From Aureobasidium sp. EXF-3400 (Eukaryota; Ascomycota; Dothideomycetes; Dothideales; Saccotheciaceae), in NCBI GenBank assembly GCA_024195585.1, contig SWBL01000037.1, forward strand, positions 1 through 64,000: a stretch of DNA of 64,000 nucleotides, in the 5' to 3' direction. Positions 1-64,000 of this stretch are shown piece by piece; the first letter of the stretch is position 1, and each line of letters begins with the position of its first letter. The translations under genes and the position numbers were made by a program. The notes under the pieces were generated by a model. That model made no database searches. It saw nothing but the letters and a program-made list of their open reading frames with translations, and was not told the origin of the DNA.

Positions 1-1
1 A

Positions 2-888
2 GAGGGTATCGCCTACGGAAAGGGTGGTTCCATGCACATGTTCACCAAGGGCTTCTACGGCGGTAACGGTATCGTCGGTGCTCAGGTCCCCGTCGGTGCT
101 GGTCTCGCCTTCGCCGACCACTACCAGGGCAAGAAGAACGTCTCCATCGCCCTCTACGGTGATGGTGCTTCCAACCAGGGTCAGGTCTTCGAGGCCTACA
201 ACATGGCCAAGCTCTGGAACCTCCCCGTCATCTTTGCTTGCGAGAGTAAGTTACACCATTTACGCGCCTATGTCGAAACAACGAGTCCCTAACTTTTGAC
301 CTTTCTAGACAACAAGTACGGTATGGGTACCGCTGCCAACCGCTCGTCTGCCATCACCGAGTACTACAAGCGTGGTCAGTACATCCCTGGTCTCAAGATC
401 AACGGTATGGACGTTCTTGCCTGCAAGCAGGCCGTCGCATTCGGCAAGCAGTGGGCCGCCGAGGGCAAGGGTCCTCTCGTCTACGAGTTCGTCACCTACA
501 GATACGGAGGTCACTCCATGTCCGACCCCGGTACCACCTACAGAGTGAGTTTTCCCCCATCTCCATCTCTACCTTCTTTGGCCCTTCTTACTAACACGAA
601 AAAACACAGACCCGTGAGGAGATCCAGCGCATGCGCAGCACCCAAGACCCCATCGCCGGCCTCAAGCAAAAGATCCTCGACTGGGAAGTCGCCACCGAGT
701 CGGAGCTCAAGAGCATCGACAAGCAAGCACGCGAGAGCGTCGACGCCGAGGTCAAGGAGGCCGAGGCCATGCCCGCCCCCGACGCCACCCCCAAGATTCT
801 GTTCGAGGACATTTACGTCCGTGGCTCTGAGCCCGAGTACCTTCGTGGCCGTATTCCCGAGGAGAACTACTACTACGAGAAGAACTAA
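2..888 (+). CDS. PDA1: Pyruvate dehydrogenase E1 component subunit alpha, 3' part (5' end outside window)
   Basis: Mitochondrial matrix enzyme; with the beta subunit it forms the thiamine-diphosphate-dependent E1 that decarboxylates pyruvate in the pyruvate dehydrogenase complex. Exons 2-245, 309-544 and 610-888; introns 246-308 (GTAAGT..TAG) and 545-609 (GTGAGT..CAG) restore one continuous frame. The frame opens at base 2 inside the protein, so the N-terminus and mitochondrial presequence are missing. Visible motifs are the ThDP/Mg motif beginning GDGASNQG, followed by the family's typical [12 protein letters not shown]; the phosphorylation-loop motif [18 protein letters not shown], whose serine is the regulatory kinase site in the family; and an ending ENYYYEKN. 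Identity is essentially certain from family resemblance. Only this C-terminal part (about 261 codons) can be judged; it shows no frameshift. Confidence 0.96.
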
Positions 889-1573
889 GCTAGTTCTTTG
901 CTTGTAGAGTGAGTTCTTTTGAGGGACAGGTGTTGTAATTTTTTAAGAGGGGAGTAAAAGGGCGGGATGCATAGCAAAAGAGTGGTGTGAAAACATTGGC
1001 TCTTTTTGATTTCTTTTAAACCCCAACCATCTCAAATACCATGGAAGCATTTTTTTCTTGTTCAACAAAACAACTCTTCTGCTTATTCTCTTGTGCATTG
1101 TCCTCCTTTCAACTCAACAGATGCTATCTCTGAACTGCCAGCAACTTGATGATTTCAACGCGGTCAGAGGCGGGTGCATTTGCTCTCAAAATCGGCAGTT
1201 CGAGAGGTTTCTCCTCGAAAACAGAAGGCAGGACGATCAGGGGATTCTGGTCGCTGGTTACTGATATCTAGATGCTCTTTCGCTGGCAACCTGTCTTTCC
1301 CAAGCAAAGGATAGAATTGAAGTATCTGCTTGTGTATAATTGAAAGCAAGTAACAAACAATAGATCACGAACAGTAAGGTTGACAGAAAGATGTTGACAG
1401 AAAAGCAGACAGGAGGGAAATATACACAGAAAGCAAGATAACCACTTAGTAGACAGAAAACAGTATCAACGTTTTTGTAAGATTCTTTTATTTTTGTACA
1501 AGAGAGAGAGAGGCACGCCTCTTCGTCTCTATACTGCATTTTCTCAATATCTTTTCCTTCTCGCAGCAAACAT
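889..1573. other. Convergent 3' intergenic stretch
   Basis: Gap between the tail-to-tail genes for E1-alpha (plus) and SRP72 (minus). It is A/T-rich and should hold the two 3' UTRs and poly(A) sites. A 68-codon frame at 1058-1264 starts with a hydrophobic run, but has no supporting splice or start context and is not called. No other feature seen. Confidence 0.6.
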
Positions 1574-3660
1574 CTACCACTTCCCACCCTTGCCCTTCTT
1601 CTTACTCTTCTTATTCGCACTCTTAGCTTCCACAACCTGAGCAGCAGGTGTACTAGCCCCACTCCCAGCACCACTATCCTCAGCCACAGCTCCTCCCTGC
1701 ATAAACATAGCTTGTCTAGCTTTAGCTTTCTTGCCTTTAGGTCTGTAAGAACTTCTATCCTTGATAGGCAACCATCTCTCTGGATCCAGTTTCTTGGCGG
1801 GATCAAAGTCCTTTGGCGTTTTGCTCTTTTTCAGTTTCTTGGGTTTGGGTTTTGTGGCGGGTGTGAAATCGGAAGGTGCAGGGCGCTTTGTGGATGTGCT
1901 GGCGATGGTGGGAGTGGATTTTGCTACGCCGGCGGCTTCGAGAGCAGACACGTCGATGTTGCTTACAAGGCGGTCTAGCGGTGTCAAAGCTGATAGCTTC
2001 TCTGCATCGATGGCTGAAGGGTTTGCGCGTGCGAGTGCGGCTACAAGACCGGCGGATGCATAGCGGTCTGAAGAATCCTTCTCGTGCAAGAAAGTAAACA
2101 GCTCCGCAGCAAATTGCTGGTCAGCAGGTGCAGAGCTCTCGAGCAACGCGGCACCAGCGGATTTGTACAGATGGCCCAGTGCTCGTGACGAGATGGGTGG
2201 GTTGGAATGTTGACGCCAGTATCTTGCTGCTTTTGCCAACTCTGAACGGGCATGGCTTTGCTGACCGCGAGAGGCGTACAATGACACCAAAACACCGATC
2301 AAACCAGGAGCATAGCGCACGTCTTGTGCTGAAGCTTCTGAGGATGAAGACAAGCGAGCAAAGAAGTCTTCGAGCAGGGAGATTGCGGCAGCGGGGTTGG
2401 AGGCATGGATGTAGAGTTGCATGCACACGAGAAGCAGGCCAATGTCGTTGGGTCTACGTTCCAAGACGGGCAAAACAGACTTCAGGGCTTCCTTTCCAGC
2501 TTGATTGCGAGCGTGGGCGGCGGCGCCAAAGGCTGATAGAGAGATGGTGGCAGAGTCGAGAGTGGGTATTTGGGCGAGAGATGCAGTTGATCTGATAATG
2601 CCATCATATTTGTGAGTGAGCAGATCGAGAGTGTAGTTGTTCCTTTGGATGGCGGCGCTTTGGTAGGTGAAAGGCTTGTCAGGGAGGATGGTTGAGGGAG
2701 TCTTGTACAAGGTGCGGTGGGTCAGGTAGGGGTTGGTGGTTTCTGTCGAAGTGGCTGCTGTGTTTGTTTGAGCAACGAATTGGGTGGATGAGTCGTGGAA
2801 GGCGTGAACACTGCAGAACGAGTTAGTCTCTTGGTCACGAGCTTGTGGATGCAAGGCGCATACTCTTTGGAGTCGATGGTGGCAGCAAGAGCCTGTGCAT
2901 CGTCTAGCCTACCCTGGCGGATCAAGACATAGAGCTGCTGGATGGAAATGGGCACGATCTCGGCATCCTTCTCTTCTTGATCCATCTCCGAGGCTTCACA
3001 CAATTCCTTTGCTCTTCTCAGCAGAACCTCTGCCTGACCCAGCTCGTCACGCGCAATGCTTTGGCAAGCAGCGTTGTAGGCAGTCTCGAAGGCTTCCATG
3101 TCCTCTCTTGAAGGCTTCTGCGGCGCATCTGCAGATGCGCGGCCAGCCCATTCCAGTTGTGCGTGTGTAGCGCCTGTGTTGATGCGTAGATCCATGTCTT
3201 CGTTGTTGACTGATCCTCTTTGTGTCGAAAGCTTGCGGTATAGCTCGGCAGCCCGTTCAAAGTCCTGGTGTCTATAACTCTGTGTGCATGTTAGTTGCGC
3301 CCTCTCTTTCCACTCTTTTTACTCCTTGCAACATACAGCCTGAGCTTCAACGTGTCTCAATCCTCTGTCCGACTCGTTGGTGTCCTGTCTTGCGACCTCT
3401 GCAGCCTTTGCGGGTTGACCATTCTTGTACAGCGCATATGCATACTCCAACCGCGCTCTCTGCTTGATGTCTTCTCCGCCAGCCTCAACAGTAGCAATGG
3501 CATCTTGAAAGCGGTCCAGGTTCAACAGAGCGACAATCTTGACTTGTAGCGCTTGGAGGTCGTTCTTGGATTTGGCGAGGGTGGTTTCGCATGCGCTAAG
3601 GACCTGATCGTGGTCGGTGATGGAGGCTTGGCCCAGCAGCGAGGCTAATGTTGCTGCCAT
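1574..3660 (-). CDS. SRP72: Signal recognition particle subunit SRP72
   Basis: Component of the cytosolic signal recognition particle; with SRP68 it binds the 7SL-type RNA and helps target ribosomes to the ER. Exons (minus) 3660-3337, 3279-2864 and 2810-1574; introns 3336-3280 (GTATGT..CAG, 57 bp) and 2863-2811 (GTATGC..CAG with a CTAAC branch point, 53 bp). Joined product is 658 residues, usual for the family. I chose ATG 3660 (MAATLASLL) over the in-frame ATG 3756 because the extra 32 residues look like leader. The N-terminal two thirds are TPR-like helical repeats. Near residues 587-610 is the diagnostic SRP72 RNA-binding motif DPERWLPIKDRSSYR followed by a KGKKAKAR stretch, and the tail is very lysine-rich (KKSKKKGKGG). 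Identity is secure; intron borders are by eye. Confidence 0.93.
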
Positions 3661-3844
3661 TGTCGCTGTGTGTGTCGTGAGAGAAATATTATCTTTCACC
3701 ACTTGTCCAGTTGAACTGTCGCATGAGAGAGTCGCCCAGTTCGTGAGTCCCGCCATTGGTCAAAGCTCATTGCCATTTCCCCACATTTTGACTTTCGCTT
3801 CTTCAGCACCGAGCGAGGGAGTGACTTCCTATTTTGCAACTATA

Positions 3845-3948
3845 AAAATGCACAACTTTTCAGAGACGAAGCAGTGTCCGGAGTGAGACAGTTGACCGAC
3901 TAGGTCTCTCTGGAAAAACGCTTGATAGAGAACAAGATTGTGCATTCT
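3845..3948. repeat. Short inverted-repeat (MITE-like) element A
   Basis: About 104 bp bounded by opposed ends: AATGCACAAC at 3847-3856 on the left, and GATTGTGCATT at 3936-3946 on the right, which reads AATGCACAATC on the other strand. The left end with its TATA-AAAATGCACAA context closely matches the inverted right end of element C 440 bp away, so the ends belong to the same family. No coding capacity. Non-autonomous element or relic is an inference; a target-site duplication was not evident. Confidence 0.45.
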
Positions 3949-4078
3949 GATCGGTCAAGAATTGCAGGATCCCGGCGTGAGAGACATCAAACCTCAATTC
4001 ATCCACAACTCTACAAGGCTATCCCACCAAGTGCTGACTTCAACTTATCTCATGACGATTTGGAGCCACATTACTGTC

Positions 4079-4188
4079 CATAAAACACACGAATGTTTGG
4101 AAATCAGAGCAGCGCCCAGAGAGAGATGAAGTAGCAGGTCTCTCAGCGGACACTACTCGAATTCCAAAAGTATTGTGTATTTTTGTAG
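4079..4188. repeat. Short inverted-repeat (MITE-like) element B
   Basis: About 110 bp. The left end has AAAACACACGAATGTTTGGAA. The right end, read on the minus strand, has AAAATACACAATACTTTTGGAA. So the two ends are imperfect inverted copies, including the inner TTTGGAA. The inner part shares TCTCAGYGGACA with element C. Same family as elements A and C. Confidence 0.5.
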
Positions 4189-4278
4189 CATAAGAATATG
4201 CAGGTATGCCATTATGAGAGCACTCGAACTGGAACACAAACTCACGCTCCCACACCGGCGTGCAGCAATAATGCTGAT

Positions 4279-4392
4279 TATAAGAATGCACGAATGTTTC
4301 GAGATTATAGATGCATCGAGAAGAAGCTATCTCTGGTGAGGTTTCTCAGTGGACATCTCTTCTTTTTCAGAAAGTATTGTGCATTTCTATAG
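4279..4392. repeat. Short inverted-repeat (MITE-like) element C
   Basis: About 114 bp. Left end TATAAGAATGCACGAATGTTT; right end read on the minus strand TATAGAAATGCACAATACTTT. The ends are imperfect inverted copies over roughly 20 bp. Shares its inner TTCTCAGTGGACA segment and its right end (AAAGTATTGTG) with element B about 200 bp upstream, so B and C also form an imperfect direct repeat. Confidence 0.5.
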
Positions 4393-4496
4393 CGATATTT
4401 GTGGGAGGTCTCTACGTAGGGAGGTGTGTAAAGGGGAGAAGAAAGTCATCGTTGCTTAAGTAGCTATAGGTTTGATGCTCAATAGTAGGCTAGCAA

Positions 4497-4518
4497 ATGG
4501 CTATAGGCCTATAGCCAT
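4497..4518. repeat. Perfect 22-bp palindrome
   Basis: The sequence is two perfect 11-bp arms (ATGGCTATAGG and its complement) meeting without a spacer. Related AGCTATAG words occur at about 4471 and 4559, so the palindrome sits in a local cluster of the same hexamer. It could be a binding site for a dimeric protein or the centre of a fold-back element; the sequence alone does not decide. Confidence 0.7.
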
Positions 4519-4614
4519 AGCTCTGTCGTCGTAGTTGGACGCTGCTAGCGTACATAATTAGCTATAGCTTGCCTAGAGACATACGGTTTGACATACCTTG
4601 CTTTGCAATCTCAA

Positions 4615-4731
4615 CTACCAGAATGGCTTTCTGCTTACGGCTGGGACACGCACATACCGACCGGAGGGCCAGTCGATAGCACTTCCATCGCTAGGGATGG
4701 TTTCCAAGTTGATTTGACGACGTGCTGCCAT
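4615..4731 (-). CDS. Possible very short gene or first exon (38 codons)
   Basis: An ATG at 4731 sits in a good fungal start context: a CA-rich leader made of repeated ACAGACAAC units, then CACCATGG. It opens 38 codons ending at the TAG at 4617-4615. The peptide (starting MAARRQINLETIP and continuing with WPSGRYVRVPA) is not hydrophobic and matches nothing I recognise. Just after VRVPA lies GTAAGC, a plausible splice donor, so this may be a first exon whose partner I could not find. Evidence is only start context and composition. Confidence 0.25.
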   Translation of the reverse strand: MAARRQINLETIPSDGSAIDWPSGRYVRVPAVSRKPFW

Positions 4732-5251
4732 GGTGTGGTTGTCTGTTGTCTGTTGTCCTGAGATGCGTTACGACAAAGCGATATTTGCAAAGTGACAACT
4801 GTGGTATTGCAAAAAGCTAGGACCGTATGGCGCCTTCGTGACATTGGTCAGGTTACTGAAGGCCATTCGCGATGGTTCAGATCGACTAGGAAGGGACAAG
4901 TCCATGCACCATCTTCATTTGACCAGACGCCTTACTCTTCTTGTCCATCTCATCCACATCAAACCACCTCTCGGACGCAGTCACCTAAGAAGAATATGCT
5001 GACATGCCTCAGTCAGACCAACAAAGAGACGCAAAGGGTCTGCCTCTTACACATGAAGCGTGCCGTGCGTGCGTTGACCCGACACGGCCCGACGCATGAA
5101 GGGTGAGCTCTTTGAGCTGCCCGAGCCTCTTGATGAGGGACTCCCTCTTGACTCTCCCTGGTCTTAACTTGTATCGATATCTCAACTTTGATCACCATGA
5201 CATTGAGGCTGTCCTGATGGCCATCCGAGTCTATACGCACACGGGAGACCT

Positions 5252-6079
5252 TCAAGTCTTACCAGGTACATGGGTTTCGACGTTGATGCCCATCCACTGA
5301 CCAGAAAGCGCTTTGTCCAACCAAGGGACTTCGACACGATCTACGTTGTCTCGTACGTACTCCAGGAGAGGTGCAGCACCCGGCGCGTCGTCAAAAACAC
5401 CAACCACACCAGCCCGAGGGAGGCCCATCGCCGTCGCGATCGTACGTTCACACGAGGCGTCCAAGAGAACCAGACGTGTGCACTGTGCCTTGTTCTTCTG
5501 AGCGCATGAGGCTGTATAACACAACAAAGGCAGATGCGCATATACCAAATTATCCATTGGCTTCGGGAGAAACACAACGGCCAGACGTTTTGTGATCGCT
5601 TGCTCTACCTTGGCTTCCTTGACCGCGGTGGGCAGTGCTCCAGGTTTTGACAAAGTAGCCTCGTTCTCCAAATGGCGGCTCGTCGTGTTCAGACCAACAG
5701 TCAAGTACTTCAAGATTTCCGGCTCCAAAGGACGTTGTTCAGAAGCCGGGCTTGGTGTTTTCTCAGACGTCCTCTTGCGCTTCTTGGAATTTTTACCCGA
5801 GGATTTTACAGTATGCACAGCCCGATGTCTTCCAATTGGTTCCAAGAGACTGTGAAACATGAGATTTCAAAGTCAAAGCCAGTGTATAGTGCATGTCTTA
5901 CTTGTTCAGGAGACCGAGGACGATTTCAGTCTTGTCTTTGCTCAGCTCAGGTCTGTTTTGCATCAGCTTGCTTGCGCATCTATACATGATGATCAAAGAG
6001 ATACAAACATCAGTGGACTTCTGAAAGTCGTATCAGCCTTGATGACGGGTCTCCCAGGCTTCGCCTTAGTGCTGGCCAT
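5252..6079 (-). CDS. POP3: Ribonuclease P/MRP protein subunit POP3
   Basis: Protein subunit of nuclear RNase P and RNase MRP, which process tRNA 5' ends and pre-rRNA; the family has an L7Ae-like fold. Proposed exons (minus) 6079-6009, 5952-5902 and 5849-5252, giving 239 residues. Family hallmarks are the LLEPIGRHR stretch spanning the second splice, a basic linker (KKRKRTSEK), EILKYLTVGLNTTSRHLE, HLPLLCYTAS, and LPRAGVVGVFDDAPGAAPL near the C-terminus. Intron 2 (5901-5850, GTAAGA..CAG) is firm. Intron 1 (6008-5953) uses a less common GTTTGT donor; a 38-nt alternative with donor GTATCT also keeps frame but is very short. The 3' end is also uncertain: GTAAGA at the last codons could start another intron. 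Transcribed away from the deubiquitinase gene. Confidence 0.82.
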
Positions 6080-6643
6080 GTTGCGAAAGATTTTGGCTGA
6101 TGGATGAGAATGATTGATGCATTGGATGTTTGAGAGAGCAAGCAACTTTCTACCATGTTGTCTCGGCAAGAATTTCCGAATGAGCGTAAGCTTCGCTTAT
6201 ACCTGCCGCTATGCGGGCCAATGAGGTAATATTTTGAGCTTTGCAACTTCCACTTTGTGAAAGTCGCGTCTGCTGGACGAGGCCAGACTGAGATTGAGTC
6301 CAAAACCAAGGACATACTCAGGCATATTCGTCTAGAATACTGCAGGAAGACTGTCTGACGAGCTCAGTCAAGTACTATCTACTTGTAAAACCCACCGACC
6401 AGCGGCTTGAAGCACTGTGAGCTTATTCCCACGCGTCTTTCCAGATTGCGTTTTGGCGTTTGCTGCTTGGAGCCTTCTTCCGCCAGCGTGTCACAGCATC
6501 TCGCACGTCGACCTAATACCCGCTCACTATCACAAAGCTTGATTCATGCGCCTTTGCATGTCTCGCAGCCACATAGCATTTCAAACAGATTTATAGCTCT
6601 GGCCTATGACGCCGCTTGGTCAGCATTCATAAACTTGGTCACT
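6080..6643. promoter_or_regulatory. Divergent promoter region, POP3 / deubiquitinase
   Basis: 564 bp between the two head-to-head start codons. The part near 6500-6640 is C-rich and T-rich, like a fungal 5' leader. I see no recognisable element to name. An in-frame ATG at 6407 would lengthen the deubiquitinase by 79 residues. Confidence 0.5.
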
Positions 6644-9600
6644 ATGGACCATTCACCTATCTTACCAGCGGACAACACCGACCACAGCTTTTCACCTTCA
6701 TTGCTTCCTGGTAGAGATCACGTCGCCGATGCAGATGCTTCTCATTCACGCAAGCGACCTCGTCTAAGCGACGAGCCCGACTCTCCATCTTACACAAACG
6801 GAGCATCTTCCCACCTCTCTGATACTCAAATCACTTCGGGCACTGGAAGCCCGACTGTCCTCGGACTCCCCCAAGAGCAGTCCACTGACCCATCTGACAT
6901 CTCCATCATCATGGCTGGTAACGAGGTGGTCGCCGATGTACACCTCGGTAGCTTTCCGTTTCTGGCCGATCAAAACGAGACCCCTGAAAGCGCTGCCACC
7001 AAATTCGCGGAACACTGTCACCGCAAGACTGGTAAGTCTTTTTAACGACTTGATTTCCAATCCCTGCTGACACTGCTGAAAGCTCCTGATATCAGAGAGA
7101 TATACAGCCTCATCGAATGGCTCGATGGCCACTTGCGCGTCACCCACGACGAGTTCGATGCTGCTCTGAAGCATGACACAACCTCGTCCGCGATGTATGA
7201 TCTGTATTCAGACAACCCCGCTTTCTGGTATCAGATAGTGGCTTGCTTTCATGGACTGATCGGACGCTGGTAAGAATTCATTTGCTTTCTCTGCTCATCC
7301 ATCGTCTGACTTGATCTAGCTCTCTAAGCTTCGATGAGGGACTTACCTCAGGTGGAGCTTACGCTCTCTTTGAGGCTATACTCAATAGCCTGCTTAGGCT
7401 GGGTGAGAGGCTTTTACACACTGATGTAGCTATCCTGAAGCAGCGCGAAGCTCGCAGGGATTCGACAAGCTCTCCTACCTCCAACGATTCGCCGAAGCAT
7501 TCATTGCAATTCATCTTCTGGGTGACTACCTTCATAGAAATGGCTGTCCGCCCGAAAGAGTTTCTCGAACCCATGTCGTCGGCCTATCGCTTCAATGTCA
7601 AGTTTTTAGTCAAGAAGAGCATTGAGGACTTCCAACATTGTGCTATGAATGCTGTCCTCACACTCATCGAGCACATCGCCTCGAGGTCACATAACATCAT
7701 GTCGCCTTTCGCCACAGCATTTCCTTACATCAGCCTCTGTCACCATGTCCTGCTCTTCAATCCCAACAACGTTGGCGGCGAGCTCACCCTTTACTTCGGC
7801 AAGTCAACCAGGTTATTTGAACTTGTCTACACCATGACAATCCAGAATTTGCCTGTGCAACATCTCGATGACCATTCGCAAAACGTCATCGAGCACTTTC
7901 ACCAGTTCCTGGTGGATATGCTGCGCTCTCTGTATCGCACAGAGCATCTTTCTGCAGGCGCCATCTACGACATGATCATGAAAGAAACCATGGATCATCG
8001 GATCATGCGTCGAGAGTTGCTTGACTCTCCTCAGGAAAATGCCTCTTCTGCTTCAGATGAATGCGAGATCCACGACAGCATCAAAGTTTCTCTGGTCACA
8101 GAGGACGTGCTGGATGTAGCACTCCTCGCATGCTCCTTGAACTTCTTTGACGCCCTCATGCGAAGCAGCAGTATGGACCTGCGCAACCGCGCAACGGACC
8201 AGATGGGGGTTGTTGTCTGGGACACACACGCGAACAAGCAAAATTTCACACCAGGCTACCATCAGCTAGTGCAAGATTACACGGCCAGATTCATCTTGGC
8301 AAAGGACGTTCTGGGCTACCTTTGGGGACCTCAATCGCATGCGACATTAATCGGCAGAACTCTAGCTATGGTTGCGTTCATGGCCACCACAGGCAAGCTT
8401 ACCAAAGATATTGCAGACGCGGTCTGGAACGTGTCCTTCAACATTCAACAGCCGGATGAATCACAAAGCGCTATGAGGGTACTGCGGTGTCTTCCAAGAT
8501 ATCTGCCCTCTTTTGCTGAGAGATATTTCTGCAACAAATTCCGTGATCTTCCACTCTCACGATTCACCAGAGAAGCAGAAGAACTCTTCCGTGACCTCGT
8601 GACGGAGTTCTTGAGAACCACAACCAATGGCCAATACGAAGCAATCCAAATCTGCCTCCACTTGCTAGCCAGAGTCGAACATTCAGACATCCCATCTACA
8701 AAGCAGGATCAACTCTTGGTTGCTTTCGGACAACTCCTTTCGCGGATTCGATCTCCGCAAAACCCGCAGGAAAGCGTTCGTCTTGTCGAATCATGCGCTA
8801 CTACTATCGCATCGATGTCTGACGATGCCACCGGCTATGTGCTGGCATTGTCCTGCATCGTCAAGCAAGCGGGTTTCTCTGTTTCACCATCCGAAATTTG
8901 GTCGCGACTGCCGTTCTTTCGATGCGTCGATGAGCTGCTCAAGTATCTTGGAAGAGTAGAGACTGATGCGAAATCCTTTGTTCCTGGTGCATTGTGGTGT
9001 CGCTTGGACCTCATCACCTATGTTGTCGCAATCTCAGACCCAGGGGCTTTTGGGGGCCCTATCTTCGCGGCTGCGGAGAAGTCACTCTGGCAGCATGTCT
9101 TGGGCGAACATGCCTTGACACCACACCTACGCGACGTGGGTTGGCGTTTCTTCGTCAACTCTTTCCAATCCAATCAGCCGGAGCTCCAAGCGTTTCACAA
9201 CCGATTCATCAATCAACACCTCCCTGACATCTCACCTGACCTTGCGACACCTCAAACCATCAACTTTTTCAAGGTTCAGTACGCACTTCACGAGTCCGAT
9301 CACACTGAGCTATTGCCTCTCGGTGAGGAACTGATTAGGTTCACGCTCGAAGTGCCATCGGACAAGATTGCGCATGACTTCAAGGTGCTGCTTATGGAAA
9401 GTCTGTTCAAGGGCAAGGCGGTCAAGCACCCTGACCTGGCCGTTGACAATCAGATTTTGGTAGTCAGGAAGTTTGTTGCACAAATGAATCAACAAGGGGT
9501 CTCTGCAACGAGGGCTGCGGAGATGATACTAGTCATCTTGGCCGAGTCAATCCGGTTTCAAGAACTCCTTGAACGTTCAGACCAGGTCGCCTCTTGCGAA

Positions 9601-12600
9601 GTCAATCAAGCTGGGTCTGAAACTGCGCCAGACAGTATCCAGATTCCAATCCGTATCCACAGAGGCAATGCAAAACCACAAAACAGAATGATGACAATCA
9701 ACAAATCAGCGAGTTGTTCAGAGCTGGACGCTGCTATCGCCTCGGAGACTGGTTTTGCGAGTTACACCGTTGTTGCTGCAGGAAAGAAGATCAACTTTGC
9801 TGAGGAACCAGAGCAGTCGATAACGCAGCGCGGGCTTCGAGCAGGCAATGTTCTCATCATACAGAAGCGCAACACGTTCCAAAGTATCCAAGAGGAGGTC
9901 AACAAGAGCGCAGAAAAATCGATCATCCAAGGAGAGGTCATGTCACATCTAGACGTCTTGTACGGCATTCTTGACGGTACGGACACGAAGGCGCAGCTTG
10001 TCTTACAGATTCTTGAAGTCCTCAAGTTTCCTGGTCCTATAAGAGCCATGATTGCTGCTCCCGAAACGCCTTTCGAACAGATATTTCCCACTGGCGCATC
10101 CTTGCGATTGCGAGCCTCCATTGAAGTACTTTCTATCCAGCTGAAGGAACAAGTCTCGCTCGGCGTTGCCGACGAGAAATTCTTGCTTCGAGGAGTCCAT
10201 CTGCTTGTGAATTTACTGTGTCGTACTGATACTCTGCAAGAAGTCACAGATGTCTACCGCACAGCAGAAACTTTGACTGAAATGCTCAGAGAGCGGCCTG
10301 TCAACGACGTCACTGGGCAGTACTTTGAAGATGCTGTCAAGTTCACACACAAGATCATTTGTTATATCGGACAGTTTTCACGCGAGACTACAGTCGGCCG
10401 TGATAGTACGAAGCATCTCGCGATTCGGGCGCTATACCAATGTCTGTTGGAAAGTGTCCTTCTGAGCGACTCTGTCTGCGCCGCTTTTATTGCTGCGGAA
10501 AACATCGTCCCAATTCATCTATCGCTTCTTCTCACTGGAAGTGATCATCTTCGAGCTACAATTCCCAAATCCATCGTGAATGCTATCCAGGGTAAGAGGG
10601 CTTCTTACGAGCTCAAGGCATTCTTCTCCAAGTTTGCTCTGGAGAATCTCGTACCTACGGCCTTGGAGTATCCAGTCGTCTGCGACAACGCATTCTTAGT
10701 CAGCCTCGAGGCGGTATCTGCGGACCAAAGCTTGGTCACTAACGAAGCACTCCTGAGGACCTTGGTCGATAGGTTTGTCAAGCTTCTGCTCGATATGAGC
10801 CACCTCGAGCGCTTTGGCGACTGCTTTGTCGACAAGAGAATTTCAGGCCTAGTTTCGTTGATCCGATACTGTGTTCAGAATCTTGTATCACAAAACAAGC
10901 CATTGGACCTAGGCAATGTGCCTTCGCAGATATTCAAGACCTTGCTTTTTCCGATCCTCACGGCAAACAAGACTGTACAGCCTGTCCTTGCTTCCGAAAC
11001 TCGCAACAACATATACGACCTTCTTCGGTTGATGTGTGACAACGTCCAAACACTGGAAGATCTGACTGTAGATTGCGAAAACGTCGCTGGCTACTGCACA
11101 AATGACCAGAGCTTCACTTTCCCTGGTCCTAAGGAATACATCCGACAAGAAGGCAACTATGCAGGGTTAGCCAATCTCGGCCAGACATGTTATTTCAACT
11201 CACTACTACAACAGCTCTTCATGAATGTTCAATTCCGAAAATTCATCTTTGACACGCCGGTGATCAACACAGAGAAGCAAGCAGTCCTTGTTGAATTCAA
11301 GTTAGCCTTTGCATATATGCAAGACAGCCACGACATCTTCTACCAGCCCGAAGGTCTTACCAAAGCTTCGAATGTTGACATTACTGTGCAAGATGATGCT
11401 CACATTTTCTTCATGACCTTAATCGGTCAGCTTGAGGAAAGCATGCCTGACGACGAAGCAAAGAATGCTTTGAAAGCATTTTTCCGTGGTGTCAACAAAT
11501 CACAAACCATCGGTAGCTGCAAGCATGTCTCCGAAAGCACAGACGAGTACTTCAACTTGTCTTTGGTCGTCAAAGACAAAGCATCTCTTGAAGAAAGCTT
11601 GGACGAGTATACCAAAGGAGCCACTCTTGAAGGGAGTGATAAGTTCAGGTGCACCACTTGTGGCTCAGGCGAGGGCGTTTCAGTCGATGCTGTCCGAAGA
11701 ACTGCCCTCGAGCACATCCCTGACAATCTGGTCTTGGGTTTGAGACGTTTTCGCTACGAAACCTTCGATGGCGGCCAGAAGGTCAACGATAGATTCGACT
11801 TTCCTGAGTTTATTGACATGAGCAAGTACAAGCTTAACCGTCTTGCAGGTGTTGAAGGGCCTAGCGAGTCTGATATCTTTCAACTTGTGGGCGTGGTCGT
11901 ACATTCAGGCATCTTGACATTCGGCCACTACTGGTCATACGCTGCCGAGCGTGGAAACAGTGGTTCGGGGCCTCTACGATGGTATTGCCTCGAGGATAAG
12001 AATGTCAGACCCTCGGATATCGAGGAAGTGCTTCGCGAGACTCGTGGTGGACCAGTTCCCACTCTGATGACATCCCTGGAAGGCAATCAATCCCCGCGTC
12101 TTCGGTCGGACAATGCATATGTTTTGTTCTACCAACGCGTGTCGTCCATCACTGAGTCTGCACAGTGCCTTGATACAAGCACGGCTGCACTTCCTTATTC
12201 AATACACGCCAAGGTCCGTTTGCCTACAGACCTTGAGACTCAGATCACCAAGGAGAATCAGCAGAAGATGTTTACTCTCCATCTATTCTCCTTGACTCAT
12301 CTGGAATTTGTTCGCGGCCTGATTGGAAGATTGGGAACGATCAAGAATGTCGACGCCTCCGCAACCAGCAGGGCAACACACAAGCTCATGTCAATGTTGT
12401 TGAAATACTACACTCGCGTCGTTGCAAATTTCGACAGCGAACATTCTCCTCAATCCATCGACTTTACTGCAATCCTACTTCAGAAGTTGGCATGCAGTGG
12501 CAAGAATTCCGCGCATTGGATGCTAATGGCTTTGCTTCCTCGAAGAAGCGAGAAGGACAAGTCCAGAAACCTTGTCTTGCATCACAAGCGTGCAGTCCGT

Positions 12601-14184
12601 CTCGCTATGAAGCGCTTAATTTTAGCTTGTTTCCGATACCTTCGCGAGCACGATTCGACTTACCTTGACATGAAGGATGGAGATGGTTCCAGCGGCAGCC
12701 TCGGCACCATGGTGGATGCCATTTACGGCCTGATCGATCTTCTCCCTCGTCTTCTTGAGCGTCCGCAAACCGTCTGGGAGGATTACTTTGAGCTTGTGCG
12801 CCATGTCGCAGAGCTTGGTCCTGACGAAACGTTTGTTTTGCTCAAGCGAGACGTCCTCAAGTGGTGTCTGGAAGTTTTGTTCCTCAAGGAAAAGACAGAG
12901 TTACAGAAAAAGCATCCAAACGTCATGAAGTTGATTACTGACAACCCTCGCTGGCTGAATCATGCCGCACTGGTCAACTGCATCTACGGTCTACTACACA
13001 AATTCGTCGATCTTCGTGGACCCGCTGCGCTTGATACCACTTATCGATGGACAGACTCGCAGATGCTGTTGTTGACTGCTGAAGAGCACGAATACTTGGT
13101 TCATCGTTCTAACACTGCGAGCAACTGGATGGTAGAGCTCTGTATGCAGGGAATATCATTTTCCAAGCGAAGGTGAGTGACGATTAACATGTCCTGTGTG
13201 TTCGATAACTAACATTCATGATAGCACCTGGAGTGAATGGCCCACAGTCCACCTCGTCGTGCTGCTTACCGACGCCGACAGAGTCTCTTCCGAGCTCTAC
13301 GATGACGCAGTCCGGGCGCTCACCATCAATTTGAAATGTAGCACGGACGATGATTCAGTTGCAGAGTCTGTTCTATCCTGCCTGCTCAAGCGAAAGCTGA
13401 AGTCGAAGACTGAAGAAGAGATATTTCAAGAGATCAAATCAGTTCTTTCTCGCGAGGCCATACAACGAAACCACCCAACTGTCTGGGGCATGATGTTCAT
13501 CGTAACACAAGTTTACAAGACTCACCCACAGATGATCATGCATCACCTGGCCACCTTCCTTGGTCTTCTGTTGGACTACAACGATCGTGCCGTCGAGAGA
13601 GAAGCCCGGGACGCGTTGAGGAATGATATCTTGGTTCAAGATGTGCTTACCAAACCCTATACCCTTGACCACATTCGACTCCTCCGCGACAAAGTACATG
13701 CTATGAAGAAGCTGCTCTCAGGCCTCGGTAATTTGTTGAACGCGGCCATTCACAAAAGTGAATCAAGCAGCGGTTACGAGTATACCGTCGAGGCGTATCA
13801 TGACTGCGGCAATTACTTGCATCTCGTGTCCTCAAGCCATGATGCCGAGCTGGAAGAATGGTTGCAGAGCGAGGCACCCGACACCGAAGCCGGCACTGAG
13901 CTTGATACTGTTGTGCAGGAGTTGTTCAACGAGATCGGCGGTATCGATAACCTCCTGCGCCTACACGAGAATCTTCGATACCAGATTCGTGAGTGGCAGG
14001 ACGAGCACTCCGTCTCAGACGTGCCCTCAAACAGCAATGTTGTTGAGATTGATGATGGTGAGTTGTAGTTTTTTAAACACTTGTCTCTTGTGCCAACAGA
14101 TTGCTAACAAATACTCCAGATTCAGACAATGAGGCCATGGCCTCTGACGACTCACTAAGTGAAGTTGCGGAATTCGACGACTAA
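6644..14184 (+). CDS. Giant ubiquitin carboxyl-terminal hydrolase, USP9X/FAF-like
   Basis: Cysteine protease removing ubiquitin from substrates. Exons 6644-7031, 7098-7269, 7320-13172, 13225-14057 and 14120-14184; introns of 66, 50, 52 and 62 bp. Product is 2,436 residues, in the range of fungal relatives of USP9X/USP34. A basic nuclear-localisation-like SRKRPRL lies near residue 36. A long helical-repeat-like N-terminal half precedes a ubiquitin-like segment (about 959-1037). The USP catalytic domain (about 1467-1794) has the Cys box GLANLGQTCYFNS (Cys1477), the His box FGHYWSYA (His1723), the later WYCLEDKNV motif and a Zn-ribbon pair CTTC. A long helical C-terminal region ends in an acidic tail. 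The active site looks intact. Start 6644 chosen for context; 6407 is possible. Substrates cannot be inferred. Confidence 0.92.
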
Positions 14185-15125
14185 ATAGAATCCGCTCACG
14201 AAGTAGCTTATGGCTCATCATGCAGATGACTGCAGGCTTTCATGACTGGAAGGAACACGAAAATCCAAATCTACAGCCAGAGAACAGACTGAACAAACCA
14301 ACATATCGGGAAACGGCGTTTTAGGGTGTTTCCTTCCATGCCTTGAGAGAAGTGGGCGATCTGCTACAATGCATAGCGAGGAAACCAGAGGGTAACACGA
14401 CGAAGCATCTCCAAGGCGTTTTTCCTTTACTGCTTTTCTTGTTTTTCTTTCTCGACGATGGTAATGAATGGGCGGGGAAAATGCATTATGGAAAAAAAGG
14501 CGTTACTGGTACAATGGAAGAAGGAATGAACGTTCATGGAGAGGAGTTCTTGCTTTTTTACTGTACTTTTAGATGGGAGAACAGTTATGCGAGAGAGAAT
14601 GAAGTTCGTGGAGTTTTTGCTTGTTGATGTCTTGTGTCTTTCTTTATTGTTGAGATGTGGTCGAGTTGTGCTCGTGACTTGGCATGATTATCCGTGTGTC
14701 GCTTGAAGTAAGTTGTGTACCATTCGGTGCGTTTGCATAGCTTCGATAGTTGACGATATATGAGATAGTAACTTGAGGAGCAAGACTTTCCTGCCATTGG
14801 ATTTGGTCGCAATGGGAGGGAAATGCAAGGTATTCAATCGAAGTCGATTCGGGGCGGGTTCGAGGGTGCAAGAAAGTTTTTGGAGCGGACAATGCTACAC
14901 TGTCAGAATTCATTAGCCTTGCCTGGTAGGAGGCTTAGCGGTGGCTTCACCAACTCAATTTGGGCACTGCCACATGAACCTTGGCGGCTTTGGCACTCAA
15001 ATGCGTAAGCCGACGTTGGATTCTTGCCCATCTTCGTATCTCCACTCCACTCTAGAACGCGCCGCCCACGGACGTTCTTAACCTCTATATCAACAATATC
15101 TACAACGATCGTTCGCATTGTTAGC
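14185..15125. other. Intergenic, start of an 8-kb gene desert
   Basis: No supportable gene. The first few hundred bases should be the 3' UTR of the deubiquitinase. The stretch just before 15126 (CTCTATATCAACAATATCTACAACG) looks like a fungal CA-rich 5' leader for the short gene that follows. Confidence 0.5.
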
Positions 15126-15321
15126 ATGGCCATACAATTTGATCCATTCAGCTTTGTTGTCGCGACATTCGCTCTCGCCATTGCTGTCGTCCAGCTTTAC
15201 TGGAATCGGCCTCAGCACAGAGCCCAAGTATATAGTATTGCTATCTGTCTCATGCAACACCTGCTAACTACTCTCGATGTAGATGGTACAGGAACTTTAC
15301 ATGTTGCACGGGCAAGCATGA
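15126..15321 (+). CDS. Micro-gene 1: 46-residue single-helix peptide, FDPFSF...LYWNRPQ family
   Basis: Exons 15126-15227 (34 codons) and 15283-15321; intron 15228-15282 (GTATAT..GCTAAC..TAG, 55 bp). The peptide begins MAIQFDPFSF, has an uninterrupted hydrophobic helix at residues 11-24 (VVATFALAIAVVQL), then YWNRPQHRAQ, and ends with a short hydrophilic exon-2 tail. It is one of three clear paralogues in the desert, all with 34 codons before the intron. Fewer coding bases than usual gene finders accept, so probably unannotated. By composition it is a single-pass membrane or membrane-anchored peptide. It faintly resembles hydrophobic N-termini of larger fungal proteins of the DP(L/F)S type, which is inference only. 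Real-gene evidence is paralogue conservation plus the shared splice site; expression is untested. Confidence 0.62.
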
Positions 15322-15943
15322 AGAGGGCAAGGGACTACCGAACCACGAGACTACCAGGACTTTAAGTCCGGTGCAATCGTCAAAAGCGGCACACGGCGTC
15401 ACCATGCGTCCCAATCCTGGAAACCAAGCTTCGGCGTCCCATCACATGGACTTTTTCTTTTGTTCTTTTTGCTTAATCGTCTTTAGCAGATGCTTCTATT
15501 CTTTCCTATGATGACCACTTCATGCTCTTTTTGTTTTCTCTCTTTTTGACCTGGACTTCGGTAGATGTTTCCGTTCTATTGTCCTACTTTTTTTTTGTTC
15601 GAATCATGGTCTCATGTGCATTGGGCGAAGAATAGCGCACACGGCTTTCAATGTTGAATATTCGCAAAACTTTTGGTTACCAATGATCTGATCGAGACTT
15701 GAATTTCAGAGAACGAACTTCCAGATACGATAAGGATGTTACAACACGTATAATAAGCCATTTACAATACTCCCCCTGCTCCGTGACGGATCTTTCATAA
15801 CCCACTGATCACGGATGACTAGAGGTAAGTTTAGCCTGAGTCTTATCCGAGTACAGTTAGTGGCAGCTTTCCCCGTACCTTTCCAAGCGTGGACTCAACG
15901 CCCGGGCCGCTCGATGCTCGGGCCGAAGCGGTTCCCCGTGACA
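15322..15943. other. Intergenic
   Basis: T-rich stretch (about 15450-15600), then mixed sequence. Probably the 3' UTR of micro-gene 1. Nothing else I can support. Confidence 0.4.
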
Positions 15944-16116
15944 TTATGGTTCTTTCAAACAAGTCTTAACGTCGGTTATAAACCAAGCAATGGTTCGAAG
16001 ATAGATACATTGATAGGAGGTCGAGGCCATTGTTGAAGAAGCTGAGCAGCGGCAATGATTACCGCGAGTATAGCGAAGACGGTCTGGATCGCGCCGAGAA
16101 TGAGTTCGGCATTCAT
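15944..16116 (-). CDS. Possible diverged micro-gene (single-helix peptide ending in QLLQQWPRPP)
   Basis: ATG 16116 in a plausible leader context opens MNAELILGAIQ, a strong hydrophobic helix (TVFAILAVIIAAAQLL), then QQWPRPPIN. A GTATCT donor follows at 16008 with an acceptor at 15965, giving exon 2 (15964-15944) of six codons plus stop and a 42-residue product. This copies the architecture of the neighbouring micro-genes: short N-term, one helix, W-x-R-P motif, intron a few residues later, very short exon 2. Without splicing the frame ends after 46 codons at 15976. Residue identity to the family is low, so common ancestry is a suggestion. The intron is only 44 bp and has no clear CTAAC. Confidence 0.35.
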
Positions 16117-16922
16117 GGTTGTCCAATTAGAGTCTGGAGCGGCAGATCTTGGCAAGTTGAAGATGGAGTAATTTCAAGCAGAACGAGAGGTGGTCTCGAA
16201 GATCAGATCACAGATCGTCAATGATGGCGCACTTGTTAGATCAATGGTTTTACAAAGCCAGTGAGGGAGAGTAAACTTGTAGCTATACCATGAGGAGACT
16301 TGGTGGTCTTCTTATAGACGTGGTGGACTCCAGCGCTGATAGACCCCGCCCATTTGGGTGTCTCTTGGCGTGAAGTCGAAGATCCTTTGAAAATACATGT
16401 CTGCCTACCTCATTACCATTTCTTTCGAGATTGGGTGTGGGGTCGGCCGCTCTTCTAGCCTGCAAAAGATCACAATTACTCGCTCTTCTGGTCCAGGCTT
16501 CATCAAGTAGTTAAGCCGGTGTATAGTTTGAAACGTGAGATACGGCTGTCGAAACCGCTGCTGCTCGTTCCTTTGGATACTCTCGACCGAAAGAAGCAAT
16601 TGAATCTCGTCCATGCAACGAAGATGGACATGTTACTCTTGTGTTGTGACAACCACAGACGCACTTCAGATCATGATCGTTTGGCGGGTACGGAAAGTCA
16701 GACAGTAATGGGTAGCCCGTCATGGACCTTCCATTGCGCATCAATTTTACCACCACATGTACTTGGTGGAAAATACTTTGACTTATTGTAGCCAAATGTC
16801 GCAAAGTATGTTAAAATATTCTCGTGGAAGCTGTAGGAGTGAGTGATCAACATCATCATTTCAGACCTGGTCCGCAGATATCAGAGAACGCGCCGAGAAA
16901 CATAACAGAATGATTATCAGAC
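16117..16922. other. Intergenic
   Basis: No supportable gene. The first 90 bases above 16116 read, on the minus strand, like a leader (CCATCTTCAACTTGCC) for the possible diverged micro-gene. Short open frames here lack splice, start or composition support. Confidence 0.4.
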
Positions 16923-17009
16923 AAGGTCGTGACACTGGGGTCGATCCCAGTGAGGCTGCTTGAAAGCAACAGCACGAGCGGGAGAACATCCGAGGTATCT
17001 ATAACACAT
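16923..17009 (-). pseudogene. Decayed copy of the micro-gene family
   Basis: On the minus strand, ATG 17009 opens 29 codons containing ARAVAFKQPHWDRPQCHDL. The last part lines up with ALAVACMQLYWNRPQHRHV of micro-gene 2: conserved A, AVA, Q, W, D/N, RPQ, and then four residues before a GT at 16922-16921, the same intron position as the intact copies. The FDPFSF start is missing and the helix is broken by K, P and H. The bases upstream (AGATTGAAGCTTGAA) resemble those upstream of micro-gene 3. A relic or fast-diverged member. Confidence 0.5.
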
Positions 17010-18237
17010 GGTTCAAGCTTCAATCTATCAAGCGTCAGCCGGGACGAGGGTTGCGCGACATTGACCAAATCTGCTTCGTGTGAGATTCTCTCTTGCATCA
17101 AACCAGGACAGCAGTAGAAATTGCCGCCAGCGTAAACGACCCGCCTTCACGAACAGGAAAGCAACCAGCGTCCAAGCCGTGACGAGACACACTGCGCCTT
17201 CGGACACCTTACCCGACCAAAATTTCTGCCAATCAAAGAGAGTCAAGGAGAATCAGGCGACCATTGGTGAGATGTGCTGGCATTGGACAAGGGGTCTTGT
17301 GCTGAAGTCGGTTTCGTGGCTTGAAGTGCATCATCTTTCCCGGTCAAGTCCTTCCGCGGATCTGCTGCCATCCGTTTTTCTCCCTTTCTTCTCCGTCAAA
17401 CATCCTCGTTCAACTGTTCGACCACAGATAATAAAACATCAAAAGAGTGATTCCAGATTGACAATCCCGCAATGCCCGCCGCCAAAGGTAAGAGAATAAT
17501 TTGACAGTAGCCAGAATTTCTGTGAGTCGCTCGGACAGAGTTCACGCGACGACACAGATGGTCGAAGCCCAAACCGTGACTTCTTGTCTCGGTGCTTTAC
17601 TGCGATTTATCAGACCAGATACTTGTGAAAGCAGACACTTGGATACATGTACTCTATATTGTACTTCGTCGCAAGCCGCCTAGATTTCTCGATTTTGACC
17701 CTCCGTTCTTTCTAAACCATATTTGTGGGTTGCTTTTCGTATTTTTTACTCAAAGAACAGAAGAAAAAAAAGGCAGATCTGTCTGCTCTGTCACCTTGTC
17801 TACTTCTCTTCAACCCCGAGCATGCGTATACACAATCACCAAGGCGGAAAATATATGCGAAACAGAGATCGCAAAGCGAAGAGGCATCTGAACATGGAGC
17901 ACGAAGAGTAGTTCTGTCCTAGGGCCGAAACGTCAAAACGACAGGGTTGACACCTAAGACGATATAGCAATGTCTCGTTCCACCTAGGCACCATGCCAAT
18001 ACAAACTGTGCTCAACTTCCCAGGTGTGTCAACAATGCGAACAAAAAAATGAAGAAAAAACCCCTGGTGCCACAATGAAACAAGGGCGCACGTTTCGTTG
18101 CAATCAGTTCAGTCATACTAGAATCAGGCTGCAGCAAGACGGTCAGAGACAGCAGAAAGTCAATACGAAGAGCATCGTCGTACCTTATCATTATACAGGC
18201 CAAAACCATTAAACCTATGCTGTGGTAGGTCATGGCG
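17010..18237. other. Intergenic
   Basis: No supportable gene. Short overlapping frames around 17.6-17.9 kb and 18.0-18.2 kb have no coding character that I recognise. The low end of this stretch should include the 3' UTR of micro-gene 2 (minus). Confidence 0.4.
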
Positions 18238-18420
18238 TTAGACATGATTGATCACAGCCTGCTGCGAAGAAAAGTTAGAAATGCAGACTCAAAGGAAGAT
18301 AGGAGAGCTTTGACATACAACATGGCGATGCTGAGGTCGATTCCAGTAGAGTTGCATGCATGCAACGGCAAGAGCAAATGTTGCAACGCCGAAGCTGAAA
18401 GGGTCGAATTGGATGTCCAT
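18238..18420 (-). CDS. Micro-gene 2: 41-residue single-helix peptide, FDPFSF...LYWNRPQ family
   Basis: Exons (minus) 18420-18319 (34 codons) and 18261-18238 (7 codons plus stop); intron 18318-18262 (GTATGT..TTCTAAC..CGCAG, 57 bp) with textbook fungal donor, branch point and acceptor. Begins MDIQFDPFSF, hydrophobic helix at residues 11-24 (GVATFALAVACMQL), then YWNRPQHRHV; the exon-2 tail starts with Q and ends H-V. Same exon-1 length and same exon-2 length as micro-gene 3, and the intron is 57 bp in both. About 45 bases upstream also align with micro-gene 3, which implies duplication of a unit larger than the coding part. Function unknown. Confidence 0.66.
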
Positions 18421-20309
18421 ATCTAAGACCTTTGGGTATTGACTCAAACTTTTGGTATCTGAAAAAGGACTCTAAGGCAGTTGTATTGTCTGAGTGTGCT
18501 AGAATTGTTGCTGACGTTGCTCACAGAGACGAGCGTACAACCTGGACTTTATACGTGAACTGTATGATACAGTGAAATGCTCAGCCGCGGGTGTATGCGC
18601 CACCCATGATGGGTTGAACAAACTGTGATTCGCTCTAAATTAAGCCACTACTCGAGTAAGTGTAGATAACCAATCGTAGGTCTTGTTGCCCGGCATATCG
18701 CATGACTGGCTCTGAACCTGGATCACATTGTGCATGATGTTACTCCACGTTTTTGCTGTATTGAGATATTTTATACCATAGTTAGTGTGGTGTTTGGTCC
18801 AATACTTCCATGCTTAAGCAGATCAGACATTCGGCTCTCCGTGTACTTTAGGGATCAACCAACACACGCAAGCCAACTCGGTACTCTTTACGAGCCGGGC
18901 GGATCGAGCGCCCCTTGAGCTGTCAGGGATTACCGCAATATCGATGGACGTGCAGCTCCGTCTGATGAAGTGACAGCTCTTGAGAGCTAGACAGATCTCC
19001 TCCCGTATTTTGCGGATGAAGTTATGTCGTGAGGGGTCGACAAAGCTTCGAATGCTTAGATGAATACGGCAATTCGACTGGTGCTATTTGGCATGGAAAA
19101 CTGGAGATGCTGCAACGCTGCAGCTTATAGCGTTGATCATACTGAGGACTTACCGTCCCAATCCATACAAGAACATATTCTCTACGTTGATGACCAGGCC
19201 AGGAAATTTCTGCTGCATGCGACGTGCTTTCTGGTTGGAGAGAAATAAATTGTGACGGTGCGGAGGGGTTACTTTTTGATTGGTTCGCAGCTCTGGCGCA
19301 GCCTCGATGTAGAACGAGAACTAATCAAAAACGAGTTGCTCCAGTTATGCAGGCACTCTGAAACGCCGATAATGGCATCTGCTTTCCGTTCTTGGCAGCG
19401 CTAAGATAGACAAAAGACACCTTCTATCCTCTCTCCATCCTCTCGCCCTGCACCTTACGATTTCTATTGACATCTCTCGCTTTAGAGAGGAGTGGTTCAT
19501 CTTGAGGTCAGTTTTAGCTGAGGACCTTCCACTTATCATCTGCACGAGCAGAACCTAGCTGGGCAATGACAACCCCTGGGTGCTTTCTCACGTTGTTCAA
19601 GCTGTCGCTGGTATCTTGATAGAGGCATGTGCAGTGACAGTGTGCGGAAGTCACTTGCCTTCTGAGACGTCTCGCTTCTTCTTTCCTCCCGCACTTATTC
19701 ACCCGTGCCTCGCCCGCTCGATTCTCCAAGACTTCATTCGCCTGTCGTCACCCGATGCTTGAGAGAGCTATGGTGTAGCACGCAGGTCGAACGGCCATGC
19801 GTAAGCAGAGCTTCAACCGAGCAACGTATCTCGTTCACCTGTGGTCGAATATTATCTACACAAATACAGAATTCGGGGCTAGTAATGGACCAGTATCATT
19901 GCCACTAACAGTTTGTCTGCACAGATGTAGACTGATAAATATGTTGATTGAAAAATGACACACAAGAAAACTACACGATTCCTGAACAGCAGGTCTGCCT
20001 AAGATGGTTATAATTCTGCCATTCCTATTTATTATACCTCTACTATATGGGTTCATGAACAGGCAAGAAGGTCAAGTATGAGAACACGAGGCACAACTAT
20101 GCCTGGTGCCATTTGATGTCTATACGAGACATGTAGAAGAGTAAAGGCAACTATAAAAGTACAATAAGAAGAAGAGAACAGATGCTGGAGTAGAAACGAG
20201 CGTATGGCCGACATATCAATACAATGCCCGAACTTCGATGACCCGAAATCAAAGACTGGCGAAGCGTTGTGGAGATATACGAGTAGGTCGTGGTCTGGAA
20301 TTCAAATCA
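18421..20309. other. Intergenic
   Basis: 1.9 kb without a supportable gene. A minus-strand frame at 19514-19729 ends in a protein-like stretch but has no relative I recognise and no splice support. Holds the promoter of micro-gene 2 at its left end and the 3' UTR of micro-gene 3 at its right end. Confidence 0.4.
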
Positions 20310-20492
20310 TCAGGCATGGTCACCTGCCGATTGCTGGATGGATAGTTAGGAACACCACACGTACTGTAGACGACTTGGACGTTGACTCACGGTATGATGG
20401 CGCTGAGGTCGATCCCAGTAGAGATGAATAACAGCAATGGCAAGAGCGATTGCCGCAACACCAAAGCTGAATGGATCAAATTGTATGGACAT
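20310..20492 (-). CDS. Micro-gene 3: 41-residue single-helix peptide, FDPFSF...LYWDRPQ family
   Basis: Exons (minus) 20492-20391 (34 codons) and 20333-20310 (7 codons plus stop); intron 20390-20334 (GTGAGT..CCTAAC..CCAG, 57 bp). Begins MSIQFDPFSF, helix at residues 11-24 (GVAAIALAIAVIHL), then YWDRPQRHHT; the tail is Q-S-A-G-D-H-A. Compared with micro-gene 2, exon and intron lengths are identical and most exon-1 differences are conservative (N to D, V to I, T to A). That pattern indicates selection on the protein, although I could not compute a dN/dS ratio. A second acceptor (GGCAG) lies 10 bases downstream. Function unknown; a membrane-inserted peptide is likely from the helix. Confidence 0.66.
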
Positions 20493-22066
20493 CTCGAAGG
20501 CTTCCAAGCTTGATCTTGAAGTTTTTGGTGTTTTGTAAGAATGAGGACGTGAAACTGCTAGAGTGTGATGTGATTGCAAGGCTTTGAATGGTGCTGGTGG
20601 TTCTTGAGACAAAGAGAAATGCTCGAGGAGCGCAGAGTTTATATCTTGGAACATTTACGTAGGATGGCGTATTGTATGTTACAAAAAGGTGGCGGAGGAA
20701 ATAGATTGAGATGGGCTTGTGGAGTGCATCGGCTTGCTGCATGATACTTTCCTTCCGCAGCCGATCCAGCCTGGCGGGAGGATTGCACAGAGCATGTGTC
20801 CGGTAATGTTAAGAGTTTTGATAGAAAATGGGTACACTACTCTTTTTCATTCCCCCTAGCAGATGACAGGCTCTCCAAATTGATTCAGAGTGGTGATGAG
20901 TATCTTGAACAGCGAAAAGGAATTTATGCTGTACTACCTGTCATCCTCAGAGCATTTGTTACAAAGAAGCGCCCTTGTGAACCCGTAGGTCTGGTCCGTC
21001 TAGAATAGCAACAAGAAATTAGACACCATGACAAGATAAAATACCGGCTGCCAGACTGCTCACAGCCATCACGCATGAGTAAACTCTGAGACCCGCGTGT
21101 AAAACAAGTACGCGCAGTTGTTGGATCAGGTTACGCGAGCTCAAGATCCATGATTGATGATCCGAACGAGTATCGGCCACTTGGTTTAAATTACGCTGTT
21201 ATCAGCAGTTCGTTGGAGACTGCCTCTCAGGGGTCAAGGAGATTTGTTACGACCAGAAGTGTTCACTGGAGGCCGAGATAGATTACGAGTATCCGCAAGG
21301 CTGGCCGGCAGCGACATGTCGCAGCTGGTTCAAAGGCAAGTTTGCCGAGTTTGTCCAGACTGGACAAATTCGGCGAACCTGCCATGTTGTTCGCATAAGG
21401 CAGTGAAGCCCTGGATTTGTTAGCTCTGCTGGTACCTTACAGACAGAAGTGTCGTTATGAGCTCTGCCTGTACTAATTTGATCATGCCGAACATATGATC
21501 TATTGCGACCCAAGAAGTGAGGCACTTCCTTGATATGTAAATAGGCGCCCTTGTGATGCGAGCGACTTCCTTGACGCATCCATAGCCAGAGTTGTCACGA
21601 TTTCGCGATTGTGGCCGAGAGAAGATGTGATGCTCAGGAGGAGATTTCCAGGCATGATTAGAGTGATGGAATCATTCAAACGTGTGATACTGAACCAATC
21701 GCAGTGAATTTTTCGTTGTAAAATTGTTACTTGCCACGCACGATGTTCGCATCGATAACAGGAAGAAGAAGCTTAAGTAATACCAGTTGGGGGAGGAGCC
21801 CCTTATATAGCTAACCGTCATGAGCACGGACAACGTTACCACTTCAACACATTCTGCAAGATCTTGACTTCTTCTCTGGCACCTTCCTCTTCTCAGAGCG
21901 TATCACGAGCAAGAAAACCAGTGCCACTTGTGAAAAGGTGGAAGAAGGAATGCTGCCTTCCGATTCAATTCAAATAACTTTTTTCCATGCCTCTGATCTC
22001 TCATCCTCAATCCCGTCGCATGAATCAAAACACACAAGAGCCCGAGATCAGCTCTTTCCTGACTTT
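20493..22066. other. Intergenic
   Basis: 1.6 kb, right edge of the gene desert. Contains the 49-bp palindrome listed separately. Otherwise nothing I can support. The right end should contain the 3' UTR of the minus-strand gene that follows. Confidence 0.45.
21335..21383. repeat. 49-bp near-perfect palindrome (24-bp arms, 1-base centre)
   Basis: Left arm GGCAAGTTTGCCGAGTTTG plus TCCAG; the right arm read on the other strand is GGCAGGTTCGCCGAATTTG plus TCCAG. There are 21 of 24 matches, and all three differences are transitions, so an RNA copy could still pair fully with G-U pairs. The centre is a single base at 21359. No flanking coding sequence. Could form a cruciform or, if transcribed, a very stable hairpin. 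Confidence 0.75.
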
Positions 22067-23686
22067 TTAGACAAATCCACCACCATAGTATACTTTAGCA
22101 CTCCTTTCTCCAACATTGTTCTCATCATTTCCTGCTACATCGCCCCATCCCACACCTACACCCCCAGATGCAACAACAGCTTCACCGATCCCTCTTCCCC
22201 ACCCACTCATTCTTCTTGCTCCTTCAGTCATCACTCTCCCACTAGCTTCCCAGCCTTGTTGCAGGCTCCTTCTCGCCACAGAAAGTCTACGTACCCCTTC
22301 TTTGACACCGACTTGGTTTGCTTTGATTGCACCGGTGGAGATGGCAGTTTTGAGTTTGGCATTTAGATTGGTGTGGAAAGAAGAGATGGAGGAGGCGGAA
22401 GAAAGAGTAGTATAGGCTGTCGATGATTTGGGTCGGAGAGTGGGAGGAGTATGGGAGTACTCCATTGGTTTGTCTCTAGGTTTGTCGGCTTGAGTGTCTC
22501 GGGGTGCGTTGGTGATATCAGAGGGCTTTGGTGGGTCAGGGACAGGAGGGGGAGAGGAAAGCAGAGGTCTGGTGTCGATGGTTGTTTGATGGCGTTTGCG
22601 CCTCAATGCTGTAGAAGGCGGAGACAAATCTTTCTTTTTGGTGCTGCGATGACGGGAAGAAGGTAAGTTCAGCTGTATGCCCTCACTGCTGGACTCGCTC
22701 GACGATGAGAACCAAGAAGTGACTTGAGGACGTGGTTGACCAATCACTCCTAGCCTCCTCGTATCAACAGGTCCAGAGCTGCCAGGTCCTGAAGTATCAC
22801 ACAGCTGCAGCTTACTGTGTGGTGGCGCTGAGATCCCCGAGTGTCTGACCAAGGGTCGAGCATCCAGTCTCAATCCGTCGACCGTCTTCATCAGCGACGT
22901 TGCTTTCCCCTTCCTCGTTGTACCTTCCTCTTCCTGGCCTCCATCTTTCTTCCTTCCAATCAACACAGTCTCTTTGACAACTCCATCAAGCGAAGCATAA
23001 GTGCTTTGTGCAAGACTTTGCTCTTGTGTCTGCGGCTCAGTCTGGACCTGTGTCGTCCATTCTTGCTGCAAGTTTGTCTTCGCAAGATTTCTTTGCAGGG
23101 GGACTCCAATCTCAAACTCCAATGTCGAGCCCGAGTCATCCGAATGCAGCAGCCTACTCATCGAATGCACAGAAGCGGGTTTAGTAGCCGTGGTTTCAGT
23201 AGGACTGATGCTCGCATCAGCAGTCTGACCATCATTGCCTTGACGAGAAAGAGAAAAGTATCGTCCAACGTCTTCCGGCTCCGTGGCTTCGGCAGTAAAA
23301 TCTGCGAGAGCGGAAACAAGTCGGTTGTTCTCGTCAGGACTGGTATCGGTGTCTTGTGCTCCAATCTCAAGACCCGTAGTCAAGGAACAGTCATCGATGA
23401 TAATCTCAGGTAGCCTGCTGTCGCAGCGGCTACGAGTGCTCTCTGCTTGTTCATGATGTTCTTCATCTTTGTTTCCAGGACTCTTGTCACCCGAGTTGGT
23501 CGTCAATGGCACACCTTCCTCACCAAAAGGAGAATTGGAACTGTCGTCATCGTTCGAAGTCCCGGAATCCAGTTTTGGTGGTGAGAGAAGGCTGTCGATT
23601 CTTGTTCGGCGACACTTGTTGCAAAAGTTATCGAGGGCTGCTGATAGCGAAGAGCGGCGTCTGCCCTTGGATTCTGGTGAGGACAT
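22067..23686 (-). CDS. Disordered fungal protein of unknown function (539 aa)
   Basis: Single uninterrupted frame of 539 codons from ATG 23686. Composition is low-complexity and mostly disordered: Ser/Thr/Pro-rich, acidic near residues 40-180, with a proline run (SSPPPVPDPPKP) near the middle. The last 110 residues differ: a short helical, basic stretch (LNAKLKTAISTGAIKANQVGVK, RRLSVARRSLQQGW) followed by a Gly/Trp-rich end (MSGWGRGIGE, GVGWGDV). The long frame with good codon structure, and the absence of any equally long frame on the other strand, support a gene. I do not recognise the family. The conserved-looking C-terminal basic helix is the likely functional part; this is inference. Confidence 0.7.
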   Translation of the reverse strand: MSSPESKGRRRSSLSAALDNFCNKCRRTRIDSLLSPPKLDSGTSNDDDSSNSPFGEEGVPLTTNSGDKSPGNKDEEHHEQAESTRSRCDSRLPEIIIDDCSLTTGLEIGAQDTDTSPDENNRLVSALADFTAEATEPEDVGRYFSLSRQGNDGQTADASISPTETTATKPASVHSMSRLLHSDDSGSTLEFEIGVPLQRNLAKTNLQQEWTTQVQTEPQTQEQSLAQSTYASLDGVVKETVLIGRKKDGGQEEEGTTRKGKATSLMKTVDGLRLDARPLVRHSGISAPPHSKLQLCDTSGPGSSGPVDTRRLGVIGQPRPQVTSWFSSSSESSSEGIQLNLPSSRHRSTKKKDLSPPSTALRRKRHQTTIDTRPLLSSPPPVPDPPKPSDITNAPRDTQADKPRDKPMEYSHTPPTLRPKSSTAYTTLSSASSISSFHTNLNAKLKTAISTGAIKANQVGVKEGVRRLSVARRSLQQGWEASGRVMTEGARRMSGWGRGIGEAVVASGGVGVGWGDVAGNDENNVGERSAKVYYGGGFV

Positions 23687-24618
23687 TTCGGTGGAAGGTA
23701 ATAAGAAATGGAGAAAAATTGGCGCTTGCTGGAAAGAAACAAGAAAGGGCGCACAGTGAGGACTGGGACTGCAGGATCGATCCTTGGTGGATGATCCCTC
23801 GCTTTTTTGGTATAAAAACTGGAAATGAGATGGTGAGTGGGTGAATAGAAGAATGGCAGCTGCACCCGCTCAGGACCTTGCAAATATATGCTATGCCCAT
23901 TGCTACGTCGTGATCCATGGTGGGGGAAACACTATCAGCACGTCAGTTTAAGTTGGTAGAATGAAACCACAATCACATCATCGTTCTCTTATCAGTGAAC
24001 CTAGATGTTCACCTATGCTTGGCCATTTCTTTACTCAAGACAGCCTGTAGCTAAATAACAGGGGACAAACAGCTGATAGGCTCGACCTCGTCCTGCCAAG
24101 TAACATAAATTCTGTAGGCGATTCTGGATGCGAACCAGCGACCGTATGCGCATGTTTAACGTGCACTTAGCTTCGAGGGGCATGTAATTTATCAGGTGAG
24201 AGTGATTGGATTGGTGTATATACCTCCGTAGTGGAGTATAAGAAGAAAAGTCAATTTGGGTGGAGAGGGGAAACGGCTAACCTTGAGTGCTGTCTTGGAT
24301 TGTGACAACCTTCTTTTGAGCCGTGAAACCGTGATCCATCAAACGCCTTGATAACGTAAGGAGAAAGCAAGCAAAGCGTGTTACATAAGCAGCCTCCTCT
24401 TTTTTATCTTCTCTTTTCTTCAGCGTGAACATCCTTTTTACCCCTCTTGGGGACCATCCATCCAAATTATTATGTGTCTTCGTAAGCCGTCATGAAAGCA
24501 CAAACGCGTGCAGATATGTGAAAAGAAAGAACTCGACACGACGAAAGCGTGGAGTAGGGATGAAATTAGGAAGCAGAAATGTCGAAATGGTGTAAGTCGA
24601 TGAGTTGAGAAACAACTT
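23687..24618. other. Intergenic with tRNA-like fragment
   Basis: 932 bp between two minus-strand genes: promoter of the disordered-protein gene and 3' UTR of the zinc-finger gene. It holds the tRNA-like stretch listed separately; otherwise nothing I can support. Confidence 0.5.
24115..24175 (-). other. tRNA-like 3' half (probably degenerate)
   Basis: Read on the minus strand, GGTCGCTGGTTCGCATCCAG has the form of a tRNA T-arm with a B-box-like GGTTCGCATCC. Before it, GCACG TTAAACA TGCGC can form an anticodon-like arm with a seven-base loop (one mismatch). No D-arm, and no 5' strand complementary to the following ATCGCC, is found in the expected distance. I read it as a relic or chance resemblance, not a working tRNA gene. 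Confidence 0.25.
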
Positions 24619-27169
24619 TTACTGAAGCTCGGGAAAGAACTTCGCGTAGGGGTTCTCCTTGGGCTTGGTCGTGTTGCTGCTGCTGTTCGAGGGGAACAAC
24701 GATTGCTCGTCAAACTGAGCACCGAGACCATAGTCGTTGTTTGAGGGGAACAGAGAATCGGTGTTGTTGTAGTCGGAAGGCAGGTACTTAGACATGTCGA
24801 AGTCGTCGTCGGCCATGTTCATGTCCATAGAAGCATCACCACCAAATCCTTGGTTTGTCAGAGGTTGAGGAGCAGTGAGCATAGGATCAGAACCATTGAC
24901 TAGGAACTGAGGCGCTGAGAACAACAGACTCTGGTCGCTGATATAGTTGCTTGGACCTGCTTGGAAACCTTGTTCCATCTTGAAGCCGTTGTTGGCGACA
25001 AAGTGTGGGCTGTCCTCAGGGGTAGGAGGGTTGAATGCGTCGTCGAAAGACGTCTCACCTTGAAGCAGCGTCGAGTTGGGTGCAGTGTTAACAGCTGACG
25101 AATCGTGCGACAAACGGCGATCATCAACAAGCGACGGGGTATAAAGAGGGTTGTTGACGCCTGGAGTGAAGGCACTAGCCCAGTCAAAGTTGAAGTGGTC
25201 AACGAACTCTGGCTGGAAGTCCATAGCCATGTTGAAGTCAGGACTTTCGAAGGGAGTCATGATACTTTGGCCCATTGAGGGCACCGAGAATTCTTGAGGA
25301 GAAGTCAAGGTGGTGGACAGGTCACTCACTGAAGGGTACTGCTCTGTCTGCATGAAAGGGGTGGTTGATGTGGACGCAGAGGCCGAAGATGTTGATGGAG
25401 TTGCTGCGCTTGCAGCGACACCTCCAACCAACTTGATGGGTTGCTGGACAGGCTCCTTTTGGTCAGGCTTCACCTTGGTCTTGCCGTTCTTGACAGTTGT
25501 CTTTGAACGAATGTATACCCAGCCATGGGCTTTCTCCATGTGGGACTTGCAGTTGCTGAGACGCTTCGACTGGTAAGGACAGTTGTTTACGGTCGACCAG
25601 TAACAAGCATACATGATAGGAGACTCGGCATGCTTGTCGTTGACGTGGCGTTCACACTCTTTCTCGGTGGGCCAGCCCTCCTCGTAATACTTGCAGTCAG
25701 TGTGAGGACACTTCCAAGGACGTTCGTGACTCTTCATGTGTTTCGTACGGTCGCAAGGACGGCGGAAGATCTTGTCGCATCCGTCAAAGCCACAGTCGTA
25801 CGTCTTGATAGGCTCGCCCTTTCTACGACGTGCCATGGACCTCTCCACGTCATCATTCAAAGAGTCAGCCATGATGGGACGCTTCGATGAAGACATGGAG
25901 TGGTCTGCACCGGAAGAAAGGACGGAACCATCGAGCAGAGAAATGTCTTTGCCTGCCTTGTGACGGACGAGTTGGAGCGGCGTCTTGTGAGTCACGTCGG
26001 CTCCTCCTCGGAGGTGGCCGCCCCGCAGTTGTAGGCGTTCATCACTGAGTCATACGTTAGCGCCAACTCTAAACTTGGGATCTCAGGAACACTTACGGAG
26101 TAACATCCATCTCGTCGAGTTCTTCTCCACGTTCTTTCTTTGAGCGGGTTGATGCCACGATCTGTGCGTATCTGCGGATTTGACCGACCAAGTCGATGAA
26201 GTAGTTGCTGGTGTATGGACGGTCTGAAGGTGAGCAGTGGTCTGACTCGTGGACGACGTCGACAGTAGCGTGAAGACAGTCGATGTAGGTTTCGCAAAAG
26301 TTGAGATAATCAGAAGGAGTACGAGAGTAATCCTGAGAAAGAGAACGAAAATAAGCAACTGAGCGGGCAGAAAGTCCGCAACGGATACTTACAGGAGCCA
26401 AGAAAACCAAAGTCTTCTCGAGGTCACGAAGGGTGGTGATTTGGCGAGAGGCGATGCGTCGAGGAACCCCTCTGATAAGAGGATGGAAGTCTTTGAGAGC
26501 TTGTTGTTTTAGAATAGGCTTGACGATGTAGTTGTGGATCTGCTCGCAGGCGAACTCGCTGAGGTGTTCGTCAGCGTACGAGCTTGAGGCTGAAGAAGGA
26601 GATCTCTTCAATGTGGAGCCTGACAATAGACAATAGTTAGCGCTGCATAAATCATCGACAATAGGAAGTAGGTGAATATTACCTTTGGTCGAAGCTTTGG
26701 TTTTCTTGGTGTCGAATTCGTCAGAATCGGCAATGCTAGAACCCAGACCACTGTCATAAGCATTGTTGGGACTATCACGACGTTCTGCGGAGGTGCCTTC
26801 CAGACCAGAGTTGTCGAGAACACAGCGAGGGTGAGGTAAGGCTTCAGGCTCGGAAAGAAGCTTTCCAAGAGCAGCGGCAGAGTTGTTGTCGGCGATGACT
26901 TGATCGACTTTGGCAAGAAGGTCTGCAGCTCTGCGTTCGCCAGCACCGATAAGTAGATCTTCAAGGGCTTTGGGACTTGTGACAGAGCGAGTCGTCATAG
27001 ACCGAGCGACAGCGTCGAGAGGGTTGAAGAGTTCTGACTTGTTTGAGGATGGAGAGTGGAAGGTGGTTCCTTTTTGAATGGACAGGCCAGCAAAAGAGTC
27101 GATCAGGGCAGCAGTGGTTGAGGGACTGCCCTGGCGACGGCGGGGATGAGAGGAGGTTTTGGATGGCAT
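24619..27169 (-). CDS. C2H2 zinc-finger transcription factor (791 aa)
   Basis: Exons (minus) 27169-26683, 26619-26393, 26332-26097 and 26044-24619; introns 63, 60 and 52 bp, all with GTAAT/GTAAGT donors and CAG acceptors, and the last with GCTAAC. Residues about 397-490 hold three zinc fingers: CGFDGC..HMKSH, WKCPHTDC..HVNDKH, and ACYWSTVNNCPYQSKRLSNCKSHMEKAHGW; the third finger with its CPYQSKR-SNC-HMEKAHGW form is common to a fungal C2H2 group. The N-terminal region is Ser-rich with helical segments; the C-terminal 300 residues are acidic and Asn/Ser/Phe-rich, like an activation domain. The 60-nt second intron is in frame and stop-free, so an isoform with 20 extra residues is possible. The regulatory target is not inferable. 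Confidence 0.85.
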
Positions 27170-29005
27170 GTTGGAAGGATGCTGTTGGTACAGCTAGGTG
27201 GTCTGGGTGGGTGCGTTGGTCGAATCAAACAGGGTCAGAATGGTGTTGATTGGTCGCAAGACACGGCCAGTGCGGGTGAGTCACGTCCGAGCAGCAGCGA
27301 CAGCTCCGAATGGTTGACCCAGATTGGGTGCAGATTAGAAGTGGACAGCAATGCGACTTGTGATGTGGGTAGCAAGAGCTTGACCGGTGATGGCGGCGGT
27401 GTCGAGATGCGGGCTAGTGGGCGCAAGTTAAGATTCGAGAATGGAGTAAAACAGACGTCGAAGTTCGGGCGCGGAGAAGGGGCAGATGAATAGTTGCGAG
27501 GCCAAGCAAGGATTACGATGTTGGAGCGAAGGCCACGTTGACAAGGTCGAAGAAAAGCACCGGGAGGAAATCGTTGGTTCGTCTTCCTGAGGTCGTCGCA
27601 GCGGTTCTTGAAGTTGTTAGGCAGCAGCCATTCGTACTCCGCCTCACCTTCCTTCCTCGGGATCACGCGTCCACGTGCACACTTGACCAGTCTGATCCTT
27701 GTTGATTGATAATGCTGATTATGGCAGCTGCTTCTCTCTCTGGGAAGAATATTCAATTTCAATACTTATACCACGCACGCTTCAACTCGACTTTGCTTCT
27801 CACCTTCGTGGTCCAACTCATCATCAGGGTCCGCGGTCTCTCCAGACCGTTGGCGCAAAGTCGGATCTCGGTCAAAATGTAACGCCGCCGGGCTGTGCTC
27901 CTGACTTGCAGTTCCAGGAAAATGGTCGCTTCCATTCAAGTCGTTCTGGTTCTGCTGCGGGAGGATCAGGATTCGAGCTTTACGACTCGGCCGTAGTCCT
28001 GCTGCTCAATGAAAGATTCAAATTACTATTCGCCTTGCAGCGGAGCTGTACCGCGACTCGGCAGTGTCAAGATGGCACTCCCGTGTCTGCAATGAGCCGT
28101 GTTGCTTCACCGGATGGTAGGGCTGATATCACATGATCTCGCGGTCGACGTCTTGAAGATTGCACAAATTGTGCTCAAAGGAGTGTGCAATCTGACGTAT
28201 GTACAGTTCGCTACATCAGATTCTTGGATATGTACTCAGTGGTAGTTTGCATATGCCAGACCGCTGCGTCTCGTTCTACATGACTTTGCGAGACTCAGCA
28301 GCTCAGGTTCTTCGTTCGTAGATTAGCAGAACGCTGTGACCTTTCACAGGGCGGATGCAAAATGCCAAGCAAACCAGGACTCCATCCATCTTCCAAATTT
28401 CTTCAGCAAACTTCTCTTCTCTCACTCCATCACATCGATCACGGATCATATCGTGTACAAATCCGCACACCCTTCTGCTTGAGGGCCATTGACTTCTCAG
28501 AGGTAAGCTTCATTCCTCCGACAGCACACATATCACCCTATCCTCGAATGATGAAGTATTTTCGGATGTAAAAATTTATTGTCTTGTCCGAGAGCGCAAA
28601 ACCGTGTGGACATTTTCCGTTGCCTTCCTTCTGACTCTCACCACTATCTTCCGTTCTGCATACCAAGAAGCTTATGTCTTGATAATTGCTAACAAAGATA
28701 ATCAGGTTTTCAAGAATCTTCTGTGGAACGTGGTTTTGGCTTTGGAGGACGACATAAGGTGCATGGGTTTACTCGATTATCTATAATTTAGCATGACAAT
28801 ACACATCCATTATCTGTTCACATCGTTGAGCCTTTCAAAATTGTGTTGCAGTGCCTGTCTTCAATATGGCGTGAGTGTCTCCATCCAGGTGGACTGGCCA
28901 ATCTCCCGAGTAGCAATTTCCCCGCGAACAGATCGGCCGACTCTGAGTGCTTCCATCTCAATGAAATTGACCCTCCTTCGTACACAGCCCACATAACACA
29001 ATTCA
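27170..29005. promoter_or_regulatory. Long divergent intergenic region, zinc-finger gene / ERG26
   Basis: 1.8 kb between head-to-head genes, long for this window, as is usual upstream of fungal regulators. The part from 27170 to about 27700 probably holds the 5' leader of the zinc-finger gene. A minus-strand frame of 175 codons (27762-27235) and a plus-strand frame of 145 codons (27699-28136) occur but lack convincing coding features. A hairpin-forming inverted repeat lies at 28157-28193. Confidence 0.45.
28157..28193. repeat. Inverted repeat with 10-bp perfect arms
   Basis: AGATTGCACA at 28157-28166 and TGTGCAATCT at 28184-28193 are exact inverse complements. The left half also contains the nested palindrome GCACAAATTGTGC. 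Could be a regulatory site in the long divergent promoter; no known factor is named. Confidence 0.5.
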
Positions 29006-30241
29006 ATGGCCGCCTCAAGCAGTAACATCGGTCGCAAGACGACGTCGACCAAGAATCTGGGCCATGTCCTCATCACTGGAGGATGCGGTGGACTGGGTAC
29101 ACAGATCATCAACCTCCTGCTCGAACGCAATGCATGCACCAAGCTCTCAGCAATGGACCTGCGACCTGCCGCCGAGCCCATCAAGGGTTGCGACTACCAC
29201 TTTGGAGACCTTACAGACGAGGGTGCTATGCGCGAGCTGTTTGTCAAGATCAAGCCCGACATTGTTGTCCACACTGCCAGCCCCAAGTTCAACATGCCCG
29301 ACGAAATCTTGTACAAGGTCAATGTCGACGGAACCAAGACACTTCTTCGCGTGGCCTCAGAGACTGGTGTCAAGGCCTTTGTATATACTAGCAGTGCCAG
29401 TGTCATCAGCGACAGCGCGACCGACTTGATCAACGCCGACGAGACCTACCCCCTTATCACAGGCAAGGAGCAGCCTGACTACTACACCAACACGAAGGTA
29501 CATAGTAGAACCCCGTCCCACGCTTGCCACCACTAATCTGTATTGCAGGCTCTTGCCGAAACGTCCGTTCTCGAGTACAACCGCCCCGCCTCTAACCCTC
29601 GTTTCCTCACCTGCGCTCTTCGTCCTTCTGGCATCTTCGGTATCAACGACCAGACTGTTCTCCCTGGTATGCTTGGAGCATACTACAAGGGCCAGACCAA
29701 GTTCCAGCTCGGCGACAACACCAACCTCTTCGACTTCACCGAGTCTACCAACGTCGCCCATGCGCATCATCTGGCGGCGGCCGCTCTGGTGACGACTTAT
29801 GAACGCGAAGAGGCAGGACAGATTGCACCTTTGAGTCACGAGAAGGTGGATGGCGAGGCGTTTTTCATCACGAACGATTCGCCCATGTACTTCTGGGACT
29901 TCACTCGTACTGCATGGAAAGAAGCAGGTGATACTACCACACCCAGCCAGGTCTGGACGATCCCCAAGGATCTCGGACTGTTCATCGCAACCTTGTTCGA
30001 GTACATCTTCTGGATCTTCCAGCTCGGAGTGCCAAACTTGACCAGACAAAAGGTCAAGTACAGCTGTATGACGAGATACTACAGTATTGAGAAAGCTAAG
30101 AGAAGACTGGGTTACAGACCAGTTGTGGGCGTCACTGAGGGGCTCAAGAGAGGAGTCGCAGACACTATCAGACGGGGGCTGGTACCTGGCAGCCCTGAAG
30201 AGGCGCAGCGTCTGGCTGCAGAGTCCAAGAAGGCTCAGTAG
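29006..30241 (+). CDS. ERG26: Sterol-4-alpha-carboxylate 3-dehydrogenase, decarboxylating
   Basis: ER enzyme of ergosterol synthesis: NAD(P)-dependent oxidation and decarboxylation of the 4-alpha-carboxy sterol, working in the C-4 demethylation complex with Erg25, Erg27 and Erg28. Exons 29006-29497 and 29549-30241; intron 29498-29548 (GTACAT..CAG, 51 bp). Product is 394 residues. An N-terminal Rossmann segment HVLITGGCGGLGTQI gives the nucleotide-binding GGxGxxG. The 3beta-HSD pattern continues with VVHTASP, YTSSASVI and the catalytic YTNTK (Tyr160/Lys164) directly before the intron. A hydrophobic segment near residue 310 (FIATLFEYIFWIFQLGV) fits the family's membrane helix. Start 29006 gives a usual-length N-terminus. 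Confidence 0.93.
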
Positions 30242-30554
30242 ATGGACTCTTAATGAACGTGTTGATATGATTGTAATATAGAAAATTCCTCACAGTATTC
30301 TAAAATGTTGGCTAGATGCGCCCAATCGGGAAGGATGTTTTGTTTGTTTGTTCTGTAGATGGGTCGGTTGCGCGGACTGCAGCTCCCGCTTCCCCTCGTT
30401 GTTTCAACTTTGCGACAAACAGAAGTTCTGACTCGCCTTGTGCCTACTCGATTGGTCGAGCCTTGCTTTTATCAATTGCTCTTGTTTCCCGTTCAATCCT
30501 TCAGTTCTTCTCAACATCTCAACCCGCTGCGACTTGAACAGCACTTCGCCTATC
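30242..30554. promoter_or_regulatory. Upstream region of the NTF2-like gene
   Basis: 313 bp, tandem arrangement with ERG26. T/C-rich towards the start codon (TCAATCCTTCAGTTCTTCTCAACATCTCAACCC), like a fungal core promoter and leader. Nothing specific is recognisable. Confidence 0.4.
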
Positions 30555-32195
30555 ATGGCCGACACATACCTTTCATTCCTGCGCTCGCCATCCGAGTCCG
30601 CGCTTGCATCTGATGCTGCCCTTCATTATATCACCACTACTACCTCGATCCACGACTCTGCCGCCATCATCAAGCATTACCAGGCTCAGGAGAAGGTCCT
30701 CAAGAAGAAATCGGAAAATGTCTTGGGCTCGAATGGTAGCTCCGACGGTGCCGTCGTCGAGACTGAAACCACCTTTGAGTTCATGCGTGGAGGCGGCGCT
30801 ATCCTACCACAGATGGACGACAACATGCTGGCCGACTCGATTGCTACTCTTCCTATGGTCAGTACTGGTCTACACACGGTCAAGCTACCAAGTCTTACAC
30901 ATATCAGGTACACGTCGTTCAATACAACGCTCAAGGCAAGATCAGCCAGATCAGACTCTACTGGGATCAAGCAACCGTACTCAGACAGGTTGAAGCCATT
31001 GGCAAGAGTGGTCGCAACTGGCCCATTCGTGACGGCACAAACATGATCAAGACTGTCAAGAACAGCATCAACAACGCCGGCTCCACTACTACATCTCTGC
31101 CCACTCGCCCTGCCTCAACCCAGTCGCAAGCTGGCGGCCGTCAGAATGGTGACTTCCACGCTCGTCTTTTCGCCACTGGCGAAGGCCAGGAACCCCGTAC
31201 CCAGGCCAACGTCAACCCTGAATATGCTGTTCGTACATCGGCCAAGCCCGCTCCTCGTCAAATGGATGAAATCTTCGCAAACGGTAGTTCTAACGAAAGT
31301 TACAAGCCCGAAGGAAAGCCCAAGGCCGGTTCTGGCAAGAACTTCCAAGACAACCGTCTCTTCGACGAGAACACGCAACCCCAACGAATCCTGTCTCCCG
31401 AAAGCAAGAAGATCGATCCCAGGAAATATGACCATTTCGAATTCTCCACAGGCGAGGGTAGTGCCCCTGCTTCCGACCTTCACAGACGCATGTCTACCAA
31501 GGGCTCGACGCACACCAGCAACTGGGACTTCCAAGACTTCACTACTCCTGAAAAGCACAAGCCTAGACCCAACCCTGAGCAGGAGCGTCACATTGGTCCT
31601 GGTGTAGATGAGGTATGTCTAGCCCGATTGTCTTTTCTCATCCACTTCTGACACTATGCAGGATCAAATCTCTCCCGAGAAGCGTCCCATCGTCCACGCT
31701 GCTCGTCCTGATGCCAACGCTCACTTCGAGATCTCGGATGACAGTCCTGCTGGTCCCAAAGCACCATTCAGCAACCACACTAATGTCGACAAGTCCAGAC
31801 GCGGCGACGAATACCAACCCCACTTCAACATTGGTCAATCAAATGCTCCCAAGAAGATCTACAAGACTGCAGGAAACGGAATGGGCGGACGTTCTGGCGC
31901 ACCTACGCTCTGGGACGACCCTGAAGAAGCTGCCCCTGAGAAGCCAATCTACAAGACCTACGGTAACGGTATGGGCGGACGCAGAGATGGCGGTCTCTCA
32001 TGGGACATTGGTGACGAGGGCGACAGCTCCAGACAGCCCGCCATTTACAAGACACGAGGCGATGGTATGGGAGGTCGCCGTGACAAGAATGCTACCACTG
32101 AGAACGATGCTGTCTCTGGCGCAAAGGGTTACGCGTCTTCAGCACGCGCTCAGAACTACCACTCTTCTCAAAGAGATGACGAGTACGAGTTCTAG
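30555..32195 (+). CDS. NTF2-like-fold protein with C-terminal IYKTxGxGMGGR repeats (513 aa)
   Basis: Exons 30555-30857, 30908-31612 and 31662-32195; introns of 50 bp (GTCAGT..CAG) and 49 bp (GTATGT..CAG). Product is 513 residues. Residues 1 to about 150 have the pattern of an NTF2/SnoaL-like domain: an early helix, acidic loop, then VHVVQYNAQGKISQIRLYWDQ, typical of the last strands of that fold. The middle is disordered (Pro/Ser/Gln-rich, EPRTQANVNPEYAVR). The C-terminus has three spaced copies of IYKTxGxGMGGR at about 31857, 31948 and 32043, with SNWDFQDF, WDDPE and DDEYEF between or after them. The N-terminal fold is an inference from the strand pattern. Function unknown; the GMGGR repeats suggest a binding or arginine-methylation motif. 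Confidence 0.72.
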
Positions 32196-33206
32196 ATGGT
32201 CCGGCTTTTGATCGATCGATCGATTGATTGATTAATTGATTGATTGCTTGGTGTTGGACTCTGGCGTAGTGGAGTAACGATTTCCATGGACTTTATTTCT
32301 GCGTTCCAGGAAAGCACATGCTGCTGTTATGAGATAGCATCCAGTGTTATTTCGACCTTTGATACGAACATAATGGATATGATTTGATACCCTCCGACGT
32401 CTTGATAACAATCACGCCAGAAAGCATAGCAGCAGTGAATCAAGACTCGTTTCATTTGTATATCTCTGATCAGAGTAACCACTTCTCGAAGAGCAGAAGG
32501 AAACGGTGGTTCAAGAGTTCTATACTCAATAAGTCGACAATTCAAGACCTCATTGTGTAGGGTCAGTGCAGATTGTGTATCTAGACATGTCCGCATCCCA
32601 TTGAATGGACTTGTAATGCAAGAGACTACTAGACTGCCGATCGATACACGGGTCTTGTCTTATAACAATCTTCGAAGACTTGGAGCTTATTGTATATATG
32701 GCTTGATGGACTTCAAAGGTCTTTGCTGTGAGTATCGATCAAGAGCTGGCAAGGCCCTTGCAAGAAAGCGAGTGTCAGATCTCTGTCTCGTTGTAATGAT
32801 ACTGGTCTTGAGGAGTGGAAGATAGTTGGTTGGTAGGGAAGAGGTAGGAGACAGGGAAAGCTGGCCAATGCCTGGGGTTTGTGAGGAGATATCGTTGTCA
32901 GAACTGTGGACCATATCTTTCATCATTTTCGAAGGTTGAGGCTAGAAGATATGCGCCTTCGTGAGGACAGCATACGCAACGTTGTAGGGCTGCCTTTTTC
33001 AATCTTATCGTTCGAGACACCAGGACATGAGATACTCACGTATACAGGAAAAAAAGGTTGCGGATCTGCTTTTCCTCCTATGATCAAGAGGATCCCAATT
33101 TTCGAGATATCAAAACTGCTGCTTAGTTTCTGTTGTCTGCTGCAGCAAAGAGAACCCAAAGTTCTTCTTTCATGCCGTCCAACATCTCCACCCCTTCCAA
33201 TCTCCC
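32196..33206. other. Convergent 3' intergenic stretch
   Basis: About 1 kb between tail-to-tail genes. It begins with a simple GATC/GATT repeat (listed separately); otherwise no coding or RNA feature seen. Confidence 0.5.
32211..32247. repeat. Simple tetranucleotide repeat (GATC/GATT)
   Basis: Run of GATC units turning into GATT units with one AATT, about 37 bp, 15 bases after the stop codon of the NTF2-like gene. Microsatellite in a 3' UTR; length polymorphism is likely. Confidence 0.85.
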
Positions 33207-34052
33207 CTACTGAGGCGCAACCATCGGTGGCTCAGCCTTGTTCTTCTTCTTCTTATCCTCGACCAACTCCACATTATCCTCGGGAATCTGTTCATACTTA
33301 TCACAAAGCCACTCCAATATATCCTCACTCAAATCTCCCTGGATGGTAATAACCTCACCCACACCTCCCGGCATTTTCGTCGCCGAACTTCCAGTCGCGA
33401 ATTTCTTGCCTAGCTCTTTTGCTACTTTCTTGATGTCTAGGCCAAACGCTTCCAAGCCGCTGACTTCGGTGACGTGTTTACGTTTGTTGCGTTCCACGCG
33501 CTTTATGGTTACTTTGGAGGTGGCGAGTTCTTCGGCGCGGCGGGCTTCGAGGGCGGAGGCTTTTGCTTCTTTTTTCTTTGCGTCTTTTTCGGCGCGTTTT
33601 TGGGCGTCGATGGAGAGGGTGGAGAGGTTTGCTGCTACGGCGTCTGTATGTTTTGGAACCCGTCAGTGGGATGCTAGATCGTGGGGTATAGCTGGTGAAG
33701 GAGATCAAGGCGGATTGTGGTATAGCAAGGCGGTGAGTAAAGGTCGAGGAGTCGCGAAAACGAACCTTCAGAGTAGAGCTTGTTGTGTAGCTCAGGGTGC
33801 TTGGACTCGAGCCATTCTTCACATTTCTTTGTTGTGCCGCCGAATTCACAGTACTGTGTGAGTGTACTCGATCAGTTTCCCATGCTCTTTGATATGTTTT
33901 CTTGCTGGCGCGCTGCCTAACCTACTTCTGGAGGAAGACTGCAGACTGCGAATGATGATGTTAGTAAGCAGATCGTAGATATTGTACATGGGAGCGAGCT
34001 TACCTCCACAGTAGACTACCTGCTTGGGGGGAAGGACTGCTGTTTCGGACAT
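33207..34052 (-). CDS. TMA22: Translation machinery-associated protein 22 (DENR / density-regulated protein)
   Basis: Cytosolic partner of MCT-1/Tma20; the pair acts in ribosome recycling and re-initiation on the 40S subunit. Exons (minus) 34052-34004, 33945-33926, 33853-33766 and 33643-33207; introns 58, 72 and 122 bp. The second exon is only 20 bases, but the joined product reads [27 protein letters not shown] across it, the family's N-terminal cysteine cluster, which fixes the splicing. Product is 197 residues, usual length. The C-terminal part carries the SUI1-like domain (KVTIKRVERNKRKHVTEVSGLEAF, then GDLSEDILEWL) and a lysine-rich end. The third intron's GTTCGT donor is unusual, but the frame across it (YSEDAVAANL) is right. 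Confidence 0.93.
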
Positions 34053-34504
34053 ATTTGCTTGGTGGGTTGTGTCTGCACAGGGACGAGGCGGTTTTTGGAG
34101 GGGCAGCACTCGACGTCAGTTTGGGAAAACACCGCGGGGTTTCGCGGTCTTGGCATTCACTTCTCCGCATCAAACATCACTCCATCTGCTGACTTGTTCT
34201 GTACCACTCATTCACCGAAGGCATCCGAGGTAGAAAGTGTCTGTGAAATGTGTTCATGTCTCATTCTCGTGATCAAGCTGCATAGCTAGCTAGGTATGTA
34301 GGGTTTTCTGGAGTTTCTTCCATCTCTTCAACCATGTTCCAGGTCGAAAAGGCCATAACAGTACAAAAGCAAATCTCATAGCAAATTGCTGAGCGAGGGG
34401 AGCGTCGTGTTTCAGAGGCGCTTCCTGCTGCAAATGCTTTCTGCAGACTGGAAAACGACAGTCACGTCGAGTCCCAAGTCTCTGTTGATACATGAGGGGG
34501 TCAA
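34053..34504. other. Intergenic
   Basis: 452 bp between two minus-strand genes: TMA22 promoter on the left, 3' UTR of the DJ-1-like gene on the right. No other feature seen. Confidence 0.45.
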
Positions 34505-35486
34505 TTAGACATCAACACCCTTGCAAACGACACCCTTGTGCCATTCGTATTGCATCTTGCGAGCGACCTCATTGGCCGCCTCGTAGCTAACCAGAGCACT
34601 GACAAGATAGAAGGCAGCATCGAGACCAGTCGAAATGCCACCGCTGGTGATGACGCGGAGTCCACCAAGCTTGAGCTGAGCACGTCTAGCGTTGCTCTCA
34701 CGACGAGTGTTGCTCTGTTTGAAAGAGAAGCTGCCCTTGCGAGCATTGCTGGGACGACGACCCGTCTTTGAGTCGGAGCGGGTGCGGATGTAGGGGTTGT
34801 TCTCGTCTTCGTCGATGTCGAAGCGAAGGTTGTTGACGACATAGCGCTCTTCCATGACATCGAAGCGCTCAGACATGTCGCGATGGGAGACACTCTGGTT
34901 GAGGTTCTCCATCTTGATCATGTAATCAGGGTGGGTGGTGGCGGACAGTCCAGAAAGGATGCCAGTCTCAGCCACAAAGAGGGAGCCAGTGCAAACCGAC
35001 ATGAGAGTTCTCTCTCTCATAGGGTTCTTGGTCTGGATCTCGGCGTATGACTTGATCAAAGCCATGGGCTCGGTGGCCTTGTTCTTGCCGAAGTAGGGGA
35101 TGCTGAGGATGTTATCGGTACCTCCACCGGGGACAATGACAACGTCGTAGTTGGCGAGGTGCTTGTGGGCCTCGCGGAAGGTCATGTCGGTCTTGAACGA
35201 GACGCCCTGAGCAGACGTGACGAAATCGGAGTCGCCGACAAAGGTGACTTCGAAAGCCTTGCTTTCTGTGAGATGGTAGGTCAGTCAATGTTATCACCAT
35301 GGCAATGCATCAGAGCACGTGATGCTTGAGGTGCAACTTACCAGGATCATTGATATCGTGGCGAGCATGACTGAGAACTTCAAGAGGACCGATGAAGTCG
35401 AGAGCGTCGAGGCCTTCGTGGAGAGTGAACAGGACCTTGACGGGCTCGGGCATAGTGCCATCACCGTCCTCAGCGATTGCACTCAT
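34505..35486 (-). CDS. DJ-1/PfpI (class I glutamine amidotransferase-like) family protein
   Basis: Exons (minus) 35486-35342 and 35265-34505; intron 35341-35266 (GTAAGT..CAG, 76 bp). Product is 301 residues. Starts with the typical KVLFTLHEGLDALDFIGPLEVLS, then DVVIVPGGG and the nucleophile elbow SVCTGS with Cys140; a conserved THPDY follows. The last part, GGLRVITSGGISTGLDAAFYLVS, is also typical of fungal ThiJ/PfpI proteins. Between about residues 190 and 235 there is a basic Ser/Arg/Asn-rich insertion (RTRSDSKTGRRPSNARKGS) absent from the standard fold. Members may be glyoxalases, hydratases or chaperones; which one cannot be told here. Start ATG 35486 gives a normal N-terminus. Confidence 0.85.
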
Positions 35487-36324
35487 CGTGCCGGTATTGT
35501 AGTATGAGAATTGGAAAAGTAGTTGAAGGTTGTTGTTTGAGACTCAGATGAGCCGATGAGGAAGAAGGAAGGAAGCAGAAGGACAGCAGATGCCTGGCTT
35601 TTGTAGTCACACTCAAGAGCTTAGCTATGAGGGAGCTCCCTCATCTAGCTTGGGGTGAGCTGATCCATCACGCTCCTGCTCAGGTACCTGCAACTGCCTC
35701 TTCCCCATACTTTACCCCGCACTTGGATCTGCGTGCTATAGGACGGCCACGGAAGGCGTGCACTAGCGGATAAACCTTGAGAGAGCTCTGAAACGCTCAC
35801 ACGGGGGTACGACCATCTTACTTGCATCAATTCAAGCAGCAAACACTTCCACAGCCAGGCGGATACTCATCAAACAGTACCTGTAAAATCCACAGGCCAA
35901 TTGCTCGACGACAACAACTCGGAAGCTGCAAGCAAGATGGTCTCCTGACTGGTTCCGTGATGATCTCCAGGGAAGCAAAAGCTTCAGGAAGCTACCCCAC
36001 GCCGGCCATGACATGTTTTGGGTTAGCTGATTACGTCTGGGTGTCATGCGACACACGACAGTTACAATGCGACTAGTTCCAGAGGAGGGACATGGCGAGC
36101 TCAGGTACGTATGAGTAACCGGTGTTGCGGGATTAACTTGCCTGAGGCGTCGGAGCTCCGGCCTGAGAGGTCGCGTGTAGGAAAGCTCGACGACAGCATG
36201 GAAAATGACTGACATTGGAGGGCGAGGAAAATCGAAGGCTGAAGCTTGTATCTCAATTCTAGACAAATGAACTACTAGCAAAGCTATCAATGTAGGTATG
36301 TCCCAATAGATTGACCTGCTTCAT
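35487..36324. other. Intergenic
   Basis: 838 bp between two minus-strand genes: promoter of the DJ-1-like gene on the left, 3' UTR of TPC1 on the right. Short frames only; nothing I can support. Confidence 0.45.
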
Positions 36325-37381
36325 TCATTGCTTTCCTTCCAGAACCTCGAACGACTGCAAAGTGTGAATCGCTCTCTCGTATGTCCACATGGTGATAGCA
36401 CTGGCGGGAGCAGCCTTGATTAGACCCACGGTCAAGCCTCTATAAAGAGATCGTACACCTTCTTTGGCTAGAATTGAAGCCACGGTGCGCATGACACCAG
36501 TCTCATAGACCGGGATGTTCTTGTGCACGTACTTTGCTCTTGTGGGACCTTGAACTTGCAATCTCTTTCTGACAGTGTCGAGTGGGAAGACAGCTGTCTT
36601 GGATAGCATACTGGCCAATACACCTGCTATGGCGTCACCAGAACCAAGAGACTCCAGCGGCATAGATACACCAGCGAAGGCAGGCTTCAATGCTTCATAG
36701 AAGGCGAAGAAGAGGCCCATGTATGGCACAATCTGGCCAATGCCCGCACCCAACCCGCGAAAGAAGCCTTTCGGACCTTCATTCCTTGAGATGTCGCGAA
36801 TGGACGATAAAAGGGAGTCGTAGACGCGATCGTTCCCTTGAGCGGCAAAGCGTGTGCGAAGAAGGTCGAGCGGGTATGTAGCAGTAGTGGCGGCGGTGCC
36901 TGCGACAGCTCCAGCGATGAAGCTGACAGCAGTGCCGGGCAGCTTGTAGTTGGGGGTGAGCTCGTCGATAGCTTGTGTAGCAGAACGGTATGCTAGGAAT
37001 TGGATGCCTCCATATGCCAGGTACATGCCCTCTGCGGGCACGTTGCCCTTCCACAGTCCAGTCAAGCCTTCTTCGCGAAGAATGGTCTTGAGAGTGAAGA
37101 GGGTCCCCTTGTAGACAGGGCCCTTGTGCGCATGATGAGCGTACGATAGCGGATCAGAGAGCGAATGAATTTGCAGTTGCAGACGGATCTTGACAACATC
37201 CAGAGGGGCTATGCAGAACCTGGCGCAAAATGTCTTGTCAATGACTGGCTTGGTGAGGAAGAAGCGAGGAAAGGTGAGCTTGGGGCGCATACCTTGAGAC
37301 GAGGCCAGCTATGGCACCGGCGGCGACGACCTGCGTACGAGAGCCCTCATCTCGGAGCTGCTCGACCTTGTTCTCAGACAT
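36325..37381 (-). CDS. TPC1: Mitochondrial thiamine pyrophosphate carrier
   Basis: Inner-membrane solute carrier importing thiamine pyrophosphate for matrix enzymes such as pyruvate dehydrogenase. Exons (minus) 37381-37293 and 37219-36325; intron 37292-37220 (GTATGC..CAG, 73 bp). Product is 327 residues, the usual length. It shows the threefold carrier repeat with signatures [10 protein letters not shown] (after the splice), PLDLLRTRF and [10 protein letters not shown], each followed by a loop with a [16 protein letters not shown] or SLYRGLT element. Family features such as the Gly-rich N-terminal helix ([13 protein letters not shown]) and [24 protein letters not shown] point to TPC1 rather than another carrier. 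Head-to-head with the oxygenase gene, whose product also appears mitochondrial. Confidence 0.9.
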
Positions 37382-37564
37382 GCATCGGCCGGTTTGAGGG
37401 AGACTTCAAGCAGGTGGATGCCAAACACCGACTCAAATCTGGAGAGCCGAGGGAAGGAAGGAACAAAGCTTGGACGCCGCCGTCAAACTCCACTGGCGCT
37501 CTTTCCTCGACCAGATCGCTTTGTCAACCTGTTTCCTTTGTCTCTCGCTTAATTCAAGGAAGAG
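37382..37564. promoter_or_regulatory. Compact divergent promoter, TPC1 / oxygenase
   Basis: Only 183 bp between the two start codons, with a CT-rich stretch (TTTCCTTTGTCTCTCGCTTAATTC) before the oxygenase ATG. Shared regulation is possible. No named motif seen. Confidence 0.55.
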
Positions 37565-39460
37565 ATGAGTGCAGCTGTGCGACCATCAGCTTTTGTCTTG
37601 CGCAGAGCACGCCAGGTGCCTGTGCCACAACGTTTCACGCGACGATGGCAGACGACGGCTGCGAAGCCCGCAACCTACGACGAGATGCTCGAACTGATGG
37701 AAACCGAGTATCCTGATCCCAACAAGCCTCGCTCCAGGTCTGCTCGTACTCCCAAAGTTCCGTCATCCGCACAACATGTACAACAACAGCACGACCAGCC
37801 GGACGCTCGCTCTGAACTCTCCACGGCCTCCGAGCCTGCCTTCGATCTTCCCAATACGATGCCAGGACTCACTGCTACTGGAAATGCTCGAGCACAGCCC
37901 AAATACAAATCCGCAAACAAGAAGCTGCCTGGGTCACCAAGAAATATTGCCCAGGACGAGCACAAGCCTCGTCGCATACCTCCACCAGTTTACAAGCCAA
38001 CCACCGACCACGTCAACGACCAAGTCTTAGAGAAGATCACGATCCGCACGTCACAGCCATCGGCCGAGGGTTCAGACCAGTCACAAGCACTGGAAACTCA
38101 AGATCCTCTTATTTCTCTCGACTCTGATGAATCGACGAAGCAGTCTTCCGTGTTAAAAGCACTCCGAAAAGTCTCCAGTCAAGATGATTCACCCGCCCAG
38201 ACACCACGCAAAATACCTTTCAAAGAATTCGGGCTCAACCCATTGGAAACTATCAGGATTACAGGGGGTGGTAGACTCAGTGGCGTCGGTCGGGTCTTCG
38301 ACAACATCTTCCTTCGCGACTCGTGCACTTGCTCCCAGTGCGTCGACACATCTACACGACAGAAACGCTTCGACTCTGCCGACATTCCTACCAACATCAG
38401 GATCAGAAACATGGAAACTAAACACGATAACGTCGTCATTACTTGGAAGCACGATGTCCCCGGCTTTGGTCCAGACCATGAAACCGTTCTGAACACTGAA
38501 CATCTTGCGTGGTCACCGGACTTCCCAAAGACCCATGAGTATCTGGGTGGAAAATTTGCCTGGGATCATGCTTCGCTGGAGAACAGTAGGCTTGATTTCG
38601 ACTACAACGAGTACATGTCGGATGAAAAGGTCCTTTTTGATCTTTTGCAACAACTACAGATGTATGGTCTGGTATTCATCAAGAATGTTCCCGAAGCAGA
38701 GTCATCAGTTGTCCAAACAGCGAATCGCATCGGGCCTCTGAAGAACACCTTCTATGGCGACACATGGGACGTGCGCAGTGTGTCGAACGCAAAAAACGTC
38801 GCATATACTGACGTGAATCTTGGTTTCCACATGGATTTGCTTTATATGCAGCAACCTCCAAGACTGCAGCTTCTTCACTGTTTGCGTGCGTCCGAACAAG
38901 GTGGCGTCTCTTTGTTTAGCGATGCTTACCGTGCTGTGCAACAACTCTACAACATGGACCAGGCCGCATTCGAGGCTCTTGCAGAAACGCCAGTCAACTT
39001 CCATTACGACAACGACAACCACCATTATTTCCGGAGTCGCCGCACATTCCAACTACGTGAGGGCATAACCAAGTTACCTAGGAACGTTTCCAAAGTGTAC
39101 AATTATCTGGACGCAGTGAACTGGGCACCCCCGTTCCAAGCCCCCTTTCACCACACTGAAGGCGACGTAAAATTCGCCAAAAGCATGCGAGCATGGCACG
39201 AGGCGGCGCAAACCTTTAGAGATCTTACAGAGTTGGACTATAATGTTTACAGACGGCAGATGGCACCTGGCGAGTGTGTGATCTTTGACAACCGCCGTGT
39301 TCTACATGCCAGAACAGCATTTGCTGGTGGCGAAAGATGGCTCAGGGGTGCTTATTTGGATGATGACCCGTACCTGAGCAAGATGCGAGTGCTCGCGAGG
39401 GCCTACGGAAGCCAATCATTCAAAAGTAGAACTCGACCATCACCAGTGCCTGGTAAATAG
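37565..39460 (+). CDS. Gamma-butyrobetaine dioxygenase-like Fe(II)/2-oxoglutarate oxygenase, mitochondrial
   Basis: Single exon, 631 residues. An N-terminal Arg/Ala-rich presequence (MSAAVRPSAFVLRRARQ..RFTRRW) predicts mitochondrial import. Residues about 40-210 are disordered and rich in Pro/Ser. From about 220 comes the GBBH N-terminal zinc-binding-like domain (FLRDSCTCSQCVD). Then the TauD-type jelly roll: iron ligands His422 and Asp424 in GFHMDLLYMQQPP, distal His581 in VLHARTAF, and the 2-oxoglutarate arginine in GGERWLRGAYLD. Relatives include BBOX1, TMLHE and yeast Aim17. Substrate (butyrobetaine, trimethyllysine or other) cannot be decided from sequence alone. Starts 183 bp from TPC1 on the opposite strand. 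Confidence 0.88.
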   Translation: MSAAVRPSAFVLRRARQVPVPQRFTRRWQTTAAKPATYDEMLELMETEYPDPNKPRSRSARTPKVPSSAQHVQQQHDQPDARSELSTASEPAFDLPNTMPGLTATGNARAQPKYKSANKKLPGSPRNIAQDEHKPRRIPPPVYKPTTDHVNDQVLEKITIRTSQPSAEGSDQSQALETQDPLISLDSDESTKQSSVLKALRKVSSQDDSPAQTPRKIPFKEFGLNPLETIRITGGGRLSGVGRVFDNIFLRDSCTCSQCVDTSTRQKRFDSADIPTNIRIRNMETKHDNVVITWKHDVPGFGPDHETVLNTEHLAWSPDFPKTHEYLGGKFAWDHASLENSRLDFDYNEYMSDEKVLFDLLQQLQMYGLVFIKNVPEAESSVVQTANRIGPLKNTFYGDTWDVRSVSNAKNVAYTDVNLGFHMDLLYMQQPPRLQLLHCLRASEQGGVSLFSDAYRAVQQLYNMDQAAFEALAETPVNFHYDNDNHHYFRSRRTFQLREGITKLPRNVSKVYNYLDAVNWAPPFQAPFHHTEGDVKFAKSMRAWHEAAQTFRDLTELDYNVYRRQMAPGECVIFDNRRVLHARTAFAGGERWLRGAYLDDDPYLSKMRVLARAYGSQSFKSRTRPSPVPGK

Positions 39461-39887
39461 ATCAGCCACCATATGTACATAATCTCACGCGATACAAGTA
39501 CAATGTCATGCCTGTCACGGAGAAATTTGAGACGAAAAGATTGTCCTGCTTGAACCCAGACTTAAAACAATCGAGGTTACAAACCCTCTCGTTTTTGTCG
39601 ACTCCGCTCTCGAACACGCTGAAGAATCAGCAGTCCATGATCGGGGATGATCCCATCCAATACAACTTGTATTTCTGCTCCTTGAGAGAAGATAGGACCC
39701 AAAGAGCATTGCTAGATGGATAGGAACAGGGTGGCTAGCGTAACAAGTAACAGAAATGCCAAGATTCTGGAGTTATCGATAAGAGCAAAATCCGGGACCA
39801 GCGACTGGACTTTCTCAAAAGTTTGCCTTTGCAGTCGCATCTCGACATACCAAACAATAATAGCACATCACACGACATACCGCCATC
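39461..39887. promoter_or_regulatory. Upstream region of RPF2
   Basis: 427 bp between the oxygenase stop and the RPF2 start. The last 50 bases are CA-rich (ACATCACACGACATACCGCCATC), typical leader context. No other feature seen. Confidence 0.45.
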
Positions 39888-41017
39888 ATGATGTTGAGAC
39901 AGATGTACGCATTTCCCCACTCATGTCTTCAGCGATATCCAGAGAACAGTGCACTAATATCGTACGCCAAACAGTAAACCCAAGAACGCCCGCAGCAAGC
40001 GCGCCCTCGACAAGAAAGCGCCCCAGTTGCACGAAAACCCCAAAATGACCTTGTTCCTCCGCTACACCTCATGCTCCGAAATCGTCCAACTCTGCATGGG
40101 CGACTTGCACTCGCTAAAACGTCCTCTGGCCCAAAAGTTCACCAAGAAAAACGACATCCATCCTTTCGAAGACCCATCATCGCTGGAATTTTTCGCCGAG
40201 AAGAATGATTGTTCGCTCATGGTGTTTGGCTCGCACAGCAAGAAACGCCCTCACACAGTTACGTTTGTGCGCTTTTTCGACTACAAGGTCTTGGAGATGT
40301 TGGAGTTGCACGTGGATCCAGAGACTTTCCGCACCATTTCGCAATTCAAGAGTGACAAGGCTCGTGTGGGATTAAAGCCTTTGGTATCGTTTTCCGGCAC
40401 TGCATTCGACTCGCCTGTTTCCAACACATACACACTTGCCAAGAGTTTGCTCTTGGATTTCTTCAAGGGTGAAGATACGAATAATGTCGATGTGGAGGGT
40501 CTGCAGTATATGGTGCATATTTCCGTCGCTGAAGAAGAGGATGCTCAACCCGCTCCCAAGATTTGTCTGCGCACGTACATGATTTCGACAAAGAAGAGTG
40601 GACAATCCCTGCCCCGTGTGGAAGTCGAGGAAATGGGTCCTAGAGTAGATTTCCGCGTTGGCAGAGTCAAGGAGGCGGATGTGGATATGATGAAGGCTGC
40701 TATGAAGAAGCCCAAGGGTCTTGAGGTATGTCTCGGCAATCTGCTCCTACATCTCCTTTTTGCTCTTCTGTATGCAAAGATGCTAACAAAGACCACAGGC
40801 AAAGACAAAGAAGAACATCGAGACAGACATTATCGGCGACAAGGTCGGTCGTATCCATCTCGGCAAGCAGGACCTCAACGACATGCAAACGAGAAAGATG
40901 AAGGGTCTCAAGAGAAACAGAGACGACGACACCGAAGGCGGTCCTGTTGTCTCGGACGACGAAGGCGAGGATTTCGAGGCCGATGGCGGTGTCGAGATCA
41001 AGAAGATCCGTGTCTAA
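39888..41017 (+). CDS. RPF2: Ribosome biogenesis protein RPF2 (Brix domain)
   Basis: Nucleolar factor that, with Rrs1, brings the 5S RNP (5S rRNA, uL18, uL5) into pre-60S particles. Exons 39888-39904 (17 bases), 39975-40725 and 40799-41017; introns 70 bp (GTACGC..CAG) and 73 bp (GTATGT..CTAAC..CAG). The tiny first exon is supported because the joined start MMLRQIKPKNARSKRALDKKAPQL is the conserved RPF2 N-terminus. Product is 328 residues, usual length. The Brix domain shows ENPKMTLFLRYTSCSE, LKRPLAQKFTKKNDIHPFED, FGSHSKKRPHTV and GPRVDFRVGRVKEA. The C-terminus is Lys/Arg-rich then acidic (SDDEGEDFEADGG) and ends in EIKKIRV. Two adjacent ATGs (39888, 39891) are possible starts. Confidence 0.93.
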
Positions 41018-41365
41018 GGAAAGACTCAGGCATAGAGCATGCATATTTGGTCGTAAGAGGACCAATAAAGGAAGAAAAAGTACTTGTCGTGTTCTTATTA
41101 GAGCGTGGAGTTCAGGGTCATTAATCAAATGGTTCTTTCTGTTCGGGCCACAAGAGAAATACGAGAAAACAATTCAAAAGATACAAGTTGCAATCCGTGT
41201 TCGTGCATCAATACTGATTTTGTCTCAATGGATTTCTCTCATTGCAGTGTTCCTCTTAAGAACTGTCTATAGGTTTCGCCCTCCCTTCCCTTTTATATCC
41301 ATTCAGATAAACGCCGGTGCCCCAGTTCCATCCCGATATGCTCTTTCTCCTTTCCGACGTTCAAT
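41018..41365. other. Convergent 3' intergenic stretch
   Basis: 348 bp between RPF2 (plus) and MTD1 (minus). Both 3' UTRs must lie here and may overlap in antisense. Nothing else seen. Confidence 0.5.
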
Positions 41366-42750
41366 CTATGCAGCGACAACCTCCTCAACAGTACCCTTCT
41401 TCTCGATAGCCTCCGCCGGCTTGGCGTCAACAGCAGGGTTGTTCTGCACCATACGCTGCAACTGGTCAGCAGTTTGATTGAGCAACATCTCAACATTAGA
41501 TTTGGAAGAAGTAGGAGCTTCGAGTATGCTTGATGAAAGCATTGAATCGATGGGAGGGGTTGAAGTGTTTTCTTCCGAAGCAATGGGGTGGTTTGAAGTG
41601 TTTTCTGGCGTCTCGACGCTCTTCAGGGCAAGGAGTTGGGTGGGGGACAGGGATTTAAAGTAAGTGGCCATGGCTGTGCATACCAGGAGGTTGCGGAGCA
41701 GGATCATGATTGTGACTTTGCCGACCGCGGGCACGTAGATCGAGGCGTGTTCTTTGACTTGTGGTGTGAAGTTCTGTTGGTGTTGGGGATGTCGAGTCAG
41801 TCTTTTGTTCTCCGTTCCTCTTTCTATTGCCTCTCAGAGGAAACTCACCTTCTCACTCGAGAAGTTGATACACACGGCACCGTCTCTGATCTTCTCAACG
41901 GGAACCTTGAACTTGTCGCCAGGGACACCGCTAATGACAACATCGCTGATGGCAAGGCAGTCGTCCATTGTCATGTCGGGCTTCTCCTCGACAACGTGCT
42001 GCTGGTTGCGCAGACCCTGGCCTCTGCTGAATCTTTGCACACCAGTCACGTCGACCGAGTAGACCTCTGCACCATCGTTCGCCAACAGAGCAGCCAAGGG
42101 TCTTCCGACAACCTCACTTCTGTTGATGACAGTGATTCTTCTGCCCCAAAGTCTCTTTCCATAGTCCAAGATGGTGTTGTAGATGTTGAGGTATTCGAGG
42201 ATCTTGATCATGGCGAGAGGAGTGCAAGGCAGGATGGACTTTTGAGTGTTGTGGGGAGGATCGAGGAAGCGGATGTTTTGGTACATGTTGTTGATGAGCT
42301 TGGGTGACAGACCCTCGACGTCCTTGTGCATGTCGACAACATATTGGATGGTGCGGTCGCGCGAGGTGTTGAAGACGGGGTAGTAAACCAAGATGCCGTC
42401 TACGGTATCGTCGGCGTTGGCGTCGCGAATGGCTTCTTCGAGCTCTTCACGCTCGACCTCACGAAGAGTGAATGCAAAGCCGCTTGATCATGTTAGCCCG
42501 GAGCGCCTTGTCTTGACTCGTGGTCTCTCGTGGAACGAAGAGAAGAGGAAGAGGGTCGGGCTCACTTGTCGACACAGGTCTTGCCAGTCCAGTCAGCGTA
42601 CATGCGGGCTGCCGGGTCCTTGTTCGCTAAGAAGCCAACAAGGTGAGGCTTGCGATGCAGTTTGGCCAGTCCTTCGGCCACCTCCGCCTGGAGCTTCTTT
42701 GCGATGTTGGCCGCAAGGACGACCTTGCACGAAGTGGGGTTGGTGCTCAT
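41366..42750 (-). CDS. MTD1: Methylenetetrahydrofolate dehydrogenase [NAD+] with long C-terminal tail
   Basis: Cytosolic folate enzyme oxidising 5,10-methylene-THF to 5,10-methenyl-THF with NAD+, in one-carbon and purine metabolism. Exons (minus) 42750-42566, 42482-41849 and 41773-41366; introns 83 bp (GTGAGC..AAG with GCTAAC) and 75 bp (GTGAGT..CAG). Product is 408 residues. Core features are NKDPAARMYADWTGKTC, GILVYYPVF, the substrate-site VDMHKDVEGLSP, LPCTPLAMIKILEY, the Rossmann turn VINRSEVVGRPLAALLANDGA, and VPAVGKVTIMILLRNL. The core ends near residue 314; yeast Mtd1 is about 320 residues, so the remaining 90-odd (Ser/Thr/Pro/Glu-rich, with NVEMLLNQTADQLQRMV) are an extension. Divergent from MMS19. 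Confidence 0.92.
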
Positions 42751-43154
42751 ATTGATGGCTTCGGAACCAAGTCAATGGTCTCGAGATGCGAACTCGACGA
42801 GATTATTATAGCTGTTGAAGCTGCGGATTGTAACCTGCGACAGGAAGTGAGTACAAACAAAGAAAGCGCGCGCTTTGTCACAGGCCTATTATTCAAATTC
42901 TCCCAAGTCTTCCGAGTCACAGTTTCACCCCACCAGAAGCGTCCATCATGTAAAAAAAATGTTTCGGCATTGCGCCTGTCCAATCAGCTGCCAGAAACTC
43001 CGCAGAGCTTGGACCACAGCCGTCCAAAACACAACCATCGTCATTGCGTAACAGCCCGCCGCGCTCTCCAGAATTCAATCTCATCCAAGAGACCACGTAC
43101 AGAGGCAATCTAGACGTCAATGGATTGACATTCTGACAGTCACACAACAAAATC
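42751..43154. promoter_or_regulatory. Divergent promoter region, MTD1 / MMS19
   Basis: 404 bp between head-to-head start codons, one for folate metabolism and one for Fe-S protein maturation. The MMS19 side ends in GTCACACAACAAAATCATG, a good fungal start context. No regulatory motif that I can name. Confidence 0.5.
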
Positions 43155-46100
43155 ATGTCCGACATACAGCTCTACCTGGTCGAGGCCGACAAAAACAAGG
43201 ACGAGGCTAGAAGGCTGGCCGCTCGTTCTGCTGCTGCTCTTGCCAATGGAGACCTCAAGCTTGTTGAACTTATCGAAAATGCCGGCGAATACATCAACCA
43301 TGAGGATCCAACTTTGCGAATCAAATCGCTTTCTTACTTGGCTGATGTCCTGGAACAAGTCGCCCCAAAGGTCTTAAAAGGTCAACAGCGTAATCTGCTA
43401 TGCGGCTTCATCCTGACAAGGGTCTCCGATGACAGCGAAGGCACAGGTCATTGTGCGAGGGCGCTAATGGCTTTGGAGAGATTGGGCAAGTGGGATTCAG
43501 AAACCGCAGCTAATATCGCAAACACGTGGGTTGCCCCGTTCCAATCAAGCAGTGAAGCACGCGACTAATACTGCTATAGCTTTGTGAGCGACTCTCAGAT
43601 ACTACGCGATTACAAACTCCAAAGCGAGCGTTTCACAATCCTTCAGCTTCTGGACTTGTTGCTCAGGAACTATCGCAAGGCCCTCAAGGATCTGCACAAC
43701 GACGACCATGACTTCTTGGCCAGATTCATCACCTACTTTGACGGAGAGAAGGACCCTAGAAACCTCATGATTGTCTTTTCCATCCTGCAAGTCCCTATGA
43801 CCGAGTGGGACCTGGGTCCGCATGCACAGGATCTTTTCGACTCCGTCTTCAACTACTTCCCAATCACATTCAAGCCTCCTCCAGGCGACCCATATGGTAT
43901 CACAGCCCAAGATCTCAAGGGACGCCTCCAAGACTGCATCTCTACCTCCTCAGACTTTGCTCCATACTCTTTCCCTGCACTACTCGACAAACTTGATTCC
44001 AGCTCTATTAACACAAAGCGCGACGTCCTGGCCGCTCTCAAGGCCTGCGTCAATAACTACGAGCCAACTACCATATCTTTGTACTCTGTCACACTTTGGG
44101 ACTCGCTGAAGTTTGAGATCTTGAATGTAGAGGAGGAGGACCTAGCGCAAGAAGCACTTGCTATCCTTGCGGCAATTGCCAGTCAATTGAGCAAGGTCCA
44201 GGAAGGCGCATTGACCGCCTACCTCAAGCCTGTCATCAAGGAGTGCAACGAGCATCTTGAAGATGCCCCTACGAAACAATCCCAGGCTGCTGGTCGCATC
44301 ATCAACAGCATTGCAAAGACTTCTCCCGAACTCGCCAACACATTGACCAAGGCTGTTCTTCCCCACTTGTTCGAGCTTTTCCAATCATCCGAATCAATTG
44401 CCAAGAGGCGTGGACTCATCGAGGTCCTCAACTCATTGATCAGCGCAACCAAAGATGTCTCGGATCAATGGAAGATCTACAATGCCGAAGGCATCCTCGT
44501 GGCAGATCGTGCTGATGAGAGTGCGTTGCGCGATTGGAGTGCGGAAGCTCTGGAAGCCATGCTTAGAGCTGTGATCAACGCTCCTAAATCAGAGGTCTCC
44601 TTCCGTCTTTTTGCTATCGCAGGCCTTATCGGTATGATCAAGATTCCGAAGTTATTGGCTGATAGCGACGTTTCACGCATCATCGAGTCGTTCACAGACA
44701 TCATCATCCAAGAACGTTCTGCTGCAAACTCAGAGGTTGAAGGCGCAGCCATCAGTGGACTAGCTGTGGCTGCTCACCACAGTCCGATCATCACATCGGA
44801 AAAGGCTCTACCAACGTTCCTTGCCGAGTTACCAGACAACCCTACTCTGGGCTCAGGGTACGAGAAAGTGCTTGAAGCATTTACCAAGCTTAGCACAGAA
44901 ACACAGGTTTTCGATACGATTGTGTTACGCTTGAAGAACAAGCTACAAGCTGCCTTGCATCAACAAGCGAATATTACCTACATCCACGCACTCTTAATGG
45001 CCATTCTCTTTGCTTTCTCTAATGGGTCTCCTGGCACTGAAGACGGCGTCATCAAGTTCTCGTATTTCTCAGACATTGCAAAGCCACTTTTGGACCAAGC
45101 CCTGGGTCTCTCAGAAGGTGGTTCTCGCTCATTGAGCGATCACACAAGTACCGACATCATCGGCCGTATCAGTAACATCATTCTCAAATCACAAACAATG
45201 CATTTGCAGAATCAAGTGCTGGCAGAGTATGAGTCCACTTTTAGCTCATTCGGAAAGGACTCATCCGATGCCTACTCCAAAGCTGCCGTCATTGCTTCGC
45301 TACACCTCAACGCTGCTTTCCAGCGTGAGGCTCTGTCTCCTGAGTCAGCTACAAATCTTCTGGGGGCGCTGGCACGTACCGTAATTGATCAGTCAACATT
45401 ACCAAACGTTCAGCTTTCGGCACTTCGACAGACTGCTTTGGTGGTTAACAAGTTCATACCTCCAGCAGATCTAGAGCAGTCTTTGATCAGCACTTCTACG
45501 GACGTAGCATCTCTGCTTGGCCAGAGTCGCTCTTCCGAATCTATCATCCTAGCCTTCTCTATCGTGAAAGGTTTGTTGGTACAGGGCAAGAGTAACAAAT
45601 ACACAACATCTTATCTCCAAAGCTTGTTGGAACTATTGTCGGATACCACATTTGGAAGCGTGGCAGCCCGTGGCTTCGTTACGATCCTCGCACCTGAAGA
45701 CATCTTGTCTAAAGAGAACCACTGCTACGTTTCTGGTCTCTACAAACAAAAAACGTTCAACCAGACAGTACCCGTCATTTCGACTTCCAGCAAGACCGCC
45801 GACTCGGCCGTAAAATCGAACTACCTTGTCGCATTATCTGGAATTCTCAGATGGTTGCCCTACCCGATCATTGAGAATTCTTTGTCAACACTCGTTTTGC
45901 TTCTGCTACAATCTCTCGATTTGCAAGATCAGGCTCATCAAGATGTCAAATCCGCGACACTAGCCTCCTTGGAGACCGTCATCACGCAAAACGCATCAGC
46001 ACTTTTCGAGCACGCTTCGTCGTTGATATCGCGCTTGCTTGCATGTACCGCAGCCCCTGATAACACGCCACAGGTTCGCAAGGCTGCTTTGCGCTGCTTA

Positions 46101-46271
46101 ACACACCTCCCAACTCAGTTTAAACGGGAGGCGGTGGTTCCGTACAGGAGACAGGTTGTAAAGCGGTTGATGGCCTGTCTCGACGATGGAAAGAGAGCTG
46201 TGCGTACCGAAGCCGTTCGTTGCAGAACTGCTTGGCTCAGCCTTGACCAAGAGGATTCAGATGAGGAGTAG
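43155..46271 (+). CDS. MET18: MMS19/MET18 cytosolic iron-sulfur targeting factor
   Basis: Scaffold of the CIA targeting complex (with Cia1 and Cia2), which hands Fe-S clusters to DNA-repair and replication enzymes; historically a repair/transcription protein. Exons 43155-43525 and 43580-46271; intron 43526-43579 (GTGGGT..CTAATA..TAG, 54 bp). Product is 1,020 residues, usual for the family. The N-terminal MMS19 domain shows SLSYLADVLEQVAPKVL, GFILTRVSDDSEG, YFDGEKDPRNLMIVFSILQ, the PFPITFKPPP-like element (YFPITFKPPPGDPYGIT), and TKRDVLAALKACVNNY. The rest is all-helical HEAT repeats, ending with a typical C-terminal repeat (VRKAALRCLTHLP, KRLMACLDDGKRAVRTEAVRCRTAW) and an acidic tail EDSDEE. 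The exon join reads IANTFVSDSQILRDYK and is convincing. Confidence 0.93.
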
Positions 46272-47238
46272 AGTTCGAGACTATGATGGTTTGCTTGCGC
46301 CTCCATCGTGGAGAAAAAGCTATGACAAGGGGTGGGCTGTCGCCTCGAGTCTCGAGTCTCGAGCTTTTCGTGTCTTGAGAAATTTGTGTCAGATGGATGA
46401 TTACAGTTTGTTGTCAACAAGTCTCAACTTGAGTCATGCCTCCACTAGCATGGAGTTAGCCATATTTGACTTTGTTTTAGAATATAGACTTCTGCATTAG
46501 CTACCTGTCAAACGTCGCCATTGCTCGGAGTGAAGTTTGATGCTAGCAAATGACCATGATTGGTAGAATTTGGTACGGTTGAGTTTGTTCTAACGCTGTG
46601 AAGTTCTGACTTTATGTTTGTTCACACTCCATGGGCCCTTTTGAGGCTGTGGGGTCTAGTCAAAGCACACCGTTCTTGGTTGGGGTCTTTTTCGTTGGTC
46701 TCCCCAGTTGGACTGTGAGTGGGTTTCTCTGCTCCATCTGACCAATGAACCACCTCGGGAGGTGACCTGATCCACTAATCCGCACGTATGGGCGAGGTCA
46801 AGGCGTGCTGGGCGAGCAACCCGTTTCGATTGCGACTTCTGGTACCGACATTCGTCTGGCGAACGTGACTTCAGGATGGCGAAGGGATGTTGGGCTCGTC
46901 ACATTCGCATGTAACAGCGTGATGTGTGGTCCACTGTGTTTGTCGATCTTGTCTCGTTGTTCGATAGGCTGTGTAGAAGAGGGCTTTGTTTTCGCTTTTT
47001 GGGCATGTGGTTCCACTGCGTAGCATCGCTCTTGCTGGCTTCAGCTGCTGGAGGAAGGTATATATCAGCAGAGGCAAGAGCTCCCTGATTGTTCCTTTCA
47101 TTTGCAGCAGTAGCGAATTCTCTATCTCTGTCAGACACAACTTGGACGTTATCGTTCATCCCTCTTTGATCTTTTCGAATTATCGTCATATCACAATCAC
47201 TTTATCAGGATTCTCGACAATCCATATCCTCACACATC
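46272..47238. other. Intergenic
   Basis: 967 bp between MMS19 and a small disordered-protein gene, both plus strand. The last 150 bases look like a leader (TCACAATCACTTTATCAGG..CACACATC). Nothing else I can support. Confidence 0.45.
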
Positions 47239-48177
47239 ATGTCAACCTCGATATACGACCCATCACAAGATTCGAGTCGAAGTTCGACGAGATCTCGTCA
47301 TCGTCGCTCATCAATATCTTTGCATTCAAAACCTGGTCTCGGTCTCATCAAAACGATTTCAAAGGACTTCGTTCATGGTTGGCACACAACTACAGCTTTG
47401 CAGAAGGAACCAGCCACTTCACCATCGCCAGCTTCTGTGTCTCAACCATACAAGCCCAGACATGCCGCTCGCGATGCCATGAAGGGATTTACTCCTGTTG
47501 CAAGCCGTGGACCACAGGATGCTCAAGAAGCTGCGAGATCATCTTCCAACGAGTATAGTAAAGACCCATCTCGTTCTCGACAAGATTCTCTGGCACCAAC
47601 CTCTCCTATCACACAGGATACGACCAAACCATTAGCCTATGTAGAAGCAGGACTAATCCCCGACCACTCCTTCGATACATGGACCGCGGCATGGGATTCG
47701 GCCTACGAGCGACGAGTAGAAACTACTCATCATTGTGCTTCCCCGGCTTTCCCAACTTCTCCTCAGACATCAACCTCTACCCCTACCTCACCAACAACAA
47801 CAGAGCAGAGAAAACGCACACGAAGCACTCGCCCACCACTTACTGGTCGTCTCTCTGTGACAGATGCTGACGTCAAACGTTTTGTGTTCGTAAACAGAGA
47901 AGACAGAAAAAGGGGCTATGAGTCTCCCGAGTCGTTTTTGGTACCTAGACGAGGTAGTGAGGTACCGAGTTTGGTGTTTTCGGAAGGGTCGAGTAGGGAT
48001 AGCGGATTAGAAGATTTGGAAGAAGGAGATGAGGAGAGTGACGAGGAAGTGCGGGTTAAGATCAACAGTGAGGGAACAGAGGAGCGCGGTTTGAGGATGG
48101 ACAAAGCAGGGCAAAACGAGAAGAGATTTGAGAGAGTTTTTGTTGCACCTGTTATTGAGCATCCAGAGGTCGTATGA
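47239..48177 (+). CDS. Disordered fungal protein of unknown function (312 aa)
   Basis: Single frame of 312 codons with a good start context (CACACATCATGTC). Ser/Arg-rich N-terminus (SRSSTRSRHRRSSIS), a more ordered middle (GLIPDHSFDTWTAAWDSAYERRV), then RPPLTGRLSVTDADVKRFVFVNREDRKRGYESPESFLVPRRGSE, and an acidic region (LEDLEEGDEESDEE) near the end. Low complexity and no domain I recognise. The RLSVTDADVKRF and FLVPRRGS stretches look conserved and might be short linear motifs. A frame of this length with consistent codon use is unlikely to be chance, but only composition supports the call. Confidence 0.65.
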   Translation: MSTSIYDPSQDSSRSSTRSRHRRSSISLHSKPGLGLIKTISKDFVHGWHTTTALQKEPATSPSPASVSQPYKPRHAARDAMKGFTPVASRGPQDAQEAARSSSNEYSKDPSRSRQDSLAPTSPITQDTTKPLAYVEAGLIPDHSFDTWTAAWDSAYERRVETTHHCASPAFPTSPQTSTSTPTSPTTTEQRKRTRSTRPPLTGRLSVTDADVKRFVFVNREDRKRGYESPESFLVPRRGSEVPSLVFSEGSSRDSGLEDLEEGDEESDEEVRVKINSEGTEERGLRMDKAGQNEKRFERVFVAPVIEHPEVV

Positions 48178-50243
48178 AAGCATGGTGGTCATGTGAAAGT
48201 TGCTAAATGTGAAAGCATGCTCAACTACAAGTAATCTCAAATCTCGATAATCTACTACGATAGATCAAGGACGAACAAAGCTGCTCCTGAGAGATGCTCT
48301 CAATATGGGCAAGAGTGTCCTTGAGCACTTGCGCACCCAGCGCGATCTCGAGCGTAGCACCCTCAATGCCGAAGGCATGCGTCGTTCACTCTCGCGCGCT
48401 CAGTCGGCTTTCGATGCTCAGCACTTGCAGATAGGGAAGACGATCAGGTCTGACAAGCATACTCCTAGCTCTCTCTGTTTCTCTTGTGAGGTGTATGTAG
48501 GTCGAGCATTGGTGAAGGTCAAGAGGGAAGTCTGGGCATCTCAAATCAGCACACATGAAGCGCGAGGCTTTGGGCGACAGTGCCGTGAGCCCCTATCAAG
48601 AATATATAGGAATGGGGTATAGACAGAAGGGGCATTTTTAGGGCTCTCCTGTTGGATGATCGTTCCTGCTTCTGGTGTTGAATATCGTCAAGATTCTTAT
48701 CTTGAAGAATGGTCATCTGAGATAGCGGGGAGAGATGTAGATATCACTAGCCCAAGTATCTCCTCGATATTGCGTGACGTCGATCAATACTAATATCGAG
48801 ACAGTGACCTTCTGACGTGGTTGTAACCGCCGTCGTTGTTGCCGCTCGAGCTCTATACAAAGCGACGGTGCTATCTTCTTTCCTGTCTCTATATGCTTTC
48901 TTTCTAAGGAACACTGTGCAAGTGCTTCTGAGCATGTTCAGTACATCTTTTTCCATATTGAACTAGATCTTGCGCCTGCTAGTATATGTGAGAATAGAAG
49001 AACTTTGGTACAGTGACATGACACAATGGTGATCCTACAATCTGACATGAGTATAAGTCATCTGGTCAGTTGTCTGTGGTACTCAAGGAAGGCTGCTCCC
49101 AGCCATTAATGTAGTGTTTGTAGCAACTACGTCAAAAGATGTACCGTCAAGACACCCCCCTATAATCAACACCATTGTGCTGATCGAGGGACCTGTGAGT
49201 ACAGGCGCTCGTGGTATCGTGCTTGAGACCAACGCACGAGTGTTTTTCTCGGCATTTAAGCCTTTCGTTCATCGGGGCGACCCTCACAGACCCTCACACC
49301 ATCTCACCTTACCCAGGTAACTGCACCGAAGATAGATTCGTACTCTGACCATTTAAGGAACACCCATGAAACTTGCAGGTTGATGTGTTGCAGAAAGACA
49401 CCTGCGACAAGGCCGGGGAAGTGCATACCTTCCTTCTAAGTCGCTGACCTTAAGGGGATTCAAGTTGCCGATCCCATCACGTTCTTTGCTCGTGATGGGT
49501 GATGGGACCTCTGACCTTGTAGTGGTAGTTGGGCTTGGACTTGTCAATAAACTTGATCATGACTAGACTGGAAGTCTTTTATAAATCCGATGACGAGAAC
49601 GATCTACCAGCTGTTGCCGTTCCATCTGCGAATTTCACTGTTGTAGCTGCCGCAAAAAGGCAACCGCGCCCCAACCCTATTCAGGTGAGATATCAAGCTG
49701 TGCAGATTGAACAAGTATATTGGAATCAGGATGTGTATCATGTTGGCTTTTAGACGCTTCGATTTCAAGAGGGTAAATAGTAGGAAGGAAGCTTACCTCA
49801 ACCTACACGAAATCCATTCTGCGAGAACATCTTATACATCCAGCATTTCTCTGTCCAACAAGTTTACCATCTCATGATTGAGGGTATTGAAGTTTCCTCT
49901 GGAAGATACAATGACGTTTGTACATAGCCATCTCGCCCCGATATCACAACCCAGCCTATCAGAAACCATCCTAATCGAGATACGCATACCCAACCATCTA
50001 TATACACCAATGCGACAGCAAATTATTACTGTACTGCTTCGTGACTGTTCTGCTCCAACGATACCATACAGTTATCAAGTTTGACCAGACCAGTTAGGGA
50101 AGATACATGTATACTTTGCCCCTGAAGCTAACTAGGCAGCAACATAAATTTTTCTGCTCTGTACATAAACAAAGAGCTGCTGCTCTGAAACTCTGACTTG
50201 CGCAAGTCGACCTGTCTTATCATCGTCCATCATCGTTCCTGCA
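48178..50243. other. Intergenic with possible SNARE-like gene fragment
   Basis: 2.1 kb without an ordinary gene. It contains the SNARE-like fragment at 48257-48451 (listed) and an exact 9-bp inverted repeat (CCCATCACG / CGTGATGGG at 49473-49499) that I do not interpret. A frame from ATG 49559 to a GTGAGA at 49685 has protein-like composition but no relative I recognise. Confidence 0.4.
48257..48451 (+). pseudogene. Possible fragment of a Vti1-like Qb-SNARE
   Basis: One open stretch reads QGRTKLLLRDALNMGKSVLE, then HLRTQRDLERSTLN, then SLSRAQSAFDAQH. The order (GKSVLEHLRTQRDLE, then a second heptad block ending RA...F) resembles the region of Vti1-type SNAREs around GASILDELRGQREQI. No transmembrane anchor follows in any frame within 200 bases, and there is no upstream half of the gene. 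An acceptor-like TAG lies just before the stretch. Remnant of a duplicated exon, or coincidence of heptads; homology is suggested, not shown. Confidence 0.25.
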
Positions 50244-50900
50244 ATGGCCGAGGATATCCAGTCCGCATTCTGGGACTCTATACCTGACAACTTGCGCAAT
50301 GCCGTCGAACAAACAATTCCGGCAAACATCCTGGAGGAGAGATTGTCTTTGTCCACAGAACCCGGATCCCTGGAAACCAAATACACACACCTAGAAGGCC
50401 TTCTTCAAGACACGATCAACCAGGAGGAACAAACCAAGCAACCCTCTGAACAGACCGACCCGGTTCAAAGCACGAGTCATCCGAAACCCTCCGCTCTGTT
50501 CCCACTAGCCATGCTTCAAGTTGAAACAAAGCAATACACTGCCGCCGAAGAAACTTATCGCGAGCTTCTCGCTGCCAATTCACCTTCTCGACCCAATCTT
50601 GCCGCCATGTCGAATCTGATCGACGTGCTCAACTTACAGCACAAACATACCGAAGCACAAAAAATGGCAATGCAAGTGCTGCCATTGCTGCAGAAAGAAT
50701 TTGGAGCGAACAGTCCGCAGTATCTGGGTTGTATGCGGAAGTTGATGGACAGTTTGGCTGGACAAGGCAAAAGCGGGGAGGCAAGAGTGATGTATCAGAA
50801 GGGTATGGATTTGGTTGCTACGATTAGTGATGATGGTGTTAAGAAGGTGGAAGGTGATGCTATGCAGGAGATGGACAGGAAGATCGACTCGCTGGGTTAG
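50244..50900 (+). CDS. TPR-like fungal protein of unknown function (218 aa)
   Basis: Single exon, 218 residues. Starts MAEDIQSAFWDSIPDNLRNAVEQTIP in a good context (TCGTTCCTGCAATGG). After a Gln/Glu/Ser-rich linker (about residues 60-80) come two to three tetratricopeptide-like helix pairs: LFPLAMLQVETKQYTAAEETYRELL, AAMSNLIDVLNLQHKHTEAQKMAMQVL and MRKLMDSLAGQGKSGEARVMYQKGMDL. The order resembles kinesin-light-chain-type TPRs. Such repeats usually bind peptide partners; the partner is unknown. Codon use and a single clean frame support it as a real gene. Confidence 0.75.
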   Translation: MAEDIQSAFWDSIPDNLRNAVEQTIPANILEERLSLSTEPGSLETKYTHLEGLLQDTINQEEQTKQPSEQTDPVQSTSHPKPSALFPLAMLQVETKQYTAAEETYRELLAANSPSRPNLAAMSNLIDVLNLQHKHTEAQKMAMQVLPLLQKEFGANSPQYLGCMRKLMDSLAGQGKSGEARVMYQKGMDLVATISDDGVKKVEGDAMQEMDRKIDSLG

Positions 50901-52077
50901 CTTGTGGAGACGTTCTGCTGGCTATGTGAAGAGCATGGACAATGAACACCTGCTGGTGGAGAGTTGAGCAATCTAAACCCGGTTGTCAACTCTCGAGTGA
51001 CAGGACCCATGTCGTTGAGGAGCCCTGAACTGTGCTGTGACTTTCTGAAACTGATCCGTCAGCGAGCTGCTCCTCGAAGGTACGGGAAGAGCAAATCATT
51101 GTCAACATTGTCAGCATCGTACCAGGTAATAGAGTCTGACGATGGTGTAGGCTCTGATACGAAACGTAGTCAAAGATCTATATTTATCTTGGTGAACGAT
51201 ATCTACGTTTACAGAATGTTGTTTCAGGTTTGCAGCGGTGGTTTTCGATATGTGCTGCCATAGAGGCAGATCAAGAGGAAATGTGTGCCTCACGCAGAAA
51301 GATTGTCAACGGGCATGACATTGTTACAACTGTACAGATTGAGATACCTGCAGAGCTCTTATGTAAAACATGCTTGAGAATGTATGTTGGGAAGAGAGGT
51401 AGAGCTTATCGTCAATATAGACAGAGGTATTCGGTAGCAGTACAAACGAGGCGCAGGGTCGGTCTTAGCAATTGCCGACGTTCGTGGCTTCTTGGTACAA
51501 GGCTGGCCAAGCTTACTCGGGATGGCCTCGCTGCACCACAACATAAATAAAGAGCAAGCAGTCATTGAGCAGGGAATATAGCCTGTCGAATGGTGGAGCC
51601 CCACCTGGTTATATGAGTACAATAGTCAGGCTTGCAGGTCGGTCGTAGTGAAGTTCCGGTTGTGTTGTAGGTGCAAGATTGAGGTTAGCAGTGAGCAGAC
51701 GCCTCGGACCGAGATAAGTGTCAACAGCTTGCTTGCAACTCTGATGGCAAATAGCATGAACGGAAAGCAGATGCGACCGAGGAAGCAGTTCTTGAACAAA
51801 GTTCTGAACTGAACGTGATGAGAGATGAAAAGAGATCGGCAAAGAAATCGTGGCGGTAGATCGGAACCCCACTTGCTGCTCCGCATACACTTAGCCGCAT
51901 GAGATGAGGAGAGTACATTAATACATTGCGGAGCTGGAGGTAAGAACAGTAAGACGGCTGATCTCTCATCTTCTCAGCGAAGCCCTCTTTGCTTCTTCTT
52001 CGACATTTCGTGAGAATCGATTTGCTTCTTTCAATCTCTCGAAAAATATCGTTTGGTACAATTTGACCGCTGTCGAA
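50901..52077. other. Intergenic
   Basis: 1.2 kb between two plus-strand genes. Several short frames on both strands without coding features. The last 120 bases (CTTCTTCTTCGACATTTCG..TTCTTTCAATCTCTCG) are pyrimidine-rich, like a fungal core promoter. Confidence 0.45.
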
Positions 52078-53307
52078 ATGGTTGTAGCTCGTCAAGAACC
52101 TCCATGGGCCGCACGTAGCTCCTACTATGCGTCGCTGTTTTCAGCCCAACAAGCTTCGCAGACAGCTTCGGTACAGATTGGTGGTGATGATCATCAGAAC
52201 GGTGATGACCAGCAACCTGAAAGCAGCGGACTTGACGACAAGACTGGATCTGTGTTCTCGACCTCAACTGATCTCGTCCTTGGAGCCACAACAGCGACAT
52301 TGGAGACTGATGTGACGACAACACCGACGACAAGTGCTGTCGACAATACCGCTCAATCGCTGACGAGCAGTGATGTTTCCACATCTCAGACCACAATGCA
52401 GACTACGGCCACGCCAAGTGTGACAACCAGCATATCGTGGACGCAACCGGCATGGCGACCTGGCTGGCATTCATACAATCCTTCGTACATCAGCACTGCG
52501 ATACCCTCTGAGACCAGCGCTGCAAGTCTGGCACCTGAACTCAACATCCAAGAGAAAGCTCATCATGGTCCAAATGCGACCATGATCGCTGGCGTCGTTG
52601 TTCCGATTGTGATTTTATTGGCGAGTGGCCTGGTAGCCTTGGCTTGCCTGCGTCGGCGACGAAGACGTACTGTTACCCCTGGCTCCGACAATGCTGCTAT
52701 CTCCGACGCTGTGGGACCTGTCGCTATGGTAGAGAAGGTAGCAGGAAAGAAGTCCAGTGCAGATGGCCATCGTCCAGTTCAGACAACAACGTTGTCGCCC
52801 ATTGATGAAACGATGGCAGCCCCTCAACTTCCTCAGCTCATCCTCACTTCGTCTCAGAATGCAACTTACTTCACTGGTCTGGACACATTCTCGGTGCACT
52901 CAGCTGCCACTAGTGAAGACCCACCACCACCTTATCGAGCACGAAGTATGTTGAGCCATACTTCATCCGAGAGACGACAGCCAAGTATAGCCACACAAGG
53001 CGCAGCTCTGGCCCCGGTCTCGCCGATCTCGCCAATATTACCAGTGTCTCCTGTGGCTCACCTTGCTTCACCTTTCTCTGACGCCAACGCGATCGCTGTT
53101 GCTAGGTCGCCCTCACAAAGGTCATTTGCTAGTACATTGTATTCGAGCAATGCTAGCGTCTACGAGGCACGACCTGCGCGACGAAGTACAGGACCTGCGG
53201 AGTATGTCATTAGTCGTAGATCTTCGACGGACGATCAGATACGAGTGAGATCGCCTTTCGAAGATCCAGAGGACGAAGAATCTGGTGAGCACCACGGAAG
53301 GATTTGA
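52078..53307 (+). CDS. Single-pass membrane protein with Ser/Thr-rich ectodomain and PPPPY motif (409 aa)
   Basis: Single exon from ATG 52078, 409 residues. Residues 1 to about 165 are Ser/Thr-rich (like heavily O-glycosylated fungal surface proteins). One strong transmembrane helix lies at about 168-191 (MIAGVVVPIVILLASGLVALACL), followed by a stop-transfer RRRRRR. The cytoplasmic tail is disordered and includes EDPPPPYRARS near residue 284, a PPxY motif that binds WW domains of Rsp5/NEDD4-type ubiquitin ligases, and Pro-Ile-rich SPISPILPVSPV. No signal peptide is obvious, so topology N-out depends on the internal helix. It resembles SKG6/Mid2-like or WSC-like sensors in layout, but no cysteine-rich WSC domain is present. 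Function is inference. Confidence 0.75.
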   Translation: MVVARQEPPWAARSSYYASLFSAQQASQTASVQIGGDDHQNGDDQQPESSGLDDKTGSVFSTSTDLVLGATTATLETDVTTTPTTSAVDNTAQSLTSSDVSTSQTTMQTTATPSVTTSISWTQPAWRPGWHSYNPSYISTAIPSETSAASLAPELNIQEKAHHGPNATMIAGVVVPIVILLASGLVALACLRRRRRRTVTPGSDNAAISDAVGPVAMVEKVAGKKSSADGHRPVQTTTLSPIDETMAAPQLPQLILTSSQNATYFTGLDTFSVHSAATSEDPPPPYRARSMLSHTSSERRQPSIATQGAALAPVSPISPILPVSPVAHLASPFSDANAIAVARSPSQRSFASTLYSSNASVYEARPARRSTGPAEYVISRRSSTDDQIRVRSPFEDPEDEESGEHHGRI

Positions 53308-53511
53308 GCGCAACGAGTGTCGATATTCGAATTTTTTTTTTGTTTCGCTGGTTCGCACGCATACATGATCGACGAGCCCCTGGTTGGCTGTTTGTGTTTC
53401 GGGTTTGAAGTTCCGGCGTCTCTAGCGCAAAATGGTTGTTGAAAGCTTTTTGAACATTTGATATATAGTATGTGTAATGAAATCGTGGCCGCGGTCAAAG
53501 ATTCATTGCTT

Positions 53512-54999
53512 CTACCTTGTAGGCAAAGACTTTCGGGTTGCAAATGCAACCTCTTCTGGAAGTCGGAAGGAAGCACAGAACATTCTCTTCTTGGGTGCGA
53601 CATCTCTAACATCGAAGATGCTGAGCTCGGGTGTCTGGGGTGTGACTTCGAAGCCGATCTGTTCGGAGATCTTCTTGCAAATGCTGATGCCTTCTTGGAC
53701 GTTGTCGTCGCTCTTGGTGTCGAAGCAGTAGACGTGAATCATAGGCAACTTGAAATCGGCAGGAAGCAGCTTTCTGTCTTCTTCGGTGTACAAGCCGATG
53801 AACGCTGGCAGGAACTCGATGGCAGTTGCTGGCAAATTCATGACGTAGTGAGAGAAGGTGTTGGGTTGTTTGATAGTCTGCAAGACCTTAGGCGGCGCCT
53901 TGCTCGCCTTGGCCTCAGTACGCGTTTGCTTTGCAAGGACCTGCACTTCATGCTCGGTCTCCAGAAGTTTATGGGCGGCCTCTTTGATGAAGACATGCCC
54001 GTCCTGATTGAATGGCTTCACATACTGGTCAACTCTGTTGCGGCGGATGGCATCAAGCATGCTGGCGTGGCTGTCTGGGTTGAGATCGTTTGCCCAGACA
54101 AAGACACCCTTCTTGCCTGCAGGGACCGCGAATGGTCCAATACCAGCCATAACGTCGCAGACAGCTTCACCCTGGCTGAAAGAATCAACAAGCCTTTGGT
54201 GCTCAGTGTTCAGTCTGCTGTTCCAGTAGACCTTTGCATAGTTGAATCTGAATGTGCAGTCGGCTTCGCGAATCTCGACATCCATGTCATCTGGACCAGC
54301 AAGGACTTCATACTTGAAGGTACGGTACTCGCTCTCTTCACCAACGTCATCGATCTTGTTAATGACGGTCCTGACAGCAGGGTTCTTGTCGACCAGAATC
54401 TCGCCAATGATGTTCTTATAAGGCATATATTGATCACGGAGGTTCAGGTGTGCAACGTGACCAACAAGGGTGAAGCCAGAGGGGATTTCATCATGCTCTT
54501 GACTTTGTGGAAGCACAGCACTGGCGATTTCCTCTGCTGATAATTAGTACACGTACGGCCAATGGTTGGTCGTGGACGTACGATAATCCCAGTAGTCATA
54601 ATCAAGATGAACTTCATAAGGAATGATGTTGATCATGTTGGACTTTTCCAGCTCTGATACAGTTTTACTCCATGGGTATTCAGCGCCTGTAAACTTGTTA
54701 GTCGATGAAGTGATGGAAATGAGAAATTTTGATATGTTACCCTTGTCGTCGACTTGGGGCCTCAGCAGGATGCACTTCTTTCCAGCCTTGGCGTTGGCCT
54801 CATCAGGGTCGGGTCGGACGATTTGATAGCGTTCAAGACGAAGAACATCGTTTGAGCGGAATAGTTCGGATCTGCATTTGGAGATGGTTTTGTTGTCGAC
54901 GACACGAGCAGCCGAGGCGGGAATTTTCTTCTGGAAGAAGGAGCGGTCCAGGACGCGCATGGCGCGATTGACTGGAGGTCTGAACATGTCTTCTGCCAT
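53512..54999 (-). CDS. TRM5: tRNA (guanine(37)-N1)-methyltransferase
   Basis: Methylates N1 of G37 next to the anticodon using S-adenosylmethionine, preventing +1 frameshifting; acts in nucleus and mitochondria in yeast. Exons (minus) 54999-54741, 54686-54582 and 54536-53512; introns 54 bp (GTAACA..CAG) and 45 bp (GTACGT..CAG). Product is 462 residues. Family features are MFRPPVNRAMRVLDRSFF at the start, YEVHLDYDYWDYPEEIASAVLP across the last splice, GFTLVGHVAHLNLRDQY, VINKIDDVGEESEYRTF, RLNTEHQRLV, the SAM-binding VCDVMAGIGPFAVPAGKKGV, WANDLNPDS and the NLPATAIEFL catalytic loop. All expected class I methyltransferase motifs are present. Head-to-head with the kinesin gene. Confidence 0.94.
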
Positions 55000-55308
55000 T
55001 GAAAGTGGTTTGGTAGAAAGTCGAATATATGTCGAGCAATATCACATGAATCTTGTCGATACGCCGAGCAGATGGAAATGTTTGAAGGGTTTGATCAGAA
55101 GCGACCATGTGTGGCTGAGTGTGGCTGCGTGTGGCTGAGTGACGGCATGCGTGTAGATTGTGGGGAAGTTGTCTTGTTGCTGCGTGTGTAATCAAATCAC
55201 CTGCGCCAACCATCAACAATTCCGCCATGCCGTCTATATCCTGGCGCCCTCAATCACTCACCTGGACATAGTCACCGCACCATATAGGACATCTACAATA
55301 CCGCCAAG
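55000..55308. promoter_or_regulatory. Divergent promoter region, TRM5 / kinesin-3
   Basis: 309 bp between head-to-head start codons. It contains three back-to-back copies of the decamer GTGTGGCTGA (one with C as last base) at 55109-55138. The kinesin start is preceded by CTACAATACCGCCAAG, a good fungal context. Confidence 0.55.
55109..55138. repeat. Triplicated decamer GTGTGGCTGA
   Basis: Three tandem units at 55109-55118, 55119-55128 and 55129-55138; the middle one ends in C rather than A. Located in the shared promoter, nearer to TRM5 (110-140 bases upstream of its start). A possible copy-number-variable promoter element. Confidence 0.7.
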
Positions 55309-58300
55309 ATGGCGTTGGGCGGTGGAGGCAACATTAAGGTCGTCGTGAGAGTGCGACCTTTCAACAGCAGAGGTATTTCCCCTAGGCGTCCTCGACTCCG
55401 AGTCACAAAGATACTGACCTGGCGACTTTTCAGAAATTGATCGCAAGGCACAATGTATCGTGCAGATGAAAGGCGAGCAAACCGTACTCTCTCCGCCAAC
55501 CAACATCGACCCTCGCAGCAAGAATGCAAAAGCCGCCATCGAGGGTTCCAAGACCTTCGCCTTCGACAAGAGTTACTGGTCCTTCAACAAGAAAGATGCT
55601 AGCTATGCCGGTCAGGAAAATCTCTTTGACGACCTTGGAAAGCCCTTGCTGGACAATGCCTTCGGCGGTTACAACAACTGTATCTTCGCCTACGGTCAAA
55701 CTGGTTCTGGAAAGTCCTACTCCATGATGGGTTACGGGCCAGAAGAGGGCGTCATTCCCAAGATTTGCAGAGCCATGTTTGAGCGCATTGAGGAGGCCCA
55801 GAAGGACAACAACCTCACCTGCACCGTCGAGGTGTCTTACCTCGAAATCTACAATGAGCGCGTCAGAGACTTGTTGAACCCCTCGACCAAAGGCAATCTC
55901 AAAGTTCGCGAACATCCCTCGACCGGTCCCTACGTCGAAGACCTCGCCAAACTCGTCGTTCGCTCCTTCGCCGAAATCGAACATCTCATGGACGAGGGTA
56001 ACAAGGCCCGTACCGTCGCAGCCACCAACATGAACGAGACCAGTAGTAGATCCCATGCTGTTTTCACTCTTACTTTGAGCCAGAAACGCCATGATGCAGA
56101 TACTGGAATGGACACAGAAAAGGCCGCCAAAATCTCGCTGGTCGATTTGGCTGGTTCTGAAAGAGCCCAGTCCACAGGTGCGACTGGTGCACGTCTAAAG
56201 GAGGGTGCCGAGATCAATCGCTCTCTGTCCACACTTGGTCGTGTCATCGCTGCTTTGGCCGACCTTTCCAGTGCCAAGCCTGGCGCCAAAAAGAAGAACG
56301 CCTCCATGGTGCCTTATCGTGACTCGGTCCTTACATGGCTCCTCAAAGATTCTTTGGGTGGTAACAGTATGACGGCTATGATTGCTGCTATCTCACCTGC
56401 CGACATCAACTTCGAGGAAACCCTGTCAACCCTTCGTTACGCAGATTCTGCCAAGCGCATCAAGAACCACGCTGTCGTGAACGAAGACGCCAATGCTCGT
56501 ATGATTAGAGAATTGAAGGAAGAACTCGCACAGCTTCGCTCAAAGCTTACAACGGGTGGTGGAGCAGGGGAACCGGGCGCCATTGCGAGTGAACAATATC
56601 CGCCAGACACACCCTTGGAAAAGCAGATGGTTTCCATCACACAAGCTGATGGTACGGTCAAACAGGTATCAAAGGCTGAGATTGTGGAGCAACTGGATCA
56701 GTCCGAGAAGCTTTATCAAGATCTGAATCAGACATGGGAGCAGAAGCTTCAGAAGACAGAGCTTATCCACAAGGAGCGAGAAGCCGCTTTGGAAGAACTC
56801 GGTATCAGCATCGAGAAAGGTTTTGTTGGCTTGTCGACACCAAAGAAGATGCCTCATCTTGTCAACTTGAGTGATGATCCACTGCTCGCAGAATGTCTGG
56901 TCTACAACCTCAAACCTGGCACAACTACGGTCGGCAATGTTGAGACAGCGAAGACCGCAGAAATTAGACTGAATGGGTCCAAGATCTTGCACGAGCACTG
57001 CACATTTGAGAACGAAGACGATGTCGTTACCGTGGTTCCTAGAGACAACGCAGCCGTCATGGTCAATGGTCAGCGCGTCGATCAGCCTAAGAGACTGCGT
57101 AGTGGTTACCGTATCATACTGGGCGACTTCCATATCTTCCGTTTCAACCATCCGCAAGAAGCAAGAGCAGAAAGGGCCGAAGAAGGAAGTCGGTTGAAGC
57201 ACTCGATCACAGCAGACGAGATTGGCGATCCTTCATCACCATCACCATCTATCAGCCATGGCCACGACCGTTCGTGGAGCAATGTTAGCAGACTAAATCC
57301 AGATTACGACCTGGACTCCAGAGCCAACTCACCAATGCCTATGCGTAGTCTGAGTGGGCGCGAGAACGACTACGACCTTGCTCGAAGAGAGGCCGTATCG
57401 TCAATGCTTGGGTCAGACCAGAAGATCTCCGCCCTCACAGACGACGAGTTGGACAATCTGTTTGACGATCTACAGAAAGTAAGAGCTGTCAGAAGAGGCA
57501 TACCGGAAACCCGACTGTTTGACTTGAATGAGGACGACTCTGACTCAGTCAGCTCGTTTCCCGTTCGAGAGAAGTACTTATCAAACGGGACACTCGAGAA
57601 CTTCTCTTTGGACACTGCTCTCACCATGCCATCAACACCGCGAGACGACGACGAAGACGAGACATTACGTGCAGCGAAGGAGGGTCTGCAAACGGAGCTT
57701 GAGCGACAAAAAGAAGAATATCGAGCGCAAATACAGTCTGCTCAAGAGATGAATGTCGAGGTAGAAACGATACGTGCCGAAAAGATCAAAATGGAAGAGA
57801 ATCTCAAGGCCGTGAAAGAGGACATGGAAAAGCGACTCCAAGCACAGAAGGACGAATACGATCGTCAACTGAAAGAGCTTCGAGATACTACTGCGCAGCC
57901 TGTAGATCGTAAGACTGGTCTCACAGAGAAGCAGCTTTATCTTGTCAAGTCGTGTACGCAGCACTGGCGTCAGCAACGATACGTCGCCATGGCTGCTGCT
58001 CTCCTCCAGAATGCAGCGATTTTGAAAGAAGCACAAGTGATGAGTCAGCAGATGGACAAGAACGTTGTCTTTCAATTCACCGTTGCGGATGCAGGACATA
58101 CCTACGGATCGTCATACGATCTGGTCTTGAGCGACATCAGTGCAGATGACGACATGGCCTTGCACACATCACGCAAACCCTGCACAGCCGTCAGAGTTAT
58201 TGACTTCAAGCATAATGTCGTCCATCTATGGTCACTACAGAAGTTGCGTGCCCGTGTGCGCTTGATGCGCCAGGTCTTCCAATATATGGACAGGCCGGAG

Positions 58301-60292
58301 TATATCAAGCACTTCCGTTTGGACAACCCGTTCTCGGAGTCATGCTTACCGCAGTATACTCGAATCGGAGACGCCGACATCTCTTTGGCTGCTGTGTTTG
58401 AGTGTCGAGTGCAAGATTTTACTCTCGACGTTTACTCACCCTATACTAACACGATGGTCGGCATTGTCCGACTTTCTCTAGAGCCTTCCTCGGCAGAGGC
58501 GCCCTCGTCCACGCTCAAGTTTAATGTGGTTATGCATGACTTCGTGGGATTCTCAGAGCAGGAAGGAACCGAGGTTCATGCGCAGCTCTTCTTCCCAGGC
58601 ATCTCTGAGGAAGATGGCGCATCCACTACGCAGATGGTGTCCGATTTTGACGAAGGGCCAGTGCGGTTTGATAGCGTGCACAGTATGAGCTTACCGCTCG
58701 CCAGTCCGCGTGACTCGTGTCTACGAGTGTCTGTGTTTGCCAGAGTCTCAGGTACGCATCTGGACAAGCTGCTCAGTTGGGATGACATGCGCGACTCAGC
58801 AGCCAGGCCACAACTGAAGCGCAACAATTCTCGGATAGCGGAGCACGAATACTACAATGAAGAAGGCCATGATGTCTTTGCCCGAATCCAAGTTCTCGAG
58901 ATTGGAGAAGATGGATCTTACAAGCCCGTCGAGGTTGTGCAGAAGAACATCATGGATCCAGGCACTTATCAGCTTCATCAAGGTCTTCAACGTCGCATCA
59001 CCCTCGATCTAACGCACACTTCGGGGAATATTCTACCGCTCCAGGAGGTTACATCGCTACGAGTTGGCAACGTCCACCTAGTAGATCCGTCTGGCAAGGT
59101 GCCCGATCTCAGCTCGCAACAGAACGATGTGGTTTTGACGCCTGTATCGCCTCCAATTGTCCGCACCAATCCCGATGGCACAACCAACATTCGCATTACT
59201 ACACACTGGGACTCTAGCTCTCACGAATCCCTGCTGCTAGATAGGCCGACAGCGGAAGGATACTGTGTCAAGCTGTCATTCGCATGGGTCATGGCCTCGC
59301 CGAAGCTGGCAGAGCCAATAGAGTTCGTGACGGACCTCGCAGTACAAATGAGAGGACGGTCTTTCATGCGTCAAACTTCGCTATTTTCGTCGCTCTTCAG
59401 TTCATCACGTATTGTTCGCTCAACGAGTGGAACCTTCTCCGTTACTGTCAAACCAATACCCTCTAAGAGGGCCGGTGATCTGTGGCGACTCAGCACGTCA
59501 AACACATACGTCAAAGGTGAAGAAATGCTCCAAGGCTGGTCACCTCGTGGCGTTTCATTAATTCACGACTTCATCGACAGTCGGTCGAGCAAGCGCAAAA
59601 TGGCTGAGATAGATGCTGCCAGAGGTATACTAAGCTCACACAGCTTGTCGCTGAACATGATGCCGTCATCGACGACCGATACTGCATCAGGTGAACGACA
59701 GAATCAGCTCCTGCGGAAGATACTCACACTCTGGAAAGCCGATCCTGCTATCGGCAAACGAATCCTTACAGAGGAAAACACAGACTCACCTCGCAAGGGC
59801 GTGGCTTTCGCGTCTTCTACCAACGGATCCAGCATACCCCTGTCACTGGCCACCGTCCACTTCATACCTAAGAACCCATCTCTGCTCAAGGCTGGATATC
59901 TCCTCACACCTGACCCTGCAGCTCGTGAACCTTCACGCTGGGTCCGACGCTACGTTGAGCTCCGTCAACCATACATGCACATTCACTCTGCGACTGCAAC
60001 CGAACATGAAGAGATTGGTGCTATTAATCTCAATTCTTCGCGTGTCGATGCGGCGCCACAAATTGCGAAATTGCTTAGACGAGAAGGTGGCGGGCCGACG
60101 GCAGTGGGCAGACATGGCGTTCCTGCTGTCGCAGCACCTGAAAATGTTTTTGCGGTATATGGCAATACTAAGGCTTGGGTATTTGCGGCAAGGACGGAAA
60201 GAGACAAGGGCGAATGGATCTTCGCGATTGACAGAAGCTATATTGGAACGGAGGAATTCGAAGACGACGAGGATGAAGATGACAGATATTAA
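55309..60292 (+). CDS. Kinesin-3 motor protein (UncA / Unc104 / KIF1 type)
   Basis: Plus-end-directed microtubule motor carrying early endosomes and vesicles in fungal hyphae. Exons 55309-55372 and 55434-60292; intron 55373-55433 (GTATTT..CAG, 61 bp). Product is 1,640 residues, as in fungal UncA. The motor domain (about 6-365) has VRVRPFN, the P-loop GQTGSGKS at 109-116, switch I NMNETSSRSH and switch II LVDLAGSE. The lysine-rich K-loop region of the class corresponds to AKPGAKKKNAS. Next come a coiled coil, an FHA domain (TTVGNVETAKTAEIRLNG..HCTF..VNGQRV), a further coiled coil (ELERQKEEYRAQIQSAQ), KIF1-type and DUF3694-like segments, and a C-terminal PH domain (about 1510-1625; LKAGYLLTPDPAAREPSRWVRR..KGEWIFAID), which binds phosphoinositides on cargo. 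All parts are intact. Confidence 0.95.
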
Positions 60293-60705
60293 GCGGTGGC
60301 CCGGCGCCGGTAGGGCAGCCTTGGCCCTGGCTATGCATTGGCGCATGGTGACGCGCTGCCTCAAGATGCAGGAACAGTTTGTTTGAGCTTCGATTTGTAC
60401 TAGATACCCTTTTCAATTTGTTGTTTGTTTGAAATAATTATCTTGTACATCATCTCTATACTAGCCATGAGGCTGCTTTTCATTAGCCTCATCCTTCGAA
60501 GCGGGGTCAATTTAGGCAACGGTATTCCTTATCTTGCTGCGCCGTGATAACCCGAACACTGACTCCCCAGATTTTTCGTATTATGAGATGAGTATATGAG
60601 TAGAGTGCTTCATCGCCCCTGCCGTCGTTATCACTGCAACTTCATACACTGCGTTGTTGAGTCGTCGAACGTCGTCAGCACCTGCCCGACAGCCGACAAC
60701 CAACA
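60293..60705. promoter_or_regulatory. Intergenic / upstream region of ABC transporter
   Basis: 413 bp: 3' UTR of the kinesin followed by the upstream region of the transporter. GAGCTTCGATTTGT and TTGTTTGTTTG words only. The last 40 bases before ATG 60706 (CACCTGCCCGACAGCCGACAACCAACA) look like a leader. Confidence 0.45.
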
Positions 60706-63700
60706 ATGCCGTTCGACACTGGGCAGCACGACCTCTTCAACTTTAACCATGTTGAGTTCGACTTCAACATTCAATTCGAACAGCTTTTTCTTTCTATCGT
60801 GCCATCTGTGCTCTTCATTGTCGCTTCATCATGGCGAGCTGTCGCCCAAGTTCGAAAGCCTACATTGGTCAAGGCACCGATCTTCCAGTCGATAAAATTG
60901 GTATGCTGATGATCAATTCATCACAGTCGCCTATAGGTTGCGAATAACTGACGGACTTGTCACAGGCCGCTATCGTTGCATATCTGGGTCTTGAGTTAAC
61001 GCTTCTGGTCCTCGCATCGTTGTCCAGGTTTCAAGCCTCGAGTACATTCCTGGCTGCATCAGTTCTAAAGCTCCTATCCGCTTTGACTATGATAGCTCTC
61101 AGTCTTGTCGATCATAACAAGAGCCCGCGACCATCAGTCCTCCTCGGAATATACCTGTCTTTAACGCTTTTGCCAGATGCTGCACAAGCAAGGACCTTCT
61201 TCCTGTCGTCGAATGAGGCGCCTGAGTTGACATACAGCAGTGTATTTTGCGCTGCACTGGCCTTGAAAATACTCATTCTTCTGCTAGAGGCCAAGAAAAA
61301 ATCACAATGGCTGGCCTGGAACAAGAAAGAACATAGCCCTGAGGAGACGAGCGGCATCTTCTCCCTTGGTGTTTTTGCCTGGCTCAACAAAATGTTCTTC
61401 GATGGTTACAAGGGAGTCTTGACCACGGATGATCTTTACCCTCTCGATAGCGCATTGAATGCGAAGACGCTGCATAGCAAGTTTGCGACTCACTTGGATT
61501 ATGCTAAAATCAAGGGTGACAAGTACGGTCTTGTCAAGACATTGATACGTACCCTTCTGGGCCCTTTGCTCATACCCGTCATTCCGCGTCTGGCACTGCT
61601 TGCTTTCAAATTCTGTCAGCCACTGTTTATTGAAAAGATGTTGGACTATCTATCAAGCTCCGAGCTCGACGCAAACGTTGGCTATGGCCTGATCGGAGCC
61701 AGCGTCTTGATATACTTTGGGATTGCCATTTCCACGGCTTTATACTGGTATGACTCTCCGCATGCTTGGCTAAATTGCGACTGACTTATGAACACAGGTA
61801 TCTCTACCATCGAGTTCGCACAATGACTAGATCCGTGCTCATTACCGAGATCTATCTCAGGACCACACAAGCTCGTATCGATGTCTCCGATGAGAACGCC
61901 GCAGTGACCCTGATGAGTACCGACATGGAGCGCATCGACCTAGGGTTCAGATCTTTACATGAAGTCTGGGCCAGTGTCATACAAGCCGCCCTTGCTAGTT
62001 GGCTGCTGTACAAGCAATTGGGCATAGTCTTTGTGGCACCGATCGGAATCGTACTTGCTTCCTTCATTGTCCTTGTTATCTTTATGAAGTTCGCAGGCGA
62101 CTCTCAACGAGCTTGGATGACTGGAGTTCAAAAGCGAGTGGGCTTGACCGCAACTGTCATTGGTAGTATGAAGAGTCTGAAGCTTTCTGGACTATCAGGG
62201 GCTGTCGGACAATTCATACAGAAGCTTCGCGTTGAAGAACTTGCTTTCGGTGCTCGCTTCCGAAAGTTGTCCATCGTCGCTGCATTTCTCGGCTTCTTAC
62301 CGTTTTTGCTTGGCCCGCCTTTGACTTTTGCTTTTGCACAGAGGACACTGAATGTCTCCAAGGCTTTCACCAGTCTTTCATACTTGACGCTGTTGACGGA
62401 TCCCCTGACACAAATTTTCCAAGCAGTCCCGCAAGTGCTATCTGGACTGGCTTGTCTGAGCCGTGTACAAGGCTATCTGGAATGCGAGACTCGCGAAGAC
62501 TTCCGCCATATGATTGAAAGAAGATCTCGGAGTCTGGAGAAGCCTGCTGAGGATGCCCAAGCTTCTATCAGACATCACGAAGCACAGCATGTGATCATGA
62601 TCAAGGATAGTAAGTTTGGATGGGCAGCTGAAAAATACGTTCTCCACGACATCAGTACACAGATCAGGAGGGCAGCTCTTACGATTGTGGTGGGACCTGT
62701 TGGCTCAGGAAAGTCAACATTATGTAAAGCACTCTTGGGCGAGATTCCATTTTATGAGGGCGAGGTAACACTCAATTCCAGTGTTCCACATGTGGGTGTC
62801 TGCGAACAAACAGCATTCCTCTTCAACGGGTCTCTCAGGGACAACATCATTGGGTTCTCTGCTTACGATACTCAGCGCTATGCTGAGGTGATCGAGGCCA
62901 CAGCCCTGTCGTTCGACCTGGACGCGCTCCCACAAGGCGATATGACGAACATCGGATCTGATGGTATAACGCTGTCAGGTGGGCAAAAGCAACGTGTTTC
63001 ACTTGCGCGAGCACTCTACTTGCATACAGATTTACTTATTCTCGATGATGTCTTCAGTGGCCTGGATGCCGATACTGAAGAGAAAGTCTTCAGTCGGGTC
63101 TTTGGTCCTGAGGGGATACTTAGACAACGTGGAACAACTGTCGTGTTATGCACGCATAGTGTCAACCATCTACCTCTGGCAGACTACATCATAGCTCTCG
63201 GGGGCAACACTATTGTTGAACAGGGCAGCTTTGAAAAGTTGATGAGTAATCAAGGTTACGTCCAGCAATTGCGGTCATGGAAGCCTTCGCCTAGCAAGAC
63301 TTCAGCTGAACCGACACAATCAAAGCATACTCGGCAGGCACCGAAAGTCTCCACTCTGTACAAAGCAACATCTCGGGCATCATCGTTGGTACCCGATAAC
63401 CGCACTGCAAGGCAAAATGGCGACGCAACTGTCTACAAACACTACTTAAAAGCTATGGGCTGGGTTTTGGCTTCGCTTGGAATATTCTTCGCAGCCCTCT
63501 GGGGATTCTTCACCAATTTTCCAACAATTTGTGAGTGTTAAAACAAGCGAAGACCTTATGCATGTTTTTACTTACCATGTTGACGGCATAGGGCTCACTT
63601 ACTGGTCGGACGATGTTGAAAAGGTCCATCCCATACACACCTGGGCTTACTATGCTGGCATATACGCGCTTCTGCAAGTTTGTGGGCTCCTCTCACTTCT

Positions 63701-64000
63701 TTTGCTTGCTATCATCATCTTCATCGTCTCGGTTCAGAAGGTTGGCGCCAATATCCATAAGAATGCCCTACAAACGCTCATTCGAGCACCTCTGAGCTTT
63801 TTCACTGGCACGGACACAGGAGTCGTCACCAACCTTTTCTCGCAAGATCTAAATCTGGTGGATACAGAACTGCCGAGCGCACTGCTCAACTTTCTGTTCT
63901 CTGTAAGTTTGCAGTAGATCAATCTGATTCTATAGCCTGGCAGATATCTTGGCGTACTGACAAGATTATGTGCAGGCATTCTCAGCTATCGGACAAGCAG
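60706..64000 (+). CDS. ABCC-type multidrug resistance-like ABC transporter, N-terminal part (3' end outside window)
   Basis: Full-length type ABC exporter, probably vacuolar or plasma-membrane. Exons 60706-60900, 60966-61747, 61798-63530, 63592-63902 and from 63976; introns 65, 50, 61 and 73 bp, all GT-AG (donors GTATGC, GTATGA, GTGAGT, GTAAGT). The first exons encode a TMD0-like bundle of hydrophobic helices. TMD1 follows with EIYLRTTQARID, AAVTLMSTDMERID and WASVIQAALASWLLY, features of the ABCC (MRP/YCF1) family. NBD1 has Walker A GPVGSGKST, signature LSGGQKQR and Walker B LLILDDVFSGLD. TMD2 begins near base 63440 and is cut by the window's end at HKNALQTLIRAPLSFFTGTDTG..FLFSAFSAIGQA. Substrate unknown. 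Confidence 0.92.

Follow-up and report, generated by a model that had tools for sequence, protein, structure and literature searches.

Three very short loci in the window, by which we mean the whole 64,000-nucleotide stretch of Aureobasidium sp. EXF-3400 that was analysed, are almost certainly true relatives of one another, encode proteins after splicing and form part of a larger conserved family, as judged from sequence comparisons. Each gene splits after a first exon of 102 bases, and the introns are all phase-0, with the donors GTATAT, GTATGT and GTGAGT in genes 1, 2 and 3, respectively. The predicted gene structures are as follows:

15126..15227, plus strand: micro-gene 1 exon 1, 34 codons, with FDPFSF, the hydrophobic helix and LYWNRPQ
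15228..15282, plus strand: micro-gene 1 intron, 55 bases, GTATAT...CTAAC...TAG
15283..15321, plus strand: micro-gene 1 exon 2, MVQELYMLHGQA followed by a stop
18319..18420, minus strand: micro-gene 2 exon 1, 34 codons
18262..18318, minus strand: micro-gene 2 intron, 57 bases; 60 if the second AG of CAGCAG is used
18238..18261, minus strand: micro-gene 2 exon 2, QAVINHV followed by a stop
20391..20492, minus strand: micro-gene 3 exon 1, 34 codons
20334..20390, minus strand: micro-gene 3 intron, 57 bases
20310..20333, minus strand: micro-gene 3 exon 2, QSAGDHA followed by a stop

The spliced peptides read MAIQFDPFSFVVATFALAIAVVQLYWNRPQHRAQ joined to MVQELYMLHGQA for micro-gene 1, MDIQFDPFSFGVATFALAVACMQLYWNRPQHRHV joined to QAVINHV for micro-gene 2 (one residue of this tail is ambiguous owing to the CAGCAG acceptor) and MSIQFDPFSFGVAAIALAIAVIHLYWDRPQRHHT joined to QSAGDHA for micro-gene 3. 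We thereby reproduced all of the coordinates, peptides, 34-codon first exons, introns of 55, 57 and 57 bases and tiny second exons of an initial annotation of this DNA.

Several lines of evidence indicate that these loci are protein-coding. The comparison of substitution types between paralogues that the initial annotation had proposed revealed constraint in the coding frame: pN/pS averaged 0.30 in frame, compared with 1.69 and 1.81 in the two alternative frames (15 pairs from six exon-1 sequences, with any pair lacking synonymous changes to be skipped and with synonymous sites near saturation). The core of the helix was also constrained, with pN/pS values from 0.06 to 0.30 in ten pairs among five copies. 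In the group of gene 1, between 7 and 9 of the 12 residues of exon 2 were kept in three comparisons, and 3 of 18 residues were kept when the intron was read through (one comparison was possible); in the group of the locus at C57:139721, the intron was also fairly conserved. The family matches 29 database proteins. All 19 relatives with an intron-like boundary carry V directly after it, and 17 of the 19 continue with C, R, S or G, corresponding to the NGT codons of a GTNNGT donor. Relatives are spread over many contigs from other samples, with as many as 49 contigs in a cluster, and the tail of micro-gene 1, MVQELYMLHGQA, resembles VVEELHVLHGQA (P0001) and MVEELYMINGQA (P0015). Together with a second cluster in the host genome described below, the codon constraint, the kept exon 2, the donor-like residues and the database matches uphold the claim that these are paralogous protein-coding genes.

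Searching the host genome with exon 1 yielded seven loci, all of them micro-gene loci. The donor lies at the identical base (102) in six of the seven, and the locus on contig C35 presents no clear intron; this recurrence and the frame-specific pN/pS agree with the view that the shared intron position is unlikely to have arisen by chance. Three of the loci outside the window, at C57:137079, C57:139721 and C118:99305, have their donor at base 102 as well, and their introns are predicted to measure 53, 51 and 45 bases. A related micro-gene cluster is present on a second contig, C57, and the tail at C57:137079 (QHAGSHA) is close to that of micro-gene 3 (QSAGDHA). The pattern of Q, four residues, H and then A or V is common to four of the six spliced tails. 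When the intergenic regions of the window and of C57 were compared, the micro-gene loci were nearly the only conserved sequence, and no other conserved coding exon was detected between the two cluster regions save two marginal matches. The initial annotation had speculated about a link to larger fungal proteins; no such link was found in the host genome, the one genome searched, and the queries run against the protein database were 41-54 residues long, which kept much longer proteins from being candidates.

We also identified a distant subfamily and a decayed copy within the window:

16009..16116, minus strand: exon 1 of a distant subfamily member, 36 codons, MNAELILGAIQTVFAILAVIIAAAQLLQQWPRPPIN
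15952..16008, minus strand: its predicted intron, 57 bases, with an uncertain acceptor AAAG
15895..15951, minus strand: its predicted exon 2, NHNVTGNRFGPSIERPGR followed by a stop
about 16935-16980, minus strand: decayed relic of a micro-gene exon 1 (...HWDRPQ...), from local alignment

The distant subfamily, whose layout is that of the main family, has copies at C57:138177 and C37:126497, and it sits both within the cluster of the window and within its counterpart on C57. By profile comparison, the distant member matches the main family with a probability of 84%, and its pN/pS against the C57 copy is 0.17 over 99 bases. The large protein database held no relative of this subfamily. The relic aligned to exon 1 of gene 2 with a local score of 38, whereas 300 shuffles of this region, which was chosen by eye, gave no score above 26. 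Both the distant member (16116, minus strand) and the relic had been missed by the initial annotation.

The encoded peptides are predicted to span a membrane once. AlphaFold returned a single helix over residues 7-26 (Pro7 to Trp26) with a mean pLDDT of 82.3, in keeping with the membrane-inserted shape suggested previously. A hydrophobic stretch had been described with a length of 14 residues; its presence stands, and its length is closer to 19 residues (8-26) by hydropathy and AlphaFold. Across 23 sequences, the best 19-residue hydropathy ranged from 1.41 to 2.19, and in every one of them residues 1-9 are net negative and residues 27-34 net positive. The family thus has, by prediction, the hydrophobic helix of about 20 residues with a charge bias across it that characterises a single-pass membrane protein. 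Positions 9, 13, 16, 20 and 23 are small or polar in all 23 sequences (4-3-4-3 spacing); this stripe is a post-hoc observation, and a helical-moment test did not reach significance for a small/polar face (p = 0.22 at 100 degrees and 0.18 at 102.9). One relative (P0018) has an Asp at position 19, within the helix. Conservation within the family is among the highest at the L-Y-W-x-R-P junction. These results strongly support exon 1 as a constant anchor, composed of a short acidic N-terminus, the predicted Pro7-Trp26 helix and an Arg-Pro with a basic flank. There is equally strong support for a tail of 7-12 residues that is kept among the close relatives of a gene and is more variable than the anchor between paralogues.

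We tentatively propose that the products of these spliced genes, predicted single-pass membrane microproteins, serve a larger membrane protein as a regulatory or stabilising subunit, with the tail towards the cytosol. Splicing of the phase-0 intron joins the constant anchor of exon 1 to the short tail of exon 2. Because of the charge bias across the helix and the positive-inside rule, the peptide would lie N-out/C-in, and the small or polar positions may pack against another membrane helix; such packing and orientation would make the microprotein most likely a small subunit of this kind. Each paralogue would then show its own tail to the cytosol, an idea weakened by the pattern shared by four of the six tails. 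It is a doubtful possibility that the system is modular, the constant anchor docking on one shared partner and the phase-0 intron allowing the paralogues to carry different, separately conserved tails. If so, one membrane complex would gain a varied cytosolic face from a small cluster of genes.

Two groups of proteins offer analogies for the proposed subunit. PMP1 and PMP2 (Pfam PF08114), proteolipids of the yeast plasma-membrane H+-ATPase, have about 40 residues, one membrane helix and a basic C-terminal flank. The micro-proteins resemble them in these three respects, which makes them a possible model for the mechanism. The PF08114 profile did not match any of five micro-peptides at E-values up to 10, although the fifth query carried a tail in the wrong frame. 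In the host genome it gave two weak places below the cut-off, neither of them a micro-gene locus, in a search where 0 of 14 control genomes passed the cut-off and which thus lacks a positive control. Phospholamban, sarcolipin and their relatives, which regulate ion pumps in animals, are likewise short single-pass proteins of one helix that bind a larger membrane protein; the micro-proteins may be compared with them in form, partner binding being only proposed here.

Alternatively, the peptides might act alone, oligomerising into a membrane pore or stressor like small one-helix toxins and holins. The short hydrophobic helix with its basic C-terminal flank would suit such an activity, and the clustered copies and the relic fit fast-changing loci. 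Gene 1, one of two micro-proteins scanned, also matched a phage holin family weakly (phrog_14453, E = 0.0047); gene 2 did not, and the locus adjoins eukaryotic genes in a fungal-type genome rather than lying in a lysis context. We consider a pore unlikely, as the constraint on the helix and the presence of relatives on many contigs are more like a maintained role. That the peptides are constitutive structural subunits of a known membrane complex, such as the respiratory chain, a translocase or the oligosaccharyltransferase, is quite unlikely: size and single helix fit, and all seven PDB sequences in the profile search were complex III subunit 9, but these matches were not significant (E about 0.3), and seven loci with different tails contrast with structural small subunits, which are usually single-copy.

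It is very unlikely that exon 1 supplies a signal or anchor from which the tail is released as a small secreted, pheromone-like peptide. The N-terminal half is hydrophobic and the short tails are conserved (e.g., QSLDAHV), but the N-side is acidic rather than basic, inspection by eye did not show a cleavage site, a CAAX end or repeated peptides, and the L-Y-W-x-R-P junction is highly conserved. Least credible, to the point of being extremely improbable, are conserved non-coding DNA and exons of larger or mobile genes, given the frame-specific constraint, the conservation of exon 2 and the lack of any other clearly conserved exon nearby; moreover, the similarity of the DNA surrounding gene 1 to other loci is confined to some 90 bases of exon 1.

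Profile searches of Pfam, PHROGs and PDB returned nothing convincing, and the weak matches (CcmD, a family of plant viral movement proteins, complex III subunit 9 and the phage holin family) look like chance similarity of short hydrophobic helices. A literature search with the letters of the core motif gave no match. In scans baited with the MxIQFDPFSF motif or the LYW-RPQ end, two candidate stretches out of 34 and two out of 35 passed. Three proteins of about 197 residues from Microbacterium and phage-labelled contigs (L040, L042 and L043) start with MQIQFDPFSF and share with the micro-proteins this N-terminal MxIQFDPFSF followed by a hydrophobic stretch, with matches of 54% over 28 residues (L040 and L042) and 57% over 21 (L043). 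Unlike the micro-proteins, they continue for about 160 further residues and lack L-Y-W-x-R-P; because of these differences and the motif-baited scans, the resemblance is probably convergence. Another bacterial match (L041) was attributed to chance: it is the string LYWNRPQ, located inside a 669-codon frame or close to its end.

Genes of about 40 codons that are split by an intron lack a single open frame along their whole length and can thus be overlooked by gene predictors as well as by small-ORF surveys. A survey of fungal small ORFs used ORF finders to predict frames of at most 80 codons across 31 genomes (PMC7394265), and its main text does not contain the words Aureobasidium, Dothideomycetes or single exon. 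Like the present family, its subjects are short fungal coding sequences that are conserved and that ordinary gene prediction overlooks, but its frames were presumably uninterrupted, in contrast to the intron-split genes reported here. The micro-gene family indicates that genes of this type can be under constraint and occur in several copies, and it provides a signature for finding others: 34 codons, a donor, an intron of 45-57 bases and a short tail. It also constitutes a concrete set of putative membrane microproteins in an apparently stress-tolerant lineage of black yeasts.

The initial annotation had reported about 45 upstream bases common to genes 2 and 3; this similarity proved weak, since over the last 50 bases 3% of 500 single-base shuffles scored at least as high, and 2 of the other 20 pairs scored higher. 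Recognised neighbours at the regions examined were unrelated to each other and indicated no partner. The G+C content of the window is 49.7%, lower than the 53-54% of Hortaea werneckii (PMC3744574 and PMC9535773), which speaks against that species, considered for its duplicated genome, as the host. A scan for bacterial promoters and terminators, unsuited to a fungus, stayed at about shuffle level. TATA-like boxes were irregular, occurring within 400 bases upstream in 6 of the 10 loci scanned.

The initial annotation described three very short loci in the window with a shared intron position, and this layout was borne out: in each, a phase-0 intron separates the 102-base exon 1 from a second exon that encodes 7 or 12 residues. 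The family anchor is exon 1, whose 34 codons encode FDPFSF, a hydrophobic helix and LYW(N/D)RPQ. Searching the host genome at the protein level with the 34-residue exon-1 consensus yielded seven main-family loci (all seven candidates were scored):

Window 15126-15321 (+), gene 1
Window 18420-18238 (-), gene 2
Window 20492-20310 (-), gene 3
Contig C57:137079, main-family locus
Contig C57:139721, main-family locus
Contig C118:99305, main-family locus
Contig C35:51199, main-family locus

The donor lies at exactly base 102 in six of the seven, and the introns predicted there span 55, 57, 57, 53, 51 and 45 bases. The gene 2 acceptor is CAGCAG, so that its exon-2 tail reads QAVINHV or AVINHV. Four of the six spliced tails share Q and, after four further residues, H followed by A or V; those of gene 1 (MVQELYMLHGQA) and C118 (RHGQKQPQQV) do not have this pattern. 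The C35 locus presents no clear intron; its frame stays open for 37 codons, up to a stop.

Selection between paralogues, a check proposed in the initial annotation, was assessed as pN/pS and argues for coding sequence. Across 15 pairs of six exon-1 sequences the mean was 0.30 in frame and 1.69 and 1.81 in the other two frames (0.54 in frame for genes 1 and 3), ratios that are rough because synonymous sites are near saturation in many pairs. By codon position, variation affected 29 of the 34 third positions, 17 of the first and 14 of the second. Within the gene-1 group, 7-9 of the 12 exon-2 residues are retained, and 3 of 18 in the read-through intron (one pair for the intron). The closer C57:139721 group cannot separate conservation of the two, because 7-14 of 16-17 read-through intron residues are retained there alongside 5-7 of 7 in exon 2. 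We consider it very probable that the micro-genes are real genes.

Querying the protein database with gene 1 matched 11 of 11 candidates, and a search with a ten-sequence alignment (E up to 10) retained 29 of its 51 candidates, these 11 included. An intron-like boundary follows the anchor in 19 of the 29 relatives (placed by eye for P0009, P0013 and P0014, by script for the remaining ones). All 19 have V at the boundary, followed in 17 by C, R, S or G, the residues that NGT codons in a GTNNGT donor encode (exceptions: P0002, Y; P0015, W); because the sequences are related and hence not independent, these counts are not probabilities. The remaining ten comprise P0011, in which V comes one residue later and D follows, P0029, whose N-terminus has diverged, and eight sequences related to the C35 locus. 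Of these eight, five have V near the boundary place, then E, with a stop about three residues further. The host copy at C35 (L033, C35:51098-51208) ends TRTG-stop, as does P0026; at that end the frame continues to VEVL or VEVM in P0020 and P0022-P0025, which by eye looks like a one-base shift at the tail.

A distant subfamily (MNAELILG...QLLQQWPRP) has the same layout with a 36-codon exon 1. It and a further trace of the main family were located as follows:

Window 16116 (-), distant-subfamily member
Contig C57:138177, distant-subfamily copy
Contig C37:126497 (the window's contig), distant-subfamily copy
Window ~16935-16980 (-), decayed relic of a micro-gene exon 1 (local-score scan of window 14001-22000)

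A phase-0 intron is predicted at base 108 in two of the three subfamily loci; the third has a donor in a different phase and may be decayed. No relative was found with the distant-subfamily query in the protein database. Profile comparison linked the two groups at 84% probability over 26 columns, which is suggestive only, because hydrophobic helices resemble each other. In the relic scan, the runners-up scored 32 (on the opposite strand at gene 2) and 25. At window 17472-17487 (+), ATGCCCGCCGCCAAAG followed by GTAAGA resembles by eye a very short first exon, unlike the family.

The host genome (53.4 Mb in 717 contigs, the window spanning bases 1-64000 of C37) looks duplicated or hybrid, because stretches and genes of the window have second copies on C57 and C10. 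C57:156055-146753 matches window 5246-14578 at 71% DNA, inverted, and C57:127321-131151 matches window 28360-32196 at 79% DNA. On both contigs the micro-gene clusters sit between these matches, with the inversion beside the cluster; along C57 a distant-subfamily locus stands between two of the main family. For a 1200-residue piece of the ubiquitin-protease gene at the flank, the one close duplicate is on C57 (71% of residues); the other ten matches reach at most 36%. C10 carries second copies of two other window genes (95-96% of residues, ~84% of DNA). Translated comparison of window 13801-22200 with C57:136000-147300 (E up to 1e-3) recovered the micro-gene loci, the protease gene end, the adjoining stretch (window 14026-14440) and two marginal matches (E 7.5e-4 and 8.7e-4), and no other match. 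The C118 and C35 regions had no DNA match to the window or each other at E 1e-4. PMC4227064 gives 25.4-29.6 Mb, 49.9-51.1% G+C and a median intron of 57 for four Aureobasidium assemblies, and PMC9535773 gives over 46 Mb for diploid A. melanogenum strains. G+C here is about 50%; together with intron lengths near 57 bases and a duplicated genome of 53 Mb, this is consistent with a diploid or hybrid Aureobasidium.

AlphaFold, run with 12 sequences, predicted one helix, at residues 7-26 of 34 (mean pLDDT 82.3). Conservation was scored in 23 sequences, seven genomic and 16 of the 29 relatives; P0002, P0006, P0007, P0009, P0013, P0014, P0017, P0022, P0024, P0025, P0026, P0028 and P0029 were left out as near copies, or for insertions or divergence. 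F5, D6, P7, F8, F10, A16, L17, L24 and R28 are invariant in all 23; among the sequences left out, P0009 has L at 5, P0026 H at 28 and P0028 S at 16, and P0029 is without the FDPF motif. Among 19-residue stretches, hydropathy is highest over residues 8-26 in 19 of 23, and net charge is negative over residues 1-9 and positive over 27-34 in every sequence. Only small or polar residues occur at positions 9, 13, 16, 20 and 23 in this set; a small/polar helix face is only a lead, given helical-moment p values of 0.22 and 0.18 and Asp at position 19 in P0018.

A constant anchor with more variable, locally conserved tails suggests single-pass membrane microproteins, N-out/C-in, which would bind a larger membrane protein. 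That they are subunits of such a protein is a tentative proposal, held with slightly more doubt than confidence. Seventeen ORFs around the four regions were scanned against Pfam, and the neighbours differ between regions:

Window, ubiquitin protease and, at a greater distance, a sterol-dehydrogenase-like gene
C57, amino-acid permease and glycosyltransferase
C118, family-1 glycosidase and Prp31-like gene
C35, none recognised in the three ORFs scanned

No description of the family was found in Pfam or in the available text of the open-licence literature. One-helix microproteins are a known kind; neither this family nor its spliced layout seems to have been described. A Microbacterium genome and two contigs labelled as phage encode proteins of ~197 residues (loci L040 5001-5084, L042 5001-5084 and L043 5001-5063) that start with MQIQFDPFSF and a hydrophobic stretch, a striking resemblance to the micro-genes. 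It probably reflects convergence, since family motifs served as bait in the scans.
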